Of a DNA stretch of 64,000 bases, positions 1 to 64,000 are shown one piece after another. Numbering within the stretch: the stretch's first letter is position 1; each line of letters opens with the position of its first letter. The stretch lies in assembly GCF_963082655.1 (NCBI RefSeq), contig NC_081552.1, positions 4,239,648 through 4,303,647 of the forward strand, in the 5' to 3' direction. This stretch comes from Stomoxys calcitrans (lineage: Eukaryota > Arthropoda > Insecta > Diptera > Muscidae). The position numbers and the translations under genes were made by a program. The notes beneath the pieces are model-generated. The model searched no databases, was not told where the DNA came from, and worked only from the letters and a program-made list of their open reading frames with translations.

Positions 1-2739
1 GAAGTCTGTATGGAAGAGAGGAAAATCCCTATCCACATACAATGACCCAACAGGCACCCACCTATGCAAGAACAGATCCTCGCCAGATGTCACCTCAAGC
101 ACCAAGAGCTGAAGATAGGAGCCTTTACGAAAGGGAAGAACATCGCCATACCCCAAGCGTGAACCATCAAGCCCCAACCTATACCAGAGAGGATCCCCGA
201 ATGGTGACACCCCACACAAGAGTAGAAGTTCCCGAAGCTCGTCAAATGCTACCCATCTATACCGCAACTCGCACCCTATATCCTCAAGCGGACAGACGAG
301 AAGAAAGACCTGTTGATCCCAGAACTATAACTCCACCACCTCCAAGAAATTACCCAGAATCGCAACACATGCCACCACCTCCTCAGCATCGAAACGCTTT
401 GTCAACAGGCAATCGGGAAACCCATGTCATATCGGTGCCACGCCTGGGTTCGGTTCGTGGTTACAGGGAATTCAAGATAATCAGAAACAGACCCATCAGT
501 GCTTATCTGGGTCTCAAGTATGCCACCGTGAGACCCGGCATTGGACGATTCCAGGTAAGTGGCAATCATCTGCCTTCACTTTGGCGTTTCTTAGAGTCCC
601 TTTTACTTTGTAGAGTGCTTCTCCAGCCGGAATAAACCCTTATGGGGAAATTGATGCCACGTTTGAACCTTCAAATTGCCCACAATTTCCTGATTTATCC
701 TTAGTGGCCGAACGAGAGGCTCGTGGTGAAGATGTGGATGACTGCTTATCGTTGAACATCTATACACCAGCGGTAATGCGGGAGTTTCTTTTACTGCCTG
801 AATTCTTCTTTCTAAATTCCCCTTTTCTTTGCAGAGACCTGGATCCTATCCTGTTATGGTATTCGTCCATGGAGAGATGTTGTTCGATGGTAGCGCTGAA
901 GAGGGCCAGCCTGATTACTTCTTGGAACACGATGTTGTTTTGGTTACCGTAAATTATCGTTTGGCACCCTTTGGCTACCTATCCACGCTTACGGATGATA
1001 TGCCTGGCAATGTGGCCTTGTCCGATGTGCAAATGTCTTTGGAATGGCTACAGCAAAACATTCGCTACTTCAATGGCAACCCAGACCAAGTGACGCTATT
1101 CGGCCAGGCAGGCGGTGCCACCTTGGTTCATGCTCTAAGTTTGAGTGGTAAGGTAAGAAAGCGAGAAAGAGTAAACGCCGAAACAGAATGAGCCCGTTAG
1201 GCGTTGCGCTGAAAAATTCAATTCTACAAACCAAACCCACAAAAGCAACGCGTCATTCTGTGTTGCCATACGCGAGGAAGTGGAAAATTGTTTAACTTTT
1301 ACGCTCAACAACAAGCCCAACGCGCTCATTGTGTTTTGGTCTTAAGTCAGTTGGCAAACATGATTTCTTTATTTTCTCCCTAGGCCCAAGGTCTGTTCCA
1401 TAAACTAATTTTGCAATCAGGCACTGCCTTGAATCCCTATTTTTTGGATGAACAACCCACTGGTACTCTGCGCAGTTTTGCCCATTTCGCTCGCTGTCCT
1501 CCCAGCCGCAGCATCGAAGGTTTCGCCAGCTGCTTCGAGAGAATGAAAACCTCGGAACTTTTAAATTACTTCAAGAGATACTTTGTAAGTCTTTTGAAAT
1601 CTCGCAAAGGATATTGAGGGACCTCATGCTTTTGTTGTACCTTCCTTAGGAAAGCAATGAGCCCAAAGGTCTGGCTTTTGTCTGTGGCTTTAAATTGATT
1701 GTGGGCGATAAATTGGGCTATCTACCCCAACATCCTGCCTCTATGGTGGCCAATAATACCTATCCCACCATAGTCGGTGTTGCCAAAGATGCTGGTGCTT
1801 TCATAATGACCCGATTCTATGACCAACTGGTCGAATTACGTTCCCGTAACATTTCCGACTACATTAATGTGGTGCTGAAGCATACCTCGCAACAACGGCA
1901 TTACCAACTGTGGAAGAATTGGGCCTTGACTCACATCTTCACTCCGGAAGATGTGCGTAACCCCACTATCCAAGGATTAGTGCAGAAGCTATTGGAGGTG
2001 GGAACTGCTTTATCGTTGTGTCTATTCCTTTCTTAACTCTCTTTTTGGTTACACCTTCCAGTTGGTCAATTTGATTTTGTACAGGGCTCCTGTGGTGGAC
2101 AGTTTCCGTTACACTTCCAAAAACTTTTCCACTTATCTTTATTGCTTCGATTATCGTGGCCAACACCATCGATTTGGACATTTGCGAAATCCATTGCCCT
2201 TTGAGATCGATGCCACTCTGAGCGATGACAACATTTATCTCTTCCCCTATCCTGAGGAAGTCAGCCGTTTGAATCCCATGGACAAAAATGTGGCCAACTC
2301 CATGGTTCGAATGTGGGTCAGCTTTGCCCAGTATGGCATGCCAGCATATAACCAAAGCATATGGCCCAATGTTAGCACAGAATTCGGACCCTTCTTGCGA
2401 TTCACTAACACGAGGGCAGGCAATTTGGAATTGGATTACCACTTTGGCGATGGTATACCGGTGCCAAATCTCTATCCTGAATATTTCACAACAACCACCA
2501 CTACGACAACGACGACTTCAACAACATCAACATCAACCACCACCACAACGACGCCAAGGCCCTATCCCTCATACAATTATCAGCAAAGATCGCAACATCC
2601 CAACTACCAGCAATACCCCCATCACTATTACCCCAATAGGTATGGGAACCCAGAGCAAACACCATCTCAGCCGGGACAAACGAACACAAATCCACGCTAT
2701 TCACAATACTCCATGCGACACCAGAGGCGATTGCTTTAG
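1..2739 (+). CDS. Glutactin-like catalytically dead carboxylesterase-family protein, 5' partial
   Basis: Six exons are visible: 3-554 (open to the window edge), 614-772, 835-1152, 1384-1584, 1650-1997 and 2062-2739. All junctions are GT-AG and phase 0. The visible product is about 751 residues. It starts with a Pro/Thr/Arg-rich region with an imperfect repeat (QAPTYARTDPRQ, QAPTYTREDPRM), then a type-B carboxylesterase domain (EDVDDCLSLNIYTP, NYRLAPFGYLS), then a Thr-rich run and a Tyr/Pro/Gln-rich tail. The nucleophile elbow reads FGQAGGA, so Ser is replaced by Ala. The acid motif reads GVAKDAGAF (Glu to Ala), the His position is Leu (ATLSDDNIYLF), and the oxyanion HGG is HGE. It should therefore lack esterase activity; by family it is probably an extracellular adhesion or matrix protein like glutactin. 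The true start and any signal peptide lie upstream of the window. The donor at 1998 (GTGGGA) is weak but matches the paralogues' intron position. Confidence 0.86.
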
Positions 2740-2817
2740 AAAAACGAAAACTTAGACCATAGCATATGTAGGCCTATTGTGTCCGATAACTTAGATGCAT
2801 GTAGATGTATGTAGAAA

Positions 2818-2842
2818 AATTAAATGTTCTGTTCTCAATAAA
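2818..2842 (+). promoter_or_regulatory. Candidate polyadenylation signals of the first esterase-like gene
   Basis: ATTAAA at 2818-2823 and AATAAA at 2837-2842 lie about 80-100 nt after the stop codon at 2739, just before a GT-rich stretch (2851-2880) that could act as the downstream element. Cleavage is not proven. Confidence 0.5.
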
Positions 2843-3174
2843 TGTGAGAGCGTGTGTGTGTGTGTATGTGTGTGTATGTCTTATCAGCACGACCTACATA
2901 ATCAGTTGTGGGATGATAGTGGGAATAATCCATTCTTTCCTTATATTTCAGAGTTCAGAAACCTGCATTTACAATATTTCTAAAATATGATTAATCAAAC
3001 TTGCACTTTCATTTTGCTACGAAAATGTTCATATGCCGGTATTGGCCGAGATTGGAAGAGATTAAAACCAAGACGTTCATTGAATTTGCGGCATAGCCGA
3101 CACCCTGTTGTAAACTAAATGCAAGAATATTATAAAAGACACAACCACTGGCTTAGCTAGACATTTTCCCAGCA
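2843..3174. other. Intergenic spacer after the first esterase-like gene
   Basis: It contains a short GT microsatellite (about 2851-2880) and otherwise nothing I recognise before the R1 repeat begins. Confidence 0.5.
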
Positions 3175-4655
3175 GAGGCAAAGACCTAACTAAGACAAGT
3201 TAAGTTCGGCCGGGCCGAACTTTGGATACCCACCACCTCGGGTATATATGTAAACCACCTTTCATCGAAATCCGGTGAAAATTGCATACCTTTTGTCCCA
3301 TAGCAGTTATATCGAAATATATCTAAAAGTAAACCGATCTGAACTATATACAACACGGATGTCTACAAACCTAACATAAGTCACTCTGTCAAAGTTCAGT
3401 GAAATCGGATTTTAAATGTGCCTTTTTTGGGGTCAAGACTTTAAATCGAGATATCGGTCTATATGGCAGCTATATCCAAATCTGGACCGATCTGTGCCAT
3501 ATTACAGAAGTATGTCAAGGGGCTTAACTTGACCCACCGTCTCAAATTTCGGCGACATCGGTCATTAAATGCGTCTTTTATGGGCCCAAATCCTTAAATC
3601 GAGATATAGGTCTATATGGCAGCTATATCCAAATCTGGACCGATCAGGGCCAAATTGAAGAAATATGTCAAAGGGCCTAAAACAACTCATTGTCCCAAAT
3701 TTAAGCAAAATCGGATAACAAATGTGGCTTTTATGGGCCTAAGACCCTAAATCGAAGGATCGGTCTATATGGCAGCTATATCCAAATCTGGACCGATCTG
3801 GGCCAAATTGAAGAAGGATGTCGAAGGGACTAACGCTATTCACTGTCCCGAATTTCATCAAAATCGGGTAATAAGTGTGGCTTTTATGGGCCTAAGACCC
3901 TAAATCGGCGGATCGGTCTATATGGCAGCTATATCCAAATCTGGACCGATCTAGGCCAAATTGATGAAGGATGTCAAAGGGCCTAACACAACTCACTGAT
4001 CTAAATTTCAGCAAAATCGGATAATAAATGTGGCTTTTATCGGCCTTAGACCCTTAATCGCAGGATCGGTCTATATGACAGCTATATCCAAATCTGAACC
4101 AATCTAGACCAAATCGATGAAGGATGTCAAAGAGCCTAACACAACTCACTGTCTTAAATTCCAGCAAAATCGGATAATAAATGTGGCTTTTATGGGTCTA
4201 AGACCCTTAATCTGAGGATCGGTCTATATGGCAGCTATATCCAAATCTGGACCGATCTGGGCAAAATTAACAAAGGACGTTCGGGACCCTAACATAACTC
4301 TCTGTCCCAAGTTTCACCAAAATCGGATTATAAATGTGGTTTTTATGGGCCTAAGACCCTAAATAGGCCGATTGGTCTATAGGTCTATATGGGGGCTATA
4401 TCAAGATATAGCCCGTTATAGCCCATCTTCGAACTTAACCTGCTTATGGTCAAAAAATACTCTGTGCAAAATTTCAGCTCAATATCTCTATTTTTGAAGA
4501 CTGTAGCGTGATTTCAACAGACAGGCGGACGGACATGTCTAGATCGTCTTAGATTTTTACGCTGTCTTAGGGTCGGAAATGGATACTTCGATGTGTTGCA
4601 AACGGAATGACAAAATGAATATACCCCCATCCTTCGGTGGTGGGTATAAAAAAAT
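3175..4655. repeat. R1 satellite-cored dispersed element, complete copy (subfamily 1)
   Basis: One end is a near-palindrome built on TTCGGCCGGGCCGAA, followed by a CCACCACC box. The other end is GGTGGTGGGTATAAAA. Between them lies a head-to-tail array of roughly 153-bp monomers, each carrying the core GGTCTATATGGCAGCTATATCC-like motif (for example near 3461, 3615, 3769, 3919, 4074 and 4226). A border module with a TCCGTCCGTC-type box follows. The same borders recur at 18530-19362, 19365-21366, 25508-28297 and 28615-29945. It carries no coding potential and its class is not established. The dispersed copies with fixed borders show it moves as a unit. Confidence 0.85.
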
Positions 4656-4892
4656 GTTTTTTTTTATAACTTCCACCATAGGATGGGGGTATACTAATTA
4701 CGGCATTCCATTTGTTACTCATCGTAATATTGATCTCGATAAAGCCATGTCCGTCCGTCTGTCTGTGGAAAGCACGCTAACTTTCGAAGGAATAAAACTA
4801 GGCGGTTGAGATTGTAAATGAGCTATATCGGTCCATGTTGCGATATAGCTTACTTATCCGATTTGTCTGGAATTTGGCATAATGTGTTTTAT
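4656..4892. repeat. R1 border fragment (subfamily 2), truncated
   Basis: It starts with the CCACCATAGGATGGGGGTATAC-like border and the GTCCGTCCGTCTGTCTGT box, and is cut at about 4890 where a tRNA-derived SINE begins. Confidence 0.75.
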
Positions 4893-5046
4893 TAGGCCAC
4901 CGTAGCGCAGAGGTTAGCAAGTCCGCCAATGATGCTGCACGCCTGGGTTCGAATCCTGGCGTGAACACCAGAAAATTGTTCTGCGGTGGTTATCCCCTCC
5001 CAAAGCTGGCGACATTTGTGACGAACTATTCCATTTGAGACAATTA
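4893..5046 (+). mobile_element. tRNA-derived SINE, truncated
   Basis: It has a Pol III internal promoter. The A box is TAGCGCAGAGGTTAGCA at 4903-4919 and the B box is a perfect GGTTCGAATCC at 4946-4956. A non-tRNA body follows. It cannot be a functional tRNA because no cloverleaf closes around it. A second copy is on the minus strand at about 17260-17346. It sits exactly between two R1 fragments. Confidence 0.8.
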
Positions 5047-5330
5047 AAAGCGTGCTAAGTTCGGCCGCGCCGAATGTTGGGAACCCACCACCATGGATTC
5101 TGCTCAAAAATTTATACAAACTTAATTGAGTTGAAGGGCATAATTTAATTCTATTGTACATAACAAACTTCTGTCAAACCAGCAAACAATAAAACTTCTA
5201 CGAACCGAACAAGGATGATCGGGAGATCGGTTTATATGGGAGCTATATAGGGTTATAGACTGATTTTTGAATCGTAACAGAACATCGCATGCAAAATCGG
5301 ACATAAAAGGCGCCTTGTGGCAATATGTGG
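5047..5330. repeat. R1 fragment
   Basis: It carries the R1 end (TTCGGCCGCGCCGAA) at about 5061-5075 and part of one or two monomers, then grades into R2 sequence. Confidence 0.7.
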
Positions 5331-5715
5331 CTCAAATGAAAGGTTTTGGGAGTAGGGCACGAATCTGATATCAATATTCGGTAAAATGTGTATAGGGCGG
5401 CAACTCACCCAAAGCACCCCGCAAAGAGTGCGCATCTACCAACCATGGTAATATGGGGCTCAATTAAAAGGTATTTTAGAGTAGAATACGAATCTGATAA
5501 ATATTTTCAGGGCCAAGTCACCGAGTGGCCTCCTCAAACTCCATATATGGGCTAAGTGTCTGGGGCACCACCCCACCCCCAAATCACCCCTTAATCGAAC
5601 ATACATATTTACTTACCATGATTAAAATTGATACTCACTTTCGGGACCAAGTTTCTGGGGGTCAACACCACCCCCTAACCCACAAACCACCAACCTGGCG
5701 GCCTTCCCACTCCCC
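5331..5715. repeat. R2 satellite-cored element fragment
   Basis: It contains roughly 100-130-bp units of the type 'CTCAAATGAAAGGTATTT ... GAATCTGATATC ... GGGGGACCACCCC', as in the larger R2 copies at 6560-8185, 30600-32110 and 33800-34905. Confidence 0.7.
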
Positions 5716-6560
5716 CATAGACCGATCCGCCGATTTTAGGTCTTAGGCCCATAAGAGCCACATTTATTGTCCGATTTTGATGAAACAGTGACAGGACAAT
5801 GAGTTGCGTTAGCCCTCATGATTGTTCCAGTTTTGGATCTAGTTGCCATATAGACCGATCTCTCGAAGAAAAGGTGCATTTATTGTCCGATTTTGCCAAA
5901 ATTTGGTATAGTAACCCTTCTTTAATTTGACTCAGATCGGTCCAACTTTGGATATAGCTGCCATATAGACCCATCTCTCGATTTAAGGTTTTGGGCCCAT
6001 ACAAGGCGCATTTACTATCCGATGTCACCGAAATTTGGTACAGTGAGTTGTGTTAGACTCTTCGACATCTTTCTGCAATTTGGCCCAGATCGCTCCAGAT
6101 TTGGATATAGCTGCCATACAGTCCGATCTCTCGATTAAAGGTCTTGGGCCCATAAAAGACGTATTTACCGTCCGATGTCGCCGTTATTTGGGACAGTAAG
6201 TTGGGTTGGGGCCTTCGGCATCTTGCTTAAATTTGGCCCCGATTGGTCCAGATTTAAATATGGCTGCTGTAGACCGATCTCTCGATTTAAAGTCTAGGCC
6301 CCGTAAAAAGTCCATTTATATCCGATTTCGCTGAAATTTGACACAGTGACTTATGTTAGGCTTTTCGACATCCGTGTGGTCTATGGTTCACATCGGTCTA
6401 TGTTTGGATATAGCTGCCAAAAAATTAATATTTTGTTCCACAAAATTTAACAATGACTTGTACTTATTAGACCAAATCGGAACATTTTTCAATATAGCTG
6501 CAATGGGGGCATAAATTATGCGTTTTTCACCGGATTATGACGAAAGGTGGTTTACCCCCT
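5716..6560. repeat. R1 monomer array, inverted relative to 3175-4655
   Basis: Five or so monomers with the core GGATATAGCTGCCATATAGA are present in the opposite orientation to the upstream copy. It ends near 6560 in the 'TTTTTCACCGGATTATGACG' end module also seen at 21290 and 15510. Confidence 0.8.
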
Positions 6561-8185
6561 TACCCTACTTCTTAGAAACGCCAGATCTCGGAGATGGGTA
6601 GTGCGATTTAAGCGAAATTTTGTGTGCTCTCATATAGTACCCTAAAAATAAAAGTTTGGTATCCAAATTTCGGATGGGGTACATAGGGGGGCTGCCCCAA
6701 ACTAAAACCTACCAAACATATATTTAGACCAATCACCACAATATGGGACTCAAATGAAAGATATTTAGGATAAAAAAAAAGTATCTGATATCCAATTGTC
6801 GATTTGCAGACTATGGAAATATGGTGCTCAAATTAATGGTATGTGGGAGTAGACCACGTATCTGATATCAACATTTGGGGCCAACTGTCTAGCGGACGTC
6901 CCACCACCATAGCAACCCCCAAATGGGACGTATTTGCTCACCAAGACAATTTGGGTCTTAGAGAGAGTGGAACCAAATATTCATAGTTTTTTGGGGCAAT
7001 ACCCCAAACCGGACATTTTTGCAAAAAGGAGTTTAAATGAGATTAGAAAACTAATTTGATATCCAATTTTTAGGGCAATGGCAATATGGGGTTCAAATAA
7101 ATGATATATAGGTTGCCCAAAAAGTAATTGCGGATTTTTTAAAAGAAAGTAGATGCATTTTTAATAAAACTTAGAATGAACTTTAATCAAATATACTTTT
7201 TTTACACTTTTTTTCTAAATCAGGCTAAAAGTAACAGTTGATAACTGACAGAAGAAAGAATGCAATTACAGAGTCACAAGCTGTGAAAAAATTTGTCAAC
7301 GCCGACTATATGAAAAATCCGCAATTACTTTTAGGGCAACCCAATAGATATATGACAATAGAGCACGTTGTTGATATATTTTCAGGGCTTAGTGTTTGGG
7401 GGACCACCCCAATCCCCAAAATACCCCTAAATCGGGCATATTTACCGACCATGTCAATGTGGAGGTTAAATGAAAGGTTTAGGGGGGTAGAGCAAGAATT
7501 GATACCTATTTTCGGGACCATTTTTCTGGGGGTCTACCCCTTTCCCCAAATATCTCACAAAGAGCAATTTTTTTACTGACCATCGCAATATGGGGCACAA
7601 ATAAAGGTGTTTGAGAATAGAATACGAATTTGATATCCAAATGTAGGACCATGTATTTAGGGCATCACCCCTTTCTCAAAACACCCCCAAAGGGAAAAAA
7701 ATTTTCGACCATGCCAATATGTGGCTCAAATGAAAGGTATTTGAGATTAGAAAACGAATTTGATAACCTATTTTGGGGCCACGTGTTTGGGGGACGCCTC
7801 ATCCTGTAAACTGCTCTTAAGCCAATGGCAATGTGGGGTTTAAATAAATGGTATTTGAGAGAAGAGCACGATGCTGGTATGTTTTCAGGGCCAAGTATCT
7901 GCGGGACCACCTCTCCCCCGAAAACACCAATAAATCAGACATCATGGGAATATCGGGCTGAAATGAAGTATTTTAAGAATGGAGTTCACCTTACGTCCAA
8001 ACTTAAATTCGTAGTCCAATAAAGATCATATGGGATTCAGATAAAGGCACTTATATAGTTAAACTCTTAATAAAGCATGGTATTACACTAAAAGCTCCTT
8101 AATTGTCGAAAATAAATATTCCTAGGAAACTTTTGTTCCACATAAAGTAAAAGAAGGCGCAGCAAAGCGGGCCCGGGTCAGCTAG
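6561..8185 (+). mobile_element. R2 element with Helitron-like 3' end
   Basis: It contains tandem R2 units (about 6730-8040) and ends at about 8150-8182 in a GC-rich palindromic block (GCGGGCCCGGGTCAGCTAG followed by T). A CTAG end followed by T fits the CTRR-T rule for Helitrons, and a central tandem array fits DINE-1-like non-autonomous Helitrons; this classification is inference. A mariner-type MITE is inserted at 7111-7344. The same GC-rich end appears inverted at about 30600 and 32090. Confidence 0.6.
7109..7346. mobile_element. Mariner-type MITE, copy 1
   Basis: The terminal inverted repeat GGTTGCCCAAAAAGTAATTG begins at 7111 and its inverse ends at about 7344, flanked by TA. The TIR resembles mariners of the Hsmar1/cecropia type (GGTTGNNNAAAAGTAATTGCGG). 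The interior is a 235-bp palindrome-like body with no transposase. Confidence 0.88.
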
Positions 8186-8479
8186 TATTTTATATAATAA
8201 CACTTTTTTAAAACAATAATTGACATTTTGCTTTGAGATAACTAAAACTATAATTTGCATTTTTGTCGCCTCAGTGCTGTGCAGTGGACTTACAAAATGA
8301 AATTTATGTGCCCAGCTAAATCGTTTATCGTGTTATGGAAATGCATGATTTTCTCTCTCTTCCTCTCACCGGCAGAACGATAAAAACTGGGGAAATCATA
8401 CAGCAAACAGAAAATATTCTAAGCAATCCAACGGAGCTAATACATTAAAGTTTATTGTATACAACAACAGCGTCTACTA
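8186..8479. other. Unannotated spacer between R2 and MITE copy 2
   Basis: No gene, tRNA or recognised repeat was seen here. Confidence 0.4.
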
Positions 8480-8718
8480 TTGGGTTGCCCAAAAAGTAAT
8501 TGCGTATTTTTTAAAAGAAAGTAAATGCATTTTTAATAAAACTTAGAATGAACTTTAATCAAATATACTTTTTTTACACTTTCTTTCTAAAGCAAGCTAA
8601 AAGTAACAGCTGATAACTGACGAAGAAGAAAGAATGCAATTACAGAGTCACAAGCTGTGAAAAAATTTGTCAACGCCGGCTATATGAAAAATCCGCAATT
8701 ACTTTTTGGGCAACCCAA
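8480..8718. mobile_element. Mariner-type MITE, copy 2
   Basis: This is a complete 239-bp copy beginning TTGGGTTGCCC and ending GGGCAACCCAA, with TA target duplications at 8478-8479 and 8719-8720. Confidence 0.92.
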
Positions 8719-9218
8719 TACAAGCAATAATTTCGAATTTCTTTCTTTTTTTGTTGTCCAACCTAATAGAGAATCACTTTCATTGATCTTTCACTTTTCA
8801 AAATAGCTTAATCGTTTATCCAATTATCGAAATTGGCTCTCTTTCTCGAAATCGCATGCGGAAACGGCTGCCTTATGATTTATGAAAATATGAAATGTAT
8901 GCTCCAAATGAGATCTAAATCTCTCACTTACCATATTTTTCGCATAAATGCCTGCCAGCGTTTTAGCCAAATGACTTTATGCTCTACTTTCAAATGGGAT
9001 CATCAATTTGAAAGAACATTAGCATTTCAATAGGGACCAGTAACATCGCCTTTGTGCTAAAACTTCTTTGGTAGTATTCTTAAAAATATTTGCCACTGAT
9101 TAAAGACTCAAGACAGCATATGCTGCAGCTATTCAAAGGGTTGCCAGAAAAAGAAATATTTTTTTTTTGTTATATTGCAAAAACGACTAGAATACATTTC
9201 ATAAAATCTAAATTTCTA

Positions 9219-9738
9219 CACTCATAGAAAAAAAGTTTGCTGAAAATACACTGCCTGCTGAATTTTAGTGGTTAATTTTGATGCTATTATAGCAGTATTT
9301 CTGCTATTACAGCAGTAGTTCTGCAATTTCAGAGCAGCAGTCTAACTGCTGTACAGTCGGTTGTTTGCTGAAAATGACTACACAAAATTACTTCTAAAAA
9401 CATAAGGCCATGCCAGTCATATGCACATTGGTAGAGCAATAACAAAAAATGAGAGCTAGCTCGGTCACATTTCGAAATGTATACCAATGGATGGATCAGG
9501 TGGCTTCTTTACAGTAATATTCCACAAATAAAAATCACCTCTTGCAACAAAATTTGTAAAGACATGGGTAATAAAAACAAGCAACAGGCAAACATAAAAA
9601 AATAACATAAACATTTTTATCAGCAGATTTTTGTACTTAAGTTTGCTGATTTAGCTGACCAAAATGTAATGTCTGCTTACCCATTTTCAGCAGACAAAAA
9701 AACTGCTGTTTTGGCAAATCAACAAATTTGGTTGAGTG
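9219..9738. mobile_element. Candidate MITE with CACTCA ends
   Basis: The left end starts CACTCATAGAAAAAAAGTTTGC and the right end finishes with the inverse of CACTCAACCAAATTTGTTGA. The ends are degenerate inverted repeats, and the interior is rich in GCTGAAAA/CAGCAG motifs in both orientations. No clear target duplication was found, so superfamily assignment is not possible. Confidence 0.45.
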
Positions 9739-10069
9739 CAGACAAAAAAAATGTCTCTTATTTTTCATGAAACATTTGTTTTATAAGCAATTTAGGATCC
9801 AAATATCCAAATCTTTTGTTTTCTTGAAAAAAATGTTCAGACAGTTCTGTTATAGAACATTTCGTCAACATTGAGGTTAGCTTATTTTTCCAACATTTTG
9901 TATAGATTCAAAACCTCTTTAAACGCAATAGCTATGGAAGATCACCCTTCAATATTTCCTACAAGTGCCTACAATTTAGGATTTTTGAAAAAAATTTTAT
10001 AATTTCAACAGAATATTGTCCAACCTATTCGTAAATAAGAAAAAAATAAAAAAAAAACTCACACCAATC
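9739..10069. other. 3' flank of the second esterase-like gene
   Basis: AT-rich, with no canonical AATAAA in minus-strand orientation directly after the stop codon. Nothing else was recognised. Confidence 0.4.
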
Positions 10070-12393
10070 TCAGTGACGATAAATTACTTTATTTCTACTA
10101 GGACGCCTCCTTACCATACTATTTTTACTTAATGGCTTGCCAATTTGAAGCTGTGATTTCTTGGCTCTCTTATTGTCAGCTTTGGCTTGTAGCCGATTTG
10201 TGGTGAACCTTCTACGGGGATTTAATTTAAATAATCGTCTCGTGTGTTTCTTGGAATTATTTCGTCGCAAATAGTACACTTCCCGCACCAGACTGTAGCC
10301 TTGTTCCTCATCCAGAATGGTGGCAGAAAACTCTTTGAAATAATTGCCGGCTATGGTTAAGGTTTCATCTAACTTTGCATAGGGCCCATACAATGTGGTC
10401 ATGGGAGGCCAATAACCACTACGGTGGCTGCCAAAGGGATGGCCATTGATAACGAATGAGCTCCAGAGATCAACCATACGCTTGGCCATGGCCTCATCGG
10501 GGGGACTTAGTTTTTTCACATGATCCGGATAGGGAAAGAGATACAACGCCTCATCTGTCAAGGATACTCCGCCCTTGAAAGGGCTCTGCATATTGTGCTC
10601 CTCATCCATATCACGATAGCGATTAAATTCCCCCGCATAGTCAAAGGAATAAAGGAATGTGTTTTCCGGCACATGTTTGTTGTTCATATTCAAAGCCAAT
10701 AAAACGGGCAATTTATGTATAAGAGTGCCGGCCACCTAAAAATGGCGAGGACAATTGAAAATTTTGGAAAATTTTTGGATTTTACAGTATTGGTTGCTTT
10801 CGCGTTGTTCTTACGTCGATTAGTCGTGGTATGAGTGTTGCAAATGTTCCATTTTCCATAAGCCTTCTATTGAAGAAGTCATGCGTAATGAAACTGGTAA
10901 GAAGCATAGTTTTGTCCGTGCCCACAGCTTGGCGTATCACATGGTCTATGTAGTCGAAACTATTGTAGGTGTCATCCGGTATGTTACCCTCAAAATCATT
11001 TTCGACAATTTCTGCAATTTAACACTTTTGTAGTTGCAAGATCTTGAAAATATCTCTCTTACCATTTATTGTCTTAGATCCGGCATTTTTCGGGCACCCT
11101 CCCATAGCAGGATAGGAATAATTGGACTTTAACATCAAATCGTAGGGATGTTCGGGCAGCACGCCACTAGGTCCGCCGATGGTGAATTGTATGCCACCTG
11201 TATAGCCCACACCTAATTCCGATTTTTCAATCTGGATGCCATGAAAAATATTTCAAATTGAACAAAATAATTGTTGTAAAAAAGCAATTCACACCATAAA
11301 CACCCTTCTCGAACCGCCTCACAGGTTGCCTAGAGATGACGCCTGACAGAAGTGTCGGCAATTGGAAAACTTATACTTACACCATGTTCCATAAAAGCTT
11401 CCAAAAGCTCCAAGGGTGCCATATCCATGAGACATCTGTTTAGATCACCCACCGTTGTAAGATTACAATCTGCCTTTTCGGCTATTTCTTGGGCAAATTT
11501 TCTGGGATTTTCCTCCAAAAATATGGGCATAAGTGCCGATCCTGAATGATATATGACCTGATGGAATAGACCCTTTTCCACCTGGAAAAAAAAAGTGGAA
11601 AGTTCTTTCTTCATAACTGCCATATTGACACAGATTCATTCCTTTTACCTTTGGCGACAATGTTAAGAGATGCGCTATGGCAGCCCCTCCCACCTGACCA
11701 GCTACAGTCACCTTATTAGGATCACCACCAAAGTATTTAATAAAATATTTTATGTACTGCAAAGCCAGAAAGATGTCCAAGACACCAGCATTGCCGGGAA
11801 TTTCATCCGTTTTGGTGGACAAAAATCCAAAGGGGCCCAGACGATATTGTGGCACCACCAACACAATATCCTTTTCCAGAAGATAGTCGGGGGGAGCTTC
11901 GGAATTGCTGCCCTCAAAGAAATATTCACCATGTAGATAAACTAAAACAGGATAACTGCCATTTAGGCCAGGGGTGGTTATGGTCATTGTCAGGCAGTCC
12001 TCAATGTCCATAATCTCATCCAGTTTTTGCAAGGACTCCATGGCCACAATGGAAGGACATCCAATTTTAGCTGCTGTAGCATCCATTACATCTTCCCAAG
12101 GCTCCACAGGACGGGGGGCCTAAAATTGAAAAGTTTACAAAGAACTGCCCCAGAGCACATGCTTGCATGCAGCATACCTTAAATCTATGAACTCCGGATG
12201 GTGATTCCCCATACTTGACGTCCACAAATTGCAAAACTTCTCTCCTACTCCAGGCAGTCTCCAATATCTTGCCTTGTACTGTTCCCAAATTTGGCAACTC
12301 GACAATGGTATCCTTCTCCTCGTCATAGGCCTGAGTGGAATCGAGCGAGGCCAACAGCGCCATTAGCGCAACCACCTTCAGTGTGTGGAACAT
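10070..12393 (-). CDS. Glutactin-like catalytically dead carboxylesterase-family protein, basic tail
   Basis: Six exons in transcript order: 12393-12178, 12119-11649, 11581-11381, 11231-11063, 11011-10815 and 10735-10070 (stop included). All are GT-AG and the reading frame is continuous over 639 residues. The start (MFHTLKVVALMALLASLDSTQAY) gives a clean signal peptide of about 22 residues. The esterase fold is recognisable (DIEDCLTMTITTP, QYRLGPFGFLST, GLFHQVIYHSGSAL). The nucleophile elbow is AGQVGGA, so Ser becomes Val at about residue 215. The acid motif is CPKNAGS (Glu to Ala) and the His position is Leu (GVSLTDEALYLF). The last 60 residues are strongly basic (RRLFKLNPRRRFTTNR and onward). 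The gene is predicted to be secreted and inactive as an esterase. It shares exon sizes 201 and 197 with its neighbours, which supports tandem duplication. Confidence 0.92.
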
Positions 12394-13539
12394 TTTCCTC
12401 TTCTAACCAATGACTTTCATCAATTCCTTCGCAAATGCATAGCACAACTCAACGAGTCAACTGTTTTAATTCGAATTCTAGCCAAGACTGATTTCACTCG
12501 GCGTTGGAGAACTCCATTTTACCATATTTGATGATGTTTCATTAAAACCGAATGCAAATTTCACCTTCAAATCCATATCGCTAGCCTTTCTTGCTATCTC
12601 CACATCGTTTCGCAAATTGTGTGTGATAGAAATTAAGAAATTTTGGCGAACTGAAAAGTGAAAGAATGCGTCAAGTCTATGGCTGGCTGTCAGCGCTCGT
12701 TTGACCCATAGCCGTGGCTGCCAGATGACTCGCTGCCTCGACTAGCCATTCAGCAGGCCGCAAACGTAAACATGAGACTCATATTTGGTCAATAAAAGAC
12801 ACACACAAACGATTAAAACTTTTCTGCCATCAGCATCATTAGCATATGTGAGTCCACCATGGCACGGTAATCATTAGACGCTTGGCTTAATAGCTTCGCT
12901 GTTGAATTGCGAGCATCACACTGATGTATTGCTGGCATCCGAAGTGGATTAACATGAGTGATGATGGTATTGTTGCGGCTGGCTACCTATCTTCCCTCAT
13001 GGGCTCCCCCCTCGTTAAATCTCTTCCAGCTGCACAGCGGCGGTTAGATTTCAGTTTCGATTTCAAAACTCAGAACCTATCTAACACTGAATTTGACCGA
13101 CCAAATCCAAAATAAGCTCCATTAAGTGAAAGCTTTAATAATCGCATCATTTTTATTTATTTCCCCGATTTCTTTTGACCAACGGAAGAAGCCACAATAC
13201 GAACTTCTTGTGTTGTGTTGTGTTTTGTATTGGCCGAAATCAATACGGTTTTGTCCAGACAATTTCAGTGTCAATCAATCGTTGTATTGTCGGTACTTTT
13301 TCCATCAAGGTAGCCACCGACACCACCACCGCAGCCATTAACGCCTTTGCTTCTAAGATGCCGCAAACGCTGACGACTGTCGATTTGCTCCCGCCTGCTA
13401 TGATTAAATAAATATTTACATGAATAGGTAAGTTCATTAAACTTGACGGCATAGGCCACAACACATGAGTAACCCTCTGTGGGTGAGAGATGCAAATGTG
13501 CAAAGTGCCGAGTGAGAATTGCGTCCTTTAGGGGCTCAA
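12394..13539. other. Upstream region of the second esterase-like gene
   Basis: About 1.1 kb without a recognisable gene or repeat. It should contain the promoter of the minus-strand gene ending at 10070. I saw no convincing TATA box. A TCAGTC initiator-like motif in minus orientation at about 12488-12493 is a weak candidate. Confidence 0.4.
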
Positions 13540-14692
13540 GAAGTAAAATAGAGAGATCGGTTTATATGGGAGCTGTATCAGGCTACAGACCGATTCGGGC
13601 CATATTTGACACGTATGTTGAAGGTCATGGGAGAAGCCGTTGTATAAAAATCGGATAATAATTACGCCCTCTAGAGGCTCAAGAAGTCAAGACCCAAGAT
13701 CGGTTTATATGACAGCTATATCAGGTTATGTCTCGATATGAACCATTTTTGGCACAGTTATTAGAAGTCATAACGAAACACGTCATGCGAAATTTTAGCC
13801 AAATCGGATAAGAATTGCGCCTTCTAGTGGCTCAAGAAGTCAAGATTCCAGATCGGTTTATATGGCAGCTATATCAGGTTATGAACCGATTTAGACCATA
13901 CTTAGCACAGTTGTTGGAAGTCATAACAAAACACCTCATGCTAAATCTCAGCCAAATCGGATAGGAATTGGGCCCTTTAGTGGCTTAAGAAGTAAAGATC
14001 CAAGATCGGTTTATATGACAGCTATATCAGGTTATGGACCGATTTAAACCATACTCAGCACAGTTGTTGGAAGTCATAATAAAACACTTCATGGAAATTT
14101 TCAGCCAAATCGGATAAGAATTGTGCCCTTTAGTGGCTTAAGAAGTGAAGATCCAAGATCGGTTTATATGACAGCTATATGAAAACATGGACCGATATAA
14201 CCCATTTATAATCCCAACCGACCTACACTAATTAGAAGTATTTGTGCAAAATTTCCAGCGGCTAGCTTTGCTCCTTCGAATGTAAGCTTGCTTCCTACAG
14301 ACAGACGGACGGACATGGTTAGATCGACTTAAAATGTCATAACGATCAAGAATATATATATTGGGTTGCCCAAAAAGTAATTGCGGATTTTTTAAAAGAA
14401 AGTAAATGCATTTTTAATAAAACTTAGAATGAACTTTAATCAAATATACTTTTTTACACTTTTTTTCTAAAGCAAGCTAATAGTAACAGCTGATAACTGA
14501 CTGAAGAAAGAATGCAATTACAGAGTCACAAGCTGTGAAAAAAATTTGTCAACGCCGACTATATGAAAAATCCGCAATTACTTTTTGGGCAACCCAATAC
14601 TTTATGACGTCTTAGTCGAATATTTCCAGAATTTACAAAGAGAATAACGAAATTAGTATACCCCCATCCTATGGTGGAGGGTATAAAAATCA
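13540..14692. repeat. R1 element, subfamily 2, interrupted by a MITE
   Basis: Five monomers with the core GATCGGTTTATATGACAGCT are followed by the border module ending GGTGGAGGGTATAAAA at about 14675-14690. MITE copy 3 sits inside the border's TATATATA stretch. Confidence 0.82.
14361..14597. mobile_element. Mariner-type MITE, copy 3, nested in R1
   Basis: It begins TTGGGTTGCCC and ends GGGCAACCCAA with TA on both sides. The flanks (GATCAAGAATATATATA and CTTTATG) rejoin into the uninterrupted R1 border seen at about 28695-28725 in inverse orientation, which proves precise TA-targeted insertion. Confidence 0.93.
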
Positions 14693-15420
14693 TGAACATT
14701 GGTCCTTGTTTAGGTATATCCCCCATATAGTGGTACTGCCCGGTTTCACCTATTTTAAAGGGGTTTGAAGGTTTTTTTTCAACAAATGGTGCTGTTATTT
14801 GGCATTTTTGCTTATCAGAGGGCAACGAATATGCAAACCAAAAATTTTCAAGACAGGTCCATGTTTTGACATAACCTCCATATGGCAGTACCGACCAATT
14901 TCATCTATTGGGTTGCCCAAAAAGTAATTTCGGATTTTTAATATAGTCGCTGTTGACAAATTTTTTCACAGCTTGTGACTCTGTAATTGCATTCTTTCTT
15001 CTGTCAGTTATCAGCTGTTACTTTTAGCTCGCTTTAGAAAAAAAGTATATTTGATTAAAGTTCATTCTAAGTTTTATTAAAAATGCATTTACTTCCTTTT
15101 AAAAAATCCACGTTTACTTTTTGGGCAACCCAATATTTTGATTTTGAGGGATTGGACGTTATTGTTCAACAAATGTAGCTGTAATATGGCATTTTGGCTT
15201 CTAAGAGTGCGACAAATATGTAAAACAAAATTATCAAGATAGGTCCATCTTTTGACATAGTCCCCATATTGCGATACCGCCTAATTTTACCTATTTTTTT
15301 AGTTTTTACCATATTTGTCAACAAAATGTCACTTGGCTATTAAGAGAGTAAAAATGTGCAAAGTAAAAATCATCATCATAAAAAATCATATGTCCATTTA
15401 ATGTATGAGGAATAATAAGC
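14693..15420. repeat. Tandem repeat (roughly 160-190-bp units) interrupted by a MITE
   Basis: Three diverged units start near 14697, 14857 and 15237. Each has 'AGGTCCAT/CTTTTGACATA', a 'CCCCATAT' block and 'TTCAACAAATG'. They are distinct from R1 and R2, have no coding potential, and hold MITE copy 4. Confidence 0.6.
14908..15133. mobile_element. Mariner-type MITE, copy 4, opposite orientation
   Basis: TTGGGTTGCCC to GGGCAACCCAA with TA at 14906-14907 and 15134-15135. The body is inverted relative to copies 1-3. Confidence 0.92.
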
Positions 15421-16062
15421 GTTCAACGCCATTTTTATACCCACGCCCGTGCCGAATTTGCTCCATATCGGACCATATTTCGATATAGCTGCTTGTACCC
15501 TCATAAATTATACATTTTTCAACGGATTACGACGACATGTGGTTTACACATATACCCGAGGTGGTATGAATCCAAAGTTTCGCCCGGCGAACTTAATGTC
15601 GTTTTACTTGTAGAGATCGGTCTACAAGGTGCCTATATCCAAAAATGGTCCGATCCAAACCAAACTACAGTCTTCGAAGGGGTTCACCCAGCTCATTTCG
15701 TAAAATTATAGTGAAATCGGATAATAAATGCGCCTTTTATAGGTTGAAGACCTTAAATCGAGAAATCGGTTTATATGACAACTATATCCAAACATGGATC
15801 GCCTTAGGACATACTCATCAAGAATATCGAGGGCCCTAATACAAATCGGTGTGCTCTATTTCAGTCAAATCGGCCGATAAATGCGACTTTTATGGGCCTA
15901 ATACCTTAAATCGGAGATCGGTCTTTATGGCGGCTGTATGGGGCAATATCAAGATACAATATAATCCGATAAATCCCATCTTCGAACGTTATCTGCGTAT
16001 GGACAAAACATAGTTTCAGCTGAATATCTTTATTATCCCCCATCCTTCGATGGCGGGTCTAA
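15421..16062. repeat. R1 fragments (subfamily 1)
   Basis: An end module (about 15500-15615) is joined to two monomers and to the CCCCATCCTTCGATGG border at about 16038. Junctions are rearranged relative to full copies. Confidence 0.7.
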
Positions 16063-16339
16063 AAACACAAACACGGAAAACTTTCAATACAAACAGTTTT
16101 CACACATTTCATAGATTTGCAGTGAAGGTAGGAAGAGTTTTTTGAAAGTTACGTTACGTCGGGCAGAAACCGGTAGCTGAAATCATATACGTCGTAAACT
16201 ACACACTCTTACCAAAATTTTAAATAAAACTGATGTGGAAGACCCACACCCGACGATTGGAACCTCCGTATGCTATATGCCGTGCACAAGAATGAAGGGA
16301 AGACGATATGTTCCAACTAGAGAGGAATTAGTCTCCTCC

Positions 16340-16660
16340 ACACAATAAAGTCAATGAGATAATTGCGGCTTAGGCCAGATATTACACTGCTCCAAATTAT
16401 GGAAAATACTCGAAAAGAACAGGTCAACACTTACCATATTTTCTTTGATTGCAAAGCTGCTTTTGACAGGCCTATATGCTCAAGGGTATTTCCAGTCACA
16501 TCTAAGTTTGATATCCCTGCAAAATTACTAAGACTCTGCAAAATGACAATTGCTGATACACGTGCCTCAAAAAGAATACAAAATGAGGTGAGGTCTCAGA
16601 CAGGGATACAACTTCACAACTTATCGTGTGATCTCTTTAATATTCGTCGTCGCTAAATGA
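16340..16660 (+). pseudogene. LINE reverse-transcriptase relic (RTE-like)
   Basis: The translation shows TRKEQVNTYHIFFDCKAAFD, which matches the RT palm motif around the first catalytic Asp (FxDYKAAFD type), then IPAKLLRLCKMT and a degenerate SCDLFNI segment. The frame is broken and the conserved GDPLSCDLFN region is mangled. It ends at the CGACG where the Transib MITE is inserted. It belongs to the same LINE type as the relic at 44590-46741. Confidence 0.7.
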
Positions 16661-16665
16661 CGACG

Positions 16666-17150
16666 CACAGTGTTGCACAAAACGAAAAGTCTTGGAAATG
16701 AGTCTAAAACTTTTTATCGGTTGATTTTAGCGGTACAAAATATTCTAGACATTTGTAGAGGACATAGGCTTTCAGGAAAGGCTTAAAAATGTTTAAGAAT
16801 ATTGACATATATTTTTTTTTTATTTTAAGCATACATGCACTGACACAGTTTGTGTGAAATAGCTCAAAAATTGAAAAAAAAAATCAATCGAACTCTGATA
16901 AAACCCAAGACAAAATTTTGATATTTTTAGATCTCGTCAAGCTCTTTTTCTAGAGTCCTTAATCTTGCAAATCGGTTCGGTAGACCAAAAGTTATGGCCC
17001 TCAGAAGGCTGGAGAAGTCAAAAGTAGTCGACTTTGACACCCTGTATTAAAGATATGGACTTTCCTGAAAGCCTATGTCCTCCTCTATAAATGTCCAAAA
17101 CATTTTCTACCTCTAAGATCAACAGATTATTTGCCGTTTGGCCCACTGTG
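16666..17150. mobile_element. Non-autonomous Transib element (MITE), 485 bp
   Basis: It starts CACAGTG and ends CACTGTG, with a perfect 5-bp CGACG duplication at 16661-16665 and 17151-17155. This fits the GC-rich 5-bp target preference known for Transib elements. The outer 100 or so bases resemble the TIRs of the autonomous element at 37798-43146 (ATTTGTAGAGGACATAGGCT, AAACTTTTTATC). An internal block resembles that element's subterminal 'AAAAGTTATGGCC ... GGAGAAGTCAAAAGT'. No coding capacity. It is inserted in a LINE relic. Confidence 0.92.
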
Positions 17151-17259
17151 CGACGGTAGCATTGTTAAACGCCAGAAGGAATGAAAAAGGGGAAGACTAA
17201 AACTCCGATGAAAACATAGAGATTAACCTGGTAGAGGTTTATCTCTATATCTGAGATTA

Positions 17260-17346
17260 AAATTTTTTCTGATGTTCTCGCCAGGACTCAAACCCAGGCA
17301 TTCATCGTCATTGGCGGACATGCTAACCTCTGCGCCACGGTGGCCT
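17260..17346 (-). mobile_element. tRNA-derived SINE head, minus strand
   Basis: The reverse complement of 17325-17341 is TGGCGCAGAGGTTAGCA (A box), and the B box reads GGTTTGAGTCC, one change from consensus. It is homologous to the copy at 4893-5046. Confidence 0.75.
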
Positions 17347-18529
17347 CCATGGTTTTATTGATAATAATAGTAAACAAAGTCAAGCAGCAGCTATAATAGG
17401 AACTTGTAGTGACCTTGTATCAGTTGTAAGTAGTCAAATCTTACTGTACTGGTCGAATTTTGGGTGTGATGACTTTTTTAGGAAAATTTGACAATTTTGA
17501 CGTTTTTTTGTGAAAGACTAATCATACACGTAGAACAATGGCTAAAAATAGACGGAAAAGTTGTACTCTGCTTATAGTGAAAAAAATGAAAAAAAAATTA
17601 AAGTTGCAACTCATTGCCGGCATCATTTTGGTATGTTTTATAGGTTTCAATGGTTCGTTTTTCTTTAATTTTAAGAAGTAACTGCAGGCTTTGGAAAAAT
17701 CTTATGAATGCTGAAGTGAGTCTGACAATAATGGTCGGAGACAATCATGTTTTTAGGATGAGGGGGGGAGGGGGGGTTTTATTATTTCGTCATTCCGTTT
17801 GTAACACCTCGAAATATGCGTCTAAAACCCCATAAAGTATATGTATTCTTGATTGTCAAGACATTTTAAGCCGATCTACCCATGTCCGTCCAAATTGGCT
17901 TTCGACACTTTTCTCTGTCTTTGTCCGAATGTGCCTATCACACTCATCCAAACCTAAAATGGTTTGGATGTGACCTCCAGCATGATGATGGAATCATTTC
18001 CATGCTCTGTCCTGTCATGTCATTTCCATCGTCCTCTGGCAGTCATCTACTTTTCCTCAACATAATTTAGGAAATACTATTTCCTTAGGGAACTAAACCC
18101 CATTTATTTCAAAAAAATTACTCTTTAATTTGTTGGTTGTCGAATTTTCGAGTGGAATCTTGCACTCTTTCTACAAATATTCTGAAGTCGTATGAAAATT
18201 CTCCCATACGTCGAAGCTCCCCATTATATTTTAGGAAATCACTCTTTGTTTCCGTGAAGGATTTCGGAACACTTTTCCGACTTGTTCTCCAGCACACTAA
18301 TATGGACAATTTTGCCCAATCTGTTATTAAAAGACACAATGTTCACATTCGCTTTGAATATGTTCGTCGAGAATAATCTGCTCTAAACTGTATACTTACA
18401 TGAAAAAATGTCACAGTCACGTCGGAATCAGCACAATGTGCAGCCTATTACTGCACATCGACGGGTGTGTCAAGGAACCACTGAAGACCAACCGCTTTGG
18501 TTGATGGTTTAGGAAGAACTCTTTTTTAT
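17347..18529. other. Gene-poor spacer with one R1 border fragment
   Basis: Positions 17775-17900 are an R1 border piece (GTCATTCCGTTTGTAACACC ... CATGTCCGTCC). The rest shows no gene. Confidence 0.5.
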
Positions 18530-19362
18530 ACCCTCCACCATAAAATGGGGGGTATACTAATTTCGTCATTCTGTTTGTAACTACTCGAAATATTCGTCTG
18601 AGACCCCATGAAGTATTCTTGATCGTCGTGACATTTCATGTCGATCTAGCCATGTCCGTCCGTCCGTCTGTCTGTCGAAGGAGTAAAGCTAGCCGCTTGA
18701 AATTTTGCACAAATACTTCTTATAAGTGTAGGTCGGTTGGCATTGTAAATGGGCCATATCGGTCAATGTTTTGATATAGCTGCCATATAAAACGATCTTG
18801 GGTCTTGACTTCTTGAGCCTCCTTCTTGAAAGTGCGCAATTCTTATCCGATTGGAATGAAATTTTGCACGACGTGTTTTGTTATGATATCCAACAACTGT
18901 GCTAAGTATGGTTCAAATCGGTCCATAACCTGATATAGCTGTCATATAAACCGATCTGGGATCTTGACTTCTTGAGCCTGTCGCAGTTATTATCCGATTT
19001 GCCTGAAATTTTGTTCGACGGATTCTCTCATGACCATCAACATACGTGTTTATTATGGTGTGAATCGGTCTATAGCCCGATACAGCTTCCATATAAATCG
19101 ATCTCTCTATTTTACTTCTTGAGCCCCAAAGGGCGCAATTCTTATTCAAATTGGATGACATTTTACACAGGTCTCCAACTTATAATTTAATTGTGGTCCA
19201 AACCGGACCATATCTTTATATTGCTCAAATAGCAGAGCAAATCTTTTCTTATATCCTGTTTTGCCTAAGAAAAGATGGCGGGAAAAGAACTCGACAAATG
19301 CGATCCATGGTGGAGGGTATATAAGATTCGGCCCGGCCGAACTTAGCACGCCTTTACTTGTT
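18530..19362. repeat. R1 element, subfamily 2, complete short copy
   Basis: It runs from TTTTATACCCTCCACCATAA, through the GTCCGTCCGTCCGTCTGT box and four or five monomers, to the GGCCCGGCCGAACTTAGCACG end. Confidence 0.87.
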
Positions 19363-19364
19363 TT

Positions 19365-21366
19365 TTATACCCACCACCGAAGGATGGGGATATATTATTT
19401 TGTCATTCCGTTTGCAACACATCTAAATATCCATTTCCGACCCTATAAAATATATATATTCTTGATCAGCGTAAAAATCTAAGACGATCTAGACATGTCC
19501 GTCCGTCTGTCTGTTGAAATCACACTACAGTTGAGATACATTGAGATATTGAGCTGAAACTTTGCCCAGATTCTTTTTTTGTCTATTAGCAGGTTAAATT
19601 CGAAGATGAGCTATATCGGACTATATCTTGATATAGCCCCCATATAGACCGATCCGCCGATTTAGGGTCTTAGGCCAAAAAAAGCCATATTTATTTTCCG
19701 ATTTTGCTGAAATTTCGGACAGTGAGTTGTGTTAGGCCCTTCGACATCCTCCGTTAATATGGCTTAGATCGGTCCAGATTTAGATATAGCTGCCATATAG
19801 ACCGATCCTTCAATTTAGTGTCTTAGGCCCATAAAAGCCACATTTATTATCCGATTTTGCTGAAATTTGGGACAGTGAGTTGTCTTAGGCTCTTTGACAT
19901 ACTTCGTCAATTTGGCCCAGATCGGTTCAGATTTGGATATAGCTGCCATGTAATCCGATCCTCTGATTTAGGGTCTTAGACCCATAAAAGCCAAATTTAT
20001 TATCCGATTTTGCTGAAATTTGGGACAGTGAGTTGTCTTAGGCTCTTTGACATACTTCGTCAATTTGGCCCAGATCGGTTCAGATTTGGATATAGCTGCC
20101 ATGTAATCCGATCCTCTGATTTAGGGTCTTAGACCCATAAAAGCCACTTTTATTAACCGATTTTGCTGAAATTTGGGACAGTGAGTTGTCTTAGGCCCTT
20201 CGACATCCTTTGTCAATTTAGCTCAGATCGGATCAGATTTGGATATAGCTGCCATATAGACCGATCTCTCGATTTGAGGTTTTGAGCCCATAAAAGGCGC
20301 ATTTACTGTCCGATGTCGCCGAAACTTGGGACAGTGAGTTGTGATGAAACTTTCGATATTATTTTTCAATTTGGCTCAGATCGGTTCAGATTTGGATATA
20401 GCTGCCATGTAATCCGATCCTCTGATTTAGGGTCTTAGACCCATAAAAGCCAAATTTATTATCCGATTTTGCTGAAATTTGGGACAGTGAGTTGTCTTAG
20501 GCTCTTTGACATACTTCGTCAATTTGGCCCAGATCGGTTCAGATTTGGATATAGCTGCCATGTAATCCGATCCTCTGATTTAGGGTCTTAGACCCATAAA
20601 AGCCACTTTTATTAACCGATTTTGCTGAAATTTGGGACAGTGAGTTGTCTTAGGCCCTTCGACATCCTTTGTCAATTTAGCTCAGATCGGATCAGATTTG
20701 GATATAGCTGCCATATAGACCGATCTCTCGATTTGAGGTTTTGAGCCCATAAAAGGCGCATTTACTGTCCGATGTCGCCGAAACTTGGGACAGTGAGTTG
20801 TGATGAAACTTTCGATATTATTTTTCAATTTGGCTCAGATCGGTCCAGATTTGGATATAGCTGCCATATAGACTGATCCTCCGAATAAGGGTTTTAGGCC
20901 CATAAAAGGCGCATTTATTGTCCGATGTCGCCGAAATTTGGGACAGTGAGTTGTCTTAGGCCCTTTGACATACTTCGTCAATTTGGCCTAGATCGGTCCA
21001 GATTTGGATATAGCTGCCATGTAGACATATATCTTGATGAAAACCCTTGGCCCAATAAAAGGCGCATTTATAATCCGATTTCACTGAAATTTGACACAGT
21101 GACTTATGTTAGGCTTTTCGACATCCGTGTCGTTTATGGTTCAGAGCGGTTTATTTTTAGATATAGCTACTAAAAAGAGCAAAATTTTGTTTTATACAGT
21201 TGAACAATGACTTTTACTTATTAGTATTTGGTCCAAATCGGAACATATTTCGATATAGCTGCTATGGGTCATAAGGTATGCATTTTTCCCCGGATTTGAC
21301 GATACCCACCGAGGTGGTGGGTATCCAAAGTTCGGCCTGACCGAACTTGACGCCTTTTTACTTGTT
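19365..21366. repeat. R1 element, subfamily 1, complete long copy with internal duplication
   Basis: It runs from TTTTTATACCCACCACCGAA to GTTCGGCCTGACCGAACTTG, in the same orientation as and directly abutting the previous copy. It contains a higher-order repeat: the three-monomer block 19926-20385 is repeated almost exactly at 20386-20845, an offset of 460 bp. Confidence 0.9.
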
Positions 21367-22541
21367 CTTATTTACCAGCCACAAAAAAATAAAAACCAAA
21401 AATAAGTCTGTCTTCAGTTGTCCAACACACCTACACATTGAAATTCTTGCGCGGAGAAGAAAATTGGATTTCTTACTCTTATATGCACATACAACGTAAT
21501 AAAAGAGTCACTTTTGTGGCAGATAGGCAAAACGGATAACTGACACTTGTTAGCCTTCAAGCACATTTAATATAAGTGCGAAAATCGCTTTGCTGCCACA
21601 AAATAAATTTAAGACTTGTTTTGGCAGCTAAGTCAAAACAGCTGTACCCCTCAAACTATAGCGGAGTGCTTGAAAATTATGAAAGACATAACAAATTATG
21701 AATGCTGTTATGCTGTCGCATCATATTTAAATAAAAGTTCCTCACGACATTCGTATATATCTGGGTGTCACATAAAAGGCTAACCAACTAGCATCTACAA
21801 TAGTATGTAGTATTGATCTACATTTGGCGATGCCCCATATTTATGAGCATAAATCTATTAACATTCATGGGGGCTACTTTCAGGTCATTGATGCTAATTA
21901 TAAAAACATCTTCATTTCTTGTTCGGACTAGAGCTTTGATTACGCATAGCTTTCTTATACACGTCAAGAAAAAAAGAAATGGAATAATGAAAAATAAAAA
22001 AAAAAAAAAAAACAAAAAAGTTTGCGACTTCACTTCAGTGCATATTATTGATTTTTTTCTTATATTAAAGAGTTTTTCATTGGACACCTCCTCGTAACGC
22101 TAGTATGCCCCATACCTAGAGGCACATGGTCGAATACCAACAAATGTCATTATTTGTTCTTTTGGATATGAGCGATTTTATAAAAAGACATTGTTGATCG
22201 AAATCAAACAAAAAATCAACTGGACTACTACCAATTTTCAGTTTTGGAGAAATAAGTGAAACCTTCAATTTTTCTCAATTGGTTGCCTGGAATTGGCACT
22301 ACGTCGTTTTTCCATTTATAGTAAATAATTGAAACAAAAAAAAAAATCCGAATAAAATGTTTGTACTTATATTGAGTACAAATTTTCCTATTACTTATCG
22401 CCTTTGGTTAATAATCTACCACTTTCTTCTTCCATTTAAATTCCTTAATTTTGATTTTTTTTTCAATGTTTTTTATTTTTCTTTTTTCAAAAGATCAGAA
22501 TGCTTCCATTACCTATGCATCAGATGTGTTGAAAAACCACC
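21367..22541. other. Spacer and 3' flank of the third esterase-like gene
   Basis: No gene was recognised. In minus orientation an AATAAA lies at 22477-22472, about 65 nt after the stop codon, and is a candidate polyadenylation signal. A poly-A tract lies at about 21990-22015. Confidence 0.45.
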
Positions 22542-24818
22542 TTAATATTTATTCCTATGGGCGATTAGTACAATATTTCCACCGCGAGCTTCACCAGGTG
22601 AATCATTGTCATTGTCTTCTTCCTCTTCCTCCTTCTCCTTGGAGTTATCGTCCTCCTCAGTGTCTTCCATTAAAACATCGAAATAGTCATCGTTGACCAG
22701 ACTATAGCCCATATCGGCTTCCTGGACTGCGGCAGTAAATTCATCGATGTAGTTGTCACCCACGGAGACGGTCTTGCCAATTTTCAAATATGGGCCCGCA
22801 CTGCCCGTCATTGCCGGCCACTCAGGCATATTGGGGGCAGTGGGTTTGCCAGTAGCAGCAAATGATGCCCACAGTTTGACCATGCGCGCAGCCACTTTCA
22901 TATCACGGTTGGTGTTGACCATCGAGTAGCGGGGCCAGGGGAACAAGTAGAGATTTTCATCGGTAAGGGATACACCCAATTCGAAGGGCATGTCTCCTTG
23001 GTCCTCAAAGGTGCCATAACGATTAAATTCACCCTCATAGTCAAAGGAATACAGGTAAGTGTTATTGGGCATTTTGCCGGCATTTCCCTGCATGGCCAGC
23101 AGCACAGGATTTTTGTAGGCAATTGTGCCGCACAACTACAAAAAAACAAAATAAATGATCAACCTTTTGGGGCAGCGCGAAGAGGAAAGTATTGCACTAA
23201 CATCTATTAAACCGGGAGTCAAACAACGGAAGCTGCCATTCTTCATTTGTTCTTCGGTGAAGATTTCCTCTTTGGCGAATTTCATCCAGGCTCCACTACG
23301 ATCAGGACCATTCGTCTCCACAATGATTTGCTTAACATAGTCGGTGGCATTCATTTGGTCATCGGGGATGGTCTCATTGAAGCTGTCAATATAGATGTCT
23401 ACAATGGCCCAGGCCCATTAGTCTTGCCCAGAGAAATGATGAATGAGCATGATGACAACATACCTTTCAATGGTAGGGTACCGGCATTTTTGGGCGTACC
23501 ACCCATGGTGGGATAAGCCTTGAAATTGCCCGAGGTCAAAAGTTTGGCAGGGAATTGAGGCAAGATATCCGAAGGTCCTCCCACCACAAATTGTGCTGCT
23601 CCCGTGGAACCCACACCCTGGCCGATTTTCGAAGCTCCATGCTTGCTGAAGGCATCCAACAATTCGGTGGTATTCAATTTGCGCAAACATTTGTTGAGGG
23701 ACTCCACCTTATTGACATTCTTGCAACCGGCATATTTGCCAATATCCTTTGCCGCTGGCAGCGGATTATCAGTTATGAAAGCAGGCGACAAAGCCGAACC
23801 TGACTGATAGATTACACGATGGAAGAGACCATCGGACACCTGGAGTAAAACACAGACACATAAATTAGAATCGTTTTGGAAGGTCTCAAGAGCCCATACT
23901 TACCGCAGGACTCATGGTCAATATGTTGACCATAGCAGCACCACCTGATTGGCCAAACAGTGTCACCTTGTTTGGATCTCCTCCAAAGGAGGCAATATTA
24001 TTTTGCACCCATTTCAGGGCTAAGATGACATCTGTGACACCAGCATTGCCAGGTATATCGTCGGTCATGGTCGACAGGAAACCGAAAGGACCCAAGCGAT
24101 AACGCACCAAAACCAAAACGATATCCTCTTCCAAGAGATAGCCAGGTGGGCTGTCCAGAACACTGCCATCGTACAAGTTATCACCATGGATGTACACCAT
24201 AACCGGCGAACTGGAAGAGAACTAATACAACAGCTGGGTAGCTTTATTCATTTCTTGTTGCTGGCACCTTTCAATGTTGCTTACCGATTTGGTGCTGATT
24301 GTTACACTCAGACAATCCTCGGCCTCAATATTCCTGGCCTTCAAGGCATCATAGTCCTTATCGTCCTGTATGGAAGGACACCCTCCGAAGGGTCTTTCGG
24401 TCTTCATGGTGCCCGTCCAAGGAGCCACAGGCGATGCTGGCTTAAATCTCATGGCACCACTGGCCCCCTGGGCATATGGAATATCAAAGAACTGTATGAT
24501 GGTTTGCCCCGTCCACTCGGACTTGACTACGCGGCCTCTCACAGCCCCCAAACCAGGAATGATGTGGTTTACCAAGGTTTTCTTGGCAGTCGGTTTTTCT
24601 TTGTTCATTTTATTGCCATTTTTATTCCTATTGTTATTCCTATTATTATTCCTGTTGCCATTTGGCTTGCCCATGGGCTTCCTTTTATTATTTTGTTGCT
24701 GCTGGTGCTGCTGCTTTCCACCGCCACCACCACCATTCTTCCTACGGTTTTGCTGTTGAGCCTCGATCAGGGCGGCCCCGATCACCAGGATCAAAAGAAC
24801 CAAATACAATGGCCGCAT
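22542..24818 (-). CDS. Glutactin-like carboxylesterase-family protein keeping only the Ser of the triad
   Basis: Five exons in transcript order: 24818-24285, 24221-23904, 23839-23464, 23398-23202 and 23135-22542. The frame is continuous for 672 residues; the fourth intron uses a GTTAGT donor. A signal peptide (MRPLYLVLLILVIGAALIEA) is followed by a Gln/Asn/Lys/Gly-rich basic segment of about 60 residues, the esterase domain, and an acidic tail (LMEDTEEDDNSKEKEEEEED). The nucleophile elbow FGQSGGA keeps Ser at about residue 270. However, the acid motif is TPKNAGT (Glu to Ala), the His position is Leu (GVSLTDENLYLF), and the oxyanion motif is HGD, so hydrolysis is unlikely. Glutactin of Drosophila is the obvious comparison (extracellular, acidic C-terminal region), but orthology is not proven from sequence alone. 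Confidence 0.92.
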
Positions 24819-25507
24819 AACTTACTCCTTGCCTGTTATCTCTCCTTTGTTTGTAGCTATGGAGCGCGCGTAGTATTATGGGTATCAGCCACGACTGCTT
24901 TATCTTGAGAATAAACGCCAGCAAGAAACCTCGGAAAATCATCAAAAAATCAAAAACCTATCCAGATGTATTTAAATTATTATCTTGGCTGGATTCTTGT
25001 CGCCCCAAGGTGGTTGGGCAACTTCTTTAGAAATTAGGCCACAACACAACAGAGCAATGATTTACACATCGCGATGCCATAGGGCATTCCTCCAATACAC
25101 TTTGACTCGCCACAAGAAAAAGAACCAAAGAGAACAAGCAGAACAAGAAGAATAGAAAAGCAAGAAAGCAGCAATCCACAGTTCTTTAGCCCTGGAATGG
25201 CCAAATGAATGGCGAAATCAAAATCTCTTTTGGAAATTAGCAATTTTAATTATTAATGGGTTTTACACCTCTCTCTCTGTGGCGCTGTTTATTTGTTTCC
25301 ACGAACGAAGGTGATGACGATGATGACTACAGCGTCTACCACTTGTTGGTCCAATTACTAAAAGGGGTTAAATGTCATGCTGAAACCGGTCGCTGAAGGG
25401 GCCACTCACCCTACTGGATGGATAATACAATAGAATCACTTCGATTTCTAAACTGCACACAACACGCACACAGTCATAACTCCAAAAGGTAAATGTAAAC
25501 CCATAAA
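24819..25507. other. Upstream region of the third esterase-like gene
   Basis: No gene was recognised. It presumably contains the promoter of the minus-strand gene. A TTTAAATA motif in minus orientation near 24970 is a weak TATA-like candidate. Confidence 0.35.
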
Positions 25508-25911
25508 AAAAATAAGTAAAAGCGTGCTTAGTTGGGCCGGGCCGAATCTTGGAAACCCACCACCATGGGTAGTTGAAGGGTATACTTTGTATCTAACTCC
25601 TATCAAACCAGCAACAATTAAAGCTTCTAGGAATGGGAGCTATGTGCGGTTATAGACAGATTTGAACAGTACTTGGCACCGCATTCAAAATTTCAGCCAA
25701 ATCGGACAAAAATTGTGGCTTGTAAGGAGTCAAGAAATTAAATCGGCAGATCGGTTTATATAGGCGCTAAACCAGGTTATAGACCGATTTGGACTTTACT
25801 CAGCACAGTTGTTGAAAGTCATAACAGAACTCCACATGCAAAATTTCAGCCAAATAGGACACAAATTGCGGCTTGCTGGGGCTCAAGAAGTCAAATCGAG
25901 AAATCGGAAGC

Positions 25912-26095
25912 TGAACAAAATTTGTCGATTCACTGAAAATGATTTGCAAGCGTTGCTCGTTAGTAAGTCTATTCATGATGAAATGTCAAAGCATACTGAG
26001 CATCTTTCTCTTTGACACCATGTCTGAAATCCCACGTGATCTGTCAAATACTAATGCATGAAAATCCTAACCTCAAAAAAATCACCCTTTATATC
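25912..26095 (-). mobile_element. Mariner-type 5'-terminal fragment
   Basis: In reverse orientation it reads terminus (GGGTGATTTTTTTGAGGTTAGG), leader, ATG, and the first codons of the transposase (start of MNRLTNEQ-type protein, seen as SIHDEMSKHTEHLSL on the other strand). It is nearly identical to each arm of the fold-back element at 56276-56884. It is deleted internally. Confidence 0.8.
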
Positions 26096-26216
26096 CGAAT
26101 CTGAACCGATATGGCTCACTTGCGTGGGATTTCAAGGGGCTAGCTTTACGCGTTCGACCGCTATCGTGACATGACTAGTTCGACTCAGAATGTGGAGACG
26201 ATCAAGAATATATATA

Positions 26217-28202
26217 AAGGGTGATTTTTTAGCTTTTATCTTTTTAGCATCACTGGCTTAAACAGCTCACGCACATTTCGGGTTTTGTTTCGCTGTCAAA
26301 CATCTTCAGTTTAGTCCATAATTTAACCATGAATCGTCTTACAAACGAACAGCGCTTGCAAATTATTGAATTTTATTATCAAAATGCGTGCCCTGTTAGG
26401 AAAGTTCATCGCGCGCTTCTTCCATTTTATGGTCTGTTTAATCGACCCACTTAAGCGGCTATTCGGGCTATTGGGACTAAATTTCGCACCAAATATACAT
26501 TGTTGGACATTAAACCACCACCACCACGCTTACGTAGAATTCGAACTGAAGAAAATATCGCAGCTGTATCGGCCAGTGTTAATGATGACCATCAATTATC
26601 CATCGTCGTCGCCGTTCCCAGCAGTTGGGTCTCTGTTACTCAACAACGTGGAGCGTACCGCAACGCAGAATTTTTTTTTTCATGAATTAGCTATTGGAAA
26701 GTTGACCGAAGATCCACCTTTTTTATCGCAAAATTGTGTTCAGTAACGAAGCTCATTTTTGACTCAATGGGTACGCTAATAAGCAGAATTGTCGATTTTG
26801 GAGTGAAGATCAGCCAGAAGAATTGCAAGAGCTACCAATGCATAAAGAAAAAGTCACAGTGTGAAGTGGTTTATGTGCTGGTGGCATCATTGGACCGTAC
26901 TTCTTCAAAGATGATGCGGATCGTAATGTAACTGTTAAAAGTAAGCGCTACCGTGAGATGAGATGGACATGTGGTTTCAACATGACGGTGCCACATGCCA
27001 CACAGCATGCGGAACAATGGACATATTGAGAGGCGAGTTCAATGAATATTTTATCACGTGTGGGACCGGTCAATTCCGGCCGCCTAGATCGTGCGATGTA
27101 ATGCCTTTAGACTATTTTTTGAGGGCCTATGTTAAAGCTCATGTCTATACAGCGGGGATGGAAAAGTCAGTACTTTAATACTTTTTTCAGTACTTTTTTC
27201 ATCCGAAGAATACCATACTACCCCAGCGACCGATTTAGTACTTTTTGTTGCACTAGGAAGTTTTTTTAAGTATTCGGATGTTTTCGAGCTTTTAGTTTTT
27301 TTTTTACTGACAAGTCGTTCTTAATTTGGGAAACGCATCACGCTTAAATAGGAGTATTCGCTTGTAAGTCGATCGAATCATGTCCGCCCGACGGTTGAAT
27401 TTGACGTATGCAGGTCGTTTGGAATTTTTTCATATTTGGTTAAAAATTCCTTATGCACGAGTCGCCTTCTTTGACTTATTGAGCCTCTAGAAGGCTTTGC
27501 GGGAAGGAACACTTGACACCCAATTTCCATATGAGATTCGCGTTCTACTCTTGAATTCCTTTCATTAAGGTCCTATATTGAACCCATTGGTCAACATGTC
27601 GGTTAGTAGGGTTTTGGGTTGGGGCGTATCCCTGGGTGCTTGACCCAAAATTTGAATATCTGATTTCCGTTTTTGGATTACTATCAATGTACAACAACAA
27701 CAATTCGAATCAATCTGTTCACCCATAGCTGATGTATATTTCGCAAAAGATGGGGTTATATATAGGGGTTGTTGTACAGTGTAATCACTAATCGGTAAGG
27801 CAGTATTTTTCCAGAGAGAATTTTTTGATTTCTGCCCTCAAATATTTTTGAAACTATAATGCAAAACAAAACGTACTCTTTCGGTCCAAAAAGTACCTTT
27901 TTAGTACTATTGAAAATGTTGCATTTTCCATTCCTGCTATACAGACAAGCCCGCTTAAATTGACCCATTGGAAAACAATATTAAAGCTTTTATTCATGAG
28001 ATACCGGCTAAAATGTTGCCAAAATTGGACTAAGCGGATGGGGACCCTCAAAAGGTCCAGTCACGGTCAACATTTGCACGAATAATCTTCAAAAAGTAAA
28101 TTATATGGACCATACTATCGAATCAAATAAAGATTTCAAGCGTTTTTCTGAATTTTATGTGTTTTTTTTTTAACTTTCCTATAGCTCTTAAAAAATCACC
28201 CT
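26217..28202 (+). mobile_element. Mariner/Tc1-type transposon relic with nested hAT
   Basis: The terminal inverted repeats AAAGGGTGATTTTTT and AAAAAATCACCCTTT bound the element, inserted at a TATATATA site in the R1 border. The transposase begins at ATG 26329 (MNRLTNEQRLQIIEFYYQN). Recognisable segments follow in shifting frames: LDIKPPPPRLRRIRTEENIA, IVFSNEAHF-like at about 26735, MWFQHDGATCHTA at 26967-27005, and PPRSCDVMPLDYFLRAYVKAH at about 27080-27140. Multiple frameshifts and stops make it a pseudogene. The 3' part of the coding region resumes at 27945 after the hAT insertion (TDKPA homologue). Confidence 0.88.
27153..27936. mobile_element. Non-autonomous hAT-like element inserted in the mariner transposase
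   Basis: It is 784 bp with imperfect ends CGGGGATGGAAAA and (inverse) CAGGAATGGAAAA. It is flanked by an exact 8-bp duplication CTATACAG at 27145-27152 and 27937-27944. Removing it restores the mariner reading frame (VKAHVYTDKPA), so both boundaries are certain. No open reading frame of significance lies inside. The 8-bp duplication and TIR type fit the hAT superfamily. Confidence 0.88.
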
Positions 28203-28297
28203 TTTCTTTATGTAGTCTTAGATCAATATTTTTAGTGTTGTTACAAACGGAAAGACTAGACTACTATACCCTCATCATATGGTGGTGGGTATAAAAA

Positions 28298-28614
28298 CAT
28301 TACTAAACACAAGCACAGACAAAGTAGGCCTGGGGCCAACGTTATGTGTCTTACAAAGTGTTTTATTCTATTAGAACGATGACTTTCGTCATGCGAAATT
28401 GATTTTCTACAAATGCGTAGAAAAAAGAATGAATGGGCAAAAACCGGCATAGATATACCTTTGATAATCAGCTTTGAATTCTTACTCCTACAAGGTTATA
28501 GAAAATCTAAGACAGGGGTTTGTTTGCAGTCCATGACTTAACACCACCCCAAGAAACTTTTCGCTTCATAAAGTTTTTTCTTTGCATTCTTATTTTGTTG
28601 CAAAAGTTGAAACT
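28298..28614. other. Spacer between two R1 copies
   Basis: Nothing recognised. Confidence 0.35.
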
Positions 28615-29945
28615 TTTTATACCCTCCACCATAAGATGGGGGGTATACTAATTTCGTCATTCTGTTTGTAACTACTCGAAATATTCGTCTGAGACCCCAT
28701 AAAGTATATATATTCTTGATCGTCGCGACATTTTATGTCGATTTAGCCAAGTCCGTCCGTCTGTCCGTCCGTCTGTCTGTCGAAAGCACGCTAACTTCCG
28801 AAGGAGTAAAGCTAGCCGCTTGAAATTTTGCACAAATACTTCTTTTTAGTGTAGGTCGGTTGGTATTGTAAATGGGCCATATCGGTCCATGTTTTGATAT
28901 AGCTGCCATATAAACCGATCTTGGGTCTTGACTTCTTGAGCCTCTAGAGTGCGCAATTCTTATCCGATTGTAATGAAATTTTGCACGACGTGTTTTGTTA
29001 TGATATTCAACAACTGTGCCAAGTATGGTTCAAATCGGTTCATAACCTGATATAGCTGCCATACAAACCGATCTTGCGTCTTGACTTCTTGAGCCTCTAG
29101 CGTGCGCAATTCTTACCCGATTGGAAAGAAATTTTGCACGACGTATTTTGTTACAATATTCAACAATTGTGCCAAGTATGGTTCAAATCGGTCCATAACC
29201 TGATATAGCTGTCATATAAACCGATCTGGGGTCTTGACTTCTTGAGCCTCTAGAGTGCGCAATTCTTATCCGATTGGAATGAAATTTTGCACGACGTGTT
29301 TTGTTACGATATCCAACAACTGTGCCAAGAATGGTTCAAATCGGTCCATAACCTTATATAGCTGTCATATAAACCGATCTTGGGTCTTGACTTCTTGAGC
29401 TTCTAGAGGGCGCAATTCTTATCCAATTTGAATGAATTTTGGCACGTAGTATTTTGTTATGATATCCAATAACTGTGCCAAATATGGTTCAAATCGGTTC
29501 ATAACCTGATATAGCTGCCATATAAACCGATCTGGGATCTTGACTTCTTGCGCCTCTAGAGGTCGCAATTATTATCCGATTTGCCTGAAATTTTGTACGA
29601 CGGATTCTCTCATGACCATTAACATACGTGTTTATTATAGTCTGAATCGGTCTATAGCCCGATACAGCTCCCATATAAATCGATCTCTCTATTTTACTTC
29701 TTGAGCCCACAAAGAGCGCAATTCTTATTCGAATTGGCTAACATTTTACACAGGTCTCCAACATATAATTTAATTGTGGTCTAAACCGGATTATATCTTA
29801 ATATCGCTCTAATAGCGGAGCAAATTTTTCTTATATCATTTTTTGCCTAAGAGAGATGTCGGGAAAAGAACTCGAGAAATGCGCTCCATGGTGGAGGGTA
29901 TATAAAATTCGGCCCGGCCGAACTTAGCACGCTTTCACTTGTTTC
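28615..29945. repeat. R1 element, subfamily 2, complete copy
   Basis: It runs from TTTTTATACCCTCCACCATA to GGCCCGGCCGAACTTAGCAC, with seven monomers of about 150-160 bp carrying GATATAGCTGCCATATAAAC and GGTCTTGACTTCTTGAGCCT. Confidence 0.9.
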
Positions 29946-30419
29946 ATTTCTAAAGCTCGTTATAATGTCAAAGAAATGGAAGAAGAGGCACTGCAACAAA
30001 GTTTGCTGGAACAGCAGAAGCTATCCTGAAAAAGTAACTGCAAACATTTCATTAAAATAACAAAAATATTAAGATCGTTGTTGTTGTTGCTGTTGTAGCC
30101 ACATGTCTATATGTGGAGGTGGCGATCCTCGTCTAGTTGCTATAAATGAGCGGAAATGGCTATCATGCCATTGATTATTTAAAGGCGTCAACAACTCGCC
30201 CTGTCATATCGGGCATCATAGGCACTCAGTATTTATGCAAGAGCCGGTGCCGGCCGGCCTCTCTCTGAAACTCTCCGCTCGATATCGCTGATTGTCCGCG
30301 ACTGCAGACAATTGCAGCTACTCCGTATGGAGCATTCCACTATCAGCAACCTGATAACAATAAACATCACACAGATCGGAGTTCATCATTCCAGCCTGTA
30401 GGTAAGCTCACACTTTAGG
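29946..30419. repeat. LINE untranslated-region relic
   Basis: The block 'ATTTAAAGGCGTCAACAACTCG ... TGTCATAT ... GCAAGAGCC' matches the reverse complement of 60290-60440, next to LINE coding relics. It is probably the untranslated region of the same LINE family. It has no coding potential. Confidence 0.5.
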
Positions 30420-30600
30420 ATTGCTCTATATCTGGAGATCGGTCTATATGCCAGCTATATCCAAATATGATTCGATCTGAGTTAGTTAGAGGGGTACCAG
30501 AACTCACTGTGCCAAATTTCATCGAAATCGGATACAAATTGACCAATTTATTGCCTCATGACGTTAAGTCTGGAGATCGGTCTATATATAACGCTAGCTG
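30420..30600. repeat. R1 monomer fragment
   Basis: Contains GGAGATCGGTCTATATGCCAGCTATATCC-like monomer sequence, truncated into the R2 end at about 30600. Confidence 0.65.
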
Positions 30601-32110
30601 CACAGGGCCCGCTCCGCTGCGCCTTTTTTCACTCTCTTATTTTGTCTGAGATCTTTACTAATACGGTCAGGAAATAAGTTCTGTTTGGGAGTGCTGGTAC
30701 GGCCTTTCAGATATTTCGCCCCAATGTGGATATCATATTGGTGCTCTACTCACAAATACCTTTCATTTGAGCCTTATATTGCTATGGTGAGTAAGTATGT
30801 CCGGAATGGGGGTGTTTTTGGGTGTGAGGTGGACCCCCATGTATCAGATTCGAGCTCTAGTCTGAAATACCTTTCATTAGAGCCTAATATTGTCATTATT
30901 GGTTTAAATTTCCATTTGGCGGGCTTTGGACCTGGGGCGGCCGCCCTAGACATCCCACCTTGAATAAGTATACCAAAGTTCTCTTTTTGATTTATCATAA
31001 ACAAACTAAATTTCGCGTAAATCGACCCACCCATTAAAGTTTGAATGTTAGATCTACTCAATTCTCTTGGTTTTGGTCATGGGTTGGAGTAGTCAAACCC
31101 TTTGACCCGAAAGTGGATATCAGAAAAAGTACTCTTTTGGTCCAAAAGGTACCTTTTTAGTAATATTTAAAATGTTGCATTTTCAATCCCTGCTATGCAG
31201 ACAAGCCCGCTTAAATTGACCCATTGGAAAACAATATTGAAGCTATTATTCATGAGATACCGGCTGAAATGTTGAAAGGGGTATGCCAAAGTCGGCAATC
31301 ATGACCGGTTTGGGGGATGGGATGGCCACTCAGTGACTCGGCCTTGAAAATATATATCAGATTCGTGTCCTACTCTGAAATTCATCTTATTTAAGCCCCA
31401 TATTTGTCCTCTTTGGGGCATGTTTTTGAGAAGGGGCGGCCCACCAAATACTTGGTCCCTCATTTGGATATCAGATTCGTATTTTACACTCAAATAGCTT
31501 TTATTTAAGCCCCATATTGCCTTGGTCAGTAAATAAGTCATGTTTGGGGGGGTGTTTTGGGGAAGGGGTGGACCCCCAGAAACTTGGTCCCACATGTGGA
31601 TATCAAATTCGTATTCTACTCGTAACCATGGATATGTTCGATTTAGGGGCCCTTTTGGGGTTGGGGTGGTTCCCCAAACACTTAATGCGACATTTGGATA
31701 TCAGATACGTTTTCTAATCTTAAATACCTTTCATTTGAGCCCAATATTGTCGTGATTGTTCTATACATTTATTTTGTAGGTTTTGGGAGTGCGGCGGCCC
31801 CCCAGGTACCCCATCGGAAATTTGTATACCAAAATTTTGTTTTTACTATAAGAGAGCACATAAAATTTCGCTTAAATCGCACCACCCATCTCCGAGATCT
31901 GGCGTTTCTCAAAAATAAGGTAAAGGGGAGTGTCCGCTCCCCCTTAAGATATCAAAAAATGTAGTACCCTATTTTCACCATATGTAAAAATTTCCAGAAA
32001 ATTGGTTCAGCCGTTTTTGCCGTCTATAAGGAACACACAAACAAACACAAAGTGATTTTCTATATAAGACTATCTGAACCCGGCCCGTTTCGTTGCGCTT
32101 CCTTTTACAC
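30601..32110 (-). mobile_element. R2 element, minus orientation
   Basis: The GC-rich Helitron-like end (GGGCCCGCTCCGCTGCGCC) is at about 30617-30635. The tandem R2 units span 30680-31800. The opposite end ('GGTTCAGCCGTTTTTGCCGTC ... CACACAAACAAACACAAA') lies at about 32004-32050, followed by a second GC-rich end at about 32080-32105. A mariner-hAT chimeric fragment is embedded at 31120-31275. Confidence 0.6.
31120..31275 (+). mobile_element. Chimeric fragment: hAT right end joined to mariner 3' coding region
   Basis: The sequence matches 27880-28015 across the hAT/mariner boundary, including the duplication octamer (here CTATGCAG) and GACAAGCCCGCTTAAATTGA. The fragment therefore derives from a mariner copy that already carried the hAT insertion. 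Confidence 0.85.
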
Positions 32111-32655
32111 CATATAAATTATAACTTTCTTTTCAATTACTCTTGTTTGCATTCACTAAGAACTTTCAGACTATTGTGGAAGCTTGTCCCAGGGTAGGAG
32201 GGTTAAAACAATAATACCGAAAACAGTCAAAGGTTAGTTCGTTTATTTTATTTATTCGTAGGACAAGCAACTTGTCAAAACAGTAATAAGAAGCATATGA
32301 TCAACTTTGAACACACTCTGCTGTACCTCTAGCGCTCTTTTTCTTTGTTCGGGTTTGCTTGGCTATTCAAATAATTTCTATATCCCAATAGATGACGCTG
32401 AATTTGTTGTTGGTGATGCTCGCTGTTGATTCCCATCACATTGTCATCATTTTGTCTCTTTTTAAGTTCAATCGAATTTCCACTTTTGTCGTCCTATCTA
32501 ATGTCACCGTTGCGCATGGGTAAGCATCTTCGGCTTACACAAAAATATCAGAAAAAATTTTCAACACTGGATATTCGTTCAATAATAGTTTCGACAATAA
32601 TCATTATCCATTTAAGACTTCAGTACAAAAACTTACGGCCTAGATCACTAAATTT
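32111..32655. other. Spacer without recognised gene
   Basis: No feature supported. Confidence 0.35.
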
Positions 32656-32960
32656 GTTTTTTTTATACCCTCCATCATTTACTAATTTCGTCATTTCGTT
32701 TGTAAAGCATCAAAATATTCATCTGAGGCCCAACAAAATATATACGTATATTTTTGATCGTCTTGATATTCCAAGTCGATTTAGCCATGTCGGTCCGTCC
32801 ATCTGTCGAAAGCACGCTAACTGTCGAAGGGCTAAAGCTAGGCGCATGAAATTTTGCGCAAATACTTCCTATGAGATTCAGTTGGGATTTTAAATGGGGC
32901 ATATTGGTCTATGTTCTAATATAGCTGCCATATAAACCAATATGGGATCTTGACCTTGGA
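32656..32960. repeat. R1 fragment (border plus one monomer)
   Basis: It starts TTTTTATACCCTCCATCATT and contains the GTCGGTCCGTCCATCTGTCG box and ATATAGCTGCCATATAAACC. Confidence 0.75.
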
Positions 32961-33799
32961 TATTCGCACTCTACTAAATAAATTTTTATCTATGGCAAAG
33001 ATAGCCACTTAAACTACCTGAAACACCTATCTAAGGGTGGGTAATTTAAAAAATAACACAGCAAACAACCGCAACGAAATTCCTATACTTTATTTTTCTT
33101 GGTTTTACGGATCGATAGGTTGCCATAACAAAGATAAATGCTGCATGATCAGTTGTTACCACTCTTCCCTCTCTCTGTTCGTGGTGGCGTCTCCATTCAG
33201 TTGATCCATTTGCAAACAGCTAATAGATGGCGCTTATTTAAATGTTAGTGCTACCTTCGATAAGGGAAAGGTTTAGATTTTAATACCCAAAATGTCGCCC
33301 CTGATGCTGCGCAATCACATATAACGACTGAGAATTTGACATTTCTCCCATCTGTTTCAGCTTTTTTGAACTTATGTTATGAGTCTATAGATTTCCTTTG
33401 TCTGTGCTGCTACTCGCTTGGAGCGGCTTAGCGCCTATAATGTTGATTATGATGTGGTAGTTGTATATAAGTGACTATATGGCTCCCTGTTGAATAGTCA
33501 TAATTTAGTCTTTTTTACATTAAATCAAATTGCCATATTAAACGATTCTCAGTGGTAAAAAAAACTAATTTGCCGGTCTTTATATTAAGTGAGGTGGCGA
33601 CAGTTCTTAGTAATTAAACCATGTACAATTTTTGAACATGAAAGTGTTGCCCAGCAGCACGTTGTTTGGACTTGTCTAGGAAAAGAAGGCTCCTTGTCGA
33701 TAAGCTAGTTGGCGGCCACCTTGACGTTAAGGTTTGCAACTGCCCTATCACACTGAACGTCATAACTTTGGAAGTATGGCGGCATTGTCCTGTTAGGTC
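32961..33799. other. Spacer without recognised gene
   Basis: No coding region or known repeat was identified. Confidence 0.35.
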
Positions 33800-34905
33800 G
33801 TTATAATAGAGGTGAGGTGGTCCGCCAGATATATGAGCAGAATAAAGATATCAAATTCGCAGTCCAAACTTATACATTGAATTTAACCCTATATTGTCAT
33901 AATTGGTGTATACAGCCGTTTGGCGCCCCCCACGCCTCCCTCCACCTGCCACTTGAGCACAAATTTGAATGACGCACTCCACTCAAAAATATCTATCACT
34001 TTATCCCCCATGGTTTTAATTGGTCAAATAAACAGTTGGAGGCGACTTTAGGAGGTAAAGCACCACCTAGATTCTTGGACACAAAGTTCAATGTCATATT
34101 CGTAATCTGCTACCAAATGTCTTTAATTTGAGTCTCATCTAGCTAGGATCGAATTGTATTCCCATTTGAGGGTGAGGCGACCCCCAATTACTTGGACCTC
34201 ATTTTTATGTCATATTCGTAGTCTAGTCCCGAATACCTTTCATTTGAGTACCATATTGATATTTACGTCCAATATAATTGTTTTGGGACGAGTTTTTGAA
34301 GTTGGACGACCCCTCACATACTTCATCCCAATTTTTAATACCATATTCGTATTCTACTCCCCAATACCTTTCATTTAAAACCCATATTCTCCCTATAGGT
34401 CCACTTTTGATTTTAGGAGGTGTTTTGGGGGTAACGGGGTAGGGTCCGCCCCCTTCCAATATCAACAAACTAAAAAGCCTTTTCCTCCTTCCCGCCCATT
34501 TTCGTAATCTACTCCCGAATACCTTTCATTCGAGACGCATATTGTCATTATCGTCCAACAAACCAATTTTATGGGGTTTTGGGGTTGGGCCGGTCCCCCC
34601 AGTTACCTGGATCCAGATTTTAATATGAAATTCGTAGTCTACTCTTGAATATCTTTCATATAAATCCCATATTTTCCCGATCGGTTCACTTTTATTTTGG
34701 GATAGTACTTTTGGGGTAAGGGGGAGGGTCCGCCCCCTACCAATATCAATAAATTATAAAGCCTATTGCTCCTTCCGGACCACTCCCCACAATCTGTGAA
34801 AATTTTAAAGAAATCGGTTCAGCCGTTTATGAAGCTATACGGAACAAACAAATTTACAAACCCACAAACATACAAACAAACACAAATTCATTTTCATTTT
34901 TATAT
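33800..34905 (-). mobile_element. R2 element fragment, minus orientation
   Basis: R2 units ('CTACTCCCGAATACCTTTCATT', 'GGGTAAGGGGGAGGGTCCGCCCCC'-like) end in the 'CGGTTCAGCCGTTTATGAAG ... ACAAACAAACACAAATTCATTTT' terminus at about 34818-34905. It directly abuts MITE copy 5. Confidence 0.65.
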
Positions 34906-35105
34906 ATAGTCGGCGTTGACAAATTTTTTCACAGCTTGTGACTCTGTAATTGCATTCTTTCTTCTGTCAGTTATCAGCTGTTACTTTTAACTTGCTAGAA
35001 AAAAGTGCAAAAAAAAGTATATTTGATTAAAGTTCATTCTAAGTTTTATTAAAAATGCATTTACTTTCTTTTAAAAAATCCGCAATTACTTTTTGGACAA
35101 CCCAA
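34906..35105. mobile_element. Mariner-type MITE, copy 5, one end lost
   Basis: It contains the MITE body from AGTCGGCGTTGACAAATTTT to the terminal TTTTTGGACAACCCAA. The outer 25 or so bases of the left TIR are missing. Confidence 0.85.
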
Positions 35106-36162
35106 TATATAGATATATCCGATTTTATGAGAACAGAAGGTCCGTTTTATATACAAAGAATACGAAATCATCAAAAATAGTTTGGAAATTTTTTTATGCC
35201 CAAGATATCTGTAAAATTATAAATACCACGATAAATGCCCAAAAAAGGTATTTATTGGGTATTTATCCAATAATTACCCAAGCGTTGGGTATTTACCCGG
35301 TAGAAATCCATCCCTACTGATGTTGTATAACACACCACCATCGGTTATTTTCCATACGGACAGACTATAAAAAATTAGAAAAATCTAGAATCTTTTGAAA
35401 TCGATAGCATGCAGACCAAATTGAAGCAGCCCAACTCCCCCTATCATATATGTCGATTAACGCAAGAACTTTCAAATATAGCACACATAAATATGTATAT
35501 TGGTATGTAGGTACATTTGTAAGTTAGTTTGTTTCCATGAAACCTTTGTCCATCCTGTAGCGTGAAAGCTTAAAAATAAATAAATATTAAGAGCCACTGA
35601 AAAATAGCTGCTTGCAATCAATCAAAAACGTCACACAATGAAAAATAACTCTTATCCCCCCGCCATTCAAATGTACCTTTGTAAGCCTAAAGCTGAATAC
35701 CATCACACCTTTTGAAATCGGTTGTCTTATGGTGCATTTGTGTGTTTGGCTTAAGTCGAAGGCATTACGATAACACAATTTGCTAAAGAGGCCTTTCTAT
35801 ACATATTTGCAATAGGTTAAAATGTTCAAAACCAAAGAGGTAAGTTTGTGAGTATAAGGGTAGAACGTGAAATGTGTTTAAGTCAATGATGGGTACAGCA
35901 ATGTAAAACAACAACAATGCGTCGACCGAACGAAGCCACACGAAGTTGCTTACACTGTACGTGTGCGTACGTGTCCTTTGCCCGCGGGCATAAGAATTCA
36001 TATGCGGTTGTATGTTGTTGCCCATCTATGGTGCAAATATGTTTATTGAGATGCGTAAATAGGTAAGTAAAGAAGCGAACTATTCCAAAAAAAAATTTAA
36101 AAATGTAACTTAATTGTACTAACGGATAATTTTTTTAAAAGCTCAAGGAAAGTTGTTCAAAA
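35106..36162. other. Spacer without recognised gene
   Basis: No supported feature. Confidence 0.35.
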
Positions 36163-36357
36163 CTAACACATAAAATTGAGAAAAATGCATGAAATACATG
36201 AAATTATTACATGCAAATGTTGACCTTGACTGCGCCTCAAATGGTCCATCCGCTTCGTCCAATTTTGGCATTCTCTTTCACGAATAAATGCTTCAATGTT
36301 ATCTTCCAATGCGTCAATTGAAGCGGGCTTGTCTGTATAGACACAAGCTTTATTCAT
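36163..36357 (-). pseudogene. Mariner transposase C-terminal fragment
   Basis: The translation contains CVYTDKPASIDALEDNIEAF and CQNWTKRMDHLRRSQGQHLH, the C-terminus of the same transposase type as at 26329. The upstream part is absent. It is joined at 36358 to an unrelated dispersed repeat. Confidence 0.8.
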
Positions 36358-37013
36358 TTACAGGTAGTGGCAGTTGCCCAACAACAAAATATTTGATGCA
36401 CTATCTAAATAGTGTGTATGTAATGCAAGTTCGCGCCATTCTTCGTTATTTGTGTGTGCGTTATGGTTCTTAACTATAATACACACACACAACCAAAACT
36501 CGTTGACAGAAAGAGCACTTCGTGAGAAAAAATTGTACTCAGCTGTTTACGGTTCACTACCTGGTAATTATGTGATGATCCAAACCTATGGCGCAACAAT
36601 TAATGGTGGTCTCATTTGTACAACAACCACAAATCATATGGCGGAATCAACCATCTTGTCATCAAGCGTGTGAGACCACCTTTTTAAATCCGCCTTGATC
36701 CAAACCAAGCATTTGACGTTCTAGTGGGATTTGGATACAACTCTGAAGTTGGACAATTCCATCAGCTGGGCAAGTGAGCCAACTTTGTTAATTCAACTAT
36801 GAACTAGAAAGTCAATTGACTTATAAAAATCTTTTCAAACAAGGTAAAAAGATTTTAATACAGAAATTCACTGTTTTTTGTATCGCGTGGTTCGTACATA
36901 AGGCGTGACAATTTTTTCTCGCGAAGTGCACTTTCTGTTAACGAGTTTTGGTTGTGTGTGTATTATAGTTAAGAACAATTACACACACAAACAACGAAAA
37001 ATGGCGCGAACTA
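36358..37013. repeat. R3 dispersed repeat copy
   Basis: It contains 'GTTCTTAACTATAATACACA', 'CTCAGCTGTTTACGGT' and 'CAAACCAAGCATTTGACGTTCT' blocks, which recur at 55240-55755. A partial inverted copy of the first block lies at 36890-37010. Other copies are at 57785-58030 and 59160-59480. Its class is unknown and it has no protein. Confidence 0.65.
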
Positions 37014-37252
37014 TTGGGTTGCCCAAAAAGTAATTGCGAATTTTTCATATAGTCGGCGTTGACAAATTTTTTCACAGCTTGTGACTCTGTAATTGCATTC
37101 TTTCTTCTTCGTCAGTTATCAGCTGTTACTTTTAGCTTGCTTTAGAAAAAAAGTGTAAAAAAAGTATATTTGATTAAAGTTCATTCTAAGTTTTATTAAA
37201 AATGCATTTACTTTCTTTTAAAAAATACGCAATTACTTTTTGGGCAACCCAA
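37014..37252. mobile_element. Mariner-type MITE, copy 6
   Basis: Complete 239-bp copy, TTGGGTTGCCC to GGGCAACCCAA, with TA at 37012-37013 and 37253-37254. Confidence 0.92.
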
Positions 37253-37792
37253 TATATAAAATCATGGCTATTAAAAATGGATAATATAAAATCATGGATA
37301 AAAAGAAGTTAGGACCAGAATGAGGAGCTTTGGTTGGAGAGGGCGAAATCTGATGACATCTAAAGATTAAGATAATGTTTGAAGTATGATGAACCCCATG
37401 TTAAAGTAAGTGTCCGATATTAGATAGAATGTGTCCGCAATGTTTGTCTGTGTTGAGAAAGTTTTATATTGGAGCACGTTCAATTTTGTACTTGGTATCG
37501 ATTGAGAGCAAAGGGTCAAGAATCAGCCCCATCCCCCATTCTTGTATGTAACCTCACATTCGAACCGAAAGATTAGCGAAAGATACCATTACAAGCGTGT
37601 TACAATATTTCTGTGTTGCGATAACAACTTTCCGTCTCCATCCAACAATGGTTGGCTAAAATGGGATGCTTCCAGAGTGGCCTGGTGTACGTTGGCGTTT
37701 CCCTTGCCAAAAGGAGTTGAGGTGGCTGAATCTACCGAATCGTTCTTGGGCAGAACTACTTTAGAGAGTAGAATAAAGGCTTGTTTCTACTA
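37253..37792. other. Unannotated spacer left of the Transib element
   Basis: A 5' open frame here (from 37542) runs into the transposon and has no recognisable homology, so it is not called. Confidence 0.35.
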
Positions 37793-37797
37793 CGTCG

Positions 37798-39228
37798 CAC
37801 AGTGGGCCAAATGGCAAAAAAATTGGAAATAAGTCTACAACTTTTTATCTGTTGATTTTAGCCATACAAAATGTTCTAGACATTTGTAGAGGAGGACATA
37901 GGCTTTCAGAAAAGTGCTGTTGTTGGTCCATATCTTTAATACAGGGTGAGCTACAGGGTGTCAAAGTTGACCACTTTTGACTTCTCCAAGCTTCTGGGGG
38001 CCATAACTTTTGATCTACTCAACCGATTTACATGATTTAGGACTCTAGAGAAAGAGCTTGACAAGATCTAAAAAACGTATGCATAAAGTACCATGCCATC
38101 GTGTACTGTTAAGGAGTTATGAATTGTTTAATTTTAAAATATGAAAATTTGGCCTTGGTTTTTTTCAGTGTTTTTTAAATAACTCCGTCAATTTTAAAGC
38201 TATAAACTTCATACTTCACACAAATTATGCCAGCATATGTGTGCATAAAATACAAAAGGAATCACGTGAATATCTTTGGCGGTTTAAAAATGGCATCGTT
38301 TTCAATATGAAAAATATTTTTTTTGTCAAAAAATTGCAAAATTTTTCAAAAAAGATACTCCCATTTCCTTTAAGTTTTCGCAAACTTTGGCCGTCAAAGC
38401 ATTATCATTTCTTTCCATTTTCACAAAGTCGAGGTATTAAGAAAAGTTTTAAGTGCTAATTTGGCTAATTTCGATATCAAACAACACCGTTATCTTAAGA
38501 CCAAAATGGCCAATTTTTTTACTAAACTTCAAAAGTTTCTCACTGGAAAAAAAGTTCCACGGGGATTTTTTCGCTTTTTTTGAACTTAAATGAAAGCTTA
38601 AAATGTTCCCAACATTTTAAGGTATGTCTCGCCATATCCTAGCCATAAATGAGATCGTAGCGATCAAAATACTGAAAAAAGTCAATTTTCAAGTAGTGCT
38701 ATATTCATTGCTAAAAAACAAGTATTACGTCACATTTTATTGCAAAGATGTTAAATAAACTTTTATTTGGTAACACTTCTTCTACAAAACACAAAAAGAA
38801 TCATGGAAATATCTCTATTCTATTCCATTTTATGGAACCGGCAATAAAAAAGTCAATTTTTCAAAAAAGTCGAATTTCCCAAATTTTGTTTTTGTTGTCC
38901 TAATTGCACATGACACACTATAGCCATATTTACGCAACATACCTTATCGTAAAGGAAATTTTCATACCTTTCCAACAATGTATAAAACATTTCTCAACTC
39001 GGATTCTATCTACTCTAAAATTCATTTACACTTCATTAAACTCTATATAAAAATGTCTATTTGTGAAATGGAACCTTATATGGGGCCTACACTAAAACAT
39101 TGATAGATTTGCCCAGGGTTTACAATACAAATGTGTTAGAATAAAAAAAGGTCTCCTGCCAAAGTTTAAAAAAATTGGAATAAAAATATGTGTTTTAGAG
39201 CGAAAACACTTCGCATCGGCGTGCGTTT
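37798..39228. repeat. Transib left terminal inverted repeat, 1431 bp
   Basis: It is the inverse complement of 41716-43146. The outer heptamer CACAGTG equals the consensus V(D)J signal heptamer. After a 12-base spacer comes an A-tract (37817-37823). A 72-codon open frame in both copies is a by-product of the repeat. Confidence 0.95.
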
Positions 39229-39624
39229 GTATAGTACCTACATCTATTTTTAATGTAAGCTGATGATTTTTGAATAAAAAGTAACCTAGAAATATACCTG
39301 CATATATATATATATTTGTGTTAAGATTTGATGCAGACAAATGTTACCTGTTTCGCTATGTCGAATTCCCAGGAAATCCACCGTATCAATGAATGTGAAA
39401 AAACCTACCCATAAAAAATTCATTGTCATTTTTTTTAACCAAATTCGAGTCCAGGTAAATAATTATAGAAGAGTAAGTAAAAAGAGGCACTTTGGACCCC
39501 TTTTTACGATTGCGTCTGATACCTGAAATGGGTCATTAATTGTGAATATATTGCATAAATATTTGAACAAAATCCAAATTTTCTTCATTATATTTTGTAG
39601 AGGCGTAAAGGACATTTATAAGTT

Positions 39625-41667
39625 ATGGAAGTCATACTGAAGTATTCCACTCTTTCGAAAATTGTATGGGACATCAAAAATGATTCCAAATCATACACGG
39701 AGTCATTTAAGGAACTTGTTTACACTTTGGACCACATATATGGAATAAGGCTAAATAAAGACGCTTTAGACAAACTTGAAAAATTCTACAAATCATTTGA
39801 GAGAAGGTTGCCAGAATGTTCATTCGCAAAAATCAAGTTTTTCAAAATGTATGAGAAGTGGCTGAAATCGGATCTACTTATTGAAATTAAACCGCTGATT
39901 CCCGGCCGGCCTAGCAAAGCATACGACGAAGTTACGGAGAAAACCAAAAAGAAAAAACAAGAGGAACTATTGGCGGCACATCCGCCAAATTTAATAAAAG
40001 ATACGTTCAAAACAGCATTGTTAAAAACACAACCAAAAAATGTTGGACGAATTGTCGATGTTTTACCATTAGCATCTCCGAAAAGGGAAAAGAGAATGGT
40101 AGAAAGTATTCCAACTCCAAAATCGACTACAGAATTCACGGAGGAAGATGCACTGGCCCTGATTTTGAACCTAGGCCTCTCAAGAAACAAATACTCAACA
40201 ATGAGGAAGGCTCTTCGTGAAAAAGGATGGGGTTGTTTACCCTCAAAACATAAATTGTACAACACCAGGACGAAAATGGTGCCATCAAATACATACGTGG
40301 ACGAATTAAAAGCAGGAGTGAAACTTGCTGATCTTGTTGAAAATACAGCTGTTAGAATTATTTCTAATTTTACTGAAGAACAGTTGAACACATGTAATAA
40401 TTCCGAAGTGGTTTTGATCAGCAAATGGGGTTGTGATGGATCATCTGGATTTTCCGAATATAAGCAACAAACAGAAATAGATACCAACTTCGCATCAATT
40501 TTCATGGCATCATTAGTACCATTGAGAATGAGATTGTACAAGGACCAATCTTCATCATCGAAAGAAAATGCATTTCAAGATATATGGATAAATAGAACAC
40601 CTGGGTCAAAATATTTATGTCGCCCAATTCGGTTTGAGTATACAAAGGAAGACCGGAACACAACACGATCTTTGGTGAACGAAATAAAGGAAGAAATTGC
40701 TGCATTACCCATGATTGTTATAAACCAATTGGGAAGAAATATAAAAGTTTCGTTTCAACTACAACTCACTATGATCGATGGAAAGGTGGCAAACGCATTA
40801 ACTGGCGTTATGTCCAATTGGAGATGCAATATTTGTGGCAAGAAGAATGGGCAATTCGAGGACAAGTCTGATGAAAATTTAGTAAACGAAAATGCGCTCA
40901 ATTTCGGTATTTCGCCCCTGCACTGTAGAATTCGAATCATGGAGTATTGTTTGCATTTATCGTATGACCTTAAATATCGGACTAGCCCTGGAAACCGCGA
41001 TGTCTCTGCTAGAAACAACCAAGATCTTCACAAAATGAGGCAGGAAGAGAAGAATCGAATCCAGTTGGAGTTTAAACAAAAGGGACTTATAATAGATAAA
41101 CCTCTTTACGGATACGGAAGCACAAATGATGGCAACTCGGCAAGGCGGTTTTTTGAGGACCCCGTATCGACATCTAAAATAACCGGTCTTGATGAACACT
41201 TGCTAAGACGATTCAAAGTGATTTTGGCTGTAATCAATAGCAAAAAGATGATAAATTCAACCAAATTTGAAGCTTATAGTAATGACACAAAAAACATTTT
41301 ATCTGATTTATATTCGTGGAAAGCTTTAACACCGACAGTACATAAAGTCTTACATCATGGCAAGGAAATTGTGGAATACAACATACTTCCGTTAGGAGAA
41401 CTTACAGAAGAAGCTCAGGAATCCCGTAATAGAGATGTTAAACAGTTCCGGCTTTTCAATACCCGAAAGAGCACCAAATTTAACCAAAATTATGATTTAC
41501 TTCAATATTTATTGTTATCGTCTGATCCGGTACTATACAGCATCAGAACTAAATGGCTACCAAAAATATGTGACGATATAGATAAGGACGATCCCGATGC
41601 CATTCAAATTAAAGAGCTTTTAAATTTTGATACCTTAGATTATTTGGTAGAGAATAAAATCAAATAA
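39625..41667 (+). CDS. Transib transposase (RAG1-core homologue), 680 aa, intact
   Basis: This is a cut-and-paste DDE-type transposase acting in the nucleus on the element's TIRs. ATG 39625 is fixed by an in-frame TAA at 39619-39621. Landmarks, by recognition of Transib/RAG1 conserved blocks: WGCDGSSGFSEYKQ with D271, equivalent to the first RAG1 catalytic Asp region; RPIRFEYTKE at about 339-348; a CNIC zinc pair, C401 and C404; FGISPLHCRIR around H433; GSTNDGNSARRFFEDP at about 497-512; HKVLHH (H573, H577, H578), matching the RAG1 HKTLAH zinc histidines; and LTEEAQESRN with E599 as the probable third catalytic acid. The second catalytic Asp was not assigned by eye. The basic, Lys-rich N-terminal 150 residues are not recognised. 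A splice-like pair (donor about 39456, acceptor about 39600) suggests an untranslated first exon. No RAG2-like gene is present. Confidence 0.94.
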   Translation: MEVILKYSTLSKIVWDIKNDSKSYTESFKELVYTLDHIYGIRLNKDALDKLEKFYKSFERRLPECSFAKIKFFKMYEKWLKSDLLIEIKPLIPGRPSKAYDEVTEKTKKKKQEELLAAHPPNLIKDTFKTALLKTQPKNVGRIVDVLPLASPKREKRMVESIPTPKSTTEFTEEDALALILNLGLSRNKYSTMRKALREKGWGCLPSKHKLYNTRTKMVPSNTYVDELKAGVKLADLVENTAVRIISNFTEEQLNTCNNSEVVLISKWGCDGSSGFSEYKQQTEIDTNFASIFMASLVPLRMRLYKDQSSSSKENAFQDIWINRTPGSKYLCRPIRFEYTKEDRNTTRSLVNEIKEEIAALPMIVINQLGRNIKVSFQLQLTMIDGKVANALTGVMSNWRCNICGKKNGQFEDKSDENLVNENALNFGISPLHCRIRIMEYCLHLSYDLKYRTSPGNRDVSARNNQDLHKMRQEEKNRIQLEFKQKGLIIDKPLYGYGSTNDGNSARRFFEDPVSTSKITGLDEHLLRRFKVILAVINSKKMINSTKFEAYSNDTKNILSDLYSWKALTPTVHKVLHHGKEIVEYNILPLGELTEEAQESRNRDVKQFRLFNTRKSTKFNQNYDLLQYLLLSSDPVLYSIRTKWLPKICDDIDKDDPDAIQIKELLNFDTLDYLVENKIK

Positions 41668-41715
41668 TACAAAACTAAAATGCTTTTTTATTTTGGGAGT
41701 AGCTAATATACATAT

Positions 41716-43146
41716 AAACGCACGCCGATGCGAAGTGTTTTCGCTCTAAAACACATATTTTTATTCCAATTTTTTTAAACTTTGGCAGGAGACCTTTTTT
41801 TATTCTAACACATTTGTATTGTAAACCCTGGGCAAATCTATCAATGTTTTAGTGTAGGCCCCATATAAGGTTCCATTTCACAAATAGACATTTTTATATA
41901 GAGTTTAATGAAGTGTAAATGAATTTTAGAGTAGATAGAATCCGAGTTGAGAAATGTTTTATACATCGTTGGAAAGGTATGAAAATTTCCTTTACGATAA
42001 GGTATGTTGCGTAAATATGGCTATAGTGTGTCATGTGCAATTAGGACAACAAAAACAAAATTTGGGAAATTCGACTTTTTTGAAAAATTGACTTTTTTAT
42101 TGCCGGTTCCATAAAATGGAATAGAATAGAGATATTTCCATGATTCTTTTTGTGTTTTGTAGAAGAAGTGTTACCAAATAAAAGTTTATTTAACATCTTT
42201 GCAATAAAATGTGACGTAATACTTGTTTTTTAGCAATGAATATAGCACTACTTGAAAATTGACTTTTTTCAGTATTTTGATCGCTACGATCTCATTTATG
42301 GCTAGGATATGGCGAGACATACCTTAAAATGTTGGGAACATTTTAAGCTTTCATTTAAGTTCAAAAAAAGCGAAAAAATCCCCGTGGAACTTTTTTTCCA
42401 GTGAGAAACTTTTGAAGTTTAGTAAAAAAATTGGCCATTTTGGTCTTAAGATAACGGTGTTGTTTGATATCGAAATTAGCCAAATTAGCACTTAAAACTT
42501 TTCTTAATACCTCGACTTTGTGAAAATGGAAAGAAATGATAATGCTTTGACGGCCAAAGTTTGCGAAAACTTAAAGGAAATGGGAGTATCTTTTTTGAAA
42601 AATTTTGCAATTTTTTGACAAAAAAAATATTTTTCATATTGAAAACGATGCCATTTTTAAACCGCCAAAGATATTCACGTGATTCCTTTTGTATTTTATG
42701 CACACATATGCTGGCATAATTTGTGTGAAGTATGAAGTTTATAGCTTTAAAATTGACGGAGTTATTTAAAAAACACTGAAAAAAACCAAGGCCAAATTTT
42801 CATATTTTAAAATTAAACAATTCATAACTCCTTAACAGTACACGATGGCATGGTACTTTATGCATAAGTTTTTTAGATCTTGTCAAGCTCTTTCTCTAGA
42901 GTCCTAAATCATGTAAATCGGTTGAGTAGATCAAAAGTTATGGCCCCCAGAAGCTTGGAGAAGTCAAAAGTGGTCAACTTTGACACCCTGTAGCTCACCC
43001 TGTATTAAAGATATGGACCAACAACAGCACTTTTCTGAAAGCCTATGTCCTCCTCTACAAATGTCTAGAACATTTTGTATGGCTAAAATCAACAGATAAA
43101 AAGTTGTAGACTTATTTCCAATTTTTTTGCCATTTGGCCCACTGTG
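41716..43146. repeat. Transib right terminal inverted repeat, 1431 bp
   Basis: Mirror of 37798-39228, ending GGCCCACTGTG. It begins only 48 bp after the transposase stop codon, so the transcript's 3' end must lie in the repeat. Confidence 0.95.
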
Positions 43147-43151
43147 CGTCG

Positions 43152-44046
43152 TCATGAATGTAGTGGTGGTCTGCCTGATGCGCGGCTTCATCTAAAGACC
43201 CACATTTATGAAGATAGAACTTGAAGACGTAATCGACATTTCCGGGCACATTGGTTGGTACGGCTTTTGGACATAGTGCTGCCAAATGGCGACTTATGGA
43301 TTTATTTATATCCCGGTGGCGTAAATGCTATGCTGCCAAATGCGGCAGCAAGTAATCTTGAGTAATTGATGGTCTGAATGATGGTTGGCTATGTCACGAA
43401 TTTGCCCACGAACATTCCATTAAGGAGCAGGCAGAAGACTTCTTGCATATTAATGAAAGCTTCCCGATTCTACTTTAAGCTCAATGATAAAGGGGCCTCC
43501 TTTTGGTATCATTTAGCAACATCTCTATACATATGGATCTAGGAATATTATTGTAAAATATGAACCACACATGTATTTTAATACCTATGTATATCCCATG
43601 GCAGCCAGATGGACCCGAAGAAGTCCTTTACCGGCAAGGGATGACGCCTCAGAGTACAACACACTGCTATAGCAATATACCCACGTATAATCATATGCCA
43701 ATTCCAGAATTCTCGTCTGTTTTTTCAATAAACCTGAAAAGCTTATCCAAACCTTCTGTGGTGGGTACAGGACATATTTAAGCCGGGAGAACCCAACAAA
43801 ATGTGTTCTTCTTGTTGATGAATAGTTTCCGTACATAATAAAATGTTCATAAATAGTAAGAAGTGGTATCATTTTTTCGTAAAAATATTTCAATTAATTA
43901 TTTTTTATACTAACTCCCTTCCATTTGTTTAGGGGAATTTTTCCCAAATTTTATCGTTTCATTCTCCCTCATATTTCGATTCAGAATACCTACTTTTTTC
44001 TCTGGGAGACATTTCCCTCTTCAAGGTTTGTTTAGAATAACGGAAA
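43152..44046. other. Spacer without recognised gene
   Basis: No supported coding region. The sequence just right of the transposon is the target flank. Confidence 0.35.
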
Positions 44047-44060
44047 TTGTTATTCAGAAT

Positions 44061-44459
44061 AGGGGAAAAGGGAGTAGGGGAAAAGGGAGTAGGGGAAAAG
44101 GGAGTAGGGGAAAAGGGAGTAGGGGAAAAGGGAGTAGGGGAAAAGGGAGTAGGGGAAAAGGGAGTAGGGGAAAAGGGAGTAGGGGAAAAGGGAGTAGGGG
44201 AAAAGAGAATAGAGGAAAAGGGAGTAGGGGAAAAGGGAGTAGGGGAAAAGGGAGTAGGGGAAAAGGGAGTAGGGGAAAAGGGAGTAGGGGAAAAGGGAGT
44301 AGGGGAAAAGGGAATAGGGGAAAAGGGAGTAGGGGAAAAGGGAGTAGGGGAAAAGGGAGTAGGGGAAAAGGGAGTAGGGGAAAAGGGAGTAGGGGAAAAG
44401 GGAGTAGGGGAAAAGGGAGTGGGGGAAAAGGGAGTAGGGGAAAAAGGAGTAGGGGAAAA
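44061..44459. repeat. G-rich 15-bp minisatellite, about 26-27 units
   Basis: The unit is GGGGAAAAGGGAGTA, nearly perfect with a few variant units (GAGAATA near 44205, GGGAATA near 44310). It is flanked by direct copies of TTGTTATTCAGAATA at 44047-44061 and 44472-44486. Four G-runs per two units make G-quadruplex formation plausible. Open frames across it are an artefact of the 15-nt period. Confidence 0.95.
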
Positions 44460-44589
44460 ATTCCCAGGGAATTGTTATTCAGAATAAGGCTGTTTGTGGT
44501 TAGGTAGTCGCCCCCACTACTTTACTTTACTTTGATTGGCTATGACAGAACATTTGTTCCACTTGCCGAAAGTAGAATAGCGTTCCAAG

Positions 44590-46741
44590 CGTCTCGATCT
44601 AATGCGCTCATTCTAAAATCTCTGACACCAAGTTTCGGGCTTTTGGTCCTCCCGGTTTGCGTGTACCACCGTGTTTGCCTTCAGAAGACTTCTTTGCTGT
44701 AGCTTCTTCACACATTCTGACAACATGACCTAGCCAACGCAGCCGTTGTGTTTTGATGCGTGTAACTATGCTATCGTCGTCATACAGCTCGTGGTTCATA
44801 TGTCACCTATATTCTCCATTAACGCAAACTGGTCCATATAATTTACGAAGAATCTTTCTCTCAAATACTCCAAGCACTGCCTCATCTGCTTTTACAAGTA
44901 CCCACGCTTCAGCACGAGTAGTATCAGTGTCCTGTATTGTGTAATCTTCGTCTGTCGAGAGGTGGCCTTGTTTCTAAACTGCTTACTTGGTCCAAAGTAG
45001 CATCTGTTTGCCAGTATTATTCTTCGCTTTATCTCAAAACTGGTGTCATTCTTTTTTCGGTTACGGCGGTGCCGAGGTAGCTAAAGTTAATGACTATCTC
45101 AAAGTTGTGGTTCCCCACTTTCTCCATTTTCTTTATCTGCTCGATTGTACCAGGTGTCGGCATAGGCGTAGTAGCATGTGTTCTCTTCTGATTAGTGTGC
45201 CATATCTAATCACATCAGCATCTCGTATAATTTTCTTCAGCAGGATATTAAAGAGATCACACGATAGGCTGTCTCCTTGTGTGAAACCTGCTCAGTATTC
45301 TTACTGAGGAACGCGTGTCAGCAAGATCCCAAACTCAGACATGGCTTGAAATACCTTTCAACGTAAAGGAGTATCGAAGGCTTTGTAGTTAACAAAGAGA
45401 TGGTAGGTGTTGATTTGTCCTTCTCGGGTCTTTTCCAGGATTTGGCGCAATGTGAACATCTGGTCCAGGGTGGATTTACCAGGTCTAAAGCCGAATGGAT
45501 AAGGCCCAATTATCTCATTGATTATAGGTTACTATCTTTCACACAGTACGCTTGAGAGTATCTTGTATGCGATAGGGAGGGGACTTATTCCTCTGTAGTT
45601 GGCACATTCCGTCTTGTCTCCTTTCCTGTGTACGGGACATAGTATGCTGAGGTTCCAACATCGGGTATGCGTTCTTCTAGCCAGATTGCACAGATAAGCT
45701 GATGCATACGCCTTATCAGCGTGTCGCCTCCGGTCTTAAATAGTCTGCTACTGCTGCCTTGTTGTTCTTTAGTCGGGTAACTGCTATCTGCACCTCATTC
45801 TGACTAGGAGGTTAACATTCGATACCATTATCATCGATTGGTTCTGCGGTATCCTCTTCGCCGCCAATGTCGGACACTAGCAGTTGGGTAAAATGTTCTT
45901 TCCATATCCTCAGCATGTTATCTGTGTCAGTTTTCAGATTTCCTTCTTTGTATCTGCAGGAGGATGTGCCCGCACCACAGCCATCGGTTTGATGTTTAAT
46001 TCTTTGGCCAAATTTCCGGACTTCATTCTGACTCCTGTACATATCAATTCGCTCACACTTACGCCTTTCCATTTCATTTTTCTTTCAGCGGAATAGACGT
46101 TTCTCCTCTCTCCTTTTTGTTGCTACTGATTGCAGGGTTGCTCCATATGTCGAATTCTTGGCTTCAGTAGCATCTTGACACTCTTGGTCGTACCATGGGT
46201 TTCTTGGAGGAAGCTTCCGGTACCCAAGTACGGATTTCGCGGCATTTTCCATGGAGTAGGCAATAGTTTGCCACTGCGCCATTATATCATCGGAACAAGG
46301 AGTGCTTTCATCAAGCAGTTAGGTCAGTCGAGTGGAATATGCCGCTGCCATTTGTTGTGTTTGCAGCTTTTCAATGTTCAGCTTCCGTGCGGTGTCAGAT
46401 CGTACTTTCCTCGCCATGTTCAAACGGGTGCGAACGTTTCTTGCCACGATTTAGTGATCCGAATCTATATTCGCTCCACGGATCGATCGAACATCTGACA
46501 CGCTGGATGAATGCCTTCCATCTATCACAACGTGATCAATTTGGTTCCTCGTGTTTTCATCGGGTGACAGCCATGTGGCTTTGTGAATATTTTTAGGTTG
46601 AAATCTGGTGCTACTAACTACCATGCTTTTTGCCGCGGCGAAATCTATTAGCCTCAACCCATTGCTGGACGTCATCTGGTGGAGGCTAAACTTTCCGACT
46701 GTTGGACCAAAAATGTCTTCCTTTCCTATCTTCGCATTCAA
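44590..46741 (-). pseudogene. LINE ORF2 relic (endonuclease plus reverse transcriptase, RTE-like)
   Basis: Reading the minus strand from 46741: an endonuclease segment (NAKIGKEDIFGPTVGKFSLH, STRFQPKNIHKATWLSPDEN, NQIDHVVIDGRH), a linker (PRNPWYDQECQDATEAKN, KRREEKRLFR at about 46100), then WKEHFTQLL at about 45890, an RT-entry block KNNKAAVAD at about 45740, and the C-terminal IKTQRLRWLGHVVRMCEEAT at about 44720. Stops and frameshifts separate these blocks, so it is dead. Clade assignment as RTE-like is from motif memory only. Confidence 0.8.
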
Positions 46742-47500
46742 ATCGTAACTTCGCCCACGGTATATTGTGATGGCTGTTCATCGGCTCGGAGACTACGAAT
46801 TCGGCGAATGGCTCTCCTCCTTGCCCTGTCACGACATATGTGGGTTACTATCTGGCCAGACGATTATGGCCAAGCTTGTAAGCTTGGCCATTAATCGAAA
46901 CACAACTACCAACCTTTGTATAGCTCCATCTCGGCAGTACCGTACCTGACTGCTATCCCCATACACTCAATGTAGGGGTTACTAGCGCCAGGCGCAGGCG
47001 AGATGGGTATATATTGCACGGAATTGTGTATCACGAAGGCCAATATCCCACCTCTATTTCGTGACAACTGTGCAAGCAGCAGGTGTTGGTCAGCCTTGTC
47101 TCCTGGATCGCTGCGACCAAATATCTAATCCGACTCATAAAATCCACTATCTAATCGATCTTGCCACAGAGTCCGTTGCAGTTTAGCTGCAAAAACGATA
47201 CACTTCCCGGCACTGGCCTGGCAATATTTGGGCTGGGATACTACCGTTGCACCGGTTACACCTCACCGACACCGACCGATGATGGAGGCGGTTCTGGCAA
47301 ACCGAACAGAACCAGGGTCCGGGGTTATTTTCAATCCCGGCACGGACCAGGAGCGTGCGGTGAAGGCACTTCGGGATGTGCATCTCCCATGACGAAAAAA
47401 GACAAACACGTACACCAGGGTCCAGGGTTATTTTCAATCCCGGCACGGACCAGAACACAAAAAAACATTTCCCATGTGCCCACAACAGGCTGAACAAATT
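46742..47500 (-). pseudogene. Second LINE relic (Jockey/LOA-like): 2A-like motif, zinc knuckle, endonuclease start
   Basis: The minus-strand translation shows LLVRAGIENNPGPWFCSVCQ at about 47357-47298, with a following Cys pattern (CSVC ... RCNRC), then an endonuclease piece with SRNRGGILAFVIHNSVQYIP at about 47060-47000. Next comes a fragment of the RT-entry region (RARRRAIRR, ADEQPS) at about 46830-46780, joined to the other LINE. The GIENNPGP motif occurs a second time at about 47440-47415. The element is truncated and internally deleted. Confidence 0.72.
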
Positions 47501-48921
47501 AAAAAATTATTGTACTTACCAAAAAGACAAAGCTAGATGAAAATACACCTCGATCAACATAAATTGTTTTGTGGGTGTAGAAATGGATAATAGAAATTAA
47601 ATTTCAATGTATCTATATTTTAAGAAATCAATAATTTTATATATAATCATAACAACACCAAATGAATAAAATAAATTTTAAATTACGCCAAATTTTTGAT
47701 TTTCATTAATGAGACAGTGGGAAACAAAATGGGAATGGAACAATGCTACAAACTATCGAAAAAGAATGTCCGATATCGATACTTTTTCGAATCGCTGACG
47801 ACATTGTTAGCGAATCGTTAGCGAGTTGGAAAGCGAACGATAATATGTACGGGAAAGCATTCGTAAACGATTCGCCAACAATACTTCGATATCGAATATT
47901 CTCCTGGCAGTAACAGAGCGACGAATGAATCCTTATCGAATCGTTTTAGAGCAAGATATCGAGCATTTTCTTCGAGAAAAACTAGAGAAATGTTCCTTTT
48001 CGCAATTCGTTAACGAATGGTTTTGTCAAGTGGGGGGTCGCTGCATATTCGTTGCCTATGAGAAAATGGCATTCATACCGTTGGAAGCATTTTGGTGCAT
48101 TGAGATATATCTTCACATAATTTTACCGTATCCTGACATGAAATCAGGAATTTAATTTCTTTTCTATATATTCACCTATGTTGTTGTAGTTATAGGCTTT
48201 AAATAAAAACAAAAAAACATTACCCTTTTTGTTTGATTCAAAACTCGATCAAACTATTCCCCACACACAAACGCTGTACTTTGATTGTGTGATAATTGGT
48301 TCGATTTATTGGATTTTAAATGCATCTGAATTCGAATACATATATGTTATGTATGTGTAGGCCAAATGTAGGTAACCAATCTCTCCAAACTCTTGTTTAT
48401 GTCTCGTCGTTGAGTCTATTTGTGATTAATGCAATGAGAAAAATAATCATTTAATCAATTTTCATATAGTCCGAGTTAATGTTTGCGAATTTTACAAACT
48501 ATTACACATCGGACGAGAAAGGTCGATTAGGAGTTTTTTTTTTTTGTTCTGTTTATTTTTCATCTGTGTGTGTGTGTGTGTGTAGAGTTAAGAAAGTTAT
48601 TTATTTGCGTTGTATTCATGATTGACATTAACAAAAAAAATATAGACTATTACATAATAGGTTGGTTGATTGGTTTGGGTGATTAGTGATAAGAAAGTTA
48701 GGACCAGTATTAGCGGCAGCATGAATCAATGCGAGAGGGGAGGAAGAAAGGATAGGATAGTAGATTGTTGTTATTGTTGTGGTCTGCGCTTTTTATTAAA
48801 AAGCCATTATTTATTTGAATATTTTTGCTCTAATCAAACTGTCTGTGTGTGTGTGTGTGAGTGTGTGCTTGTTGTTGTCTTATAATTTCTATACATCTAT
48901 ACTCGGCGACTCGATCACATT
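47501..48921. other. Intergenic region and 3' UTR of Hsc70Cb
   Basis: No additional gene was recognised. Minus-strand AATAAA candidates for Hsc70Cb lie at 48797-48792 and 48557-48552. GT microsatellites occur at about 48565-48584 and 48843-48860. Confidence 0.45.
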
Positions 48922-54392
<5,471 letters not shown>

Positions 54393-54481
54393 TTAGGTGT
54401 ATGAAAAAAAAAACCTTTGATTTCTTGGTTATATTTCGTTTTCTTCTCAAACAGCCTCAAAAATCACAACTTCCAGAAATT

Positions 54482-54952
54482 CTGTAAAGCAAAGAAAAGG
54501 GGGAAGTGATACACAATATGTATGACTTTCACACACACACACACACACGCACAAAACACGTCAGTTTAAGCCAAATTAAATAAATCCAGAAATTTCGTCA
54601 AACCGAAAAAAAAATTAGACAACTCTTTAGACCGTAAAGTGGATTGCATAGAGCCACATGGAGGCATAGGTATTTTATACAAAGTCCAGAGCTGTCCCTT
54701 TATATTTTTCCACTCTACCGATCAAGCACACACACACACACACACACATGTACGCAATTTTATTCACATGTACTTTATAAAAGTTCACAAATTTTCCGTT
54801 TTCGCATCACAAATATCACGTTTTTTCAACTCGTTGTCAATTACTCAACATTTGTGTTTGACTTTGGCATAACATTTCGAATTCGTCAAGTCTAAAATTC
54901 ATAGAAAAAAGTGTGATTTTAGTTAGTCACTTGGTTGGTTACCTTTTGGAAA
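54482..54952 (-). other. Predicted 5' UTR intron of Hsc70Cb
   Basis: In minus orientation a donor AAAAG/GTAACC at 54952 and an acceptor with a long pyrimidine tract (CCCCCTTTTCTTTGCTTTACAG) ending at 54482 would join a non-coding first exon (to about 55000) to the exon carrying the ATG at 54365. CA microsatellites occur at about 54530-54548 and 54728-54748 inside it. Confidence 0.55.
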
Positions 54953-55031
54953 TTTCTTTCGAGTGTTTCTCAACGCGTTTCTTTTTCAATTGTGATATCA
55001 AAAATTGATATGTCGTTCCTCTCCCTCTCAC

Positions 55032-55044
55032 GAACCTTCTAGAA
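55032..55044. promoter_or_regulatory. Heat-shock element upstream of Hsc70Cb
   Basis: GAACCTTCTAGAA is three perfect alternating 5-bp HSF units (GAA, TTC, GAA). It lies 30-80 bp upstream of the predicted first exon of the minus-strand gene, the right place for heat induction. A weaker two-unit site (GAAATTTC) is at 54959-54966. Confidence 0.75.
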
Positions 55045-55109
55045 AATTTTGACAGCTGTTGCAAATGGCATAAAATGTGTCAAAAATCAAATAAGACACA
55101 CCTAAACAA

Positions 55110-55760
55110 AATGCGGCATGGCGACAAAACGCACTACCATGGTTGAAATAACAAGGTTGGCTAACTTGCCCAAAAACAATGAAATCAACTATACAACACT
55201 ACGACAATGGTGGTGCAAATTCCCAAGACAAATTTTACAGGCAGTTGGCCAACAACAAAAAATCGAGTGCACTATTTGCCAAAAATCAGTGATTAGTGCA
55301 ACTCTGATTTTGAGTATGGTACTAGTTGACGAAAGTTTTCTTTGCTTGTGTGTACTGTGGTTCTTAACTATAAAGCACATACACCACCGACCGTTATGGA
55401 ACCCCGTTGAGTGTACTCCGGCAGAAAAAATTGTACTCAGCTGTTTGCTGTACACTATCTGGATAAATTTGTCTTGCAAATTCCCACTAGGTTATCAAAT
55501 TTCTGGAACTTCCTAATTGACATTCTAGTTTTTATATGCATTATCATGTCCAGCAGCCACAAGTTCAAAAGATTTATGATTAAAAACGTGTAAGATATAA
55601 CTTAAAAAAAATTTAAATGTAAAAAAAGGAACAAAATGTGAAAAAATTTTAAAATCCAAACCAAGCATTTGACGTTCTGGTGGGATTTGGAAACAACTCT
55701 TGAGTTGGACAATTCCATCAGCTGGGCAAGTGAGCCAACCTTGTAAATTCAACCATGCGC
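55110..55760. repeat. R3 dispersed repeat copy
   Basis: It shares 'GTTCTTAACTATAA', 'AAAATTGTACTCAGCTGTTT' and a roughly 100-bp 3' block (AAACCAAGCATTTGACGTTC ... GGGCAAGTGAGCCAAC) with 36440-36790. The open frame at 55118-55516 lies in this repeat and has no recognised homology, so it is not called as a gene. Confidence 0.6.
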
Positions 55761-56275
55761 ACTACCTCCACTGGCTCGTTATGGTACAGTTAAGAGGTGA
55801 GGTGGAGTTACATACCTCGCGCAGCACTTATGTGTATTTACCCGTGCAAGTCAGAAAAACTCAAAATAGATTAGTTTGCATTGTGTGAGTTGAATAACAA
55901 ATGCATGCACGCATCTGACGGAATAAGTTAACCAACTTTGAACGCGCGTAAAGGCCGGTACTGTATTCGGTTTTCGCGTTGAAACTCCATTTAAAGAAAA
56001 TGAACGAAAAGAATTGGCGAAATGTGTTCGTTTCGTCATAACTAGTTTTTTCATCCAGGGAAAATTTACATTTCGCGACGCCCATTGAGAGCAAAACCAC
56101 AGTCGATGTGCAACAAGTCATGTTCTTACGCCAAATAAACGCGATCGTCAAACTTCTAATTGTAATTGGGTGTTTGTAAGTGTTAGTGATGTTGCTCACA
56201 CGTATTTTCTCTAGTCGGGAAAAAAATAAAGTGTTTGTGGATGCATAAATAACAAAGTATTTTTTAATATATATA
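55761..56275. other. Spacer without recognised gene
   Basis: No supported feature. Confidence 0.35.
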
Positions 56276-56884
56276 AAGGCTGATTTTTTTGAGGTTAGGA
56301 TTTTCATGCATTAGTATTTGACAGATCACGTGGGATTTCAGACATGGTGTCAAAGAGAAAGATGCTCAGTATGCTTTGACATTTCATCATGAATAGACTT
56401 ACTAACGAGCAACGCTTGCAAATCATTGAATTTTATTACCAAAATCAGTGTTCGGTTCGAAATGTGTTCAAATTTTGACAAATTTTGTTCAGCGATGAGG
56501 CTCATTTCTGGTTGAATGGCTACGTAAATAAGCAAAATTGCCGCATTTGGAGTGAAGAGCAACCAGAAGCCGTTCAAGAACTGCCCATGCATCCCGAAAA
56601 ATGCACTGTTTGGTGTGGTTTGTACGCTGGTGGAATCATTGGACCGTATTTTTTCAAAGATGCTGTTGGACGCAACGTTACGGTGAATGAACACATTTCG
56701 AACCGAACACTGATTTTGGTAATAAAATTCAATGATTTGCAAGCGTTGCTCGTTAGTAAGTCTATTCATGATGAAATATCAAAGCATACTGAGCATCTTT
56801 CTCTTTGACACCATGTCTGAAATCCCACGTGATCTGTCAAATACTAATGCATGAAAATCCTAACCTCAAAAAAATCACCCTTTA
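56276..56884. mobile_element. Fold-back mariner derivative with 193-bp inverted arms
   Basis: The left arm (56276-56468) and right arm (56690-56884) are inverse complements. Each contains terminus, leader, ATG and the first codons of the transposase (MNRLTNEQRLQIIEFYYQNQ), so the start codon is present once on each strand. The 221-bp centre encodes transposase residues FSDEAHFWLNGYVNKQNC to GGIIGPYFFKDAVGRNVTVN, including the first catalytic Asp. It is inserted at a TA and the 3' half of the gene is missing. Confidence 0.9.
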
Positions 56885-57269
56885 TAAACATACTAAAAGT
56901 GGAAGGTGCTGACAAAGGCTTTTGGAAAGTTGTGCTTATTTAACTTACAACAGTGAAAATACTACAAAATCTAATTCTTTTTACAAATAAATTCTGCATT
57001 TGTCTCTTTTTAAATTGTTTTGTGTTTCATTATAAATTAATTATGAAGGGGTGGGTTTTGGTTGAAATTACAACAACATACATGCTCGTAAGGAGCTGAT
57101 AAATTGTTTGATACCATATTATGGTTTTATATGTAAATGGCAACATTTTGGCCAAAGAAACCCAAAAAAATCAACCTTGTGGCACTTCGCGAGAAAAAAT
57201 TGTACTCAGCTGTTTACGGTACACCACCTGGTAGTTATATCATGCATGGTATGTAACTCAAGCAAAAGA
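56885..57269. other. Spacer with an R3 piece
   Basis: Positions about 57185-57245 carry the R3 block (TTCGCGAGAAAAAATTGTAC, ACACCACCTGGTAGTTAT). Otherwise nothing was recognised. Confidence 0.4.
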
Positions 57270-57640
57270 ACACACATGGTGGAATTAAGAGGTAGTGTCA
57301 TTAACATAACAACAAAATTCTAACCCTAACGAAACTACCTTGAGTGGCAAATGCCGTAAATTGAAATATCAAAGTGGTTTCAGAAATTAACTTTGTTTTA
57401 CAACTTATCTTGTTCAAATGTTTTTTATATTTGTATTTTCATCATTATAACACTGTTTTGTTGGTTATGTGTGGAATATCGGATCAAATAGAACATCTTT
57501 TAATAATTTTAGAAGAAACAGTGTGTTATTTAGCCTTTGATTTCAAGATTTACTGCAAAATCAAAACAAAAATAAAAAACTTTACTCAGCTGTTCTGATA
57601 ACCTCACCTTATAAGTGCATCCTGGTGGCCGCCTGTAGTG
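57270..57640. repeat. Dispersed repeat R3b
   Basis: It matches 62895-63215 over most of its length (GAAACTACCTTGAGTGGCAA, AACTTATCTTGTTCAAATG, CACCTTATAAGTGCATCCTG). Class unknown. Confidence 0.65.
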
Positions 57641-57784
57641 TCATTAGCACAGCAACAAAAATCAACCTTCAAAGGAACTACCTTGATGTGCAAATGCAAA
57701 TGTCAGGATTCACTAATAGTGAATCCTGTGCAAATGTTTAAATGGTTTTAAAAATAAACGTTCTTTTAAACCCTCTTCTTCAGC

Positions 57785-58030
57785 TGATTTTAAGATATAT
57801 TCATTTACAGATAGTGGCAGTGGCTCAATAAAATATTGAGTGCACTATCTGTAAAAATCAGTGAAAAGTGCAACTCTGATTTTAGTGTGTTACTTTGTGT
57901 GTAATGGTTCTCAACTATAATACACACACACACACAACCAAACCTCGTTGACAGATGTAATTCGCAAGAAAAAATTGTACTCGGCTGTTTATGGTACACT
58001 ATCTGGTAATTATGTCATGGCTGATTTTAT
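57785..58030. repeat. R3 dispersed repeat copy
   Basis: It contains 'CATTTACAGATAGTGGCAGT', 'AGTGCAACTCTGATTTTAG' and 'ACACTATCTGGTAATTATGT', as in 36358-36580. Confidence 0.65.
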
Positions 58031-59159
58031 AAAGGAAAACAGATGATCGGGTCATTAATTCCGGTTTTAAAGAGCAGTGTAAACGGGGTTTTACAATTTA
58101 TCTCCTAACCTTCTGTTAGTGAATCCTGAATAGAAGGTTTAGATCACTTGCGAAACATAATATGAATAGGCCCTGTCAAATCTACCGATTGAAAATGTCA
58201 TCATATAGGAGAAAACGTAAACAGAGAAAAAACGTGAAAAGATAAGAAGTTGACATCCTCAATGCCAAGTACTGCCAAAAACTAATAACATTGTATGTCG
58301 GCTGATCGCTTGGCTTAACTTTGCTTTTGTGGGATTTGTTTTCAAAGTTGCTTTTTTATTGGGTGTAGATTTATTTGACATTTATTCAAAGGATATCTGT
58401 CAAATAAACCTACTATAAAGCTGCAATAAGTTTTGTGAATATGGGCATAAATATATGTTGTAGGAACGGCCAAAAAAATAGAAAAAAAAAATATTTTTAA
58501 TTTTTTTAATTTTTTGAATTTACTTGTATGTTTTGCCAAGTATGTGAGTATTAACATATTTCAATGATCACTAACACCAATAGCGTCGAGTTACAATAAG
58601 ATTCTCAGCGATAGCGATTTTTTGCGTACAAATTCGTATATTTCATAGCGACTGTGATTGTGCTTTCTTGGGCGTCGGTCAATGTCAAATTTCTTATTGT
58701 TGAAAAAATTAATTATGGTGAAATGAAAACAATTTGGCAATTCTTTTTTAATGGATTTTCACCGCGAAAAGCGAACGAAGTACCACCATTTTAGGGATGA
58801 AACAAAAGAAAACGTCAGATCGTTGTGGCAATTTTTCATTGAGAACAAGGGCTATTTAGTATATGGAGAGTCTGCGATTCAGTCGTGGTTTACGACGTTT
58901 TCGACGCATGTATTATGCGTCGGAAATGCATATCACACACGTCACTTTTATCTTTGGTCGCAACCAATTAATGGTTGTGTCATTTGTACAACAACAACAA
59001 ATGGTTCAATCCGCTGATCGACGGTTTGCCAACTCATATAAGGAAATTTGTGTGCGTGTGCGCATAAATGTGCGTACATGAGCGGAGAATATGCGAGAAA
59101 AAAGATAACATCAAAGAGAATGCAAAAAAAATCTGACATCTTAATACCGTCAAACCTTG
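58031..59159. other. Spacer without recognised gene
   Basis: An 88-codon open frame from 58751 has no recognisable homology. Part of this sequence (TGGTTTACGACGT ... ATGCGTCGGAAA) is repeated at about 59220-59250, so it is probably repeat-derived. Confidence 0.4.
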
Positions 59160-59480
59160 CTGGCTGTTAACAGAGGTTCGCGTGAGACCACCTTTTTAAA
59201 TTCGCCTTGGATTCACCCGTGGTTTACGACGTATGAATTATGCGTCGGAAACATAACACAATTTCCAGGTAGTTTACCGTAAGCAGCTGAGTAGAATTTT
59301 TTTCGCGAAGTTCACTATCTGTCAACGAGTTTTGGTTATGTGTGTGCATTCTAGTAAAGAACCTAACACACACAAACAACGAAAAATGGCGAGAACTAGT
59401 ACATACTCAATATCAGAGTTGCACTAATCACCGATTTTAACAGATTGTGTACCCAATATTTTGTTGTTGTGCAACTGCCA
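59160..59480. repeat. R3 dispersed repeat copy, inverted
   Basis: It contains the inverse of the R3 blocks (GTCAACGAGTTTTGGTTATG, CACACAAACAACGAAAAATG), as at 36950-37010. Confidence 0.65.
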
Positions 59481-59756
59481 CTTCCTGTAAATGAATATAT
59501 TGTATCTTGGTCGGAAATGCATATCCCATACGTCAGAGTATCCGGTAGTTCATCTTAGGTCGCAACGGACAAGTTGATTGATGAAAATTTATCGTAACGA
59601 TAAATGTTCAAGTTAAATTGATAATTATACAACGTTACGCTGTCACGTCGGACAATAATTGGGCAAACATTGCATTTAGCTGAGTACATTTCTACACGAG
59701 ATTAATATTTCTTCTTGACTTTTAACTGAAAGGAAAATAGTAATAGCCAAAGAAAA

Positions 59757-59974
59757 ATGTTTCGCATGCCACCACAAATTGATCCTGCGGAGGAGAAAAG
59801 ACGTGTTCAAGCTGATGTCCGAAACAATTTTATCATGTTCTCAGTAATATGCGCAGCTATACGATTTGGTAATAAAATATGGATGTTATTCCGTATATTT
59901 GGTTTATAATTTGCGTTTTTTTTCCTCTAACAGCTCCTTATTGCATTGGAAAGGCGATGTCAAATCAAGCCTAG
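59757..59974 (+). CDS. Tom5: TOM5-like small subunit of the mitochondrial outer-membrane translocase, 50 aa
   Basis: There are two exons, 59757-59868 and 59934-59974, separated by a 65-nt GT-AG phase-1 intron with a good pyrimidine tract. The 50-residue product starts MFRMPPQIDPAEEKRRVQAD. It has a charged cytosolic N-terminus and one membrane segment of about 20 residues (FIMFSVICAAIRFAPYCIG). Length and layout (MFR start, Pro/Asp, EEKRR helix, single C-terminal anchor) match animal TOM5, which stabilises the TOM40 complex. AATAAA at 60113-60118 lies about 140 nt after the stop. It is too short for a 60-codon cut-off and is split by an intron, so it is easily missed. The alternative is another small tail-anchored mitochondrial protein. 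Confidence 0.78.
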
Positions 59975-60290
59975 CATTTAGAGAAACTATCGTGGTCATT
60001 TTTTACTAGAGCCGCAACATTGCTAATTCCAATAAAGTAAGAAAGTATTGCCCTTAAACTCACATGTATGTGAAGTTACTATGTACATAAGAATTACAAA
60101 TTTGTTGCATAAAATAAATATTTAATAAAGACTGTTAAGTTTGATCTTTAATCTTAATGTGTTACTTATTGCCATGCACAGGTTCCGATGTGGGTAGTTA
60201 AAGGAAGACCATTTTTCTATAGAGGGGAGTAGAAAGTTTTCCCGAAACGGAATAACTTTTACACCACACTTCGTACATGAAGTAGCTTTA
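59975..60290. other. 3' UTR of the TOM5-like gene and spacer
   Basis: The polyadenylation signal AATAAA is at 60113-60118. Nothing else was recognised. Confidence 0.5.
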
Positions 60291-60890
60291 ATTGCAGTCG
60301 CTGATAATCAGCCATATCGAGGGGAGATTCTTAGTGAGAGGTCGAGCGGCACCGGGGCTCTTGCTTAAATATTGAGTGCTATGATACTCAATATGACAAG
60401 TCGAGTTATTGGCGCCTTTAAATAACAAATGGCCATAACGTTACCGCGACGATCCATCCTATAGACCATGCTATGCTACCTATGGAGCTTGACGAGGACC
60501 GCTACCTCCACTTACAAACCTGACTTCATAACCTCTGAGCGCAGGACGTTTATCAATCAGAAGAAGGCCGATTGGGCTCGCTTCAGAGAGTATGCCAATC
60601 TCTGCTTCAGTGAATTGCCACCCCCCTCAACGAACATCAGCGAAATTTACGACTGGAACACTTGGAGCAATGTAACTTAGGCACCGGTGTCGGCAAACTG
60701 TGGCATACTGTTAAGTCACTCTCGAACCCCGGTAGACGGGATGACAGGACCTCAGTCACTTTTGACGAAATAACCGTGACTGATCCGAAGAGATGCGCCA
60801 GGTTGTTCAACCGTCAATTTATTGTGCATCCCGAGAGTGACAGGGCAAGGAGGAGAGCCATTCGCCGTATCCGTGGTCCCCGTGGTTCCC
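60291..60890 (+). pseudogene. LINE relic (Jockey/LOA-like), untranslated region plus RT-entry region
   Basis: Positions 60291-60440 match the inverse of 29960-30330. The translated part contains FITSERRTFINQKKADWARF, YDWNTWSNV, LWHTVKSLSNPGRRDD and PESDRARRRAIRRIRG, with frame changes. It is cut at about 60890, where homologous sequence resumes on the opposite strand. Confidence 0.68.
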
Positions 60891-61320
60891 ATTCTGATGG
60901 CTGTTCATCGGCTTTGTCTGCACCCCAAGTGCTGCCAGCAAGTGACTTGAGGACCTTGTTTCTGCTTTTGACTTTATCGCAGATTGCTGTGGCATGTGGG
61001 GAGAATGTGTAAGAGCTGTCAAATGTGACGCCAAGTATTTTGGGAACCTTGATGGTCGGAATCATTTCTCCATCAACCGTATTTGTAGTGAACAATGTGG
61101 CTGAAGATTTGGTGGCGGATATCTTCAGATTTCTTGCAGCGAAATATTGGGTTATGAAGACGGGTGGTCGGTCGATGGTGAGAATTATGGGGAGGTAGTT
61201 TGACGACTTGCCAGGATACGTCACTCAGGAGATCAGGGGATGCAATGGAGATGTCTGGCGAGCTGCTGCACCTCCGTGTAATCCTAGTGGGGACGTCCTC
61301 ATTCACCGTGCAAAACGTGG
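60891..61320 (-). pseudogene. LINE relic, endonuclease end fused to RT palm
   Basis: The minus-strand translation has SSSPDISIASPDLLSDVSWQ, LPIILTIDRPPVFIT (endonuclease C-terminus), then directly YFAARNLKISATKSSATLFT, VPKILGVTFDSSYTFSPH (RT thumb side). The RT active-site region between them is deleted. Confidence 0.68.
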
Positions 61321-61479
61321 AGCTTTCAATCTTTCAATTCCGTGCTACTTACAAAATCCTTAATTATTTTCAATACCACTCCCCTAAGTGGGTTCATGTC
61401 TGGTATTGTGTCTCCACCTAAGTGCCGGTATCTGTCAGACTCGAAAGCCGGACAATGAGGTCGTAGTCCTATGTGTCCC

Positions 61480-62215
61480 GTTATCATACCAATAGCTATA
61501 CTGATCTCCTTCTTGCACGATATGGATCCCCCCATTGGATTTTCGCCGTTTCATGCGCAATCGTCGCCCACTCCCTTAACTCGGACTGCGTCGACCCAAA
61601 AGGCTTCGGGCTAACCAATATATTGACGGCTGTCCTCTGGCCTTCACAGTCGGACTCGACGTCCTCGCGTTAGCACCACAGCACTGCACGCATTCCGTGA
61701 TCGCGCGGATCTCCGCCTGCAGGTCCGCATTATGGTCAGGCAGTCTAAAACAGATCTCAGTTCCTGGGACCCCCAGGCCCACTCTGTCCTCTAGTTTTGA
61801 TCCAGTCGTGTAACATGATCTTCCGGATGGCAATAGCCTTCTCGGTACGCTCCTGAATGTGACACTTCCAATTCAGTTTCCTGTCCAAGACCACACCTAA
61901 GTATTTGACCTTGTCAGATATCGAAATCGACTTATTGAGATAACGTGGTGCGTAAAATTGGCTCACTTTCGTCTTTCTCGTGACCAGGCATGTATCAGTC
62001 TTCTCTGGGTTTACATTGAGATCTCTGGGTCTAGCCCAGTCATATGCAAGACCCGTACCTCGCTTCTGCATAGCTCGTTCGGATCCTTACCCCTTAGAAG
62101 TATTATAACATCGTCTGGGTAGCAGACGGTTTCAAATCCCTCCTCAGTCAGCATCCGTAATAGGTCATTTATGGTGGTCACCCATAGGAGTGGCGATAAA
62201 GTGCCCCCCCAGCGT
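61480..62215 (-). pseudogene. LINE relic, R1-like reverse transcriptase fragment
   Basis: The minus strand shows GGTLSPLLWV and NDLLRML at about 62205-62160, then an altered catalytic box CYPDDVIILLRGKDPNELC (YADD-type with Pro for Ala) at about 62130. Next come ARPRDLNVNPEKTDTCLVTR and ISISDKVKYLGVVLDRKLNW at about 62030-61870. It is broken by frameshifts. Confidence 0.72.
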
Positions 62216-62879
62216 TAGCCTAAGCTATAAACAATAAATTGTGATAAATTTCACAGAGAAATCATAAAATAGGAGAAAAGCTGTTTTGTAAATCAAATTT
62301 ATGGTTTTGAAATTTGTTCAAACTTCAAATTTAGTCAGCTGACACGAAAACGGAACGTAAAAATTTGTTTTTACCGAACTCTACTTTCCAGTTACGGTCG
62401 ACAGACGTTCGGTAATCATTTGTATGTGTATTCATAAGCCACATAAACCAAACAGCTGACACGTTTATGGTATATTTACATTTATGGTATATTTACGAGA
62501 GCATAACCAGGCCTTAAATTCCATAAGATCAATATTTAAAAAAAAACACGCAGCCGCATTATTTACATTCCAAACTAACAAACTGACTCACTTTTCTACC
62601 GACCTTTACTCTAAATATTAAAATTGATGAGATCAGATACAGCTTTTAATTTTCGTCATTAAACAAGGAAAAACAGCATTGCCAAAAAAATATTGGATGT
62701 TAACCCCTGTATGGACTAAACTACTTGACATATTCAAACCAAAGTTCATATTTACAGTAGTTGGAACGTTCTCTATCAAATTGCACACAAAGATTTACAT
62801 TCCGAATATGTTGACTTTTGCCATTTTTCGCCACGATCGGGACACTGTGCCAGCTGAGCGACAGACACGCAGTGGAAAT
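62216..62879. other. Spacer without recognised gene
   Basis: No supported feature. Confidence 0.35.
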
Positions 62880-63215
62880 TCAAAATAAACACCACCTCAT
62901 GGTACAATTAAGAGGTAAGGATATTAGCACAGCAACACAAATCTACCCCCAACGAAACTACCTTGAGTGGCAAATGCCGTAAATTAACTTTGTTTTACAA
63001 CTTATCTTGTTCAAATGCGTTTTATATTTGTATTTTCATCATATAACACTGTTTTGTTGCTTATGAGTGCAATATCGGATCAAAAACAATTTTTTTAAAG
63101 GATATACAATAGAAAAAATTACTCTTATCAAGCCTTTGACATTTAAATTTACTACAAAATCAAAACAAAAATTGTACTCAGCTGTTCGCATGACCTCACC
63201 TTATAAGTGCATCCT
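62880..63215. repeat. Dispersed repeat R3b, second copy
   Basis: Homologous to 57270-57640. Confidence 0.65.
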
Positions 63216-64000
63216 GACACCACCTGAAGAAGTCGGAAATATACTGACGAAACGTTGGGAAGAAATAATGAATTAAATTAGTTTTATTGATTACAAAAAC
63301 ATGACCATGAAAATATTCTATATAGTCAATAACGAAAATAATATTCAAAACTGTCAGAGTGCTGCACTGCGTATTGCGCGACGGGCTGTCTCGTCGGTTT
63401 TTATGTGGATCACCTCCATCAGGAGACAAACAATCTACACGTACAAAATCACAACTGCCGGAGGTGTGGTGTATACGATATCTGCTGGGCTGTTATTTTA
63501 GAGACCAACCTAATTACCAGTTTGCTTGCCGGCGTATGACCAAATTAGAACATGCGGCCACACAACAAACGCCGCCTCTTTAACTGCCCAGTCATTCCAA
63601 CTCGACTTAGGACCATATCCCACTGGGCACACTCCATCGTATTGTAGTTTATTTAAAATAAAATTCAAAATTAATTTTCTATAGTTTCTCATGTTCGTTA
63701 TTGTATTTTTTTTTTTGTTTGTTTTTGTTATTTTACAAAACTTAAGGGCTGTTTAAAGCTTAACCTGATGAAATAATAATAAAGGTACATACATTGCGAT
63801 ATCGAATAGTTAATTAGACTATAGCTTAAATTGCGTTTACAGAGTAGTAGAAGTAAAGTAAATTAAGACAAAAATTAATTGGCAATTGTAAAAATACAAA
63901 ATATGAGAGTTTCGATGACATCGAAATAAACTAACGACATGTCCTAAAATAATATATATATATATGCATATGTATATGTGTATGTGTGGTGTGTTTGTGT
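63216..64000. other. Right edge, no gene recognised
   Basis: AT-rich, ending in an AT/GT microsatellite (about 63950-63990). Short open frames here have no recognisable domain. Confidence 0.35.

What the first reader, a model, noticed from the sequence alone, without database searches (positions are those of the whole stretch)
37798..43146. Intact Transib transposon whose termini are the exact V(D)J heptamer CACAGTG
The sequence shows CACAGTG at both ends, a CGTCG duplication, and an uninterrupted 680-codon RAG1-core-like transposase. Transib elements are the accepted relatives of the RAG recombinase, but intact copies are uncommon in my experience. Undisrupted coding sequence and nearly identical TIRs make this a candidate active element in a fly.
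Basis: partly seen in the sequence, partly recalled or inferred. Interest (0 to 1): 0.88.

Follow-up and report, generated by a model that had tools for sequence, protein, structure and literature searches.

The report
Intact Transib transposon in stable fly
A structurally complete jumping gene of the Transib family, the relatives of the enzyme that rearranges our antibody genes, sits in a stable fly genome with very long mirror-image ends; it is a good new example of a known kind, not a new kind of system.

Summary

Added here: (1) the inverted repeats are 1,431 bp with 2 mismatches, against 33-45 bp in five D. melanogaster Transibs; (2) a gene-less 485-bp relative lies at 16666-17150, with CACAGTG ends and its own duplication CGACG; (3) on one strand both insertions sit at CGTCGTCAT; (4) the NBD-like region matches RAG1 only weakly; such a region is already published for Transibs.

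No RSS nonamer and no 12/23 asymmetry. Full-length and mobile insect Transibs are known. Recent insertion is likely; present activity, copy number and an empty site could not be checked, as the genome search did not complete. An ordinary member with unusually long ends.

The parts
37793..37797 (.). 5' target site duplication CGTCG
37798..39228 (+). left terminal inverted repeat, 1431 bp, begins CACAGTGGGCC
   Evidence: 2 mismatches to the right arm
37798..37804 (+). terminal heptamer CACAGTG, identical to the V(D)J RSS consensus heptamer
   Evidence: RSS consensus from PMC8289069 passage
39625..41667 (+). transposase gene, single open frame, 680 aa, Transib superfamily
39904..40107 (+). [quoted passage not shown]
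   Evidence: weak structural match to 3gna 389-456; Foldseek not significant; reported for Transibs in PMC9435367
40435..40437 (+). catalytic D271 (codon)
   Evidence: 34 of 34 rows; aligned to HzTransib
40777..40779 (+). catalytic D385 (codon)
   Evidence: 34 of 34 rows; aligned to HzTransib
41419..41421 (+). catalytic E599 (codon)
   Evidence: 34 of 34 rows; aligned to HzTransib and RAG1
41716..43146 (-). right terminal inverted repeat, 1431 bp, ends ...GGCCCACTGTG
43147..43151 (.). 3' target site duplication CGTCG
16661..16665 (.). target site duplication CGACG of the second, non-autonomous element
16666..17150 (-). non-autonomous relative, 485 bp, CACAGTG at both ends, made mostly of TIR-like sequence in both orientations (88% identical over 116 aligned bases at one end, 80% over a 228-column block at the other)
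17151..17155 (.). target site duplication CGACG of the second element

Best explanation
The element is a recently inserted, structurally autonomous Transib DNA transposon of Stomoxys calcitrans. Its single gene makes a RAG1-core-like DDE transposase. By analogy with HzTransib and RAG, a dimer pairs the two identical ends, nicks next to CACAGTG, turns the nicks into flank hairpins and blunt transposon ends, and joins these ends to a target 5 bp apart, giving the CGTCG duplication. The same or a related transposase would also have moved the 485-bp gene-less copy. Shown here: ends, duplications, open gene, catalytic residues, family, second copy. Inferred: the reaction steps and that it can still move.
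Against: No evidence of movement: no empty-site allele, copy number, transcript or small-RNA data could be reached. The window copy has T223 and I438 where 17 of 33 relatives have I and 23 of 33 have F; P0001 has I and F there, so this copy may not be the best working one. It also has R215 where 33 of 33 others have K. TIR identity could be kept by gene conversion.
Confidence: 0.95

Rival explanations
1. Recent but already immobile copy: the gene is open, yet the copy no longer moves, because of silencing (for instance RNA read through the 1.4-kb inverted arms folds into double-stranded RNA and feeds small-RNA silencing) or because of private substitutions.
For: Substitutions at T223 and I438 against the commonest residues of the family, absent from P0001. 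Arms of 1431 bp differing at 2 positions would pair if transcribed through (inference).
Against: The catalytic and zinc residues are all kept. No small-RNA or expression data were available either way.
Confidence: 0.4
2. The near-identity of the arms says little about age: it reflects gene conversion between arms or assembly of one arm onto the other.
For: Arms longer than a short read can be collapsed in assembly, and long inverted arms can convert one another (general knowledge, not tested here).
Against: The two differences sit inside the arms and each arm has its own flank and its own CGTCG; the gene is also open and little changed at conserved columns.
Confidence: 0.15
3. A host gene domesticated from a Transib transposase, with the inverted repeats a leftover.
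For: Open reading frame of full length.
Against: Complete matching ends and duplications and nearly identical arms point to a young transposon, not an old gene.
Confidence: 0.03

Closest known systems
HzTransib (Helicoverpa zea)
   Same: Homologous transposase over about residues 168-670 (36% identical over the structural alignment), DDE triad, 5-bp duplication; a full-length 3518-bp element described as having long TIRs (PMC1852546 passages).
   Different: This element is 5349 bp, its protein carries roughly 150 more residues before the shared part (model residue 168 on chain residue 21), and its duplication is CGTCG rather than GCTCG. The TIR length of HzTransib is in a figure that is not held.
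Drosophila melanogaster hopper and transib1-4
   Same: Fly Transibs; hopper and transib2 have 5-bp duplications and de novo insertion sites, so they move or moved recently in nature (PMC3276498 passages).
   Different: Their TIRs are 33-45 bp (PMC10299278 table) against 1431 bp here; hopper and transib2 have the target motif CCANTGG against CGTCG(TCAT) at the two sites here. No sequence comparison with them was made.
RAG1/RAG2 and ProtoRAG
   Same: RAG1-core fold and the same catalytic residues by alignment, terminal heptamer identical to the RSS consensus, NBD-like N-terminal region (weak).
   Different: No RAG2-like gene, no RSS nonamer at 12 or 23 bp, no end asymmetry.
Other Transib-like proteins of Stomoxys (P0036, P0042)
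   Same: Same superfamily, same host genus (names given by sources; P0036's is cut off after 'Stomoxys c').
   Different: 48% identical over 60% and 35% over 87% of the query, and in other parts of the tree: separate lineages.

Membership tests
Transib superfamily | transposase closer to Transib than to any other family | tested here: met
Transib superfamily | D-D-E triad and C2/H2 zinc residues | tested here: met
   34 of 34 rows at D271, D385, E599, C401, C404, H573, H578; the 34 rows are the window protein and 33 of the 120 relatives listed
Transib superfamily | 5-bp target site duplication | tested here: met
   CGTCG and CGACG, 2 of 2 elements in the window
Transib superfamily | inverted ends starting with an RSS-like heptamer CAC... 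| tested here: met
   CACAGTG at 4 of 4 ends
Transib superfamily | a single gene, no RAG2-like partner | tested here: met
   one sense ORF; the only other ATG ORF of 100 aa or more between 36500 and 44500 lies antisense inside it
Transib superfamily | nick-hairpin cut-and-paste movement | not testable with these tools
   needs biochemistry
Transib superfamily | NBD-equivalent with GRP | tested here: inconclusive
RAG / V(D)J RSS | nonamer ACAAAAACC at 12 or 23 bp and 12/23 asymmetry | tested here: not met
   5 of 9 and 4 of 9 matches at spacers 12 and 23; best 6 of 9 at spacers 9 and 11; 4, 4 and 5 at spacers 20-22; the ends are identical
ProtoRAG / RAGL transposons | convergent RAG1L and RAG2L genes | tested here: not met
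   no second sense gene of 100 aa or more in the element
currently active element | polymorphic insertion, transcript, new insertions | not tested
   genome search unanswered; no reads available

The most novel reading that the evidence does not exclude
A Transib lineage with kilobase-long, fully symmetric ends that it has kept for a long time (the diverged 485-bp copy already carries several hundred bases of the same arm sequence, though in its parent these could have been single-copy), and whose transposase prefers an extended target CGTCGTCA(T) rather than the CCANTGG of Drosophila hopper and transib2. The long arms would then have a role, such as extra transposase binding or hairpin RNA, and the element would be a natural RAG-type system working with two identical ends.
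Probability: 0.2. Interest if true: 0.45.

Novelty: new member of a known kind. Interest (0 to 1): 0.3.

Why it matters
It supplies a full-length, apparently recent Transib from a blood-feeding fly, with an N-terminal region that the solved HzTransib chain lacks, so it could be used to ask what the NBD-like part does and whether RAG-type transposases need only the outermost bases or also long arms. Beyond that it is an ordinary transposon of a well-described superfamily.

Tried and rejected
Rejected: ProtoRAG/RAGL (no RAG2-like gene); RSS-like bipartite end (9-mers with 6 or more matches make up 2.7% and with 5 or more 11.4% of all 9-mers in the arm, so 6 of 9 among 20 spacers is unremarkable); coding content in the arms (longest stop-free frame 104 aa; not searched for homologues); more Transib remnants in the window (tblastn of 120 relatives at 1e-3: 121 hits, none outside the gene). 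Not pursued: whether the insertion broke a host gene (the joined flanks hold a 111-codon and a 70-codon open frame across the junction). A scan of viral contigs with the protein profile gave 50 pattern matches and no confirmed relative; records near the window's own genome may be left out there. The first 60 bases as RNA do not fold better than shuffles (z 0.41). Foldseek on the NBD piece gave no match under 0.001. In the full-length model the region before residue 168 is barely covered by the matches. Literature: no held paper has both 'Transib' and 'long terminal inverted repeats' or both 'Stomoxys calcitrans' and 'Transib'; 'Transib' with 'long TIRs' gave 11 papers, of which I opened PMC1852546 (passages); 'Transib' with 'CACAGTG' gave 3, of which I had opened PMC8289069 (passages). 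Kapitonov and Jurka 2005 is not held and is known to me only by recall and citation.

Full report
What is there. The window holds a 5,349-bp element at 37798-43146. It starts and ends in CACAGTG and is bounded by CGTCG on both sides. The two arms are inverted repeats of 1,431 bp that differ at two positions (1,435 bp with three). Between the arms lies one gene, 39625-41667 on the plus strand, 680 codons without a stop.

Host. Translated exon pieces of a heat-shock 70 kDa protein 4 gene in the window (48925 to about 52640, minus strand) are identical at 762 of 762 aligned residues to the Stomoxys calcitrans protein, with 39 gap columns where I had left exon sequence out, and at 693 of 761 to that of Haematobia irritans. 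The source is the stable fly or something indistinguishable from it at this gene.

A second copy. A 24-base terminal pattern is found at a third place. It closes a 485-bp element at 16666-17150 that begins and ends in CACAGTG and is flanked by CGACG on both sides. It has no room for the gene and no protein match. At one end 102 of 116 aligned bases match the first 121 bp of the long arm; the other part matches at 80% over a 228-column block and at 68% over a further block reaching arm position 460, with many indels; about 35 bp in the middle match nothing by BLAST. I read it as an internally deleted, non-autonomous relative, older than the large copy. It supports the element borders and the 5-bp duplication independently. 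On one strand both insertions read CGTCG-element-CGTCGTCAT. CGTCGTCA occurs three times in the window on either strand, and two of the three are these insertions. With two sites, seen after the fact, this is a lead on target choice, not a result.

How it probably works. Inference from HzTransib and RAG: the transposase pairs both ends, nicks at the heptamer border, makes hairpins on the flanks and inserts the blunt transposon ends at sites 5 bp apart. Because both arms are identical over the end region, there is no 12/23-type asymmetry. I looked for the RSS nonamer ACAAAAACC at spacers 8 to 27: the best match is 6 of 9 (spacers 9 and 11), 5 of 9 at spacer 12, 4 of 9 at 23, and 4, 4 and 5 at spacers 20-22, the distance at which nonamer-like sequence is reported in other Transibs (PMC8355894 passages); an AT-rich arm gives such matches by itself. 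So the resemblance to a V(D)J signal stops at the heptamer. Identical heptamers, and even nonamers and 12/23-like spacing, in some Transibs are already on record (PMC6941560 and PMC8355894 passages), and most Transib families have symmetric ends (PMC8289069 passage).

How unusual it is. Five D. melanogaster Transibs have TIRs of 33, 43, 42, 45 and 40 bp (hopper, transib1-4; PMC10299278 table). HzTransib is said to have long TIRs, length not stated in the passages I saw (PMC1852546). So 1,431 bp is far beyond those fly examples, but long TIRs as such are not new for the superfamily. Full-length and mobile Transibs are known: hopper had 533 and transib2 7 de novo insertion sites in one D. melanogaster panel (PMC3276498 table), and 79 of 120 listed relatives here are 640 aa or longer.

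Age and relatives. Two differences in 1,431 bp correspond to roughly 120,000 to 250,000 generations at three Drosophila-like mutation rates that I supplied from memory, with a wide error (95% range of the count 0.24 to 7.2), and only if the arms change independently. A protein with four amino-acid differences (P0001) exists in an unnamed data set whose species I do not know. In a tree of 46 rows (the window protein and 45 of the 120 relatives) it groups with P0001 and P0003, inside an 11-row clade (support 100/99) that includes a moth protein (Eumeta japonica, P0023), while two other Stomoxys proteins fall elsewhere. That fits the spread between hosts described for Transibs (PMC9435367) but was not tested.

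What is missing. The host genome search did not complete in seven identical tries, so copy number, empty sites and other duplications are unknown. Nothing here shows that the element moves today.

Noticed in passing
window 16666-17150: Non-autonomous Transib relative with its own CGACG duplication; described in the report.
   Followed up: yes
window 44060-44459: 15-bp tandem satellite, 26.7 copies at 97% matches, about 0.9 kb beyond the element's right end.
   Followed up: no
window 3370-4364, 5924-6419, 13648-14180, 19630-21168, 28881-29737: Five arrays of a 153-bp tandem unit, some in opposite orientation to others, with shared families 60% or more alike.
   Followed up: no
window 8478-8720 and 37012-37254: Two 243-bp inverted-repeat elements, 99% alike in opposite orientation, with ends TATTGGGTTGCCCAAAAAGTAATTGCG, looking like a mariner-type MITE (label recalled); related stretches near 14918-15139 and 34881-35111.
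   Followed up: partly
window 802-2736 (+), 10073-12119 (-), 22545-24221 (-): Exons of apparently three carboxylesterase-family genes in the first 25 kb: 6 of 8 frames scanned match PF00135.
   Followed up: no
window 48925-52640 (-): Heat-shock 70 kDa protein 4 gene, 762 of 762 aligned residues identical to Stomoxys calcitrans; used to name the host.
   Followed up: yes
window 44775 (+): The only CGTCGTCA in the window that does not flank a Transib element; an unoccupied candidate target.
   Followed up: no
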